Assembly: GCA_003166795.1 (NCBI GenBank)
Contig: PMUS01000055.1
Location: 20,662-62,551, forward strand
Source: Acidobacteriota bacterium
GTDB lineage: Bacteria > Acidobacteriota > Terriglobia > Acidiferrales > UBA7541
DNA length: 41,890 bases
Reading direction: 5' to 3'
The translations under genes and the position numbers were made by a program. Shown piece after piece: positions 1 through 41,890 of this stretch (its first letter is position 1; every line of letters starts with the position of its first letter). Under the pieces are notes generated by a model. The model was not told the origin of the DNA and did not search any database. It saw only the letters and a list, made by a program, of their open reading frames with translations.

Positions 1-621
1 GTCTCGCCCCACGTATATTCCGTCGAGGAAGTAAACGTGAGTGGCATCGCGGCCCTGCGCGCCAAATCGAAAGCGAAGTTCGAGCAGGAGTCCGGCACGA
101 AGCTGACGTTCATGCCATTTTTCATCCGCGCCGCCGTCGAGGCCCTGCGCGCTTTCCCCACGGTGAATTCGTCGGTGGACGGCACGAACATCGTGCTGCA
201 CAAGGAGTGCAACATAGGCATCGCCGTGGCGCTCGATTGGGGATTGATCGTCCCGGTGATCAAGGGCGCCGAGGAAAAGAATTTCTTCGGCCTCGCGCGC
301 GCCGTCACGGATCTTGCCGAGCGCGCGCGATCGAAAAAACTCAAACCCGATGAAGTGATGGAGAGCACATTCTCGATCACCAACCCGGGAGTGTTCGGCG
401 GACTCTTTGGTTTGCCGGTGATCAATCAGCCCAACGTCGCGATTCTCGGCCTGGGCACGATCGAAAAACGCCCCGTGGTGATTGACGACGCGATCGCCAT
501 TCGTTCGATGGTGTATCTCACTCTGTCCTACGATCACCGCGCGGTGGACGGCGCGGTCGCCCATCAGTTCATGGGTCACGTGAAACACACGCTCGAAAAC
601 TGGACTGAGCCGCTTTTTTGA
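1..621 (+). CDS. 2-oxoacid dehydrogenase E2 acyltransferase, catalytic domain (5' end missing)
   Basis: The reading frame is open from the first base, so the gene begins upstream and only about 206 C-terminal residues are visible. They form the acyltransferase core of an E2 subunit, which moves an acyl group from the lipoyl arm to coenzyme A in pyruvate or related 2-oxoacid dehydrogenase complexes in the cytoplasm. The active-site signature DHRAVDG lies near the C-terminus. The core strands around KLTFMPFFIRAA and FSITNPGVFGGLFG are typical of the family. The lipoyl and E1/E3-binding domains would lie outside the window. Which 2-oxoacid it serves cannot be told from this part. A homodimeric-type E1 gene (aceE) lies about 27 kb downstream and may be its partner. 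The family is clear; the substrate is not. Confidence 0.93.
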   Translation, partial: VSPHVYSVEEVNVSGIAALRAKSKAKFEQESGTKLTFMPFFIRAAVEALRAFPTVNSSVDGTNIVLHKECNIGIAVALDWGLIVPVIKGAEEKNFFGLARAVTDLAERARSKKLKPDEVMESTFSITNPGVFGGLFGLPVINQPNVAILGLGTIEKRPVVIDDAIAIRSMVYLTLSYDHRAVDGAVAHQFMGHVKHTLENWTEPLF

Positions 622-630
622 AGCAAGTGG

Positions 631-720
631 AGAGTTGAGAGTTCACAGCTCAAAGTTGAAAGCTAGGTTGCGCTCGACATCGGCGCGGCTGTCTTTCAAC
701 TTTCGACTCTCAATTCTTAA
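631..720. repeat. Imperfect long inverted repeat between E2 and oxidoreductase genes
   Basis: The left arm (about 631-662) and right arm (about 693-720) pair in two blocks: 11 bp (652-662 with 693-703) and 8 bp (635-642 with 706-713). A 30-base spacer separates the arms. The transcript could fold into a long hairpin after the E2 stop codon. There is no run of T after it, so it is not a classic intrinsic terminator. It may be a dispersed intergenic repeat. Confidence 0.55.
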
Positions 721-737
721 CTATTAGTCTCTCTCCC

Positions 738-1886
738 ATGCCTCCTCTCTTGTTGCAAAACGCGTGGGGCCAGCCTCCCTGGCAAATTGATTTTTCGCCC
801 GCGCAGCAGCCGCTCCCAAAATCGGTGGACTTCGCAATAATTGGCGGCGGCTTCACGGGGCTGGCCGCTGCGGCGTGGCTTCGTCTTCTTGCTCCCGAAA
901 AATCGGTCGCGGTTCTCGAGGCCGGGCGCATCGGCGCAGGCGCCAGCGGGCGCACGGGCGGGATGGTTCTGGCTGAGTCCGCAGCAGGCGATCTTCCGGG
1001 GCTTGGCGATGTGCTTGCCGGGCTCACTCGCATCCTTGGAGAACTCGGAGGCGCGAGCGGAATCTCGCTGCTAGAAAATTGTGAACTCGCGTTGCCCGGC
1101 GCGTGGGAAATAGCGCGCAAGGGTGGAATCGCCCGATCGGCGATCTCGTGGAATGATTCCGGCACACTCCGCGTTGTGAACGAAGTTCCCGGCGGCACCG
1201 TGAATCCCGGAAAGCTGGTCGAGGGCCTGGCGCGGGCCGCCGATCGGCTCCGCGCGGTGATCGTGGAGCAAGCACGGGTCGAGCGCGTGGATTGGGGCGC
1301 GGAGGCGGAGTTGATGTTTGCAGGCGGCAAGCTTCGGGCGGGAAAAATCTTATTCGCCACGAACAGCCTGTCGCTCGATTTATCGGGGCTGAGCGATCGC
1401 GCGCATCCGAAGCTGACGCTGGCGGCCTCGACCGCGCCGCTGGGCGAGGAACAATTGGAAGCTATTGGGCTCTCGCAGCGGAAACCCTTCTACACAGTGG
1501 ATTTCCCGTATCTGTGGGGGCGAGTGTGCCGCGACAATTCGATCGTGTGGGGCGCAGGTCTGGTGGGCCCGGCAGATTCGGGAAGCGTCGAGCAGATTGA
1601 CATCGCGGCGGAAGAACCTTCGCGGATGTTCGCGTCGCTCGAACGGCGAATCCGCCAGCTTCGGCCGGGGCTTGAAAAACTCAATTTCACGCATCGCTGG
1701 GGCGGACCGATTCTTTTCCGCGATAGCTGGACGCCTGTGTTCGATCGCCATCCGGCAAGCTCGAGCGGGATTGTTCTGGGCGCCTTTGCGGGGCATGGCG
1801 TGGCGCTTTCGGTTTATCTCGGAGCCTGGGCCGCGGAAATCATGCTGGGGCGCCGCGACTTGCCGGAGTGGGGCCGCATCGCGTGA
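738..1886 (+). CDS. FAD-dependent oxidoreductase (DAO/glycine oxidase-like family)
   Basis: This 382-residue protein has an N-terminal Rossmann dinucleotide-binding motif (FAIIGGGFTGLAAA, residues about 32-45). An acidic residue follows at the end of the second strand (VAVLEAGRIG), and then a GASGRTGG loop typical of the D-amino-acid oxidase superfamily. The C-terminal GIVLGAFAGHGVALS is the second FAD contact. Such enzymes oxidise secondary or primary amines or amino acids with FAD; the substrate cannot be read here. There is no signal peptide, so it is probably cytoplasmic. The ATG at 738 follows a CTCTC-rich stretch without a strong ribosome site. It stands alone between an intergenic hairpin and a 571-base gap. 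Confidence 0.85.
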   Translation: MPPLLLQNAWGQPPWQIDFSPAQQPLPKSVDFAIIGGGFTGLAAAAWLRLLAPEKSVAVLEAGRIGAGASGRTGGMVLAESAAGDLPGLGDVLAGLTRILGELGGASGISLLENCELALPGAWEIARKGGIARSAISWNDSGTLRVVNEVPGGTVNPGKLVEGLARAADRLRAVIVEQARVERVDWGAEAELMFAGGKLRAGKILFATNSLSLDLSGLSDRAHPKLTLAASTAPLGEEQLEAIGLSQRKPFYTVDFPYLWGRVCRDNSIVWGAGLVGPADSGSVEQIDIAAEEPSRMFASLERRIRQLRPGLEKLNFTHRWGGPILFRDSWTPVFDRHPASSSGIVLGAFAGHGVALSVYLGAWAAEIMLGRRDLPEWGRIA

Positions 1887-1979
1887 AAAAACCGGCCCGC
1901 GGGAGCCATTCGCCAAGCCCCCCGATCTGTGTCGATTAGAATGGGTCGCCGTCGTTTATTTTCAGTGAGTTGCGGGCGT

Positions 1980-2006
1980 TTCTAATCGCCGGAGTGTCGA
2001 TTAGAA
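1980..2006. repeat. Hairpin TTCTAATCG/CGATTAGAA
   Basis: The 9-bp arms at 1980-1988 and 1998-2006 are perfectly complementary around a 9-base loop. The right arm is part of a 13-base direct repeat also present at 1929-1941. Function unknown. Confidence 0.6.
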
Positions 2007-2187
2007 ATGCCTTGACTAGTGACCGGTGAGCAGCGCTTGGTGGGGCAGTGCGGCGCGGCGACCTCAAAATAGTGTGACACTTTGCGGGTGTTGGTTCTTT
2101 TTGTTTTCAAGGACTTACGCGTCGAATTACTCGGCATGGTGTGACACTTAATTTCAGTTTCGCATGGCGAAAATCCAAGCGAAAAGC

Positions 2188-2209
2188 GCACAGACAACAG
2201 TGTCTGTGC
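2188..2209. repeat. Perfect 9-bp stem-loop (GCACAGACA/TGTCTGTGC)
   Basis: The arms 2188-2196 and 2201-2209 are exact complements around the tetraloop ACAG. No T-run follows, so it looks like a short dispersed palindrome rather than a terminator. Confidence 0.6.
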
Positions 2210-2457
2210 CACGAGGGCCACGACTTCCGATCCGATTGTCAAAGAGCATGCAGCTCTCGTCTAGAGAGCGGACGACATTTACGCGTCGCTAACACGCTGG
2301 CAGAATGCAGGGCGCACGTCTACTGGACGCAGGTTCAGGGTCGGTGCCCCCCCTGTCCTTTTAATTAGGTTCTCTATCCTGCGGTAGAGTTGGCGCATCC
2401 AATCGGGTTCACCGGAAGATCCGGGATCGGGCGCTCGGCGCAAAAGGGAGATCAACG

Positions 2458-3471
2458 ATGGCGAAAATGAAAGCAGCGCAAGTAGCGAAGGCAGGAGCGG
2501 ACTTCGAGATCGTCGAGCGGGAAATTCAGCAGCCGGGACCGGGCCAGGTCAGGATTAAGGTGCAGGCCTGCGGCGTCTGTCACAGCGATGTGCTGACGAA
2601 GGAAGGCGGGTGGCCGGGCCTTACGTATCCGCGCGTGCCAGGGCACGAAATCGCGGGAGTGATTGATGAGGTGGGCGAGCGCGTCACCGGGTGGAAGAAA
2701 GGCGAGCGAATCGGCGTGGGCTGGCACGGCGGACAGGACGGGACGTGCCTCTCGTGCCGGCGGGGAGATTTTGGGAACTGCGCTCACCTGAAGGTCACCG
2801 GGATTCATTACGACGGCGGCTATGCGGAATACATGGTCGCGCCGGTGGAAGCTCTGGCGCATATGCCGGAATCGCTCGATGCCGCGGAAGCAGGGCCGCT
2901 GATGTGCGCCGGAGTCACCACATTTAATTCCCTGCGTCATAGCGGCGCGATGCCCAGCGATCTGGTCGCAGTGCAGGGAGTCGGCGGCCTGGGACATCTG
3001 GGAATTCAATTCGCGCAGAAATTTGGATACAAGGTGGCCGCTATCGGCCGCGGGCCGGAAAACGCGGCGCTCGCGAAGAAGCTGGGAGCGCACGTATACA
3101 TTGACAGCGCTGCCGCTGACGCCGCGAAGGAGCTGCAGAAACTTGGCGGCGCGCGGGCGATCCTGGCGACGGCGCCGAGTTCGAAAGCGATGTCGTCCCT
3201 GATTGACGGGCTGGGAATGAATGGCAGGATGATGGTGGTGGGCGCAACTATGGACCCCATCGAGGTGACACCGATTCAATTGATTTTCGGCATGAGGAGC
3301 CTGCAGGGCTGGGCGTCAGGGATTCCCACGGACTCGGAAGACACGCTCAAGTTTGCGGAGATGACCGGCGTGCGTCCGATGATCGAAAAATTTCCGCTTG
3401 AGAAGGCGGCCGAGGCCTACGCCCGCATGATGAGCGGAAAAGCGCAATTTCGCGTTGTGCTGACGATGTAA
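2458..3471 (+). CDS. Zinc-dependent alcohol dehydrogenase (MDR superfamily)
   Basis: This 337-residue medium-chain dehydrogenase should oxidise alcohols or reduce aldehydes with NAD(P) in the cytoplasm. The catalytic zinc ligands are visible: Cys in CGVCHSDV (residues about 38-42) and GHE in VPGHEIAG. The NAD(P)-binding motif is VQGVGGLGHLGIQFA, followed by a basic-ended strand (AAIGRGPENA) that hints at NADP. In the structural-zinc lobe the usual four cysteines are reduced to three (DGTCLSCRRGDFGNC), with Asp or a neighbour in place of the first Cys. The ATG at 2458 has a GGGAG ribosome site 8-12 bases upstream. The gene stands alone ahead of a convergent tRNA gene. Confidence 0.92.
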   Translation: MAKMKAAQVAKAGADFEIVEREIQQPGPGQVRIKVQACGVCHSDVLTKEGGWPGLTYPRVPGHEIAGVIDEVGERVTGWKKGERIGVGWHGGQDGTCLSCRRGDFGNCAHLKVTGIHYDGGYAEYMVAPVEALAHMPESLDAAEAGPLMCAGVTTFNSLRHSGAMPSDLVAVQGVGGLGHLGIQFAQKFGYKVAAIGRGPENAALAKKLGAHVYIDSAAADAAKELQKLGGARAILATAPSSKAMSSLIDGLGMNGRMMVVGATMDPIEVTPIQLIFGMRSLQGWASGIPTDSEDTLKFAEMTGVRPMIEKFPLEKAAEAYARMMSGKAQFRVVLTM

Positions 3472-3550
3472 GATCGGCATCGGCTGATAAGCGGCGTGTT
3501 GGACCGATGGGGCGCGCTCAGAAAAAAGCAGTAGCCAGGGAAAATAGAAC

Positions 3551-3625
3551 TGGTAGCGCTAACGGGAATCGAACCCGTATTTCAGCCTTGAAAGGGCCGC
3601 GTGCTAACCGTTGCACCATAGCGCC
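3551..3625 (-). tRNA. tRNA-Glu (anticodon TTC), CCA encoded
   Basis: On the minus strand the sequence folds into a full cloverleaf. The acceptor starts GGCGCTA and pairs with TAGCGCT (first pair G-T). The D-arm is GTGC/GCAC. The anticodon stem CGGCC/GGCTG carries loop CTTTCAA with anticodon TTC. The T-arm is ACGGG-TTCGATT-CCCGT. The discriminator A and CCA are encoded (3551-3553). It is convergent with the alcohol dehydrogenase gene. Confidence 0.95.
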
Positions 3626-4137
3626 GGAGTGAAGCACAGCCGGGAAGAGATTCGATTATCCGGGAAAGCCTCAGCGTTGACAAGCCGCGGAATCGCTAGG
3701 CCGCTCAAATTCGAGCCATCTCTATTTTATTCCTCGGGGACTGAAGCCCCCGTTTCTGTTTCCGAGTTATGTGAGCGCCAAAAAAGTCTGCGTGGGAACT
3801 CACAAAATCGTCCCTCAGCGGCTGAAGCCGCATTGATCTGCTAACGTTACGGCACGACTGAAGCCGTGCCCTGACGAAAAACCGAGGTTGCCACACAGGC
3901 TCTGAAGCTCCGTCCGTCCAAAATGGAGTAAGTTCTCGCACGGAGTCTTGCCGCAGCTTCTCAAACTGAAACAAAGCCAATTCCTGGCTTCGAGGCCCTC
4001 CTGTCCTTTCGTACGGCTTACCGATACGGCTCAAAATCCGCTATTACAGAACTATTACAAAGGCAATCCGGCGACTCTGGTAGCCTGACCTCGTACACTG
4101 AGAGAAAGCACAGACACCTCAGAGAACACAGGGACCC
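3626..4137. other. 512-base intergenic region with CTGAAG-core hairpins
   Basis: No gene is supported. The region carries at least three short palindromes with a CTGAAG centre (about 3736-3751, 3818-3831, 3851-3870) and a degenerate CTGAAG copy near 3900. The 3' end should contain the desaturase promoter: TACACT at 4094-4099 is a possible -10 element. An AGGGA ribosome site lies just before the ATG at 4138. Confidence 0.6.
3736..3870. repeat. Cluster of CTGAAG-core palindromes
   Basis: Three hairpins share the loop region CTGAAG but have different, self-complementary flanks: GGGGA-CTGAAG-CCCCC (about 3736-3751), GCGG-CTGAAG-CCGC (3818-3831) and GGCACGA-CTGAAG-CCGTGCC (3851-3870). The stems differ while the core is kept, so paired positions have changed together. 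A fourth member lies at 19479-19496. Confidence 0.65.
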
Positions 4138-5055
4138 ATGACACTCGCCGATCTAGCAAAGAAGTCCGCCGGGGCTCACGAAATTAACTGGGTGACAGCT
4201 ACGTTCATGATGCTGTTTCACGTGGGCGCCGTGGCCGCGCTGTTTTTCTTCAGCTGGCCATGCCTTTTCGTCTTGCTGTTTCTCAACTGGGTCTCGGGCA
4301 GTCTCGGAATCGGCATGGGGTATCACCGGCTGCTCACTCATCGCGGCTACAAGACTCCGAAGTGGGTCGAGTATTTCCTGACGGTTTGCGCCACGCTCGC
4401 GCTGGAAGGCGGACCGATCTTCTGGGTGGCCACGCACCGAATCCACCATCAACACTCCGACAAGGAAGGCGATCCGCATTCGCCCGTGGACGGCAAGTGG
4501 TGGGCGCACATGGGCTGGATTCTGATGGGCAAGTCCATGCACCACGACACAACGACGCTCGCGCGGTACGTTCCCGACCTGGCCAAGGACAAATTTCACG
4601 TCTGGATCACGAAATACCATTACGTTCCAATGATCGTGCTCGGCGTGATTCTGCTGGCGATTGGCGGAATTCCCTTCGTCCTCTGGGGCGTATTCCTGCG
4701 CACCGTAATTGGCCTGCACTCGACCTGGCTGGTGAATTCGGCCACGCACTCATGGGGCACGCGGCGGTTCAAGACTCGCGATCTTTCGACGAACAGCTGG
4801 TGGGTAGCGCTGTTGTCGTTTGGCGAGGGCTGGCACAACAATCACCACGCGCATCCAACGTCCGCGCGGCACGGGCTGGCCTGGTACGAGGTTGACTTCA
4901 ACTGGTACGGCATCTGGGCGCTCCAGAAGCTCGGACTCGCCAAGGACGTGTACCGCACCAAGCTCCCGGACAAGCAGACTGACCTCGAGAGTCTTCCCGA
5001 GGTTGACATGGCTGCTGTTGCCCCCGAACCAGAGCCCGATCTGGTCTCGGTCTAA
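4138..5055 (+). CDS. Membrane fatty acid desaturase (delta-9 acyl desaturase type)
   Basis: This 305-residue integral membrane di-iron enzyme should insert a cis double bond into saturated acyl chains and so adjust membrane fluidity. All three histidine boxes are present: HRLLTH (residues 63-68), HRIHH (100-104) and HNNHH (233-237). Hydrophobic segments lie at about 20-52 and 160-190, as in stearoyl-CoA desaturase-like bacterial enzymes. The last 40 residues are acidic and probably cytoplasmic. The ATG at 4138 follows an AGGGA site. It needs an electron donor, which is not encoded next to it. Acyl-CoA and acyl-lipid substrates cannot be told apart by eye. Confidence 0.93.
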
Positions 5056-5181
5056 GCGCTCTCTTTTCGGCTTTCGGGCGTAAATCAGAGTCCTCGCGTT
5101 CGCCTTTAGGGTCAGTCCGCGCCTCGAAATATCTCTGCGGGAATCCGCCGGGCCCCCGCTGTACAATCCTCAGAAGACGCC

Positions 5182-6093
5182 ATGCGAATCACCGGCCGCC
5201 GAAAGGCAATCGCTCTATTCCTGATTCTAGGCATCTGTCTGGTCGCCGCGACGGTGGCGCTCACAGGCATTTGGATCATTCTCAACTGGCGTGAACGCGT
5301 CCTGCTCTTCTTCGGCCTGGTCGTCTTATTGGCTATCATCGTTGGCCTGATCCTCAACACCGTGTTCCTGGTGCGCGAAATTCGCCGGAACGAGCATCAC
5401 GACAGCTTCATCAACGCCGTGACTCACGAATTGAAGACGCCGATTACATCCATCCGCCTGTATCTGGAGACCTTGCAACGGCGGGAGGTGGACGAAACGA
5501 AGCGCCAGAAGTTCTACGGCTTGATGCTGGACGATACGGACCGACTGCGCAGGACCGTGGAGCAGGTACTGATGGCCGGCGAAGTCGGCTACAAACGCAC
5601 CGCGCAGAAATCCCTGGAGATCGATCTCAGCGGCCTCGTGGGCGAATGCATGGATCTGGCCCGCACGCGGCATAATTTACAGCCGGCCGCGCTACATTGG
5701 CAGGAACCCGCCGGAACCAACGGCGCCAAAATTAAGGTTCCCGGCGATCCCGATGAGCTCCGCACGGCGATCTCCAATATCCTGGACAACGCCATCAAGT
5801 ACTCCCGCGACACCGTGGACATCTCCGTGTGGATGGATACGCCGGACGAAAGGCATGTTGCGCTGCGCGTTCGCGACCACGGCATGGGGATTCCCGCCGG
5901 CGAGCTGAAGCGCATTTTCCGGCGCTTCTATCGAGTGTCAAGCCGATCCGCGTCGCAAGTGAAGGGCACCGGACTGGGCTTGTTCATCGTTCGCGCGATC
6001 GCGCGCGCGCATGGCGGCCGAGTGTTCGCGGAGAGCGCGGGAGAGACTCGCGGCACGACTGTCACTCTGGAATTGCCGAGGAGCGAGGCGTGA
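5182..6093 (+). CDS. Sensor histidine kinase with two membrane helices
   Basis: This 303-residue kinase has two membrane helices (about 10-34 and 40-64) joined by only a few residues, so it has no periplasmic sensor domain and may sense within the membrane. No HAMP domain is seen. The dimerisation/phosphoacceptor helix contains H82 in THELKTPIT. The ATPase domain has the N box (NILDNAIKYS, about 198-207), a G1 box (DHGMGIP, about 233) and a G2 box (GTGLGLFIV, about 264). Its stop overlaps the regulator's GTG start by 4 bases, so the two are translationally coupled. A TACAAT at 5162-5167 is a possible -10 element. The stimulus is unknown. Confidence 0.93.
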   Translation: MRITGRRKAIALFLILGICLVAATVALTGIWIILNWRERVLLFFGLVVLLAIIVGLILNTVFLVREIRRNEHHDSFINAVTHELKTPITSIRLYLETLQRREVDETKRQKFYGLMLDDTDRLRRTVEQVLMAGEVGYKRTAQKSLEIDLSGLVGECMDLARTRHNLQPAALHWQEPAGTNGAKIKVPGDPDELRTAISNILDNAIKYSRDTVDISVWMDTPDERHVALRVRDHGMGIPAGELKRIFRRFYRVSSRSASQVKGTGLGLFIVRAIARAHGGRVFAESAGETRGTTVTLELPRSEA

Positions 6094-6842
6094 GCCGGGT
6101 TCTGGTTGTCGAAGACGAAGCTCACTTGGCGGAGGGCCTGCGCTTCAATCTGGAAGCGGAAGGACACTCCGTGGAGGTGGCGGGCGATGGCGAATCCGCG
6201 ATAGACCGGCTGCTCAAAGGCGCCAACAAATTCGACGCCGTCGTTCTGGATGTGATGCTTCCGGGCATGGACGGCTTCGAGGTTGTTTCCGCGCTCCGCA
6301 AGGCCAAAAATTATGTGCCCGTGCTGATGCTGACTGCTCGCGGCCGCCCCGAGGACGTGCTCGCGGGATTTGCGGCGGGAACGGACGACTATCTCCCGAA
6401 GCCCTTCGAGCTGCCGATATTCCTGGCGCGGCTACAGGGCCTGCTGCGGCGAAGCGCGTGGCTCACGGGTACGGATCGCCCGGCACGCGAAGCATCGAAG
6501 AATGGCAAAGCCAGCGCGAACGAAAGCCGCGCGATCAACGAAGAAGTGTTCTCGTTCGATGGGCGGACGATCGATTTCGGCACTTTGGAGCTGCGCACCA
6601 AGGACAACACGATTCAACTCACGCTGATGGAAGCGAAGCTTCTGCGACACCTGATCCGCAGCAACGGCCGAACCGTGTCGCGCAAATCCATTCTCGAGGA
6701 CGTCTGGGGCCTGCGCGAAGACACCGACACGCGCGCTATTGATAATTTCATCGTCCGGCTGCGGCGCTACATTGAAGAAGATCCCTCCGAACCCCGGCAT
6801 CTGCTGACCGTGCGCGGCGTGGGATACCGATTCATCGCGTAG
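6090..6842 (+). CDS. OmpR-family response regulator
   Basis: This 250-residue regulator begins with GTG at 6090, inside the kinase stop (GTGA overlap). The receiver domain (about 1-120) has the acidic pocket (VVEDE, residues 6-10), phospho-acceptor D54 in VVLDVMLPG, T82 and K104 (LPKPF). A linker of about 35 residues, rich in Ala, Lys and Ser, leads to a winged-helix DNA-binding domain (about 150-250) ending in VRGVGYRF, the usual OmpR-type wing. It is the cognate partner of the upstream kinase. Target genes cannot be read from the sequence. Confidence 0.94.
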   Translation: MSRVLVVEDEAHLAEGLRFNLEAEGHSVEVAGDGESAIDRLLKGANKFDAVVLDVMLPGMDGFEVVSALRKAKNYVPVLMLTARGRPEDVLAGFAAGTDDYLPKPFELPIFLARLQGLLRRSAWLTGTDRPAREASKNGKASANESRAINEEVFSFDGRTIDFGTLELRTKDNTIQLTLMEAKLLRHLIRSNGRTVSRKSILEDVWGLREDTDTRAIDNFIVRLRRYIEEDPSEPRHLLTVRGVGYRFIA

Positions 6843-7008
6843 TTTCTTCGCAAGTCTCCTCGCATAGGATTCGACCCTCCCCTCCGGCGTTAGCCCCAGA
6901 AGGCGGTGTACCAGATTGGCACGCCGCCCGCTGCCAGCCGTTGACACGGAAAAGCCCTCTGTCAAGATTGATCCAGCGGAATCACTTGGGAAATGAGGGG
7001 GCGTATCC

Positions 7009-7860
7009 ATGAATTCGTTCAAACGCGTCACAGCCATACTGGTGTGTTTCATGATTTCTCCACTCGCCGCCCTCTGCGAACCGCAGGGCGGTGCGCAGCG
7101 CGCCGGGCAAATTGACGCCCTGATTCCGGCAGCCACGCGCAACGCCCAGACCGTCAAGGCGAAGGACGAAATTGACTGGAACGACTTGCTGAAGACCGCG
7201 CACAACGGCCGCGTCCGCGCGGGCCTGACGGACGGCTCGATTCTCAGCGTTGGCTCCGACAGCGAGCTCCGCGTCGTGCAGCACGACGCCACTTCCCAGC
7301 AGACGTCGCTCGAACTGGACTATGGCAAGGTTCGCAACCAGGTAACCAACATCACGAAGTCTGGCGGCAAATACGAGCTCAAGACTCCGAACGCCGTCAT
7401 CGGCGTGATCGGCACGGATTTCGTTACGCTCTACAAGAGCAACAGGACGACGGTGTGGTGCCTCAAAGGGCACGTCAGGGTGACGCCGCTGGGCAAGGTG
7501 GCCAAGAGTTCGGGACAGCAGAGTTCAACTGACAATACCGTGACGCTGGCGGAAGGCCAAATGGTGGTCATCACTTCCGTGATTCCCTCCGCGGGATTTC
7601 AGCCCACGAGTACGCCGCCGGATGAAGCGCAGACTATCTTGCTCTCAACCGACGTTCCTGACGGCAACCTCCCTCCGCCGGGTGATAATAAGTACGTGAA
7701 TCCGACACATGCCATGCGCACCCTGCTGGTCGGTGGCGCAATTGCGGTGGGATTGGGAGTCGGATTGGGCCTTGGCGCAGGACACGGCAGCGGTGGCGGC
7801 GTCGGCGTCACGCAAGGTTGCAGGCCTTCATCCAGTGTAAATTGCCCTACCGGGCCTTAA
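7009..7860 (+). CDS. Secreted FecR-domain protein with glycine-rich C-terminal helix
   Basis: This 283-residue protein has a signal peptide (about 1-23, ending near ALCEP). It is followed by a FecR-type beta-rich domain (about 40-185) with the pattern DGSILSVGSDSELRV and the conserved NAVIGVIGTDF. The end carries one hydrophobic glycine-rich helix (HAMRTLLVGG to LGLGAG, about 228-256) that could insert in a membrane, then a short Gly/Cys tail. It is probably periplasmic or cell-surface. It lies 79 bases upstream of a CHASE2 adenylate cyclase. From general knowledge, FecR-domain proteins are often found beside CHASE2 sensors, so it may present or modulate the signal for the cyclase; that role is inference. 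Confidence 0.85.
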   Translation: MNSFKRVTAILVCFMISPLAALCEPQGGAQRAGQIDALIPAATRNAQTVKAKDEIDWNDLLKTAHNGRVRAGLTDGSILSVGSDSELRVVQHDATSQQTSLELDYGKVRNQVTNITKSGGKYELKTPNAVIGVIGTDFVTLYKSNRTTVWCLKGHVRVTPLGKVAKSSGQQSSTDNTVTLAEGQMVVITSVIPSAGFQPTSTPPDEAQTILLSTDVPDGNLPPPGDNKYVNPTHAMRTLLVGGAIAVGLGVGLGLGAGHGSGGGVGVTQGCRPSSSVNCPTGP

Positions 7861-7864
7861 TCGA

Positions 7865-7888
7865 GCCGGCCGCGACTGGCAGGCCGGC
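7865..7888. repeat. Inverted repeat between fecR-like gene and cyclase
   Basis: GCCGGCC (7865-7871) and GGCCGGC (7882-7888) are perfect complements with a 10-base loop, starting 4 bases after the FecR-protein stop codon. No T-run follows. It could attenuate transcription into the cyclase gene or protect the upstream mRNA end. Confidence 0.5.
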
Positions 7889-7939
7889 GTGCGGCCCGGA
7901 TAATCCATTCCGGGTAATTGAGCCGCAATCGCAATACCT

Positions 7940-10306
7940 ATGAGCTCGAAGGACAAGCCCTCGTCACGTTGGTTGGCGTGGCTCCGCGTCTTCTCCGTTC
8001 CCCAGGTTGACCTCGCACTCGCCATAGTGGTCACTCTTGCCGGGCTGGGCGTGTTCGCCTACTCCGGATATCGCGCCGACACTCGCGCGGGCTTTGCGTT
8101 CCTCCAGAATATCGAGCAGCGTTCTCTCGACATGCGATTTGTCATGCGCGGCCAGCGCGCGCACGACGATCGCATCGTGATCGTCGGAATCGACGAAAGG
8201 ACGCTTCAGGAAATTGGCTCCTTTCCGCTGCCGCGGAAGACTTACGCGCTGCTGGTTGACCGGCTAAGCGCCGGCGGCGCCCGGGTGATCGCGTTTGACG
8301 CCACGTTTCCGACACCGGAGAGCAACTCTGCCGCGCCGGCGCTGGAACGCCTGCAAAGCGAGCTGGGCAGTTCCGCATCTCCCGCCGTCATCAGGAAAAT
8401 CAAAGATCTCGAGACGGGGAGCGACGAAGATGCGCTCTTTGCGGACTCCATGAAGCGAGCCGGCAACGTGGTGCTGGGGCACCTGTTCCTCGATCCGGAA
8501 GCCGCCAAGAACGCCGATCCGAAGCTGGAAGAAGACTATTTCAACATCGTCTGGGCCAAGAACTTTCCCCAGGTGTTCAAGGTGAAATCCAAAGACGGCC
8601 GCGATTTCGACTTGAGCAAGGCGTGGGTGGATAACGGCGGCCGCGTGGCTGCGGGCGCGGAAGCCAATATCAAGGAACTCGCCGAGGCGGCGGCATCGTT
8701 CGGATTTATTGATATCAATCCCGATCCCGACGGCACCTTGCGCCACGCGCTGCTGATCAAGCGCTATCGCGATCAGGATTTCTTCCCGTCGCTGGCCATG
8801 CAGATCGTTCGCGAGTACGAAAACATTCCCGACCAGGATATTGCGGCCTATATTGCGCAGGACGGCCTCGAGCGGATTCAATTCGGGCGTCACGTGCTTC
8901 GGCAATCGCGCGACGGCAGCGCGCTGATCAATTACACCGGCCCCTACGGCACCTACGCGCACTATTCCATGTGGGACGTGATGAGCGGCACGGTCCCGCC
9001 TGGCACATTCAAGGACAAAATCGTGCTCGTGGGCGCGACGGCCCTGGCGATCGGCGACATCCGCAACACGCCCTATCAGGGCGGCGAACCCTATATGGGA
9101 GTGGAGGTGCACGCCAATATCATTGACGATGTGCTGCACAGCGGCGAGAAGGGCCGCAGCTTCCTCACGCGGGGATTCGACGAAGAAATAATTGATCTGG
9201 GATTCATTCTGCTTTTCGGGATCGCTTTTGGAATCTTGTTCAGCCGCGTCCCGCCGCTCTATTCCACGATTTCGCTGTTGCTGGCGCTGGCGGGCTTCGC
9301 GTGGTTCGTCTATTTCAGCTTCGCGCAGCACGGGCGCTGGCTCAGTTTTGTGATTCCGGCGGGCACTCTGGTGGCCAACTACGCGGCGATCACCAGCTAT
9401 CGCATGATCTTCGAGGAGCGCGAAAAGCGAAAGATTCGCAAGAGCTTCGCGCAATATCTGTCTCCGGGCGTGATCGCCCTGATCGAAAAGGATCCGCAGA
9501 AATACATTCATCCCGGCGGAGAGATGAAGGATCTGACCGTGATGTTCAGCGACATCCGGGGCTTCACCACCATTTCCGAAGGGTTGACGCCGGACGAACT
9601 CGTGCGCCTTCTGAACGAATACCTGGGGGCCATGACCGACGTTGTTTTCGCGAGCTACGGCACGCTCGACAAATACATCGGCGACGCGATCATGGCGTTC
9701 TGGGGCTCGCCCTACCCGCAGACGGACCACGCGTTTCGTGGTTGTTACTGCGCGCTGGAAATGTCGCGCACGCTCTCAAAGCTCAACGCCAAATGGAAGC
9801 AGGAAGACCGGGCGCCCCTCGCCATCGGAATCGGCCTGAATACCGGCCCGGTGAACGTAGGGAACATGGGCTCGGAAAAGCGGCTGGCATGGACCGTCAT
9901 GGGCGACAACGTGAATCTTGCTTCGCGCCTGGAAGGAATCACAAAGCAATATCAGATTCAAATCGTAATCGGCGAAGGAACCTATCAGCAGGTCGGAAAC
10001 CACTTCGTTTGCCGCGAGCTGGACAAAATCAAAGTGAAGGGCAAAAACCACCCGGTGAATATCTACGAGCTGCTCGACGTGGCAGCGGAGAAATGGAAAT
10101 ACGAATCGCTGCTCACTCGATTCGACAGCGCCATGGCCGCTTATCGAAGCCAGAACTGGCGCGAGGCCTCGGCGCAATTTGGCCAGTTGCTCGGCGCCTT
10201 CCCGGAAGACGGCCCCACGCAAGTTTTCCTGCAGCGCGCGCTGGAGTACATGGAAACCGCGCCGGAAACGGATTGGGATGGCGTCTACGTAATGAAATCG
10301 AAATAG
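7940..10306 (+). CDS. Adenylate cyclase with CHASE2 sensor domain (class III)
   Basis: This 788-residue membrane protein has a first membrane helix at about 24-43 and a large CHASE2 domain outside the cytoplasmic membrane (about 45-400). Three helices follow (about 417-485), then a cytoplasmic class III cyclase domain (about 520-700) and a C-terminal extension. Catalytic residues are intact: metal ligands D538 (FSDIRGFTT) and D582 (KYIGDAIMAF), purine-specifying K578 and T652 (AWTVMGD), and transition-state N659 and R663 (NVNLASR). The Lys/Thr pair is the pattern of class IIIb enzymes that make cAMP. It should sense an extracytoplasmic signal through CHASE2. It ends 15 bases from the end of the convergent operon encoding a cyclic-nucleotide-binding Fe-S protein. 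Confidence 0.93.
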   Translation: MSSKDKPSSRWLAWLRVFSVPQVDLALAIVVTLAGLGVFAYSGYRADTRAGFAFLQNIEQRSLDMRFVMRGQRAHDDRIVIVGIDERTLQEIGSFPLPRKTYALLVDRLSAGGARVIAFDATFPTPESNSAAPALERLQSELGSSASPAVIRKIKDLETGSDEDALFADSMKRAGNVVLGHLFLDPEAAKNADPKLEEDYFNIVWAKNFPQVFKVKSKDGRDFDLSKAWVDNGGRVAAGAEANIKELAEAAASFGFIDINPDPDGTLRHALLIKRYRDQDFFPSLAMQIVREYENIPDQDIAAYIAQDGLERIQFGRHVLRQSRDGSALINYTGPYGTYAHYSMWDVMSGTVPPGTFKDKIVLVGATALAIGDIRNTPYQGGEPYMGVEVHANIIDDVLHSGEKGRSFLTRGFDEEIIDLGFILLFGIAFGILFSRVPPLYSTISLLLALAGFAWFVYFSFAQHGRWLSFVIPAGTLVANYAAITSYRMIFEEREKRKIRKSFAQYLSPGVIALIEKDPQKYIHPGGEMKDLTVMFSDIRGFTTISEGLTPDELVRLLNEYLGAMTDVVFASYGTLDKYIGDAIMAFWGSPYPQTDHAFRGCYCALEMSRTLSKLNAKWKQEDRAPLAIGIGLNTGPVNVGNMGSEKRLAWTVMGDNVNLASRLEGITKQYQIQIVIGEGTYQQVGNHFVCRELDKIKVKGKNHPVNIYELLDVAAEKWKYESLLTRFDSAMAAYRSQNWREASAQFGQLLGAFPEDGPTQVFLQRALEYMETAPETDWDGVYVMKSK

Positions 10307-10321
10307 TAAACCGCGCGCTCG

Positions 10322-11626
10322 TCAGTTTCCCGGAAGCAGACTCGAAAGCGTGAGCTTCCCTTTCACTTCTTTCGCTTTGGTCCAATCGTGGTACGTGTGG
10401 CACTCAAAGCAGCGGGATTCGGCGGCATCATTCCCGGCGTGGTGGCACTTTTCGCAAGTGGCGATGCCCGGCAGCAGGATGTCGGCGGTCTCATGGCTCG
10501 TGAGCGCGGCGTGGCATTCCGTGCATTTCACCATCTGGTGCCGGTCGTGGTTGAAATTGGCGTGGGGCAGCCAGCGCGGGGTGATGTTTGATTTCGCGAC
10601 TGCCGGGAGCGCGGCGCCGGCGGACAAGCTCAGCGCGTGGCATTGCTTGCACGTCTTGCCGTAAAGCAACTGCTCGGAATCCGCCACGCGTTCCGTGGCC
10701 CACTGTTGCGGCGTGAGGACGCGCACCGCTGCTGGCTGCGGCTTCTGCGGCAAACCGGGAACGGGAGTGGTGACGCGCACTTCGGCCGGATGCGCGGCGA
10801 TGTACTGTTGAAATTTCTGCGTGAGAAAAGCGTGAATCACTTCCGGCGTGTCGTGCGGAACGCTTTCCTTGAAGCGCTTGTCGAATTGCAGACCGTGGCA
10901 AGCGATGCAGTTCTTAGCGTACGTCGTGGGCGCCATATACGCGCGCGCCAGAACCATCGCCGCCCGATCGGACTTTTGTGGTGTAGGTCCGGATTTCTCC
11001 GAGGCGGGAATCGCAGCGGCTGGCGCGGCGCCGAACCGCCACGCGTCCGTGGAAGTCGGCGGGCGATGGCAATCGTCGCAATCGAGCTGCACCGGGCCGT
11101 TCGGGCCCGCGAGATTCCGCTTCATGTGCACGGCATGATTCAGCTTGATCGTGCCGGGATCAATGCTGCCGGGGCGGACCGCCGCAAATTCGGGATGGCC
11201 CGAGCCAAAATTTTCGATGTCGCGCACGAACTTCGTCGCGTCGCCGGTGGTCCGCAGGTCCGCATGGCACTGCGTGCACGCGGCGTCGGAAGTGGCGGCG
11301 AGCCGCGCATGTCCTCGATGCTCTTCGTGGCACGACGAGCATTTTGGCGTAAACGTCTGGTTGGCGTGGTGAATGGGGCCATCGTGGCACGCGAGGCAGG
11401 CTCGGTCGCTGGCCTTCGCGCTGAAAAACCCGGCCATCTCAAAATGGCAGGCGTCGCATTTCGTGGCGAGGACGGCGTGGGCGGGCGACACCTGTCCGCC
11501 GCTGTACACTCGCTGGTTGCCGGTGACCCCATGCCAGACGAGCCACAGCACAGCCAGAAGCGGCACGGACAGCGAGAGCCAGAAACGCCAGCGCCGAAAC
11601 GCATGCGGGCGCTTGAAATAATTCAT
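10322..11626 (-). CDS. Membrane-anchored decahaem cytochrome c
   Basis: This 434-residue protein has one N-terminal membrane helix (about 14-32) and a periplasmic part with ten CXXCH haem-binding motifs, at residues 57, 77, 96, 117, 183, 240, 326, 368, 391 and 406. Five haems lie in the first 190 residues and five after 240, with a Pro/Ala-rich stretch between. I chose the ATG at 11626 (MNYFKRP) because it starts just before the positively charged edge of the helix. A frame 39 residues longer starts at 11743 but would overlap the upstream gene and adds a charged tail without sense. It is the last gene of the operon and the likely electron exit from the membrane cytochrome b. Confidence 0.9.
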   Translation of the reverse strand: MNYFKRPHAFRRWRFWLSLSVPLLAVLWLVWHGVTGNQRVYSGGQVSPAHAVLATKCDACHFEMAGFFSAKASDRACLACHDGPIHHANQTFTPKCSSCHEEHRGHARLAATSDAACTQCHADLRTTGDATKFVRDIENFGSGHPEFAAVRPGSIDPGTIKLNHAVHMKRNLAGPNGPVQLDCDDCHRPPTSTDAWRFGAAPAAAIPASEKSGPTPQKSDRAAMVLARAYMAPTTYAKNCIACHGLQFDKRFKESVPHDTPEVIHAFLTQKFQQYIAAHPAEVRVTTPVPGLPQKPQPAAVRVLTPQQWATERVADSEQLLYGKTCKQCHALSLSAGAALPAVAKSNITPRWLPHANFNHDRHQMVKCTECHAALTSHETADILLPGIATCEKCHHAGNDAAESRCFECHTYHDWTKAKEVKGKLTLSSLLPGN

Positions 11627-11709
11627 GTCAATGCGCTGGGCTCGTTTTTTTGTTGCCCGTTCTCCGTCCGGCACGAATCCTCGCTTCTCTGTTTCTTGGC
11701 TTCTTCGCC

Positions 11710-12537
11710 TCAGTAACGCAACGCCACGATCGCGTGCACGCAACCAAGCAACAGCAACGCAAACGACAACGGGATGTGCAACATCAACCAGCCATGCAGC
11801 CAGTGGTGCAAAAGCGATTGACGCCGCAGCTGGCGCTCCTCCTCGCAGATCTGCTCGAGCCGCCTGGTGGCTTCCTGCACTTCAGCGGGCAGCAGCATGC
11901 GGAGCCCCTCGAACGTGCTGTGCGCTCGCTCGGGATTCGAGAGCAACTGGTGCCGCGCGCCATGGCTTTGCAGGAAAGGGCGCATCTCGCGCTGATAAAA
12001 ACTGGCCAGCGGCGCGGATCCTTCTTCGCCTGACGCAGTTGATTCCGCGCCGGCGACCACGCCGTCCGCATCCGCGACGAACTGAGCGCGGACATGGTCA
12101 ATCTGCTCGAAGATGGTTTCCGATGGGACTTGAACGGTCATCACAGCGGGCAGGTAGTGCTGCAGCAGCGCGCCAAAAATTCCGCTCGCGACCACAATGA
12201 TGAGCAGGACCATCAATACGCTTGTGAGCGGGCCGCCGAACCGAAACCCGGCGTGAAAAAAAATGATCGGCAGGCTCAAGAGCCCGAGCCACAGATGGCC
12301 GCGCATCCAGGTCTGCGCGCGGCCGAGCCGCCAGACCGGAAATTTCTTGCGCCCGGCCAGCAGCCCCGCAAAAACCATGAAAACGGAGCCGACGATTCCA
12401 AACGTGAGCCCGATGGCGCTGCCGCCGCTGGGACCCGACGGCGCATGCAGGGCGTACGGGATGTAAACGGCCGTCGCTACCCCCAAAATAATGAGCGAGG
12501 CCGCCAGCCATTTTCTGTGTGTGTGGTCTATGCGCAC
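11710..12537 (-). CDS. Membrane cytochrome b-like subunit (predicted two haems b)
   Basis: This 275-residue protein has about five membrane helices (about 9-30, 41-62, 78-98, 103-126, 243-272) and one soluble loop (about 130-240, charged, partly coiled-coil-like). Helix 3 has H81 and H95, and the last helix has H254 and H268. Both pairs are spaced by 13 residues, the spacing that lets one pair of helices hold two stacked haems b. That is the basis of the call; I do not recognise a named family. It starts with GTG at 12537, 33 bases after the Fe-S/cNMP gene, and is followed by the decahaem cytochrome after 83 bases. It probably carries electrons between the Fe-S protein, quinone and the periplasmic cytochrome. 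Confidence 0.75.
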   Translation of the reverse strand: MRIDHTHRKWLAASLIILGVATAVYIPYALHAPSGPSGGSAIGLTFGIVGSVFMVFAGLLAGRKKFPVWRLGRAQTWMRGHLWLGLLSLPIIFFHAGFRFGGPLTSVLMVLLIIVVASGIFGALLQHYLPAVMTVQVPSETIFEQIDHVRAQFVADADGVVAGAESTASGEEGSAPLASFYQREMRPFLQSHGARHQLLSNPERAHSTFEGLRMLLPAEVQEATRRLEQICEEERQLRRQSLLHHWLHGWLMLHIPLSFALLLLGCVHAIVALRY

Positions 12538-12570
12538 GTTTCCGGAATTATCGGACGAAACGTTCCTTTA

Positions 12571-14742
12571 CTAAGGCTTCTGCGTCATGCCCGGCTCCTG
12601 CCCCAGCAAACCCGCAAAGAACTTGCGGGGATCAACGCGGTGGGCCGCATCGTGCGGGCACGCGTACACGCAACTCGGCTCAGCGTGGTCGGTGCACAAA
12701 TCGCACGATGTGGCTTTCTGCTTGACCATCGCAACCTTTCGTCCGGGCTGCGCCGGGTCATCCGCCATCACGTTGAACGGATGCAGATTGATATTGCCGT
12801 ACGGGCAATTTTCGGCGCATAGCCCGCAGCCGATGCACCAATCCTCGATGATCACTTCCAGCGAGTTGCGCCTGCGGATCGAGCCCACCGGGCAGCCGAC
12901 CATGCACAGCGGGTCGAGGCATTGACGGCAGGAAGTCGCAACCAGATAGTGGTCGAACCTCAGCCCCTCGCGGACCAGCCGCGTGATGCCGTCATGCGAA
13001 TCGGCGCAGGCGCGCACGCATGCGTCGCAGCGCGTGCAACTGTTCAGATCGAGCAGCAGAAGGCTTTGCGCTTCCATTAAGCCCTGCGCGAGAAAATTGT
13101 CGAGCGGCACGCTTTGCACCACGGAAAGCCGCTCGCGATTCATCTGCGCGCGGTCCTGTTCCACGGTCTCGAGCTTCCGCCGCACAACGGGGAATTCGCC
13201 CATCATGCGATTGAAGTCCGCGGCGCCGATGCGAACGAGCTCCACGTGGTCGAGCGCCGTGCAGGTGGCCGTGCGAATATCACCGGCGAGCAATCCGGTT
13301 TCTCCGAAATAATCGCCGCGCGAAAGATAGGCCAGCACCATGTCTCCGCCGGGATGCGCTTGCGACACTTTTACGAAACCGATGCGGACCAGATAAAAGC
13401 TGTCCGCGGGGTCGCCCTGCCGGCAAATCACCTGGCCGGGCGAGTAGCGCACAAGTTCCACGCTCTCGCGCAGGCTGCTGATGAATTCGTCCGTCAACTC
13501 GGCGAACACCGGGACGGAGCGCAGGTGGCTATCGAGAGCGCGCTGGCGGTACGATTTGTCGAGCTGGGCGCGGAAATTCTTATTGCGCTGCATGATGTCG
13601 AGCACGTTGCGCAGCATCTCCAGCATCGTGCAATCGGTTTCCGCGCGGACGGTGGCCGAGCGCGGATAGAGGCTCATGCAGGTCATCTCGCCAAACAGGT
13701 CTCCCGGCCCCAGCTCCGCCACGGGATTGTCGTAGCTCAAATCCATGGGAGCATCAATGGGGATCCAGCGCTGGTCGGCCTCTTCTTCGCGCCGGTCCTG
13801 CTGACGCTGCGCCAATTTGCTCGAGAGCTTGCCGATGAATTTCTTGATTCCGCCCTGCGTTTTCACGTGCGCCATGGGCGTCGAGATGGAAACCTGCGCT
13901 TTGCCTTCCAGCAGGTAGAACGCAGTGGATCCGTATTCGCCCTCGCGGCAAATCGTTTCCCCGGCTTTGAAATGCCGCTTCACCACGGCGCCGCGGTTCA
14001 AGCTCAGAAAAGTTCCGGAGACGCCCTTGAAAACAGGAAGATGCTGCAGCTCTTCCGGCGAAACGGATTCGAATGCAGGGCCCGCGCCCAGCGCGGTTCG
14101 CGTCACGCCCTTGTTGGTGAGCGCTCCCGTGGGGCAGGAAACCATGCATTCCCCGCAGGAAACGCAGGACGATTCGCCCATGGGTTCGTTGTCATCGAAG
14201 GCGATTCCCGCATTCGTGCCCTTTCCCATGCGGCCCAGCACGAAGTTCTCGCGAATCTCGCTGCATCCGCGAATGCAGCGATCGCACAGGATGCACGCAT
14301 CGAAATCCACCGCGATGCTCATCGAGGAATCGTCCTTCGCGCGGCCGGTGGTGCGTCGCGCGAATCGCGGATGCTGCACATTTTCCTGTCGCGCCAGGGT
14401 TTCGAGTTCGCAATCTCCGGAATGCTGCTGCCGAGCGCACGGCGAGGGGTGGTCGGACATCAACATCTCGACGAGCGTGCGCCGCGCGCGCAGCACTTTC
14501 TCCGATGCCGTGTTTACGACCATGCCGGGCTCAGCCGGACGCACGCACGACGCCGTAAACACCCGCGCGCCAACGTCCACCACGCATAGGCGGCAGACGC
14601 CCACGGGCGTTTCGTTCTGCTGATGGCACAGCGTGGGAATGGCGATGTCGTTCATTCGCGCGGCGTCGAACACGGTCGTTCCCGCCGGCACGGCGACTTT
14701 CTTCCCGTCAATCGTCAGTTCGATGAGCCCGGCCGCGCTCAT
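12571..14742 (-). CDS. NuoG/HoxU-like Fe-S protein with two cyclic-nucleotide-binding domains and a four-cluster ferredoxin domain
   Basis: This 723-residue cytoplasmic protein starts at ATG 14742, overlapping the NuoEF stop (ATGA). Parts in order: a [2Fe-2S] ferredoxin domain (C39, C50, C53, C66); a NuoG-like His/Cys cluster motif (H98, C102, C111) in which the usual second Cys is Gln105; two [4Fe-4S] motifs (C150-C160 and C193-C203, ending CPTGAL); a cNMP-binding domain (about 236-395) with phosphate cassette F350-G-E and R361-S-A, carrying a 55-residue charged insertion (about 288-343); a second cNMP domain (about 410-525) with F479-G-E and R490-T-A; and a DmsB/NrfC-like four-cluster domain (cysteines 569-579, 605-617, 636-646, 680-695). 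It should pass electrons from the NADH-oxidising subunit towards cytochrome b. The two intact cAMP-type pockets suggest allosteric gating, which is inference. Confidence 0.9.
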   Translation of the reverse strand: MSAAGLIELTIDGKKVAVPAGTTVFDAARMNDIAIPTLCHQQNETPVGVCRLCVVDVGARVFTASCVRPAEPGMVVNTASEKVLRARRTLVEMLMSDHPSPCARQQHSGDCELETLARQENVQHPRFARRTTGRAKDDSSMSIAVDFDACILCDRCIRGCSEIRENFVLGRMGKGTNAGIAFDDNEPMGESSCVSCGECMVSCPTGALTNKGVTRTALGAGPAFESVSPEELQHLPVFKGVSGTFLSLNRGAVVKRHFKAGETICREGEYGSTAFYLLEGKAQVSISTPMAHVKTQGGIKKFIGKLSSKLAQRQQDRREEEADQRWIPIDAPMDLSYDNPVAELGPGDLFGEMTCMSLYPRSATVRAETDCTMLEMLRNVLDIMQRNKNFRAQLDKSYRQRALDSHLRSVPVFAELTDEFISSLRESVELVRYSPGQVICRQGDPADSFYLVRIGFVKVSQAHPGGDMVLAYLSRGDYFGETGLLAGDIRTATCTALDHVELVRIGAADFNRMMGEFPVVRRKLETVEQDRAQMNRERLSVVQSVPLDNFLAQGLMEAQSLLLLDLNSCTRCDACVRACADSHDGITRLVREGLRFDHYLVATSCRQCLDPLCMVGCPVGSIRRRNSLEVIIEDWCIGCGLCAENCPYGNINLHPFNVMADDPAQPGRKVAMVKQKATSCDLCTDHAEPSCVYACPHDAAHRVDPRKFFAGLLGQEPGMTQKP

Positions 14743-16490
14743 GCATGCCTCGAAGTTGCGTGACCATCTACCACGGAGGGCGCGGCGGCAGACGCGCCTG
14801 AAAAGCAAATTCCGGAAGGGCATTCACGGCGCGAAACGTGCGCGTCCACTTCGTCCCGGAAATGTTTCAAGACGGAAGCGATGGGCGCAGGCACCACCTG
14901 ACCGAGGCCGCAGATGGACGTCAGTCGCAGCGCCTCGGAAAGCTCGTCAATCAGCGCCAGATCGGAGGCGGAGCCCTGGCCCTGGGTCCATCCGGTGAGC
15001 AAATCAACCATTTTCTGCGATCCGACCCGGCACGGAACGCATTTCCCGCACGATTCGTTGCGGAAGAACTTTGTCGCATTCAATGCCATGTCCAGCATGC
15101 AGGTGTTTTCGTCGCATACGACGACAGCGCCCGAGCCGAGCATCGAGCCGGCGTCGGCGAGCGCCTTGAAATCGAGACGCACATCCGCCAGCGATGCGGG
15201 CAAGTAGCCGGAAGACGGACCCGAGGGCGCAAAGCCTTTCAGTTTTTTCCCGCCGGGGATGCCGCCGCCGTGTTTGAAGATCAAATCAGAGAGCGTGGTG
15301 CCCATGGGAACTTCATAGACGCCGGGCTTGGCAACGTCCCCACTGATGCCGACGAATTTAAGTCCGGCGCAGCCGCCGACGCCCTGCGATTTGTACCATT
15401 CGACGCCGCGCACGAGTATCGGCGGGACGTTGGCGAAAGTCTCGACGTTGTTTATGACGGTCGGCTTGTTCCAGAGGCCCTGCTGCACGGGAAACGGAGG
15501 TTTGTTGCGCGGCTCGGCGCGCTTGCCTTCGATGGCTTCGAGCAGGGCGCTCTCTTCGCCGCAGATGTAACCGCCGGGACTGACGAACAGCTCCAATTCG
15601 AATTCCAGCTCGGTGCCGAGGACGCTCGGGCCGATGAGGCGTTCGCGCTTGCAGCGCAGGATTTCGTCGTGGAGGATTTTTTCCTGCTCGTCGTATTCGT
15701 GGCGGATGTAAAGGATGCCTTTTTTCGCGCCGGTCAGAAGGCCGGCGAGAATCATGCCTTCGATGACGAGGTGGGGGATGTTGGTGAGTATGAAGCGGTC
15801 CTTGATCGTGCCCGGCTCGCTCTCGTCCGCGTTGCAGACGATATATTTTTCTGAGCCCGGCTGCTGGCGGACGAGCTGCCATTTCGATTCGGTGGGAAAG
15901 CCGGCGCCGCCGAGGCCGCGAAGTCCGGACGCCTTCAATAGCTCGAAAGCGGAATTCCAATCGCGCGATTGCGCGAGGCGGCGAACGACAGCGTAACGCT
16001 CATCCGGCGCGGAATATGGATCGGACGCGCAGGGGATTCCGCGGCGCGAGGCAGCGGGCTCAGGCTGCGAACCCTGCGTGACGACGTCGCGAATCATTTC
16101 CTCGATCTGCGATTCGCTGAGGCGCGTGTAGATGCGGTCGTTGACGGCGACGGCGGGCGCCTGGTCGCAGCGGCCGAGGCAGGAAATGCCGCGGATGGTG
16201 ACGTCCGCGCCGGCAAGATTCTGAAGGCGCTCTTCCAGGCGCGCGCGAAGGCCGTCGGCGCCGCGCAGATGGCACGACATATCCTGGCAGACGCAGACGT
16301 CCGCTTTCGGTGGCGGCGTTAGGCGAAAGTGCGGATAAAAACTGGCGACTCCGTGCAGACGATACAGGGGAACGTCAATCTGTTTCGCCAAATCCTTCAA
16401 TTCTTCGGCAGGCAGGTAACCGAACCGGTGTTGGATCTCCCGCAACCCGTCGAAGATCAACGTGACTCTCCCACACAGAGGGTCGTTCAT
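14739..16490 (-). CDS. NuoE-NuoF fusion, NADH-oxidising FMN/Fe-S subunit
   Basis: This 583-residue protein has a NuoE-like thioredoxin-fold domain (about 10-135; [2Fe-2S] ligands C68, C73, C104, C108) fused to a NuoF-like domain (about 165-545). The second part has the FMN/NADH glycine motif GLGGAGFPT (192-200), NADESEPGT (220-228), GYICGEESALL (307-317) and the [4Fe-4S] ligands C481, C484, C487 and C527. It should oxidise NADH (or reduce NAD+) at FMN. No other complex I subunits and no hydrogenase subunits lie nearby, so it is neither a standard Nuo nor an obvious Hox enzyme. The ATG at 16490 is the first in frame; AGGA touches it directly, and a weak TTG start at 16622 would add 44 residues unlike the family. 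Its stop overlaps the next gene by 4 bases. Confidence 0.92.
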   Translation of the reverse strand: MNDPLCGRVTLIFDGLREIQHRFGYLPAEELKDLAKQIDVPLYRLHGVASFYPHFRLTPPPKADVCVCQDMSCHLRGADGLRARLEERLQNLAGADVTIRGISCLGRCDQAPAVAVNDRIYTRLSESQIEEMIRDVVTQGSQPEPAASRRGIPCASDPYSAPDERYAVVRRLAQSRDWNSAFELLKASGLRGLGGAGFPTESKWQLVRQQPGSEKYIVCNADESEPGTIKDRFILTNIPHLVIEGMILAGLLTGAKKGILYIRHEYDEQEKILHDEILRCKRERLIGPSVLGTELEFELELFVSPGGYICGEESALLEAIEGKRAEPRNKPPFPVQQGLWNKPTVINNVETFANVPPILVRGVEWYKSQGVGGCAGLKFVGISGDVAKPGVYEVPMGTTLSDLIFKHGGGIPGGKKLKGFAPSGPSSGYLPASLADVRLDFKALADAGSMLGSGAVVVCDENTCMLDMALNATKFFRNESCGKCVPCRVGSQKMVDLLTGWTQGQGSASDLALIDELSEALRLTSICGLGQVVPAPIASVLKHFRDEVDAHVSRRECPSGICFSGASAAAPSVVDGHATSRHA

Positions 16491-16685
16491 TCCTGTGGCG
16501 GAATCAATCTCGGTGATGAATCTCGGTGACCCATGAGGATATAGCAAATCCGATTCGGCAAGTCCACCGCGCGCTCCGGAAGTGAAAATCGCGGCCGCCC
16601 CGGCAGTTACGGTTAGTACCAAAAGCGCCGAGTTCGCGCCTTTACGCTTCCGGTTTTGCGGTAGAGTACTCCTGCCAAACAGGAA
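16491..16685. promoter_or_regulatory. Divergent promoter region between nuoEF-like operon and cytochrome c554-like gene
   Basis: This 195-base region must drive both directions. On the plus strand TGCGGTAGAGT (16657-16667) is identical to an 11-mer before the alcohol dehydrogenase gene (2380-2390). With TAGAGT as a -10 element it would start a transcript about 12 bases before the ATG, just leaving room for the AGGA ribosome site. No clear operator palindrome is seen. Confidence 0.4.
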
Positions 16686-18053
16686 ATGAACACGAAGCTC
16701 GCCACCAAGTCCCTCCGCCTGTTTCTGCTGCCGGCTGCGGCATTTCTGCTAGTCGCCTTTTTTCCATTCACGAGTTCAGCGCAAACCCGCACCTCCGCCT
16801 ACGATGGCGCGGGCAAATACACCGGGCCGGGATCATGCGCTTCAACCAGTTGCCACGGAAGTATTACGCCGCGCACGGAAAACGACGTTCTGCAAAATGA
16901 GTACAGCACATGGATCGTCAAGGACAAGCACGCGCAATCCTACAAAGCTCTGACCGGAAACATTGGCGAACGGATGGCGGGCATCCTGGGCCTGGGTAAG
17001 GCCGAGACGGCGCCCCGATGCCTGACGTGCCACGCTCTGAATCCTCCCCCGGCTGAGCGTTCGCGCACATTTGACGTGAGCGAGGGCGTGAGCTGCGAAA
17101 GTTGCCACGGCCCTGCGTCCGGTTGGCTGGGCCCGCACACGGAACGCGATTGGACGCATCAAAAGTCCGTCGAGCTTGGCATGGTAGATGAGCGCAGTCT
17201 GACTAAACGCACGGAGAAATGCCTGAGTTGCCATCTCGGCAGCGATGAGAAATACGTGGATCACGAAATGATCGCCGCCGGCCATCCCGATCTCTTCTTT
17301 GAGCTGGATTCGTTCTCCGCGGTGATGCCGCGGCACTGGAAAGAACCCGGCGAACCGGGTGCAGCCGGGCAGAGCGATCCCTGGTATGACGTTCGAGAGC
17401 TCACGACAGGCCAGGCGGTCCAACTGCGCGAATCCATGCTCCGGCTGGCATCGCGCTCGAAGGAGAAAACCTGGCCGGAATATTCCGAAATGCAGTGCTA
17501 CGCGTGCCACCACAGCCTGACTCCTCCGGAACAGAGCTGGCGGCAGGCGCGCGGCTATGGCGACCGGCGCCCCGGCGACCCTCCGTGGAATGCTTCCCGC
17601 TACGCCGTGTTCCGAGACGTGGTTCATCAGCTGGATGGAGAAGACGCGGGACAGCTAGACAACCAGATTTCGCAGCTCACGAAGCTGATGAGCCAGTTGA
17701 ATCCCGACCGCGACGCTGTGGCGAGTGCCGCGACAAATTCCGCGCAGCTGGCCGACGCGCTGGTGGCGAAGATCAACGCCGCGGCTTACGATCCGGCGTC
17801 CACATTGCGGCTGCTGCAGAAAATTTCGGCGGACGCGGAAGACATTTCCGGCCAGGGCGAGCAATCCGCGGCGCAGGCAGCCATGGCGATCCAGTCTCTT
17901 TTCGTCGCATACGACCGCGATGCGAAGTTGCAGAATTCCGCCGAGCTTCGCGCCGCGATCAGTGCTCTATTCCAGCAGCTCGAAAATCCATCGGCTTACG
18001 ATCCGGCGCGATTCGCGCGTCAGATGCAGCAGGTAAACGCCCTCCTGAGGTGA
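16686..18053 (+). CDS. Periplasmic pentahaem cytochrome c (c554-like)
   Basis: This 455-residue protein has a signal peptide (about 1-32, cleavage near SSAQ) and five haem-binding motifs: an unusual CX4CH (C51 to H57, CASTSCH) followed by CXXCH at 112, 137, 179 and 271. The layout of the N-terminal 280 residues resembles the cytochrome c554 family of multihaem electron carriers. The C-terminal 150 residues are helical, Ala/Gln-rich and have no haem sites. An AGGA site precedes the ATG. The SthA start lies 3 bases after its stop, so the two are probably co-expressed. It is divergent from the NuoEF operon and could exchange electrons with the decahaem cytochrome; that is inference. Confidence 0.87.
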   Translation: MNTKLATKSLRLFLLPAAAFLLVAFFPFTSSAQTRTSAYDGAGKYTGPGSCASTSCHGSITPRTENDVLQNEYSTWIVKDKHAQSYKALTGNIGERMAGILGLGKAETAPRCLTCHALNPPPAERSRTFDVSEGVSCESCHGPASGWLGPHTERDWTHQKSVELGMVDERSLTKRTEKCLSCHLGSDEKYVDHEMIAAGHPDLFFELDSFSAVMPRHWKEPGEPGAAGQSDPWYDVRELTTGQAVQLRESMLRLASRSKEKTWPEYSEMQCYACHHSLTPPEQSWRQARGYGDRRPGDPPWNASRYAVFRDVVHQLDGEDAGQLDNQISQLTKLMSQLNPDRDAVASAATNSAQLADALVAKINAAAYDPASTLRLLQKISADAEDISGQGEQSAAQAAMAIQSLFVAYDRDAKLQNSAELRAAISALFQQLENPSAYDPARFARQMQQVNALLR

Positions 18054-18056
18054 CGC

Positions 18057-19463
18057 GTGCGGCAATTTGATCTGGTGGTGATCGGCTCCGGCCCGGCCGG
18101 CGAAAAGGGAGCGGCGCAGGCCGCCTATTTCGGCAAGCGCGTGGCCGTGGTCGAATCCGGTTCAGACCTCGGCGGCGCATGCATCAATACGGGCACGCTT
18201 CCCAGCAAGATTCTCCGCGAATCCGCGCTCTATTTTTCGGGCCTAAAGCAGCGCGGACTTTACGGCATTGACTATTCGCTTCGCGAAGGCCTGACAGTCA
18301 AGAGTTTCACGCACCGCAAGGACGTCCTCGTCGAGATGGAGCGCGAAAAAATCCGCGCAAACCTGGCCGCGCACGGCATCGACCTGATTCAAGGAGTTGC
18401 GTCGTTCGAGGACGCGCACACCGTCGCCGTGAAGACATCGCGAAATGAAATCATTCAACTGCGCGGCAAGGCGATCCTGATCGCAACGGGTTCGCGGCCC
18501 CACCGGCCCGCGGAGATACCATTTGACGACGAGGTCATATTCGATTCCGACTCCATACTGAAGATGGGCCGCATCCCGCGAAGCCTCGTCGTGGTGGGCG
18601 GCGGCGTGATTGGATGCGAGTACGCTTCGATATTTACCGCGCTCGGCGTGGAGGCCGCGCTCGTGGACGGGCGCGACCGCGTGCTCCCTTTTCTGGACGC
18701 TGAATTGTCCGATGCGCTCCGCGAGCGGCTCGCCGGACTCGGAGTGAAGTTTTTTCTGGGCGAGCGCATGGGACCGATCGAGCGCACCAAGCAGGGCGTT
18801 CGCATCCAGATGCCTTCGGGCCAATCGATCGAGATGGAATCGGCCCTATTCGCAGCGGGCAGGCGCGGCGCCGTGGACGAATTGCATCTGGAAAAAGCCG
18901 GCCTGGCGATAAACAAGCGCGGCTACGTGGAAGTGAACGAGTCGTATCAGACGGCGGTTCCGTCGGTTTATGCGGCGGGAGACGTGATCGGTTTCCCGGC
19001 GCTGGCTTCGACTTCGATGGAGCAGGGGCGCGTGGCCGTGTGCCACGCCTTCGGCTTCCAGTACAAAAAGCGGCTGGCCTCGATGCTCCCCATGGGCGTG
19101 TATACGATTCCCGAAATCTCGGCCGTCGGCGAATCGGAGGAAAGCTGCAAGGAAAAGCACATCGAGTACGAAGTCGGGCGCGCGCGCTACGCGAACAACG
19201 CTCGCGGCCTGATCGCGGGAGACGCCGCCGGGCTGCTGAAGCTGCTTTTCCGGCGCGATGATCGCCAACTGCTCGGCGTGCACATTATCGGAGAAAACGC
19301 CACCGAGCTGATTCACCTGGGAATGATGGTCCTGGAATCGGGAGGGACGCTGGATCTCTTCATCAACTTCGTATTCAACTACCCGACGCTTTCGGAAATG
19401 TACAAATACGCCGCGTACGATGGTTTGGGTAATCTCGCCGGCCATAAGCTTCGGCAGGGATAG
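18057..19463 (+). CDS. sthA: Soluble NAD(P) transhydrogenase (Si-specific)
   Basis: This 468-residue flavoprotein of the pyridine nucleotide-disulphide oxidoreductase family moves hydride between NADPH and NAD+ in the cytoplasm. The FAD motif is VIGSGPAGEKGA (8-19). The place of the redox disulphide reads CINTGT: C42 is present but the second Cys is Thr47, as expected for SthA and unlike lipoamide dehydrogenase. The NAD(P) motif is VVGGGVIGCEYAS, and the second FAD contact is YAAGDVIG. The C-terminal dimerisation domain is complete. It begins with GTG three bases after the cytochrome gene. Its place here suggests that pyridine nucleotide balance is tied to the neighbouring electron-transfer genes. 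Confidence 0.9.
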   Translation: MRQFDLVVIGSGPAGEKGAAQAAYFGKRVAVVESGSDLGGACINTGTLPSKILRESALYFSGLKQRGLYGIDYSLREGLTVKSFTHRKDVLVEMEREKIRANLAAHGIDLIQGVASFEDAHTVAVKTSRNEIIQLRGKAILIATGSRPHRPAEIPFDDEVIFDSDSILKMGRIPRSLVVVGGGVIGCEYASIFTALGVEAALVDGRDRVLPFLDAELSDALRERLAGLGVKFFLGERMGPIERTKQGVRIQMPSGQSIEMESALFAAGRRGAVDELHLEKAGLAINKRGYVEVNESYQTAVPSVYAAGDVIGFPALASTSMEQGRVAVCHAFGFQYKKRLASMLPMGVYTIPEISAVGESEESCKEKHIEYEVGRARYANNARGLIAGDAAGLLKLLFRRDDRQLLGVHIIGENATELIHLGMMVLESGGTLDLFINFVFNYPTLSEMYKYAAYDGLGNLAGHKLRQG

Positions 19464-19478
19464 AAGCAAAACGAAGAT

Positions 19479-19496
19479 GCCGACCTGAAGGTCGGC
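19479..19496. repeat. CTGAAG-core hairpin after sthA
   Basis: GCCGACC (19479-19485) and GGTCGGC (19490-19496) pair perfectly around the loop TGAA, 15 bases after the sthA stop. Only a short GTTA follows, so a termination role is uncertain. It has the same CTGAAG centre as the palindromes near 3.8 kb. Confidence 0.6.
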
Positions 19497-19611
19497 GTTA
19501 CATAACCACCTGGGCCGCGCATCCCTGCCTTAAGAACTAGATCACGCCAAGGACTTGTGCCGGGCATCCGCCGGCGGCGGACTGTGCCCCTACGAAGAAA
19601 CGACAGCGAAC

Positions 19612-21213
19612 TTACTGCGTGGGATTGCGCGGGAAGTGCAGAAAAGGCAGGCGGACGCCATCAATCACGATCTGGTCCGCGCGAATCGCTTCCGCAGCCT
19701 CGAACCCGGCTGCGCCGCCTGCGGTCACGTAATCGTCCTGATCCACGCCGTCGCCGCTGACACCCAGGCCGCCGACAAGCGCGCCATTAATATAGAGCGG
19801 CTCTGATCCCGGAAAGAACACGATCCCACTTTGATTCACCGCCGGCCACGACGGCCCGGGCGTCTGATACCCCTGCGTGCAGGGATTGGCCACGTCCTGC
19901 ACGAACACATTGAAAAACGGGCCCGCGGATGAAGCATTAATTCCCGGCGGAAAAAATGGCTGAGCCCCGAAACCGATTGTGCGATTGGTCACCGCCGTAC
20001 CCAGCGGCACGTCGTTCAGGTCCGCCGGCTGCCGCGTCATGCCGCTGAAGTAGATCACGTTGCGCGCCTTGGTAGCGGCCACGTCAATGCTGAAAACGGT
20101 TCCATCGGCCATCCGGTAAAGCCCAATGATCGTGCCGTCCAGATCGCTTACCGCGATGGACATTCTCGCCTTCGATCCGAGCGGAAGGCGGATGAGCGCG
20201 CGCGTCTGGTTCGCAGTGGCGACGGCGTTTGAGATGATCCCGGTAACTTGCGCAACGGTGAGGCCGCCCACTGGACCAGCTGCGGCCGGCACCAGGTATC
20301 CATTGGGGGCGTCGCCGGGACTCGCCACCGGGCCGAGCGTAAACAGGCTCGCGTTGAATGTTCCCGGGGTGACGCCGGCCGGCGCCGTCGTTTGATTCAC
20401 GAACGGCAGCGCGACGCCGTCAATAACTACTTCTCCCGGTGGAGGCAGAGTGGACAGATCCAAAATGACACCGTCCACGTTAATTTGCATGGCGGTGAAC
20501 GCCGCGTATTCGGCGATATCCGTCGCCACGCCGGTGACGCCAATTCCTCCAACGACCTGGCCATTCTTGAAGATCGGCACGCCGCCCGGATTTACGGCCG
20601 TGGGATCGCTGTCCGTCACATCGGCCTTTCCCGTGGCAACGCCAAGACCGGGACTCGCTCCTGAAATCGTCGTAGCCGGAGGAACGGTCGTGGCGAGGCT
20701 GGTCGAAAGCGTGCAGCCGCGATTCGTATTCTCGATGCCGTAGAGCGCGGCATTCGCCGCGTTCATGACGCCCGGCGGAAAATGGACGCCGCTGATGAAG
20801 CGCACGGTGCGCGATGAGAGCGGCGCCTGGTCATTGCTGAAGAATGCTCCGGTGCGCGCGAGCGACACTGCCAGCTCGTCCGGCGGCACCATCGCTCCGA
20901 AATTGCCGGGCACTAGAGCAGGCGCCGACGGACCCTCGTAGACCGCGAGGATGCGGCCTAGCCGGTCCACCACGGCGATTGCCATCGTATCGGACTGCGC
21001 CGCCGTAGCCGCAGCCTGTACAACCGCCGTCACGTCGCTCTGCGTGAGCGCCTGCGGCGTGGGTGGCGGCGTTGCAGGCGGCGGAGTCGGCGGCGGCGCT
21101 GATGTCGCTCCACCACCTCCGCCGCATCCGGCTAAAGCGGCGCAAAGCGCGACGACGAATCCAACAGGCCGGAGAAAAGTGGCGGCGGAATTGCGATGAT
21201 TAAGACGGTTCAT
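19612..21213 (-). CDS. Lipoprotein with two GlcG/HbpS-like (haem-degrading/binding) domains
   Basis: This 533-residue protein starts at ATG 21213 (MNRLNHR); an in-frame ATG at 21237 would add 8 residues. A signal sequence ends in a lipobox (LAGC followed by five Gly), so the Cys is probably lipidated. Next is a Pro/Thr-rich linker, then two domains related to the GlcG/HbpS (DUF336) family. The first (about 55-270) has TMAIAVVDRLGRILAVY and VVGGIGVTG. The second (about 310-530) has MSIAVSDLDGTIIGLYRM and LVGGLGVSGDGVDQDDYV. HbpS-type proteins bind haem, which fits a cytochrome-rich neighbourhood, but no haem ligand can be assigned by eye. Each domain is longer than the usual 140 residues, with insertions. 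Confidence 0.75.
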   Translation of the reverse strand: MNRLNHRNSAATFLRPVGFVVALCAALAGCGGGGGATSAPPPTPPPATPPPTPQALTQSDVTAVVQAAATAAQSDTMAIAVVDRLGRILAVYEGPSAPALVPGNFGAMVPPDELAVSLARTGAFFSNDQAPLSSRTVRFISGVHFPPGVMNAANAALYGIENTNRGCTLSTSLATTVPPATTISGASPGLGVATGKADVTDSDPTAVNPGGVPIFKNGQVVGGIGVTGVATDIAEYAAFTAMQINVDGVILDLSTLPPPGEVVIDGVALPFVNQTTAPAGVTPGTFNASLFTLGPVASPGDAPNGYLVPAAAGPVGGLTVAQVTGIISNAVATANQTRALIRLPLGSKARMSIAVSDLDGTIIGLYRMADGTVFSIDVAATKARNVIYFSGMTRQPADLNDVPLGTAVTNRTIGFGAQPFFPPGINASSAGPFFNVFVQDVANPCTQGYQTPGPSWPAVNQSGIVFFPGSEPLYINGALVGGLGVSGDGVDQDDYVTAGGAAGFEAAEAIRADQIVIDGVRLPFLHFPRNPTQ

Positions 21214-21435
21214 GCGATCGCAGCTTATTCGTACCATAGCTGGCAGCTGTTCTCAATGCGCTCTGGCTCAAATCGCGCCGTGAAAACTGGCGTGAGCGCG
21301 CTGTGTGTCGTCAATCGCACGCAAAACCGCGCGGCAATTCATCAAAAACACTTGCTCATCCGGAAACAACCGTGTTAGCTAGACCGAGCACGTCAACAAA
21401 ATAGGAAGTTGCTGACGCATTCCAGGACACAGAGG

Positions 21436-23592
21436 ATGCTGGCTGCATCCAACGCCCTTTCCAGACTCGTTCCGCTGTTCCTACTCGCCGTTTTGCCGCT
21501 TTCCGCCGCCGTGAAATTCACCTCGGGCATTGCTTCGCAACAACAGCTTCCCGGAAAAGCGCCTCAAAAGACGGGTGCACTCGAGGGTGTGGTTCGTAAT
21601 TCGAACGGCCAGCCGGTTGGCGGCGCCAGCGTCGCGATCCGAAACGTCGCCACGGGCGAGGTTCGCAAGACGACCACTACTGCGGAAGGCGTGTTCCGCT
21701 TGATTGACTTGCCGCCGGGGAAATATGAATTGAATGTCGCAGGCAATGGTTACGAAACATTGACGGAAGCGGACCTGACGGTCACGGCCGGCCAGGTTGT
21801 GGTGCATGACGTCAAGCTCGTGGCACTTCCTGTGACTGCGCCGCCTGCGTCCAGCCTTCCGCAGCTTCCGGCGACGACTGCCCCGACGACTGCGACCGAA
21901 ACTTCCGCTCCGGGATACTCCGGAGCAAAACAGAGTCCGGACCTGGAGTCATCCAGCCAGACTCCGCCCGCGCCGGCAACATTTCCGCCTGACGGCGAGG
22001 TTTTTCAAGCGGAGCCGAATCGCTGGCGCGTCACCATGCCCGATTGGGATCGCTACGGAACCGGTGGCGAGCATCCCTACGTAAAGGGAAGCAAGTGGGA
22101 TCCATTTGACCGGAACAAATTGAAAGGTGATGTGCCGATTTTCGGCCAGCAAACCTTTTTCAACTTCACGGCGCTCAGCGACACACTCATAGATGGCCGG
22201 CGCCTGCCGGTTCCGAGCGGCATCAGCACGGCGAGTCCCGGGACCAGCGATTTCTTCGGAAAGGGCGAGCAACTCTTCCTCGATCAGCTGTTTCTTTTCT
22301 CCTTCGACCTGTTTCATGGCGACGCAGCCTTTCGTCCCGTGGACTGGCGGATTCGAGTGACTCCGGTGATCAGCCTGAATTATCTCGACGTGCAAGAGCT
22401 CGGGATCGTAAACGTTGACGTGCGCGACGGCACCACGCGACTGGATTCCCATCTCGGCTTCCAGGAACTCTTTGGAGAGGTAAAACTCCATGACCTGAGC
22501 TCGAATTACGATTTTGTTTCCGTGCGCGCGGGCATCCAGGAGTTCAACTCCGATTTCAGGGGCTTTCTTTTCGTTGACGAGCAGCCTGGCGTGCGTTTCT
22601 TCGGCAACCTCGATTCAAACCGCTGGCAATACAATCTGGCCTATTTCAACTTGCTCGAGAAGAACACCAACAGCGGCCTGAACACATTCGCCCGAAGAAA
22701 GCAGCAGGTGATCATCGCCAATGTTTACAAGCAGGATTTCCTGTTCCAGGGCTATACGGCGCAGTTCAGCGTGGACTACAACGACGACGCCCCCAGCATT
22801 CATTACGATGACAATGGTTTTCTGGTGCGCCCGTCTCCCATCGGCGTGGTGATCTCGAACAACGAGATCAAGCCACACGCCATTCATGTCGGGTACCTGG
22901 GGTGGACGGGCGATGGGCACATCGGGCGCGTGAACCTGACACACGCCTTTTATCAGGCACTTGGTACCGACAGTTTCAATCCGTTGGCCGGACGCCCCGT
23001 TACCATCAACGCGCAAATGGCCGCGCTCGAGCTCTCCGTTGATAAGGATTGGATCCGCTTCAAGGGCTCGGCCTTCTACGCTTCCGGTTCCGCGAATCCC
23101 GCGAGCGGACACGCGCGCGGTTTTGACGCCATCGAAGACTTCCCCGAATTCGCGGGCGGAATTTTCAGCCTGTGGAATCGCGAGGGCATTCGGCTGACCG
23201 GCGCCGGAGTGAACCTGACGTCGCCCGACAGCTTGCTGCCCAGTCTCCGCTCAGACAAAGACGAAGGGCAAGCCAACTTCGTCAATCCCGGCATTTTTCT
23301 CGCGAACCTGGGAACGGATTTCGATCTCACACCGAAGCTGCGCGGCTTCGTCAACGTCAACTATCTGCGATTCGAAGACACCGAGCCGCTCGAACTTCTA
23401 CTGTTCCAGGCTCCCATTCATCATACGATCGGTGTGGACTCCAGCCTCGGCGTGCGATACCGCCCGCCGCTGACGGAAAACATTTCGATCACCGCCGGGG
23501 CCGCTGCGCTCGTGCCCGGACAGGGCTTGCGCGATATTTACACGGGCAAAATGATGTTCAGTGTCTTTACCAACGTAAAGTTTCAGTTTTAG
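21436..23592 (+). CDS. Outer-membrane beta-barrel protein with N-terminal carboxypeptidase-regulatory-like domain
   Basis: This 718-residue protein starts at ATG 21436, with AGGA 8 bases upstream; a TTG start 27 bases earlier is less likely. A signal peptide (about 1-27) is followed by a CnaB/CarboxypepD_reg-like beta-sandwich (about 40-125: GALEGVVRNSNGQPVGGA to LPPGKYELNVAGNGYE) and a Pro/Thr-rich linker (about 130-180). The rest is a long region of alternating aromatic and polar residues ending in FTNVKFQF, the C-terminal Phe pattern of outer-membrane barrels. It lacks TonB plug motifs. It lies 24 bases upstream of a 10-haem cytochrome. A sheath for electron passage through the outer membrane is possible, but no homology to MtrB can be claimed. 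Confidence 0.78.
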   Translation: MLAASNALSRLVPLFLLAVLPLSAAVKFTSGIASQQQLPGKAPQKTGALEGVVRNSNGQPVGGASVAIRNVATGEVRKTTTTAEGVFRLIDLPPGKYELNVAGNGYETLTEADLTVTAGQVVVHDVKLVALPVTAPPASSLPQLPATTAPTTATETSAPGYSGAKQSPDLESSSQTPPAPATFPPDGEVFQAEPNRWRVTMPDWDRYGTGGEHPYVKGSKWDPFDRNKLKGDVPIFGQQTFFNFTALSDTLIDGRRLPVPSGISTASPGTSDFFGKGEQLFLDQLFLFSFDLFHGDAAFRPVDWRIRVTPVISLNYLDVQELGIVNVDVRDGTTRLDSHLGFQELFGEVKLHDLSSNYDFVSVRAGIQEFNSDFRGFLFVDEQPGVRFFGNLDSNRWQYNLAYFNLLEKNTNSGLNTFARRKQQVIIANVYKQDFLFQGYTAQFSVDYNDDAPSIHYDDNGFLVRPSPIGVVISNNEIKPHAIHVGYLGWTGDGHIGRVNLTHAFYQALGTDSFNPLAGRPVTINAQMAALELSVDKDWIRFKGSAFYASGSANPASGHARGFDAIEDFPEFAGGIFSLWNREGIRLTGAGVNLTSPDSLLPSLRSDKDEGQANFVNPGIFLANLGTDFDLTPKLRGFVNVNYLRFEDTEPLELLLFQAPIHHTIGVDSSLGVRYRPPLTENISITAGAAALVPGQGLRDIYTGKMMFSVFTNVKFQF

Positions 23593-23616
23593 CGGCGCGC
23601 GAGGAACTACCGGAAA

Positions 23617-26600
23617 TTGTTGAAGCGAGATTCATTCACGGCGCTGGAGAGACGACGGGGCAAAGATAGTCGCCCGGGCGCGGCGCGGCGCTACTTCGCC
23701 ATTCTCGCGCTGCTCGTGATCCTATCGTTTGCGCTGGAGCACGGATTGCCGGCGGATGCGCGGCCGCAAGCGCAGCAGTCACCGCAGCCGTCGCAGCCCA
23801 GCCTGATCACGCAGACGCAGGCCGACGCAGATGCGAAGAGCACAGGGTGCGTCACCTGCCACGTCAGCGTTGATGAGCCGACCATGCACCCCACTCGCAC
23901 CGTGCGCCTGGGCTGCACGGACTGCCACGGCGGCGATGCCACGGCCGGCATCTCGCCCGGCACGCCCAAGGATTCCGCGGCCTACGAACAGGCGAAGTTA
24001 AAAGCGCATCCCCAGCCTCGCGATCCCATCTTCGCCCGCGGTTCGGCCAACGCGCAGCGCGCCTACACGGCGTGGCTGCGCGAGAGTTATGAGTACGTCC
24101 GCTTCGCCAATCCCGGCGACCTTCGCGTCGCCCCGCAAACTTGCGGCACAGCGGGGTGCCACCAGGCGGAAGTCCGCAACGTGAGCACCAGCATGATGAC
24201 TCACGGCGGGATGCTCTGGGGTGCGGCGCTTTATAACAACGGATCGTTTCCGCTGAAGAACGCGCGCTTCGGCGAAAGCTACTCGGCCGACGGCCTGCCG
24301 CAGGCAATGCACACCGTCCCGCCGCCATCACCTGAGGAAACGCGGACGAAAGGCGTGGTGCCCGAATTGACGCCTCTCGAGCGCTGGGAGATTTCGCAGC
24401 CGGGGAATGTGCTGCGCGTATTCGAGCGCGGCGGCGCAAAAAAAGGTGAAATCGGCAATCCCAACACCGAGGGAGAATCCGGCCGCCCCGACGACCAACT
24501 CGGGGAACGCGGATTCGGCACCCTGCTGCGCACCGATCCGGTGTTCCTTGGCTTGCAGAAGACGCGCCTGCTCGACCCGATGCTCTCGCTTCCGGGCACG
24601 AACGATCAGCCGGGCGATTATCGCGGCAGCGGTTGCACGGCGTGCCACGTGATCTACGCCAACGATCGCTCGCCCGAGCATTCCGGTCCGTATGCGTCGT
24701 TTGGCCATCTCGGCGAGAGCGCGTCCGCCGATACCACGATTGCAAAGGGCGAATCCGGCCATCCTATTCGGCACACGTTCACGCGCTCGATTCCCTCCAG
24801 CCAATGCATGGTCTGCCACATCCACCCGGGCACGAATATGGAGACGACGTATTTCGGCTACACCTGGTGGGACAACGAAGCGGACGGCGAATCCATGTAT
24901 CCCGCGCAGCAGAGGAATCCGACCGCGGACGAACGATATGAAGTGGCACAGCGAAATCCGGAAGGGGCCGCGCCCCGCGGCTTGTGGTCGGACCCGAAAT
25001 TCCTCGAGCAATTGGGCGACGCGAAATTCAATGCGCAGCTGAAGCAAAGTCAGTTCGCCGATTTCCATAGCCACGGCTGGGTCTTCCGCGCTGTTTACAA
25101 GCGCGATCGAAAGGGCGATCTGCTCGACGCTGATAGCAAAATCGTTTCCGCCGACGACCCGAACAAATTCGACAAGGCTGTTCACCTGAAGGACATCCAC
25201 CTCGAGAAAGGAATGCAGTGCGTGGACTGCCACTTCCAGCAGGACGTTCACGGCAATGGAAAGCTGTACGCCGAGCCTCGCGCCGCGATCGAACTCGACT
25301 GCACCGATTGCCACGGCACGGTCGAGAAACGCGCCACGCTGATTACCTCCGGACCCGCAGCACCCGCCGGTGGCACGCACCTCGATGCGTTTCGCACTCC
25401 CTGGAACAGCCGGCGATTCGAATGGCGCGACGGCAAGCTCTTCCAGCGCTCCATGGTCGAGCCCGATCAGGAATGGGAAGTGGTGCAGACGCTGGACACC
25501 ATCACGCCCGGTAACGCTCACTACAGCGAAAAATCGAGGTGGGCCAAGACCGTCCGGCTCGATGGCAAGACGTGGGGCGCGCTCCCGGCGGATGAATCGC
25601 AGCTGGCTCACGCGAACAGCCGCATGACGTGCTACGCCTGCCACACTTCCTGGACGCCTAATTGCTTCGGCTGCCATCTTTCGATGACCGCGAATCAGCG
25701 CATGCCGATGCTCCACAATGAAGGCCTGACCACCCGCAACTACACGTCCTACAACTTCCAGGTGCTGCGTGACGACGGCTTCATGCTGGCAATTGACGGC
25801 ACGGTCACGGGCCATCGCGTGGCGCCAGCGCGCTCTTCCTGCGCTATCGTGGTCAGCTCGCAAAACCAGAATCGCGAATGGCTTTATTACATGCAGCAGA
25901 CGGTTTCGGCGGAAGGGCTCGCCGGGACCGCGTTCAGCACATTTGTGCCGCATACGGTGCGGTCGAAAGAAACGAAGTCCTGCGACGATTGCCACATTTC
26001 GCAGCGCAACGACAACAACGCATGGATGGCGCAAGTGCTTCTGCAAGGCACCAACCTGTTGAATTTCATGGGGCGCTATATCTACGTCGCGGACGGCGCG
26101 AAGGGTTTCGATGCCGTGGCCGTCGCGGAGCACGATGAGCCGCCCGCGATCATCGGCAGCTACCTTCAGCGGCTCGCCTACCCGGACAATTACCGCCAGC
26201 ACGTCGCGCGCGGCCGCGAGCTTCAAGAGGCCTACCATCACCCTGGAAACGTGCTCGACGTGCAGCTTCGCGGCGAATATCTCTACGCCGCACTCGGCAA
26301 GGGCGGGTTCCGTGTGTACGACGTCGCCAATATAGACAACAAGGGCTTTTCCGAACGCCAGGTCACCGCCCCCGTATCTCCACTGGGGCAGCGCCTCTAC
26401 GCGCATACGAAATACGCGACGGCCGTCGCCAGCCCCTCGACGCTCGCGATTGATCCCGCGCGGGCGCGAAACCCGGAGAACGAAGAGCAGGCGATCCACC
26501 CGATGTACGCGTTTCTCTACGTTGCCGACAAATACGAAGGCCTGGTGGTCGTTGGAGACTCGAATCCCAACAGCAAGTCTCCTGGCGTCAGCACGCTGCT

Positions 26601-27414
26601 CGACGGCGATCCGCGAAACAATTTTCTGAAGCGCGCGCTGGCCTTCAACCCGAATGGAATTCTGAACGGAGCCCGCCGCATCGCGATCGCCGGCACGTAC
26701 GCTTATATGCTCTGCGACCGAGGCCTCGTCGTCGTGGACCTGGACAAGCCGCTGCAGCCGAAAGTCGTTGCGGAAATCGGCGCGCCCGATTTGAACGATC
26801 CGCGGGGAATCTCGATCCAGTTCCGCTACGCATTTGTGGTGGACCGGGACGGCCTGAAGGTGCTGGATGTTACCTCGCTCGATCATCCTCGCGTGGTGCC
26901 GAATGCCCTGGTGAAATTGGAGGACGCGCGAAACGTTTACGTCGCGCGCACGTACGCGTACGTTGCCGGCGGCAAACAAGGTTTGGCCATCGTGGATGTC
27001 GAAAGGCCGGAGCAGCCCCAGCTCGATCAGATCTTCTCGGCCGACGGCAAGATCAACGACCTGCGCGACGTGAAGATCGGAATGGTGGACGCCAGCGCGT
27101 TCGCCTTTCTGGCCGACGGCCGCAACGGACTTCGCGTCCTGCAAGTGCTGTCCCCCGAGGATTCGCCGAATTCCTACGGCTTCAGCCCACGGCCGACTCC
27201 CAAGCTCATCGCCAGCTATCGCACCGATGCGCCGGCTCTGGCAATTTCCAAAGGCGTGGATCGCGACCGCGCGGTGGACGAAAGCGGAAACCAGCTGGCC
27301 GTGTTTGGGCGGCGCGGGGCAAGGCCATTGAACCGCGAGGAAGCCGGGCGGCTCTATCTCCGCAATGGCGGAGCCTACAACGTTACGAACGACCCACCGG
27401 GCCCCGCGCGCTGA
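23617..27414 (+). CDS. Exported 10-haem cytochrome c fused to LVIVD-repeat beta-propeller
   Basis: This 1265-residue protein begins at TTG 23617 (or the TTG just after it), with GAGG about 12 bases upstream and no earlier ATG in frame. A signal or anchor helix lies at about 26-42. The first 800 residues hold ten haem sites: CXXCH at about 78, 100, 340, 397, 535, 562, 672, 683 and 789, and one CX4CH (CGTAGCH) at about 176. The last 450 residues carry at least six LVIVD-type blades (for example [40 protein letters not shown]), predicted to form a propeller. Long haem-poor stretches could add domains. With the barrel gene 24 bases upstream it may form an envelope electron-transfer unit. Confidence 0.88.
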
Positions 27415-27499
27415 TCGGAGCTCCACTCTTCCGCTTTATCTATTGCTGCGATAGTTCTTTTTGATGCGCATTGACGGACTGCGCCTCGGAAATGGGGTA

Positions 27500-27505
27500 T
27501 ATAAT
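27500..27505 (+). promoter_or_regulatory. Possible -10 element upstream of aceE
   Basis: TATAAT is a perfect -10 match in an AT-rich patch 58 bases before the aceE start. A TTGACG at 27471-27476 is the best -35-like hexamer, but the 23-base spacer is too long for a standard promoter, so only the -10 is supported. Confidence 0.4.
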
Positions 27506-27563
27506 ATGTGTGAAGAATAATGAGGATTATTTGAGAATCCAATCGCGGGGAGTTTAGATCAAC

Positions 27564-30245
27564 ATGGTCGTGCGTCCTGTAATTCCTCCAACCGACATTG
27601 ATGAACTCGAAGAGATATGGGAATGGATTGAGTCATTCGATGCGGTCATAGAGAAGGGCAAGCCTGGGCAGGCGTCCAGGATCCTGCAGGAAATCCGCAA
27701 TAGGGCCCTTGCTTCCGGTGTGCAAGTTCCGTTTACCGCAAACACTCCGTACGTAAATACGATCCACGTAAGCCAGCAGGCCGCCCTGCCGGGCGATCAG
27801 GAAATCGAACGAAAGATCAAGAGCCTTGTTCGCTGGAACGCTCTTGCCATGGTGGTCCGAGCCAACCGCGAGGAACACAATATCGGCGGCCACATCTCCA
27901 CCTACGGCTCGGTGGCAACTTTGTTCGAGATGGGATTCGATCACTTCTTCCGTGCGCGTACCGACGAGTTCGAGGGCGACACTGTTTATTTCCAGGGCCA
28001 CGCTGCGCCGGGCGTATACGCGCGCGCATTCGTCGAGGGCCGCCTGTCGGCCGAAAAACTCCAGAATTTCCGCCGCGAACTCAAACCCGGCGGAGGGCTA
28101 TCGTCGTATCCGCATCCATGGCTGATGCCTGAATTCTGGGAATTCCCCACCGTTTCGATGGGCCTGAGCCCGATCATGGCGATTTATCAGGCTCGCTTTA
28201 ACCGTTATCTCGAGGATCGCGGCCTCAAACCGCGCACGGACGCGAAAGTATGGGCGTTTTTGGGCGATGGTGAAACGGACGAGCCGGAAGCTTTGGGAGC
28301 GATTACGCTCGCCTCCCGCGAACACCTCGACAATCTGATTTTTGTAATCAACTGCAACCTACAGCGCCTCGATGGGCCCGTACGCGGCAATGGAAGCATC
28401 GTCCAGGAATTGGAGGCGGCATTCCGCGGCGCGGGGTGGAATGTAATCAAAGTTCTTTGGGGTTCCGACTGGGACACGCTCTTCGAGCAGGATGTGGACG
28501 GCTTGCTTGCCAAACGCCTGGGAGAGATGGTGGACGGCGAGTATCAGAAGCTGATCGTCGAATCCGGCGCCTATATTCGGCAGCATGTGTTTGGCTCCGA
28601 TCCACGGCTGCTGAAGATGGTCGAGAATATTCCGGACGAAAAGCTTCACGCACTGCGCCAGGGCGGACACGATCCGAAGAAGGTTTACGCCGCCTATAAG
28701 GCTGCGGTCGAACACAAGGGATCTCCGACCGTAATCCTGGCACGCACGATTAAAGGCTATGGCCTCGGGGAAGCCGGAGAGGGCCGCAACGTCACCCACC
28801 AGCAGAAGAAAGTTGACGAAGATACGCTTCGCAACTTCGGCGAACGTTTCGGACTTTCGTTCACGGAAGAGCAATTCGCCGAAGTGCCGTTTTACCGCCC
28901 ACCGGACGACAGCCCCGAAATTCAATATCTCCGTGCTTGTCGCGAAAAACTCGGCGGCTACATGCCGCGGCGCAGCGTCCGCTCGAAACCCTTGGTGGGC
29001 AATCGCGCGGAGCTATTTGAAGAGTTCCTGACGGGAAGCGAAGGCCGCGAGGTCTCGACCACCATGGCATTCGTCGGAATGCTGCGGAAAATGCTGCGCG
29101 ACCCTGAAATCGGCAAGCTGGTTGTGCCCATCGTTCCGGACGAAGCGCGCACTTTTGGCATGGAGTCCCTGTTTCGGCTGGTTGGAATCTATAGCAGCCA
29201 GGGGCAGCTCTACGAACCCGTGGACATGAACACGCTGCTCTATTACAAGGAAGCCAAAGACGGCCAGATTTTGGAAGAGGGCATCACCGAAGCCGGTTCG
29301 ATGTCGTCGTTTATCGCCGCCGGCTCCGCCTACGCTACTCATGGAATCAACACGATTCCGTTTTTCATTTTCTATTCGATGTTCGGACTGCAGCGCGTCT
29401 GCGATCTGATTTGGGCCGCAGCGGACACGAGGTGCCGCGGGTTTCTGCTGGGAGGCACGGCCGGGCGCACGACGCTGGCCGGCGAAGGTCTGCAGCACCA
29501 GGATGGCAATAGCCACGTGCTCGCGCTTCCTATCCCCACGTTGCAAGCCTACGATCCCGCGTTCGCGTACGAACTCGCCGTGATCATCGAAGACGGCATC
29601 GATCGCATGTACCACAAGGGCGAAAGCATCTTTTACTACATCACCGTGATGAACGAGCCTTACGCGATGCCCCCGATGCCGCCTGGATCGCGCGAGGGCA
29701 TCCTGAAGGGCATGTATCGTTACAAGGCCGCGAGCGACAGCAAGTCGAAGCTTCGCGCCCAGCTTTTCGGAAGCGGCTCCATTCTTCGCGAGGTTTTGCA
29801 CGCTCAGGAAATCCTGGCGGAGAAATACCACGTGGCCGCCGATGTCTGGAGCGTTACGAGCTATAAGGCCCTCTATAGCGACGGGATCGAGACAGAGCGC
29901 TGGAATCTGCTGCATCCGAGCGACAAGCCCCGCGTGCCGTATGTCTCCCAGTGCCTTGCGGGAGCCCCCGGCGTGCTTGTGGCCGCAACGGATTACCTGA
30001 AAGCCCTGCCGAATATGGTGAGCCAATGGATGCCCAGGCGGCTGGCGTCGCTCGGTACCGACGGATTTGGCCGCAGCGAGAGCAGGCAGTCCCTCCGCAA
30101 CTTTTTTGAGGTGGACGCGCGCTTCATCACGCTGGCGACGCTCCACGAATTGCTGCGCGAAGGCAAAATTCAGGCTTCCTTGGTTCAACAGGCGATCAAA
30201 GATCTCGAGATTGACGTCGAAAAGGCCGACCCGCTCACAACGTGA
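27564..30245 (+). CDS. aceE: Pyruvate dehydrogenase E1 component (homodimeric type)
   Basis: This 893-residue protein matches the length of the homodimeric E1 of the pyruvate dehydrogenase complex (about 887 in E. coli). It decarboxylates pyruvate with thiamine diphosphate and acetylates the E2 lipoyl group. The cofactor motif is visible as FLGDGETDEPEA followed about 30 residues later by NCNLQRLDGPV. HNIGGHISTYGSVATL and GGTAGRTTLAGEGLQHQDG are typical family blocks. GGGGAG lies 12 bases before the ATG. The matching E2 could be the partial gene at the left edge of the window. E3 is not seen here; SthA, though in the same superfamily, lacks the redox disulphide and cannot replace it. Confidence 0.97.
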   Translation: MVVRPVIPPTDIDELEEIWEWIESFDAVIEKGKPGQASRILQEIRNRALASGVQVPFTANTPYVNTIHVSQQAALPGDQEIERKIKSLVRWNALAMVVRANREEHNIGGHISTYGSVATLFEMGFDHFFRARTDEFEGDTVYFQGHAAPGVYARAFVEGRLSAEKLQNFRRELKPGGGLSSYPHPWLMPEFWEFPTVSMGLSPIMAIYQARFNRYLEDRGLKPRTDAKVWAFLGDGETDEPEALGAITLASREHLDNLIFVINCNLQRLDGPVRGNGSIVQELEAAFRGAGWNVIKVLWGSDWDTLFEQDVDGLLAKRLGEMVDGEYQKLIVESGAYIRQHVFGSDPRLLKMVENIPDEKLHALRQGGHDPKKVYAAYKAAVEHKGSPTVILARTIKGYGLGEAGEGRNVTHQQKKVDEDTLRNFGERFGLSFTEEQFAEVPFYRPPDDSPEIQYLRACREKLGGYMPRRSVRSKPLVGNRAELFEEFLTGSEGREVSTTMAFVGMLRKMLRDPEIGKLVVPIVPDEARTFGMESLFRLVGIYSSQGQLYEPVDMNTLLYYKEAKDGQILEEGITEAGSMSSFIAAGSAYATHGINTIPFFIFYSMFGLQRVCDLIWAAADTRCRGFLLGGTAGRTTLAGEGLQHQDGNSHVLALPIPTLQAYDPAFAYELAVIIEDGIDRMYHKGESIFYYITVMNEPYAMPPMPPGSREGILKGMYRYKAASDSKSKLRAQLFGSGSILREVLHAQEILAEKYHVAADVWSVTSYKALYSDGIETERWNLLHPSDKPRVPYVSQCLAGAPGVLVAATDYLKALPNMVSQWMPRRLASLGTDGFGRSESRQSLRNFFEVDARFITLATLHELLREGKIQASLVQQAIKDLEIDVEKADPLTT

Positions 30246-30420
30246 AACGCAGTCTCCCCCTGAGCCGGGCTTGGGGATGGTTTCGCTTGACGAAGTCCGC
30301 TGGATTCCGCAACAATCAGAGCATCAGTTTCGCGCCCACGCGATGGCGTGCGGCCTTAGGTTTGGGTGATAAAGAGCGACTGAGGCGCGTTCCAAGAGAC
30401 CGGAAATGAGGTAATTAGAC

Positions 30421-31608
30421 ATGGGTAAGATTGTCTCAGCATTTGCTACCGTGCATGCCCCGCAGCTTTTCGACCGTCCCCCCAGCGAGGACCCCAAGCA
30501 ACTTGACGCCGATATTGCGGCGATGCGCGAGATAGGCCGCGAACTTGAGGAGTCCAAGCCGGACGCCGTGATCGTGATCGGCAGCGATCATCTCGAAACT
30601 TTCTTCCTGAGCTCCGTTCCGACATTCGCCATCCTGTCGGGCGAGTTTTCCCACGCTGAATTTGCCGGCCGCAGATACGAAATGCCGATCCATCAGGGCT
30701 TGGCCGAAGACCTCCTCGACAAGCTCATGTCCGCGGGTTTCGACCTGGGCTACTCGCAGGACGCGGTCCTCGGACACGCGTTCGCAGCCGTCTATGAATG
30801 GGTGATTGAGAAGCGTCCGATCCCTGTCGTCCCGATATTCGTCAATGCGTATCTCCCGCCCCTGCCGACAGCAAAGCGTTGCGCGGAGCTGGGGAAAGCG
30901 ATCGCGAAGGTAATCGCGGCCCGTCCCGAGAAAGTCGCCATCGTGGCCAGCGGCGGAATGTCGCATTTTCCCGGCACGTGGAAATACCCCAAGCCGGATT
31001 TCGACTTCGACTACTGGGCCATCTCGCAAATGGAAAAGGGGAATCATCAGGTCCTTATTGACCTGACCAACGAGCAGCTCGATGAGGTCGGCAACACGGA
31101 AATGCTTTCGTGGATGATTATGTTCGGTGCGATCGGAAATCAGCCGGGTGAATTGGTCACCTATCAGCCGACGTGGCACCACGGCCACGCGGTCATGCGC
31201 TTCCTCCCGCTCAAGGGCACGGGTCCTTCCAAGGAAGGAGCGGAGGCAGCCAAAAAGTACGAATTCAAGGGCGGCTTCGAATTCTATAAGCACCCCTCCG
31301 TGGCGGCTTACAAGCTGAACAAGGTTCTGTACGACAGCCGCTTCAAGCGGGACCTGCGGCTCCGGCTGATTCACGATCTTCCTTCCGTGGCGAAGGAATA
31401 CGGCATGACGACCGAGGAAGCCAAGGTTCTTGAAACGCTGCAGGACGACGACATCGAGAAGTTCCGGGACGGGCAGGTCCATCCGCTGGTGGAGGCGGGC
31501 GCGCATCCTCTCGGGATGTGGATGGCCGTCATCCGGATCCACGCCGAGCTGCGGAAGTTGCGCGCGGCAAAGAGCGAAATCGGGCAGCCGAACACAGCAT
31601 CGCACTAG
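30421..31608 (+). CDS. Extradiol ring-cleavage dioxygenase, LigB-LigA fusion (protocatechuate/gallate type)
   Basis: This 395-residue protein combines a class III extradiol dioxygenase catalytic domain (LigB-like, about 1-285) with a C-terminal LigA-like helical domain (about 300-385: YKLNKVLYDSRFKRDL, ending in HPLVEAGAHPLGMW). The iron ligands expected by position are present: H12 in TVHAPQL and H57 in IGSDHLETF. A conserved His in GGMSHFPG and the WHHGHAV block complete the fold. Separate LigA and LigB genes form protocatechuate 4,5-dioxygenase; single-chain versions are known for gallate dioxygenases, so either substrate is possible. The next gene resembles the following step. The ATG at 30421 has GAGG at about -13. 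Confidence 0.85.
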   Translation: MGKIVSAFATVHAPQLFDRPPSEDPKQLDADIAAMREIGRELEESKPDAVIVIGSDHLETFFLSSVPTFAILSGEFSHAEFAGRRYEMPIHQGLAEDLLDKLMSAGFDLGYSQDAVLGHAFAAVYEWVIEKRPIPVVPIFVNAYLPPLPTAKRCAELGKAIAKVIAARPEKVAIVASGGMSHFPGTWKYPKPDFDFDYWAISQMEKGNHQVLIDLTNEQLDEVGNTEMLSWMIMFGAIGNQPGELVTYQPTWHHGHAVMRFLPLKGTGPSKEGAEAAKKYEFKGGFEFYKHPSVAAYKLNKVLYDSRFKRDLRLRLIHDLPSVAKEYGMTTEEAKVLETLQDDDIEKFRDGQVHPLVEAGAHPLGMWMAVIRIHAELRKLRAAKSEIGQPNTASH

Positions 31609-31736
31609 TTGGCGGCGATTCAATAGCTAAGTGATTGGGCCTGCGGCGTGTCGGGATGCCGCAGGTTTGGCTTTTCTTGGCAGCGATTCCGCTCGAAATC
31701 GGACGAATTCTTTCAACTTCAAGCGAGGGCAAACAT

Positions 31737-32702
31737 ATGAAGGTTGGCGTTGCGGGACAAGGCGCTTTCGGCGTGAAGCATTTGGAGGCCCTCGCCGTTA
31801 TTCCGGGCATCGAAGTCGTCACCTTGACCGGCGGAAACCAGACAACCACCGCGGAAGTCGCGAAGCGGTTCAAGATTCCTCACTGGACCGGCGACCTTGG
31901 CGAGAGCCTGAAGCAGCCCGGCCTCGAAGCCATGATTCTCGCCACGCCCACCGGAATGCACGCCGCGCAAGGCGAGCAGTGCATGCGCGCCGGAAAGCAC
32001 GTGCAAATCGAGATTCCGATCGCGGACACCCTGGCGGATTCCGCGCGCCTGGTGAAAGTGCAGAAAGAAACGGGCGTCGTCTGTATGGGCGGCCACACGC
32101 GCCGTTTTAATCCCAGCCATCAGTACGTCCACAAAAAGATCAAGTCCGGCGAGCTGAAGGTTCAGCAAATGAACGTGCAGACCTATTTTTTCCGGCGCAC
32201 GAACATGAACGCGGCAGGGCAGCCTAGAAGCTGGACCGATCACCTCCTATGGCATCACTCCTGCCACACTGTGGACCTGTTCCAATATCAAACCGGCGAG
32301 CTGGTTTCCGATTGTTACGCCGTGCAGGGCCCGCTGCACCCCGAGCTGAAAATCGCGATGGACATGGGAATCGTGCTGAAAGTGCCTTCGGGCGCCATCT
32401 GCACGCTTTCGCTGTCGTTCAACAACAAGGGTCCGCTAGGCACGCGCTTCCGCTACATCTGCGACAACGGCACGTTTCAGGCTTACTACGACGATCTAGT
32501 AGACGGCGAGGACAAGAAGATCGACCTCTCGCACGTGGATGTCTCGATGAACGGAATCGAGCTCCAGGACCGCGAGTTTTTCGCCGCGATCAAGGAAAAG
32601 CGCGAGCCGAACGCCAGCGTCCAGCAATGCTACACGGCCATGCAGGTCCTGGATAAGCTCGACCACATCCTCAACCGTTCAGCCGCCAGCTCAAAAGCCT
32701 AG
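31737..32702 (+). CDS. Gfo/Idh/MocA-family dehydrogenase, possibly LigC-like
   Basis: This 321-residue NAD(P)-dependent oxidoreductase has an N-terminal Rossmann motif (VGVAGQGAFGVKH, about 3-15). The Gfo/Idh/MocA block follows: ILATPTGMHAAQGEQCMRAGKHVQIEIP, shown here only as its two halves ILATPTGMHAAQGE and MRAGKHVQIEIP. The ATG at 31737 follows a GCGAGGGC site; upstream in-frame codons have no ribosome site. It lies 128 bases after the dioxygenase. 4-carboxy-2-hydroxymuconate semialdehyde dehydrogenase (LigC), which acts right after 4,5-cleavage of protocatechuate, belongs to this family. That makes a LigC role likely from context, but the family is broad and the substrate is inferred. 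Confidence 0.8.
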   Translation: MKVGVAGQGAFGVKHLEALAVIPGIEVVTLTGGNQTTTAEVAKRFKIPHWTGDLGESLKQPGLEAMILATPTGMHAAQGEQCMRAGKHVQIEIPIADTLADSARLVKVQKETGVVCMGGHTRRFNPSHQYVHKKIKSGELKVQQMNVQTYFFRRTNMNAAGQPRSWTDHLLWHHSCHTVDLFQYQTGELVSDCYAVQGPLHPELKIAMDMGIVLKVPSGAICTLSLSFNNKGPLGTRFRYICDNGTFQAYYDDLVDGEDKKIDLSHVDVSMNGIELQDREFFAAIKEKREPNASVQQCYTAMQVLDKLDHILNRSAASSKA

Positions 32703-32718
32703 CGTCTTTGTTTGACTC

Positions 32719-34032
32719 TCAAGGGCGTGCGGCTTCCAATTTTCCTTTGAGCACGGAGTGGAGCTGCTTTTCGTCCAGCGCGTGCTCCCACTTTGCGACC
32801 ACAATCGTTGCGACCGCGTTGCCGACCACATTGGTAGGCGTCAATCCTTCCGACATGAGCCTGTGAATTCCAAGCACTAACGCGATGCTTGCCACGGGTA
32901 TCGTTCCCGTCGAAGCAATCGTCGCGGCCAATACGACGAACGCCGCGCCGGCGACACCTGCCGCACCCTTCGACGACAACAGCAGCACGGCGAGCAGCCC
33001 CAGCTGCTGCCAGAGATTCATCGGCGTATTCGTGGCCTGCGCCAAAAATACCGTCGTCGTCGCAAGGTAGAGGCAAGTCCCGTCCAGATTGAAGGAATAG
33101 CCCGTCGGGATCACCAGGCCGACGATGCTCTCCTCGCAGCCCAGGTCCTCGAGCTTGGTCATCAATTGCGGCAGCACCGTCTCGGAGGAAGTAGTCGCGA
33201 AGACGATCAAAAGCTCTTCGCGGATGTATCGGATCAGCTTGAATATGCTGAATCCGCACCAGCGCGCGACGGGCCATAGAACGCCGAAAACGAATATGAG
33301 ACAGGTAACGTAAAAGCCGCCGAGCAGCTTGCCCAGCGACACCAGCGATCCCGCGCCAAATTTGCCGACCGTGAAAGCGATCGCCCCAAACGCGCCGATC
33401 GGCGCGGCCCACATCACGATCGCAACGACTTTGAAGAGCATTTGCGACGCGGATTCAATGAAATCCACAATTGGTTTGCCGCGTTCACCAACTTGCGTAA
33501 GCGCGAACGCACAGAGGACGGAAATAAGCAGCACCTGCAGGACGTTTCCTTCGGTGAACGCCCCGACAAACGTGTTTGGAATGATGTTGGTAAGAAACTG
33601 CGTGACGCTGGCGGTTTCCGGGTGCGCAACGTACGTCTGCACGGCGGAAGTGTCCACGTGGGCGAGATTCACGTTCATCCCACGTCCGGGCTTCCATATA
33701 TTGACGGCGGCGAGCCCGATCACGAGCGCGACCGTGGTCAACACTTCGAAATAAATGATCGCCTTGAGTGCGACGCGCCCGACTTGCGCCAAATCGGACA
33801 TGCGCGCGATTCCGTGAACCACAGTGCAAAAGATGATTGGCGCGATCAGCATACGAATCAGCTTGATGAACGCGTCGCCAAGCGGCTGCATGCGCACGCC
33901 GAGGCTCGGATCAAAATCGCCCAAAACGATCCCAAGGATCATGGCGACGAGCACATAAACCCAAAGTTGCGCGTACCAGCGTTTCGGGCGAACGCGCTTC
34001 CTTGATTGCGGGTTGGCGGAATCTACGGCCAT
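32719..34032 (-). CDS. Dicarboxylate/amino acid:cation symporter (DAACS family)
   Basis: This 437-residue inner-membrane transporter has about eight helices and two re-entrant loops. The family signatures are clear: the serine-rich TTSSETVLP hairpin, PTGYSFNLDGT in helix 7, SKGAAGVAGAAF in the second hairpin and NVVGNAVATIVVAKWE in helix 8. Members take up C4-dicarboxylates (DctA) or glutamate/aspartate with protons or sodium. It is convergent with the Gfo/Idh/MocA gene (16 bases between ends) and divergent from arsR. It could import an organic acid related to the nearby ring-cleavage genes, but a separate role is as likely. Confidence 0.93.
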   Translation of the reverse strand: MAVDSANPQSRKRVRPKRWYAQLWVYVLVAMILGIVLGDFDPSLGVRMQPLGDAFIKLIRMLIAPIIFCTVVHGIARMSDLAQVGRVALKAIIYFEVLTTVALVIGLAAVNIWKPGRGMNVNLAHVDTSAVQTYVAHPETASVTQFLTNIIPNTFVGAFTEGNVLQVLLISVLCAFALTQVGERGKPIVDFIESASQMLFKVVAIVMWAAPIGAFGAIAFTVGKFGAGSLVSLGKLLGGFYVTCLIFVFGVLWPVARWCGFSIFKLIRYIREELLIVFATTSSETVLPQLMTKLEDLGCEESIVGLVIPTGYSFNLDGTCLYLATTTVFLAQATNTPMNLWQQLGLLAVLLLSSKGAAGVAGAAFVVLAATIASTGTIPVASIALVLGIHRLMSEGLTPTNVVGNAVATIVVAKWEHALDEKQLHSVLKGKLEAARP

Positions 34033-34065
34033 CGGGACGAAACACGCTAACGCTTGAACAACGAA

Positions 34066-34095
34066 TTGACAAGGTCATTGGCTTGAAATTATACT
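34066..34095 (+). promoter_or_regulatory. Promoter of arsR-type regulator (TTGACA / TATACT)
   Basis: TTGACA (34066-34071) and TATACT (34090-34095) are separated by 18 bases, a near-consensus sigma-70 promoter. The expected start of transcription (about 34102) coincides with the ATG at 34103, and there is no room for a ribosome site. The mRNA is therefore probably leaderless. Confidence 0.75.
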
Positions 34096-34114
34096 GAACC
34101 ATATGGTTCAGTAT
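34091..34114. promoter_or_regulatory. Perfect 24-bp palindrome: probable ArsR operator
   Basis: The half ATACTGAACCAT is followed immediately by its exact complement ATGGTTCAGTAT. The palindrome covers most of the -10 element and the start codon of the regulator gene. A repressor bound here would block RNA polymerase directly. Autoregulation by the ArsR-type protein encoded from this very site is the simplest reading. Confidence 0.75.
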
Positions 34115-34444
34115 CGCCCGACTAAAATCGACCGCGTGGCCGCGGCCATTTCCGATCCGACTCGCCGGGCAATCATCGAGCGCCTCGCCCGTGGGCCGGC
34201 GCGCGTTTCCGACATTGCCGAGCCCTTTCCGATGTCGCTGACCGGATTTTGCAAGCACGTGAAAGTGCTCGAGGGGGCCGGGCTTGTCCGGCGGACTCGC
34301 CGCGGCCGCGACAACACTCTGGAGTTATCCCCGGAGCCCATGCGCGCGGTGACGCAGTGGATACGGAAATACGAGCAGTTTTGGAACGAGCGCCTCGACC
34401 GGCTCGAGAAATTCTTCGCTACAAACAAGGAGAAATCACCATGA
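34103..34444 (+). CDS. ArsR-family transcriptional regulator
   Basis: This 113-residue winged-helix protein (ISDPTRRAIIERLARGPARVSDIAE, read here as ISDPTRRAIIERL and ARGPARVSDIAE, then SLTGFCKHVKVLEGAGLV) is a typical ArsR-type repressor. It lacks the Cys pairs of metal sensors and belongs to the subgroup paired with SRPBCC/AHSA1 proteins. Its start codon lies in the middle of a perfect palindrome and directly at the predicted transcription start. Its stop overlaps the next gene by 4 bases (ATGA). It probably represses its own two-gene operon; the ligand is unknown. Confidence 0.92.
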   Translation: MVQYRPTKIDRVAAAISDPTRRAIIERLARGPARVSDIAEPFPMSLTGFCKHVKVLEGAGLVRRTRRGRDNTLELSPEPMRAVTQWIRKYEQFWNERLDRLEKFFATNKEKSP

Positions 34445-34878
34445 AGCTTACCGAGGTCTCCGTTTCCCGCACGATTCCCGCGCCAGCCGATAAAGTCTTC
34501 GATGTCTGGATGGACCCGAAGAGTCCCGGCGGGCCATGGTTCGGCGCAGAGCGCCTGATCCTGAATCCGGTTGTAGATGGCCTCTTCTATCTGGCGGTGA
34601 AACATGAAGGCCGCACCTGGCCACATTACGGGCGCTTCCTTCAGATCAACCGGCCGAGCCTCGTCGAATACACATGGATGTCCGATGGGACGAAGGGCGC
34701 CGAATCCATCGTCACCGTCACGATGGAACCACGAGGAGACGAAACGGAAGTCACGCTCCGTCATTCAGGTGTGCCCGACGACGAGATGGGACGCCAGCAC
34801 GAGGGCGGCTGGACCTGGGTTTTGTCCAAGCTCGCTGAAAGCCTAGGCTCAAAGCGATCAACTTCGTCATCAGACTAA
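34441..34878 (+). CDS. SRPBCC (AHSA1-like) domain protein
   Basis: This 145-residue protein has the START/SRPBCC fold pattern: an N-terminal strand SVSRTIPAPADKVFDVW, GPWFGAERLILNP, TVTMEPRGDETEVTL and a C-terminal helix WTWVLSKLAESL. Such proteins form a hydrophobic pocket for small ligands or act as co-chaperones (AHSA1). It starts inside the stop codon of the ArsR gene, so the two are translationally coupled, a widespread pairing of repressor and pocket protein. The ligand is unknown. Confidence 0.88.
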   Translation: MKLTEVSVSRTIPAPADKVFDVWMDPKSPGGPWFGAERLILNPVVDGLFYLAVKHEGRTWPHYGRFLQINRPSLVEYTWMSDGTKGAESIVTVTMEPRGDETEVTLRHSGVPDDEMGRQHEGGWTWVLSKLAESLGSKRSTSSSD

Positions 34879-35003
34879 TGCCGGTCACGACTGACAAAAT
34901 CTTCTCGCCTAGCTTGGAGCCGGCGATGCGAGCGCGGGGCTAAGTCCAAGCCGTCGAATCGGTGTACACTCTCCCGTTGTTTCAGATCAGCGCGGGAGCT
35001 CCC

Positions 35004-35603
35004 ATGACCGACGAAATGGCCGAGCGAATAACGATTCGCGAAATGGTTGAAAACTGGGTGGTGTGGCGCGACGCACTGCAGTGGGAAAAATTCCGCGCGC
35101 TCTGGCACGACGACGGCGTCATGATGGCCACATGGACGCAGGGCACCGCCGACCAGTTCATCGAAATGAGCAAGCAAGGGTTCGCCAAAGGGGTGCGCAT
35201 CCTGCATTTTCTTGGTGGAAGCTCGATTGAAGTGAAGGGTAATCGCGCCCTCTCGCAGACCAAGATGACCATCTCGCAGCGCGCGCCGGTTCACGACGTG
35301 GTCTGCGACGTCGTTTGCACCGGTCGTTTCGTTGATTTCTGGGAAAAGCGCGCCGGGCGCTGGGGATTGGTGCTTCGCCAGCCCATTTACGAGAAAGATC
35401 GAATGGATCCGGTGGACCCGGCGGCCAAGCTCAGCCTCGATCAGAAACTCCTGATGTCGTTTCGAGAGGGGTACCGTCACCTCGCCTATCTGCAAACGCA
35501 GATCGGATACAAGATCAAGATGGACATGCCGGGTTTGACCGGACCCGAGGTCGAAGCACTTTACGTGCGCGGCGCATCCTGGCTTGCCGGCAAACCCCTC
35601 TAG
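35004..35603 (+). CDS. SnoaL/NTF2-like domain protein
   Basis: This 199-residue protein starts at ATG 35004 behind a GGGAG site with a 5-base spacer. The first 130 residues (MVENWVVWRDALQWEKFRALWHDDGVM, read as MVENWVVWRDALQW plus FRALWHDDGVM, then RWGLVLRQPIYEKDRMDPVDP) fit the SnoaL-like branch of the NTF2 fold, whose members include small-molecule isomerases, hydratases and dehydratases. The conserved C-terminal extension (about 140-199) is less usual. It lies 117 bases ahead of the DUF6282 gene on the same strand. It may act on the same aromatic-derived substrate, which is inference from context. Confidence 0.75.
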   Translation: MTDEMAERITIREMVENWVVWRDALQWEKFRALWHDDGVMMATWTQGTADQFIEMSKQGFAKGVRILHFLGGSSIEVKGNRALSQTKMTISQRAPVHDVVCDVVCTGRFVDFWEKRAGRWGLVLRQPIYEKDRMDPVDPAAKLSLDQKLLMSFREGYRHLAYLQTQIGYKIKMDMPGLTGPEVEALYVRGASWLAGKPL

Positions 35604-35720
35604 AAGAAACGGCGAACGCGATGGGACGCGCAAACCTTTCTCGCGAACAAACGCAGTTCGGTAGGGTATATTATTTGACGCTCGCGAAATCAAACTAGAA
35701 GCTCAAAGGACAACGCCATC

Positions 35721-36647
35721 ATGGCTGTAGAAACCGCTGCTGCACCAATCCAGGTTACCGACGCCGCATGGCAGGCCATTGAAGGCGGCTACGACATCCA
35801 GGTTCATGTCGCGCCGGACGTGATCGCGCGGCGCATTGACGATCTCGACCTCGCCAAGGAATTTCTCGCGCACAAGCTAAAAGGCTTTGTGCTGAAGTCG
35901 CACTACGCGCCGACCTATGAACGCGCCAAAGTGGTCACGAAGGCGAGCCCGGGCATCACCGCCTACGGCGCAATTACGCTAAATCACAGCGTCGGCGGCT
36001 TGAATCCTGTTGCGCTCGAAATCGCCGGCCGCTCTGGCAACAAAATTTGCTGGTTTCCGACCGTGGACGCGGCCAACGAAACCGCCGGCCGCAGTGACGG
36101 TCCCACGGACAAGCTTCCGTTCTGGGCAAAAATTCAGCGCGAGCTTTCCGCGACCGGCATTTCGCCCGCGCCGATCAGCGTGCTCGACGGCAGCGGCAAG
36201 GTCAGCGACGTCGCGCGGCGGTGCCTGGAACTAATCGGCAAGCACGACATGATTCTCGCCACCGGCCACTTGAGCAAGAAAGAGATTCACGCGCTGGTGA
36301 AAACCGCGAAGGAAATGGGCCTGAAGCGCGTCGTGGTCACGCACGCGGAATTTCCGTCGCAGAACATGACCGCGCAGGAGCAAGTCGAAGTGGCCGATCT
36401 TGGCGCGATGATCGAGCACTGCTTCACCACGATGTATACGAACAAAGCCCCCTGGGACGCGTACTTCGACAGCGTCCGCAAAGTTGGTCCGGAGCGCGTG
36501 GTCCTCTCAACCGACCTGGGACAGACGATCAATCCTCCGGTCGCCGAAGGGTTTGGCATGTTCGCGCAGAAGATGCTCGACGCGGGCTTCCGCGCCGCCG
36601 ATGTGCGCCGCATGTGCGTCACGAACACGACCGCGCTCCTCAGCTAG
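35721..36647 (+). CDS. DUF6282-like protein, amidohydrolase/TIM-barrel metal hydrolase type
   Basis: This 308-residue protein has features of a metal-dependent hydrolase barrel: YDIQVHVAPDVI near the N-terminus (first metal His), VLKSHYAPT, ILATGHLSKKEIHAL, VVVTHAEFPSQ and STDLGQTINPP. The latter correspond to strand-end His and Asp ligands in amidohydrolases. I associate it with the DUF6282 family from memory. Hydrolysis of a lactone or amide is likely; a LigI-like lactonase step would fit the ring-cleavage genes 4 kb upstream but is not shown. AAAGGA lies about 13 bases before the ATG. A GTATATTATTTGACG patch (about 35666-35680) may hold the promoter. Confidence 0.75.
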   Translation: MAVETAAAPIQVTDAAWQAIEGGYDIQVHVAPDVIARRIDDLDLAKEFLAHKLKGFVLKSHYAPTYERAKVVTKASPGITAYGAITLNHSVGGLNPVALEIAGRSGNKICWFPTVDAANETAGRSDGPTDKLPFWAKIQRELSATGISPAPISVLDGSGKVSDVARRCLELIGKHDMILATGHLSKKEIHALVKTAKEMGLKRVVVTHAEFPSQNMTAQEQVEVADLGAMIEHCFTTMYTNKAPWDAYFDSVRKVGPERVVLSTDLGQTINPPVAEGFGMFAQKMLDAGFRAADVRRMCVTNTTALLS

Positions 36648-36717
36648 CGGGCGCGCCGGTCATATCTCTTTACCCGCTTCCGCCGCATGTTAGAATTGTG
36701 GCAGTTGGTCGCACGAT

Positions 36718-36794
36718 AGGCCCGTAGCTCAGTTGGCTAGAGCGCCACCTTGACACGGTGGAGGTCTGCGGTTCGAGCCCGCACGGGCCTACCA
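36718..36794 (+). tRNA. tRNA-Val (anticodon GAC), CCA encoded
   Basis: The acceptor AGGCCCG (36718-36724) pairs with CGGGCCT. The D-arm contains AGTTGGCTAGA. The anticodon stem CCACC/GGTGG carries loop TTGACAC with anticodon GAC. The T-arm is TGCGG-TTCGAGC-CCGCA. The discriminator A and CCA are encoded, followed by six T, which may end transcription. Confidence 0.96.
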
Positions 36795-37257
36795 TTTTTT
36801 GCTGTCCCATACTTACGCGGCTACGAGCCATCCTCGGCCGTTCCCCATCAAGTTCAGTCATCGTCAGCAAAACGCGTGCGAACGGCCTTGTCATACGACC
36901 TGTCCCCGCGAGCTCCGCGTCCGTCCGCTCACATTTCCGAGCAACCTCCGACCGCTTCGGCTGCGCCGCAGATGATACTTACCGCAATCTGAGATACAGA
37001 TCGCATTCGCCGTGTTTTGCCGATCCCGCGTGTTTTTATGTGGTTACCATATAATTACATTATGTCTACAGTTAACACAGGTTCTGGAGTCTTGTAGGCC
37101 GCTTCCTAAGCCAAGCATGAGTATGTTTTAAGTACAGTAAAGTACTTACTTTTATATAAGCGGCACTTCGCTGATGATTCAAGTTCCGGAATGTGTTGTC
37201 GTTGCGGGCGACTGGCCGCTTCAACTCGCGCGTCTTGCGTACCTAAAGGATTAAAAT
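36795..37257. other. 463-base intergenic region, AT-richer than surroundings in its second half
   Basis: No gene is supported. From about 37010 on, the base composition shifts to AT. TATAAT at 37050-37055 is a possible -10 element. A 7-bp hairpin (TAAGTAC/GTACTTA, 37129-37148) is followed by TTTTATATAAG. A good ribosome site (AAAGGA, 7 bases before the ATG at 37258) closes the region. The composition contrasts with neighbouring GC-rich genes. Confidence 0.5.
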
Positions 37258-38370
37258 ATGTCCACTGGAGCTGGATTGAAACTGGGCCACGTTGATCCTG
37301 AAGATCTCAGGCTGAACTACAATCCCGAAGCCCCGCAACAGCGGTTCAGGGCGGCTGGCGTCGCAACCGCTCAGCTGAGCGAGGGCGACCGGCTCCCCAG
37401 TGTGGTTCCGTGGCCGGCAGCTACAAAGCCCACGCCTGTTCCTATCAATCCACAGCCCGCGGAGAGCGACGACCTGTCGAAATTCCAAGGGTACGAAGCC
37501 GTCGTGGTGACATGGACCGCAGCGGAAGCCGCTGCGCTTGCAGCGTTGTTTACGCCGGGATACCCAACCACATCGTGGTACGAGTACCGGCACAATGTGC
37601 AGAGCTACATACCGCTGGTCACCGGGCCAAAGGCCCCATTCAATGACCCTCAGGCTGATATGGCCCGCTACTACCACAGCCTCGGGCTGTATTTTCCGTG
37701 TCGAATCGGGACCGCACGCGTGCTGTTGATCAAGTCTGGCCTTCACCTCGACTACGACGGGCCGCAGATCCCTGTGCGAAAACTGATCACGGAAATCGTG
37801 CAGACGGTCAATCCGAAGCTCTTCATCACCACGGGCACCGGCGGCGCGATCGGCAAGCAAGTGGCGCTGGGCGACGTGGTCCTGGCGGGCCACACACGAT
37901 TTGATTGCACCACGCAATTCAAGAGCGAGCCGTGGGCCTCGGCGTCTTACTCAACGTCTCCGCTTCCGGCCGCCGCGCTGGGCGCCATCGTACCCGCGCT
38001 CACAGACGTAAACGCGAAGCGCGTGGTGGGGGGAAGATCCACGCCGAAAATGTGGGCAACACCGCAAGATGCCATCGTTACGACCGATTTCTTCGGCTTC
38101 GATGATTCAACCGATTACTACAAGTTACAGGGATTGGGCCAGTGCTGCGACATGGGCGACGCAATGATCGGCAATGCCATGCAGCAATTCGCGGGCGTGA
38201 AGTGGCACGCGATTCGAAATGCCTCCGATCCGCAGATACCGAATCCCGAGAACAACATTCAGAAGGCCCTCGAGGAATCGACAGAGATTTATACCAAGTA
38301 CGGCGTCTTCACCACGGCTGCCAGCGTCATTGCCACATGGGCAGTCATCCAGGCAAGTTTCCCAGCGTAG
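37258..38370 (+). CDS. Nucleoside phosphorylase-like protein
   Basis: This 370-residue protein resembles the purine/uridine phosphorylase superfamily in its second half: LFITTGTGGAIGKQVALGDVVLAG (read as LFITTGTGGAIG and VALGDVVLAG), CDMGDAMIGNAMQQF in the place of the EMEaa substrate motif, and AIRNASDPQI like the conserved RxxSD segment. The first 75 residues are Pro-rich and extra. There is no signal peptide. The Glu of the usual EMExA motif is replaced (DMGDA), so activity on nucleosides is uncertain. The next gene starts 82 bases downstream with a strong ribosome site. Such phosphorylase-fold proteins also occur in signalling and defence proteins, but no partner domain is seen here. Confidence 0.7.
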   Translation: MSTGAGLKLGHVDPEDLRLNYNPEAPQQRFRAAGVATAQLSEGDRLPSVVPWPAATKPTPVPINPQPAESDDLSKFQGYEAVVVTWTAAEAAALAALFTPGYPTTSWYEYRHNVQSYIPLVTGPKAPFNDPQADMARYYHSLGLYFPCRIGTARVLLIKSGLHLDYDGPQIPVRKLITEIVQTVNPKLFITTGTGGAIGKQVALGDVVLAGHTRFDCTTQFKSEPWASASYSTSPLPAAALGAIVPALTDVNAKRVVGGRSTPKMWATPQDAIVTTDFFGFDDSTDYYKLQGLGQCCDMGDAMIGNAMQQFAGVKWHAIRNASDPQIPNPENNIQKALEESTEIYTKYGVFTTAASVIATWAVIQASFPA

Positions 38371-38452
38371 TTCGGAACCCAGGAACACGAATTCTGCACG
38401 GTTGCAACGGCCCCAGCGAATCGCCTATCCCGAATCCAACGGAGGATTGCAC

Positions 38453-39235
38453 ATGCCGACGTTTAAACTAGGAAAACACATACCGACAATTGACGCGCGG
38501 ACCCTGCAGTTCGGAAAATACCTCACTGCGGAGTTGCCTCCGGCGCCCGCCACGGTCAGCTACGCAAAACCGGTACCCGACTGGCCCATGATGGGCAATG
38601 ACACCTACGGCGACTGCACCTGCGCCGCCGCCGGCCACATGATCGAGGAATGGACCGCCAATACCGGAACAGAAAAGACTCCAAGCAATCAGCAGATTCT
38701 GGATACCTACAATCATTTCGCCAAAGGCAACGCTGACGCCGGCGCCAGTATGTTGGATGTTCTGACGTACTGGCGGAAAACCGGCATCGGCGGAGACAAA
38801 ATAAACGCCTTCGTCCAGTTGGAGCCAAAGAGTGACACGCAGGCGAGGGACGCGGTCTACTTATTCGGAAACTGTTACATCGGCGTTGCTCTTCCGGACT
38901 TTGCCGTGGCACCCGGATCCAATTTTCTCGAGACGCCTTGGGTGGTCCCGCCCCAGGGGCCAGTTGGAAATGCCGCCCCAAATCCCCAGAACGGGCACTG
39001 CATTCCAGCCGTCGGCTACGATTCGCGGAACCTCTATGTCGTAACGTGGGGCGCGCTGAAATCCATGAGCTGGCAGTTTTACGATGCCTACATGGACGAG
39101 GCATTCGCGGTTCTGAGTTCCGACTGGATCAACAAGAAGGTTGGAACCGCGCCATCGGGATTCAATATGGCCGCCCTGCAGCAAGATCTGGCGCAGGTAA
39201 CCTCGCCTCAGGTCGCGGGAGCGGCAAACGCCTGA
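38453..39235 (+). CDS. Papain-like fold protein of unknown function
   Basis: This 260-residue protein starts at ATG 38453, with a perfect GGAGG site 7 bases upstream. It has a likely Cys-His pair: NDTYGDCTCAAAGHMI (C55 and C57) and NGHCIPAVGYD (H182), followed by VVTWGA, where papain-type enzymes have their Asn and Trp. No signal peptide or membrane helix is seen. I do not know a defined function; related proteins are, as far as I recall, called hypothetical. It may be co-transcribed with the phosphorylase-like gene. Peptidase, transglutaminase-like or inactive binding roles are all possible. Confidence 0.7.
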   Translation: MPTFKLGKHIPTIDARTLQFGKYLTAELPPAPATVSYAKPVPDWPMMGNDTYGDCTCAAAGHMIEEWTANTGTEKTPSNQQILDTYNHFAKGNADAGASMLDVLTYWRKTGIGGDKINAFVQLEPKSDTQARDAVYLFGNCYIGVALPDFAVAPGSNFLETPWVVPPQGPVGNAAPNPQNGHCIPAVGYDSRNLYVVTWGALKSMSWQFYDAYMDEAFAVLSSDWINKKVGTAPSGFNMAALQQDLAQVTSPQVAGAANA

Positions 39236-39476
39236 AGCGTCCCCGGTTGCTGGCTTGCGACGCCTCGAATCAGGACTGGTAGCTTGCCTCTAGGAAGAGT
39301 TGGTGCGCAACTCCTAACGGCCCGGTCGGTGGCACAATTAGATAGCCCGTTGACCGCCAAGACGTGATTGAGAACGACAGAAGCAGCGATCATCAAGGTC
39401 GCAAGCTCCTTGGCTCTTTCGCAATAGACATCCACGTTTGGGACGAAACTCCGCAGCAGGGGCCTAAAATGGCGGC

Positions 39477-39620
39477 ATGGAGAAAAAGATCTTTTGGGGC
39501 TCGTTCTTTGTTTTGGGCCTGGTGGCCGACCTGGCCTTGCCGCTCTGGTGGGCGCTGTTCGCCACAATTCCAATCGGCATCGTGAGCTGGTGGATCGCCT
39601 ACCGTAGCGATTGGTTCTAG
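39477..39620 (+). CDS. Small membrane protein, 47 residues
   Basis: ATG 39477 opens a 47-codon frame encoding two likely membrane helices (about 5-22 and 24-42) with charged ends: MEKK at the start and YRSDWF at the end. The ribosome site is weak (AGGGG about 15 bases upstream). Hydrophobic, Trp-rich composition and clean charged termini suggest a real small protein, but there is no homology evidence by eye. It lies alone between the papain-like gene and argR. Confidence 0.5.
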   Translation: MEKKIFWGSFFVLGLVADLALPLWWALFATIPIGIVSWWIAYRSDWF

Positions 39621-39756
39621 TTCCGCCGAGCACGCGCAGTCCTCCCGGCTTTTTGTCTTTCCTCGAATATCTCTCTGGTGCTGCGCCTGACCGCGCGAAC
39701 TCTTTCTCGAACTTCCGGCAACTCGTTCACACATTGATTGCATCCGAGATTATTTG

Positions 39757-39787
39757 TTGACAACTGTCGGGATGACTCGTGTATGAT
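39757..39787 (+). promoter_or_regulatory. Putative promoter of the argRCB operon
   Basis: TTGACA (39757-39762) and TATGAT (39782-39787) are separated by 19 bases, slightly longer than ideal. Two TGNATAT-like half-palindromes, TGATTATGCA (39784-39793) and TGCATATTCA (39800-39809), overlap or follow the -10 element and resemble ARG-box halves. Their centre spacing of 16 differs from the 21 in E. coli, so operator identity is tentative. Confidence 0.5.
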
Positions 39788-39823
39788 TATGCAGTCGCGT
39801 GCATATTCACGCATCATAGGAAC

Positions 39824-40276
39824 ATGGGCGTACAAAAACGATTTCGGCAGGGACAGATTCTAAAGGTTCTCACGGGCCAGCCTGTGGCGAGCCAGGATGA
39901 GTTGCGCCGCCAGCTCGGGCACCTTGGCGTGCGCGTCACGCAGGCGACATTGTCGCGCGATCTTCGCGAGCTCCGGCTCGTGAAGACGTCCGCCGGCTAC
40001 CGGCCGCTCGCCTCCGCGACGGCTGACGAAGCCTCGCCGCTGCCGACACTCGCGCGCGCCCTGAAGGATTTCCTGCTCGATCTGCGCCCGGCGCAAAACA
40101 TGCTCATTTTGAAAACGCCGCCCAGCGGCGCGCAGCCCCTTGCCGCGGCGGTGGACGCCGAACACTGGAAGGAAGTCGCCGGCACTCTGGCGGGCGACGA
40201 CACCGTCCTGGTCATCTGTTCTTCCCGTACCGGATGCAGCGCCATCCAGAAACGCGTGGAGGAAATGCTCCGATGA
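39824..40276 (+). CDS. argR: Arginine repressor
   Basis: This 150-residue regulator has an N-terminal winged helix (ASQDELRRQLGHLG and VTQATLSRDLRELRLV) and a C-terminal oligomerisation/arginine-binding domain with GTLAGDDTVLVICSS, in which the GD-D pair contacts arginine. I chose ATG 39824 (MGVQKRF), with AGG close upstream. An earlier ATG at 39779 would lie inside the putative -10 region. Its stop overlaps the argC start by 4 bases. It should sense arginine and control the operon it heads. Confidence 0.93.
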   Translation: MGVQKRFRQGQILKVLTGQPVASQDELRRQLGHLGVRVTQATLSRDLRELRLVKTSAGYRPLASATADEASPLPTLARALKDFLLDLRPAQNMLILKTPPSGAQPLAAAVDAEHWKEVAGTLAGDDTVLVICSSRTGCSAIQKRVEEMLR

Positions 40277-41313
40277 GTGACCCCGTAAGGGTCGCCGTCG
40301 TCGGAGTAACGGGCTACGCGGGATACGAGCTAGCCCGGCTCCTGCTGCGGCATCCACACATCGAAAAGCCGACATTCTTTCTCCGCGAGGCTCATGCGAA
40401 CGTTCATTGCCTGACGGATCTTTTCCCGCAACTGCGTGGCTGGGGTGACGCTCCCTGCCGCCCGCTTTCCGTTGAGGCCATCGCCAGCAGCGGCGCCGAA
40501 GTCGCATTCCTTTCGACTCCGCACGAGGCTTCGCTGGAGCTTGTTCCCGCGCTTCTCGCCGCGAATCCCGCGCTCCGTATCGTGGACCTCAGCGGCGCAT
40601 TCCGTTTCCGCAACCCGGAGACGTTCATAAAGTGGTACAAACTCCCCGCGCCGGACGCGAAGGCCTTGTCGAAGACGGTGTATGGCCTGCCGGAGCTTTA
40701 TGCGGACGCGCTTCCCAAGGCGCGGGTCGTTGGAAACCCCGGGTGCTATCCCACGTCCGTGATTCTGGGGCTGCGGCCGCTGATCGAAGCGGGTTGGATC
40801 AATACTGCGCGCGGTATCGTGTGCGACTGCAAGTCCGGCGTCACCGGAGCCGGCAAGGATCCGAAGCGCGACACGCATTTCGTCGAGGTAAACGAAAATT
40901 TCCGGGCGTACAACCTCTTCACGCATCGCCACACGCCGGAGGTTTCCGAGCATCTCGATCTCGCTTCGGAGGATTTCGTGTTCACCACGCACCTGCTCCC
41001 GGTGGATCGCGGAATTCTTTCGACGCTCTACGTATGGCTCGGCCCTTCGCGCAAAGCGGAAGAAGTCGAAGCGCTCTACCGCAAGTTCTACACGGGGCGG
41101 CCGATGGTTCGAATCATGCCGGCGGGAACTCTGCCGGAGCTGCAGCATGTGACGCACACGAATTTTTGCGATATCGGCTTTGCGCTCGATCCTTCGGGCG
41201 AGCGGCTGGTGATCGTTTCGTGCCTCGACAATCTCGGTAAGGGTGCGGCGGGGCAGGCGGTACAAAATCTCAATGGGATGCGCGGGTATCCCGAAACGGC
41301 GGGTTTGCTATGA
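40273..41313 (+). CDS. argC: N-acetyl-gamma-glutamyl-phosphate reductase
   Basis: This 346-residue enzyme makes N-acetylglutamate semialdehyde in arginine synthesis, using NADPH in the cytoplasm. The Rossmann motif VVGVTGYAGYELARLL (9-24) and the active-site GNPGCYPTS with the catalytic Cys are intact. SGVTGAGKDP and the C-terminal CLDNLGKGAAGQAVQNLN are typical blocks. It starts inside the argR stop (ATGA) and its stop lies inside the argB start, so the three genes are translationally coupled. Confidence 0.97.
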   Translation: MSDPVRVAVVGVTGYAGYELARLLLRHPHIEKPTFFLREAHANVHCLTDLFPQLRGWGDAPCRPLSVEAIASSGAEVAFLSTPHEASLELVPALLAANPALRIVDLSGAFRFRNPETFIKWYKLPAPDAKALSKTVYGLPELYADALPKARVVGNPGCYPTSVILGLRPLIEAGWINTARGIVCDCKSGVTGAGKDPKRDTHFVEVNENFRAYNLFTHRHTPEVSEHLDLASEDFVFTTHLLPVDRGILSTLYVWLGPSRKAEEVEALYRKFYTGRPMVRIMPAGTLPELQHVTHTNFCDIGFALDPSGERLVIVSCLDNLGKGAAGQAVQNLNGMRGYPETAGLL

Positions 41314-41890
41314 GGATGGTCATCAAGGTTGCAGGCGCGCTGCTGGAGCGCGATGAGGACGTGCAGACTCTGGCGCGTCAGATCACGGAACTTGCGCGCG
41401 CTGGTCACGAGCTTCTGGTGATTCACGGCGGCGGCCGAATCTTCACGGCCACGCTTGCGCGCATGGGAATCACCAGCCGCTTTATCAACGGCCTGCGCGT
41501 CACCGATCGCGAAACGCGCGACGCGGCTGTGATGGTTTTTGCCGGGCTGCTCAATAAGAAACTCGCGGGCGCGATTTCGCTCGCGGGCCATCCTGCCGTG
41601 GGCATCAGCGCCGCGGACGCCGCCTGCTTCCTTGCCGAGCCCATGCAGGTGGAGGATCGCGAGGGCAGCCTGGGATTCGTCGGCTATCTCACGGAAGTGA
41701 ACGTGGACTTCCTGCGCTCGCTTTGGCGCGAGGGAATCGTTCCCGTGGCCTCCTGCCTGGGTCTGGGCGCCGATGGCGAGCTTTACAACATTAACGCCGA
41801 TCACATGGCGGCTGCAGCTGCGGAATTCGTCCAAGCCGATCGTTTGATTTTTCTGACCGATGTCGCGGGCGTGCTCGACGGCGAAAAAGT
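41310..41890 (+). CDS. argB: Acetylglutamate kinase (3' end missing)
   Basis: The frame starts at ATG 41310, overlapping the argC stop by 4 bases (ATGA), and runs open to the end of the window (193 full codons). The product begins MRMVIKVAGALLERDE with the amino acid kinase lysine, followed by LLVIHGGGRIFT, VNVDFL, YNINADHMAAAAA and LIFLTDVAGVLDG. These are landmarks of acetylglutamate kinase, which phosphorylates N-acetylglutamate just before the ArgC step. The C-terminus lies outside the window. Confidence 0.94.
   Translation, partial: MRMVIKVAGALLERDEDVQTLARQITELARAGHELLVIHGGGRIFTATLARMGITSRFINGLRVTDRETRDAAVMVFAGLLNKKLAGAISLAGHPAVGISAADAACFLAEPMQVEDREGSLGFVGYLTEVNVDFLRSLWREGIVPVASCLGLGADGELYNINADHMAAAAAEFVQADRLIFLTDVAGVLDGEK

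Follow-up and report, generated by a model that had tools for sequence, protein, structure and literature searches.

A candidate cAMP-controlled electron path from NADH towards the outer membrane in Acidobacteriota, with two cyclic-nucleotide-binding domains inside its iron-sulphur subunit

Can a cell signal act directly on a respiratory chain? To our knowledge, the cyclic-nucleotide control of bacterial respiration known so far is exerted via transcription. A locus of an Acidobacteriota bacterium (GCA_003166795.1, contig PMUS01000055.1) suggests that a signal may switch respiration directly, because the central Fe-S protein of its operon has two built-in sensor domains. All positions are those of the whole stretch of DNA that was analysed, 41,890 nucleotides long and called the window here. 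The operon (10322-16622, minus strand) encodes a NuoEF fusion, an Fe-S protein with cyclic-nucleotide-binding domains (CNBDs), a cytochrome b and a decahaem cytochrome c. A class III cyclase gene converges on it, tail-to-tail, across a gap of 15 bp. An earlier note had read the locus as a cAMP-gated electron-transfer complex next to an adenylate cyclase. Open reading frames and Pfam domain matches placed every gene where that note had put it, and its observation is upheld as a whole, with corrections to the His-Cys3 motif, the operon of the cyclase and the extent of the unit.

The NuoE-NuoF fusion (14739..16622, minus strand), an NADH/FMN diaphorase, matched 2Fe-2S_thioredx (3.1e-30), Complex1_51K (6.7e-41), SLBB and NADH_4Fe-4S as well as nuoF_fam (4.5e-132), in agreement with the fusion described before. 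Its true start is likely near 16493 (M44). The Fe-S/cNMP protein (12571..14823, minus strand) is an ORF of 750 amino acids, likely starting at M28 (14742) and overlapping the NuoEF stop. It was aligned with 60 relatives, and the 61 rows comprise 54 full-length proteins and 7 of a short form, in which the HoxU part and NuoEF are missing while the CNBDs and the four-cluster part are present. The HoxU/HydA/NuoG-like part (residues 34-240; 14104..14724, minus strand) was recognised by Foldseek matches to HydA/NuoG. The four Cys of its [2Fe-2S] site (C66, C77, C80 and C93) and the ligands of two [4Fe-4S] sites (C177/180/183/187 and C220/223/226/230) are present in 54/54 full-length rows. To this extent the NuoG/HoxU-like motifs reported earlier hold. 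The His-Cys3 site does not: H-x3-C-x2-C-x5-C has become H-x3-C-x2-[RQEH]-x5-C, and the middle Cys is gone in nearly all full-length relatives (absent in all 40 distinct motifs listed from 54 rows). The Pfam match to NADH-G_4Fe-4S_3 is 26.6 bits against a cut-off of 27. The NuoG-like cluster is one ligand short, which counts against the reading as a cAMP-gated complex. Respiratory complex I was rejected as an identity; the Fe-S protein is without the NuoG C-terminal part, and no membrane-arm family was found in the 17 window proteins scanned. A NuoG-like gene was found elsewhere in the same genome.

At the other end of the protein lies a DmsB/HydN-like part (residues 588-738; 12610..13062, minus strand). 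In agreement with the four-cluster domain of the earlier note, it has 16 Cys for four [4Fe-4S] clusters; 15 of them are kept in 59-61 of 61 rows and C710 in 57. The matches to HydN (4.6e-15) and DmsB (5.3e-10) are both below the curated cut-offs. This part of the predicted model is of low confidence, so inter-cluster distances are not readable from it. The next gene encodes a membrane cytochrome b (11710..12537, minus strand) with four hydrophobic segments. Its two His pairs (H81/H95/H254/H268) are invariant in 54/54 rows, as expected for a b561-like di-haem protein and for the two-haem cytochrome b predicted before. The AlphaFold model has a pLDDT of 91.8. Family matches are weak (DUF4405 in 14/54 members, Ni_hydr_CYTB in 9/54), and among the solved structures searched with Foldseek the best b561 match had an E value of 1.4, with none at or below 0.001. 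The last gene (10322..11743, minus strand) encodes a membrane-anchored cytochrome c with one N-terminal hydrophobic segment, likely starting at M40 (11626). Its 10 CxxCH motifs agree with the decahaem assignment. The operon very probably encodes an electron-transfer complex.

The two tandem CNBDs sit between the HoxU/NuoG-like and four-cluster parts (Pfam cNMP_binding, 4.4e-40). CNBD 1 spans about residues 250-430 (13534..14076, minus strand; cassette FGEMTCMSLYPRSATV) and shows in the alignment a loop insertion around residues 315-365. CNBD 2 spans about residues 434-556 (13156..13524, minus strand; cassette FGETGLLAGDIRTATC). Both have the PF00027 phosphate-binding cassette with its E and R. 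The first cassette, FGE-x7-PRSAT, is invariant in 61/61 rows, including those from Rokubacteria and Planctomycetota. The second, FGE-x8-RTAT, is near-invariant, with R in 57/61 and E in 60/61 rows. The claim of two intact cassettes is thereby borne out, and the degenerate second cassette in 5/61 rows counts against gating by cAMP. By sequence, the tandem resembles PKA/PKG regulatory parts (PDB 3of1, 9.2e-26); Foldseek gave the same fold class, at a high rmsd (11-22 Å) from which orientation is not readable. Judged from these residues, the protein probably binds a cyclic nucleotide.

The gene order NuoEF, Fe-S/cNMP protein, cytochrome b and decahaem cytochrome c is kept in 70/89 loci; the remaining 19 include several short forms, cut contigs or rearrangements. 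By the phylum labels of the sequence records, the relatives are mainly from Acidobacteriota, with some from Rokubacteria and Planctomycetota. Granulicella aggregans M8UP14, a named strain, also carries the operon, and a cyclase lies 5.8 kb from it. The functional unit seems to stretch past the region first described, to 16686-18053 and 21409-27414, and three plus-strand genes appear to be members of it. The first (16686..18053) encodes a divergent, secreted cytochrome c554-like protein (4 CxxCH and 1 CxxxxCH; Pfam Cytochrome_C554, 4.7e-11), and such a gene lies near the Fe-S gene on the opposite strand in 68/89 loci. The second (21409..23592) encodes a predicted outer-membrane barrel with a CarboxypepD_reg N-domain and a C-terminal KFQF, with homologues in 32/89 loci. 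The third (23617..27414) encodes a large multihaem cytochrome with LVIVD repeats (9 CxxCH and 1 CxxxxCH; Pfam LVIVD, 4.1e-21), with homologues in 40/89 loci. Neither of the last two had a Pfam match to the MtrB/porin or OmcA/MtrC families.

The cyclase gene (7940..10306, plus strand) encodes a CHASE2-class III adenylate cyclase (CHASE2 7.1e-60, Guanylate_cyc 5.4e-26). Its D538, K578, D582, T652, N659 and R663 are present and recur in a relative of 44% identity; we take them to be the two metal Asp (D538/D582), the Lys/Thr pair for adenine (K578/T652) and the Asn/Arg pair (N659/R663) of class III cyclases. The earlier description of a tail-to-tail cyclase with all catalytic residues agrees with this. 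A FecR-domain gene (7009..7860, plus strand; Pfam FecR 7.1e-18) lies 79 bp upstream as its partner, and the two probably form their own operon. The note had tied cyclase and complex by adjacency. The link goes beyond this, because class III cyclases co-occur with the Fe-S gene, the present one is the sole PF00211 match in its own genome, and the neighbourhood of the operon in relatives has cyclases of different subfamilies. Among 95 genomes of the order, PF00211 was found in 39/42 with the Fe-S gene, absent from three, and in 18/53 without it (Fisher 3e-9); 0/20000 within-genus shuffles reached 39. In genomes at least 90% complete the counts are 23/24 and 8/28. A control NiFe hydrogenase showed no link in the same 95 genomes (14/42 versus 18/53, p=1). 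In the phylum sample, 10/10 Fe-S-positive genomes had a cyclase, compared with 253/396 overall, and 1/17 Fe-S-bearing genomes outside the order was without a PF00211 match. Within about 10 kb, a cyclase occurs in 16 of the 49 loci flanked by 8 kb or more on each side, where 0.5-1.6 were expected. All 18 cyclase matches in the 89 loci can be sorted into five subfamilies, or six if one weak match is counted, of at most 51% mutual identity, and one genome has its only PF00211 match 5.3 kb off, from another subfamily.

What did not hold is adjacency as a general rule. The note had named as a refutation that homologous operons usually have no cyclase, be it close by or elsewhere in the genome; the co-occurrence contradicts this, whereas the counts of neighbouring cyclases partly bear it out. 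Of the 42 genomes of the order with the Fe-S gene, just 6 have a cyclase within 12 kb of it, and these belong to a single genus; short contigs are common among the MAGs sampled. No cyclase was found in six planctomycete loci that extend about 9-10 kb to either side. In addition, the LVIVD cytochrome occurs in 39/42 Fe-S-positive genomes of the order, a link as tight as that of the cyclase, so what the cyclase follows might be the entire conduit. On balance, a class III cyclase is rather likely the cAMP source for the complex.

The cAMP could instead work only via CRP-type transcription regulators that control expression of the module; the CNBDs in the Fe-S protein would then be structural elements or remnants. 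Shewanella reportedly controls metal respiration by cAMP through CRP. In the present genome four proteins were read as CRP/FNR regulators, three of them with GE-x8-R, and such regulators co-vary with the cyclase, occurring in cyclase-positive genomes. GE-x8-R was found in 7/23 non-Fe-S CNBD domains of five Fe-S-positive genomes and in the cassette of 0/18 CNBD domains of five Fe-S-negative ones, where one has GE-x7-R. However, a first cassette invariant across phyla is hardly expected of remnants, and one genome of 99% completeness with a single cyclase has, among its CNBD proteins above the cut-off, no GE-x8-R-type cassette outside the Fe-S protein. CRP-like palindromes were not above chance in the window (7 against a shuffle mean of 10.8) and none was found from 16400 to 16760, though these regulators may recognise another site. 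This explanation is possible but unlikely. It is doubtful, too, that the CNBDs serve a purely non-regulatory purpose, binding a nucleotide or other small molecule for assembly or docking, such as keeping the diaphorase attached to the membrane part. The short form ties the CNBDs and the four-cluster part to the membrane part, as such a role would have it. Yet it has no diaphorase to dock and retains the cassettes in the five that were aligned, and structural domains would not need to co-occur with a cyclase.

We return to direct control by cAMP. NuoEF, with FMN and Fe-S centres, would accept electrons from NADH and pass them to the Fe-S/cNMP protein, which would hand them on to cytochrome b. 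The two haems of the latter would carry them over the inner membrane to the anchored decahaem cytochrome c, and from there they may reach the predicted barrel and LVIVD multihaem conduit via the c554-like cytochrome. The whole path would be a quinone-independent electron exit. The reverse flow, in which haems of the outer membrane and periplasm would supply electrons for the reduction of NAD+ by NuoEF, is improbable: sequence does not fix the direction and diaphorase modules are reversible, but passing electrons from periplasmic c haems on to NAD+ normally runs uphill and no ion pump is seen in the operon. The two PKA-like CNBDs are placed between the two relays, that of the diaphorase and the four-cluster one. 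The cAMP supplied by a class III cyclase, at this locus the neighbouring FecR/CHASE2 enzyme, would most likely bind them and may alter how far apart the relays stand or how they dock, turning electron flow on or off. Gating of the complex by a cyclic nucleotide seems somewhat probable. The electron-transfer complex and the intact CNBDs of the original interpretation remain, its cyclase link is backed by co-occurrence though not by general adjacency, and the whole reading, a cAMP-controlled conduit from NADH to the periplasm and outer membrane, has slightly better than an even chance. Since both CNBDs lie inside the electron-carrying subunit, we propose that export could be switched in seconds without transcription; that cAMP from an envelope-sensing cyclase gates the path from the diaphorase to outer-membrane haems directly and allosterically is, on the strength of the sequences, an even call.

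If true, this would be a direct switch from signal to electron flow, with two intact cAMP-type receptor domains in an electron-carrying subunit that is conserved in Acidobacteriota, Rokubacteria and Planctomycetota and, in the order examined, inherited together with a class III cyclase. It would also open a route of extracellular respiration to soil bacteria that are abundant but poorly understood, and assign a role to their FecR/CHASE2 cyclases.

Parts of this plan are found in known systems. The diaphorases of HoxFU, HydABC and NAD-dependent formate dehydrogenases share NuoEF and the [2Fe-2S]/[4Fe-4S] relay, whose best matches are HydA1 and formate dehydrogenase alpha. In contrast, this operon shows no partner of the hydrogenase, formate or complex I kind, the middle Cys of His-Cys3 is lost, and the relay shares its polypeptide with CNBDs and a four-cluster ferredoxin part. 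The Hmc, Tmc and Qrc complexes of sulphate reducers combine a cytoplasmic four-cluster Fe-S protein, a membrane subunit and a periplasmic multihaem cytochrome c. The same three-part plan is seen here, but with an NADH module, another cytochrome b family, CNBDs within the Fe-S subunit and no more than a weak hint of QrcA in the decahaem protein (0.0013). MtrCAB-type conduits likewise have a barrel beside a large multihaem cytochrome and a periplasmic cytochrome near, whereas here the barrel is a predicted one, the large cytochrome has LVIVD repeats and both are without a Pfam match to those families. PKA and PKG regulatory parts also have two tandem CNBDs with intact cassettes; here they are fused to electron carriers rather than controlling a kinase, and the first has a loop insertion. 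Finally, thioredoxin reductases with a CNBD are fusions of such a domain to a redox enzyme, and in the present case the partner is a membrane electron-transfer complex instead.

The four minus-strand genes between 16622 and 10322 are co-directional, with overlaps or short gaps between them, and encode in this order a NuoE-NuoF fusion, the 750-codon Fe-S/cNMP protein (12571-14823), a 275-codon membrane protein (11710-12537) and a decahaem cytochrome c (10322-11743). The start of the Fe-S gene computed from the sequence is likely the ATG at 14742, which overlaps the NuoEF stop. On the plus strand, the gene of the CHASE2 class III cyclase P0005 (7940-10306) ends 15 bp from the stop of the decahaem gene, and a FecR gene lies 79 bp ahead of it. 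The operon and its tail-to-tail cyclase, as described in the earlier note, were thus borne out. A terminator scan of 10200-10420, which covers the convergent gap, found none. A histidine kinase and response regulator pair is predicted upstream of the FecR and cyclase genes at 5182-6842(+). The operon is not a fragment of complex I, since the membrane-arm families are absent among the 17 window proteins scanned and the C-terminal part of NuoG is absent. The plasmid collection held no relative at E 1e-60.

Two alignments were used, A2 with 61 sequences (that of the window and 60 of 89 loci) and A3 with 54 sequences (that of the window and 53 of 84 loci). Residues 34-240 of the Fe-S/cNMP protein match HoxU, HydA and NuoG. 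The NuoG/HoxU-like Fe-S motifs reported previously stood for the [2Fe-2S] and the two later [4Fe-4S] sites, which are complete in 54/54 full-length rows, and failed at the NuoG-like His-Cys3 site (residues 125-138), where the middle Cys is gone family-wide in every motif printed. The cluster at this motif may be altered or absent. Both cyclic-nucleotide-binding domains (CNBDs) carry the expected cassettes. Cassette 1, FGE-x7-PRSAT, is invariant in 61/61 rows; cassette 2 has its Glu in 60/61 and its Arg in 57/61, five rows being degenerate. The C-terminal part contains 16 Cys, which fits four [4Fe-4S] clusters and agrees with the proposed DmsB-like domain. In 7/61 rows (L022-L026, L104 and L105), the protein has a short form that lacks the HoxU part and comes without NuoEF, and cytochrome b and decahaem c still follow it wherever the contig allows. 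Therefore, the short Fe-S protein, cytochrome b and decahaem c form the core. Modelled with AlphaFold, the Fe-S protein reaches a pLDDT of 77 and its four-cluster part falls into blocks between 41 and 81, so inter-cluster distances are unreadable from the model.

The 275-residue membrane protein has no Pfam match of its own, and its relatives show weak matches to DUF4405 (14/54) and Ni_hydr_CYTB (9/54). Its four His are invariant in 54/54 sequences, as expected of the two-haem cytochrome b predicted before. The model is confident (pLDDT 91.8), and a fold search with it against the PDB gave no significant match. The decahaem protein has a single hydrophobic segment, which is N-terminal. The order NuoEF, Fe-S protein, cytochrome b and decahaem c was found in 70 of the 89 loci, and the last three genes without a preceding NuoEF in six more; in four planctomycete loci the two cytochromes precede NuoEF and the Fe-S gene, and loci beyond these orders are cut or incomplete.

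The c554-like gene (16686-18053(+)) is present on the opposite strand in 68/89 loci. Many loci are short, and the LVIVD multihaem cytochrome (23617-27414(+)) was seen in 40/89 and the barrel (21409-23592(+)) in 32/89. In the window's order, by a hand count, the LVIVD cytochrome occurs in 39/42 Fe-S-positive and 4/53 Fe-S-negative genomes (G409, G443, G444 and G456). From the shared loci and the co-occurrence, we infer a single NADH-to-outer-membrane route made of the operon, the c554-like protein, the barrel and the LVIVD cytochrome, with a putative outer-membrane step. An LVIVD repeat is named in a paper on Methanosarcina (PMC6315138). Immediately 3' of the c554-like gene lies a pyridine-nucleotide-disulphide flavoprotein (18057-19463(+)), possibly another NAD(P)H-linked partner. 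An HbpS-like-repeat protein (PF03928; 19612-21237(-)) sits between the two redox gene groups, and its homologues also adjoin the operon in L018 and L021.

At least 575 stretches encode a match to alignment A1 at tblastn E 1e-3 or better, a threshold that does not demand the full architecture, so that some may differ. The best 80 of these were retained and the set therefore leans to close relatives. By database label, Acidobacteriota make up most of them, joined by Rokubacteria, Methylomirabilota, Planctomycetota and a few single MAGs labelled otherwise; the named strains among them are Granulicella aggregans M8UP14 and Tautonia sociabilis GM2012. The Fe-S gene was found in 10/396 genomes of the phylum sample and in 42/95 genomes of the order.

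The earlier note had linked the cyclase to the operon from adjacency, and the link now has support beyond it. In presence tables transcribed by hand, PF00211, the class III cyclase family, occurs in 39/42 genomes of the order with the Fe-S gene vs 18/53 without it (n = 95; Fisher 3e-9). None of 20000 within-genus shuffles reached 39 (mean 26.0, maximum 34), and thus the link holds inside genera. Among genomes at least 90% complete, the counts are 23/24 vs 8/28. NiFe hydrogenase, the sole control family run, showed no link (14/42 vs 18/53); this count takes the 32 genomes whose PF00374 match is about 1e-15 or stronger, while 35 pass the cut-off. P0005-like CHASE2 cyclases occur in 38/42 Fe-S-positive vs 9/53 Fe-S-negative genomes. 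In the window's own genome (93% complete), the single PF00211 match is the adjacent cyclase gene. In the phylum sample, a cyclase is present in 10/10 Fe-S-positive genomes vs 253/396 overall. Among 17 genomes reached through loci and labelled outside the order, 16 have a cyclase, which adds little because such genomes commonly carry cyclases (up to 32 each). PF00211 is missing from 3/42 Fe-S-positive genomes of the order, and G504, Fe-S-positive and outside the order, has no match at all.

Conservation of the cyclase beside the operon was confirmed in part. Among the 49 loci flanked on each side by 8 kb or more (40/89 with short flanks being omitted), 16 show a cyclase no more than about 10 kb away, where 0.5 to 1.6 were expected. 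At 80% Fe-S identity, 10/26 clusters contain a nearby cyclase, and at 75%, 5/21; L067, a weak match (27.5 bits), is included, and its removal gives 15/49 loci and 9/26 clusters. In the order, a cyclase lies within 12 kb in no more than 6/42 positive genomes (0.48 expected), all of the window's genus; in seven others it shares the contig at a distance of 37-79 kb. In one genus (G420, G422, G423, G424, G427 and G432), the distance is 64-79 kb. Six planctomycete loci (L093, L095, L098, L099, L102 and L106) show no cyclase in flanks of about 9-10 kb on both sides. The 18 cyclase matches across the 89 loci form five subfamilies, or six with the weak match, that of L057 being assigned from its full-length score alone; between subfamilies the catalytic domains are at most 51% identical. 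G359, a genome from another family, has a single PF00211 match, which sits 5.3 kb off the operon and is of a different subfamily. Therefore, several cyclase types seem to have come near the operon separately. A chance neighbour is ruled out by the co-occurrence, the sole cyclase of the genome and the repeated proximity. By co-occurrence, a cyclase that follows the Fe-S gene looks the same as one that follows the conduit as a unit, because the LVIVD cytochrome shows the same pattern.

cAMP may also act on transcription, since CRP-type regulators with a GE-x8-R cassette are present in cyclase-positive genomes. Read on whole domains, this cassette was found in 7/23 non-Fe-S CNBDs of five cyclase-positive genomes and in none of 18 CNBDs of five Fe-S-negative genomes, one of these CNBDs having GE-x7-R; the Fe-S-negative set was compared against G000, G472, G422, G438 and G488. 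FGEGCLAGQ-type CRP regulators are also absent from the Fe-S-negative G429, G430, G442, G471 and G473. It is as if the whole cAMP circuit were gained or lost together with the respiratory module. A CRP-site search of the whole window gave 7 matches vs 10.8 expected. G438 (99% complete) has one intact cyclase, and the Fe-S protein is its sole CNBD over the cut-off with a GE-x8-R-type cassette, and this speaks for the Fe-S protein as a genuine target; under the cut-off, the examination covered L178 in G438 only, one match in G488 being omitted.

In the favoured reading, electrons would pass from NADH through NuoEF to the HoxU-like relay, over the CNBD hinge to the four-cluster relay, and then through cytochrome b, decahaem c and the c554-like protein, reaching the outer membrane last. 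With the CNBDs placed between two relays of a single chain, their binding of cAMP could alter the distance or docking of the relays, and either opening or closing of the path would be compatible. The lack of this first relay in the short form suggests instead that the CNBDs may govern how the four-cluster part docks to cytochrome b or its donor.

The literature search listings describe neither this operon's complex nor an electron-transfer complex directly controlled by built-in CNBDs, which may still be published; among the papers listed by one search, none contains the term cyclic nucleotide-binding. Every module of the complex is already known. The orientation of the paired CNBDs is not close to that of the PKA and PKG regulatory tandems, whereas the pair is alike to them in sequence and fold class.
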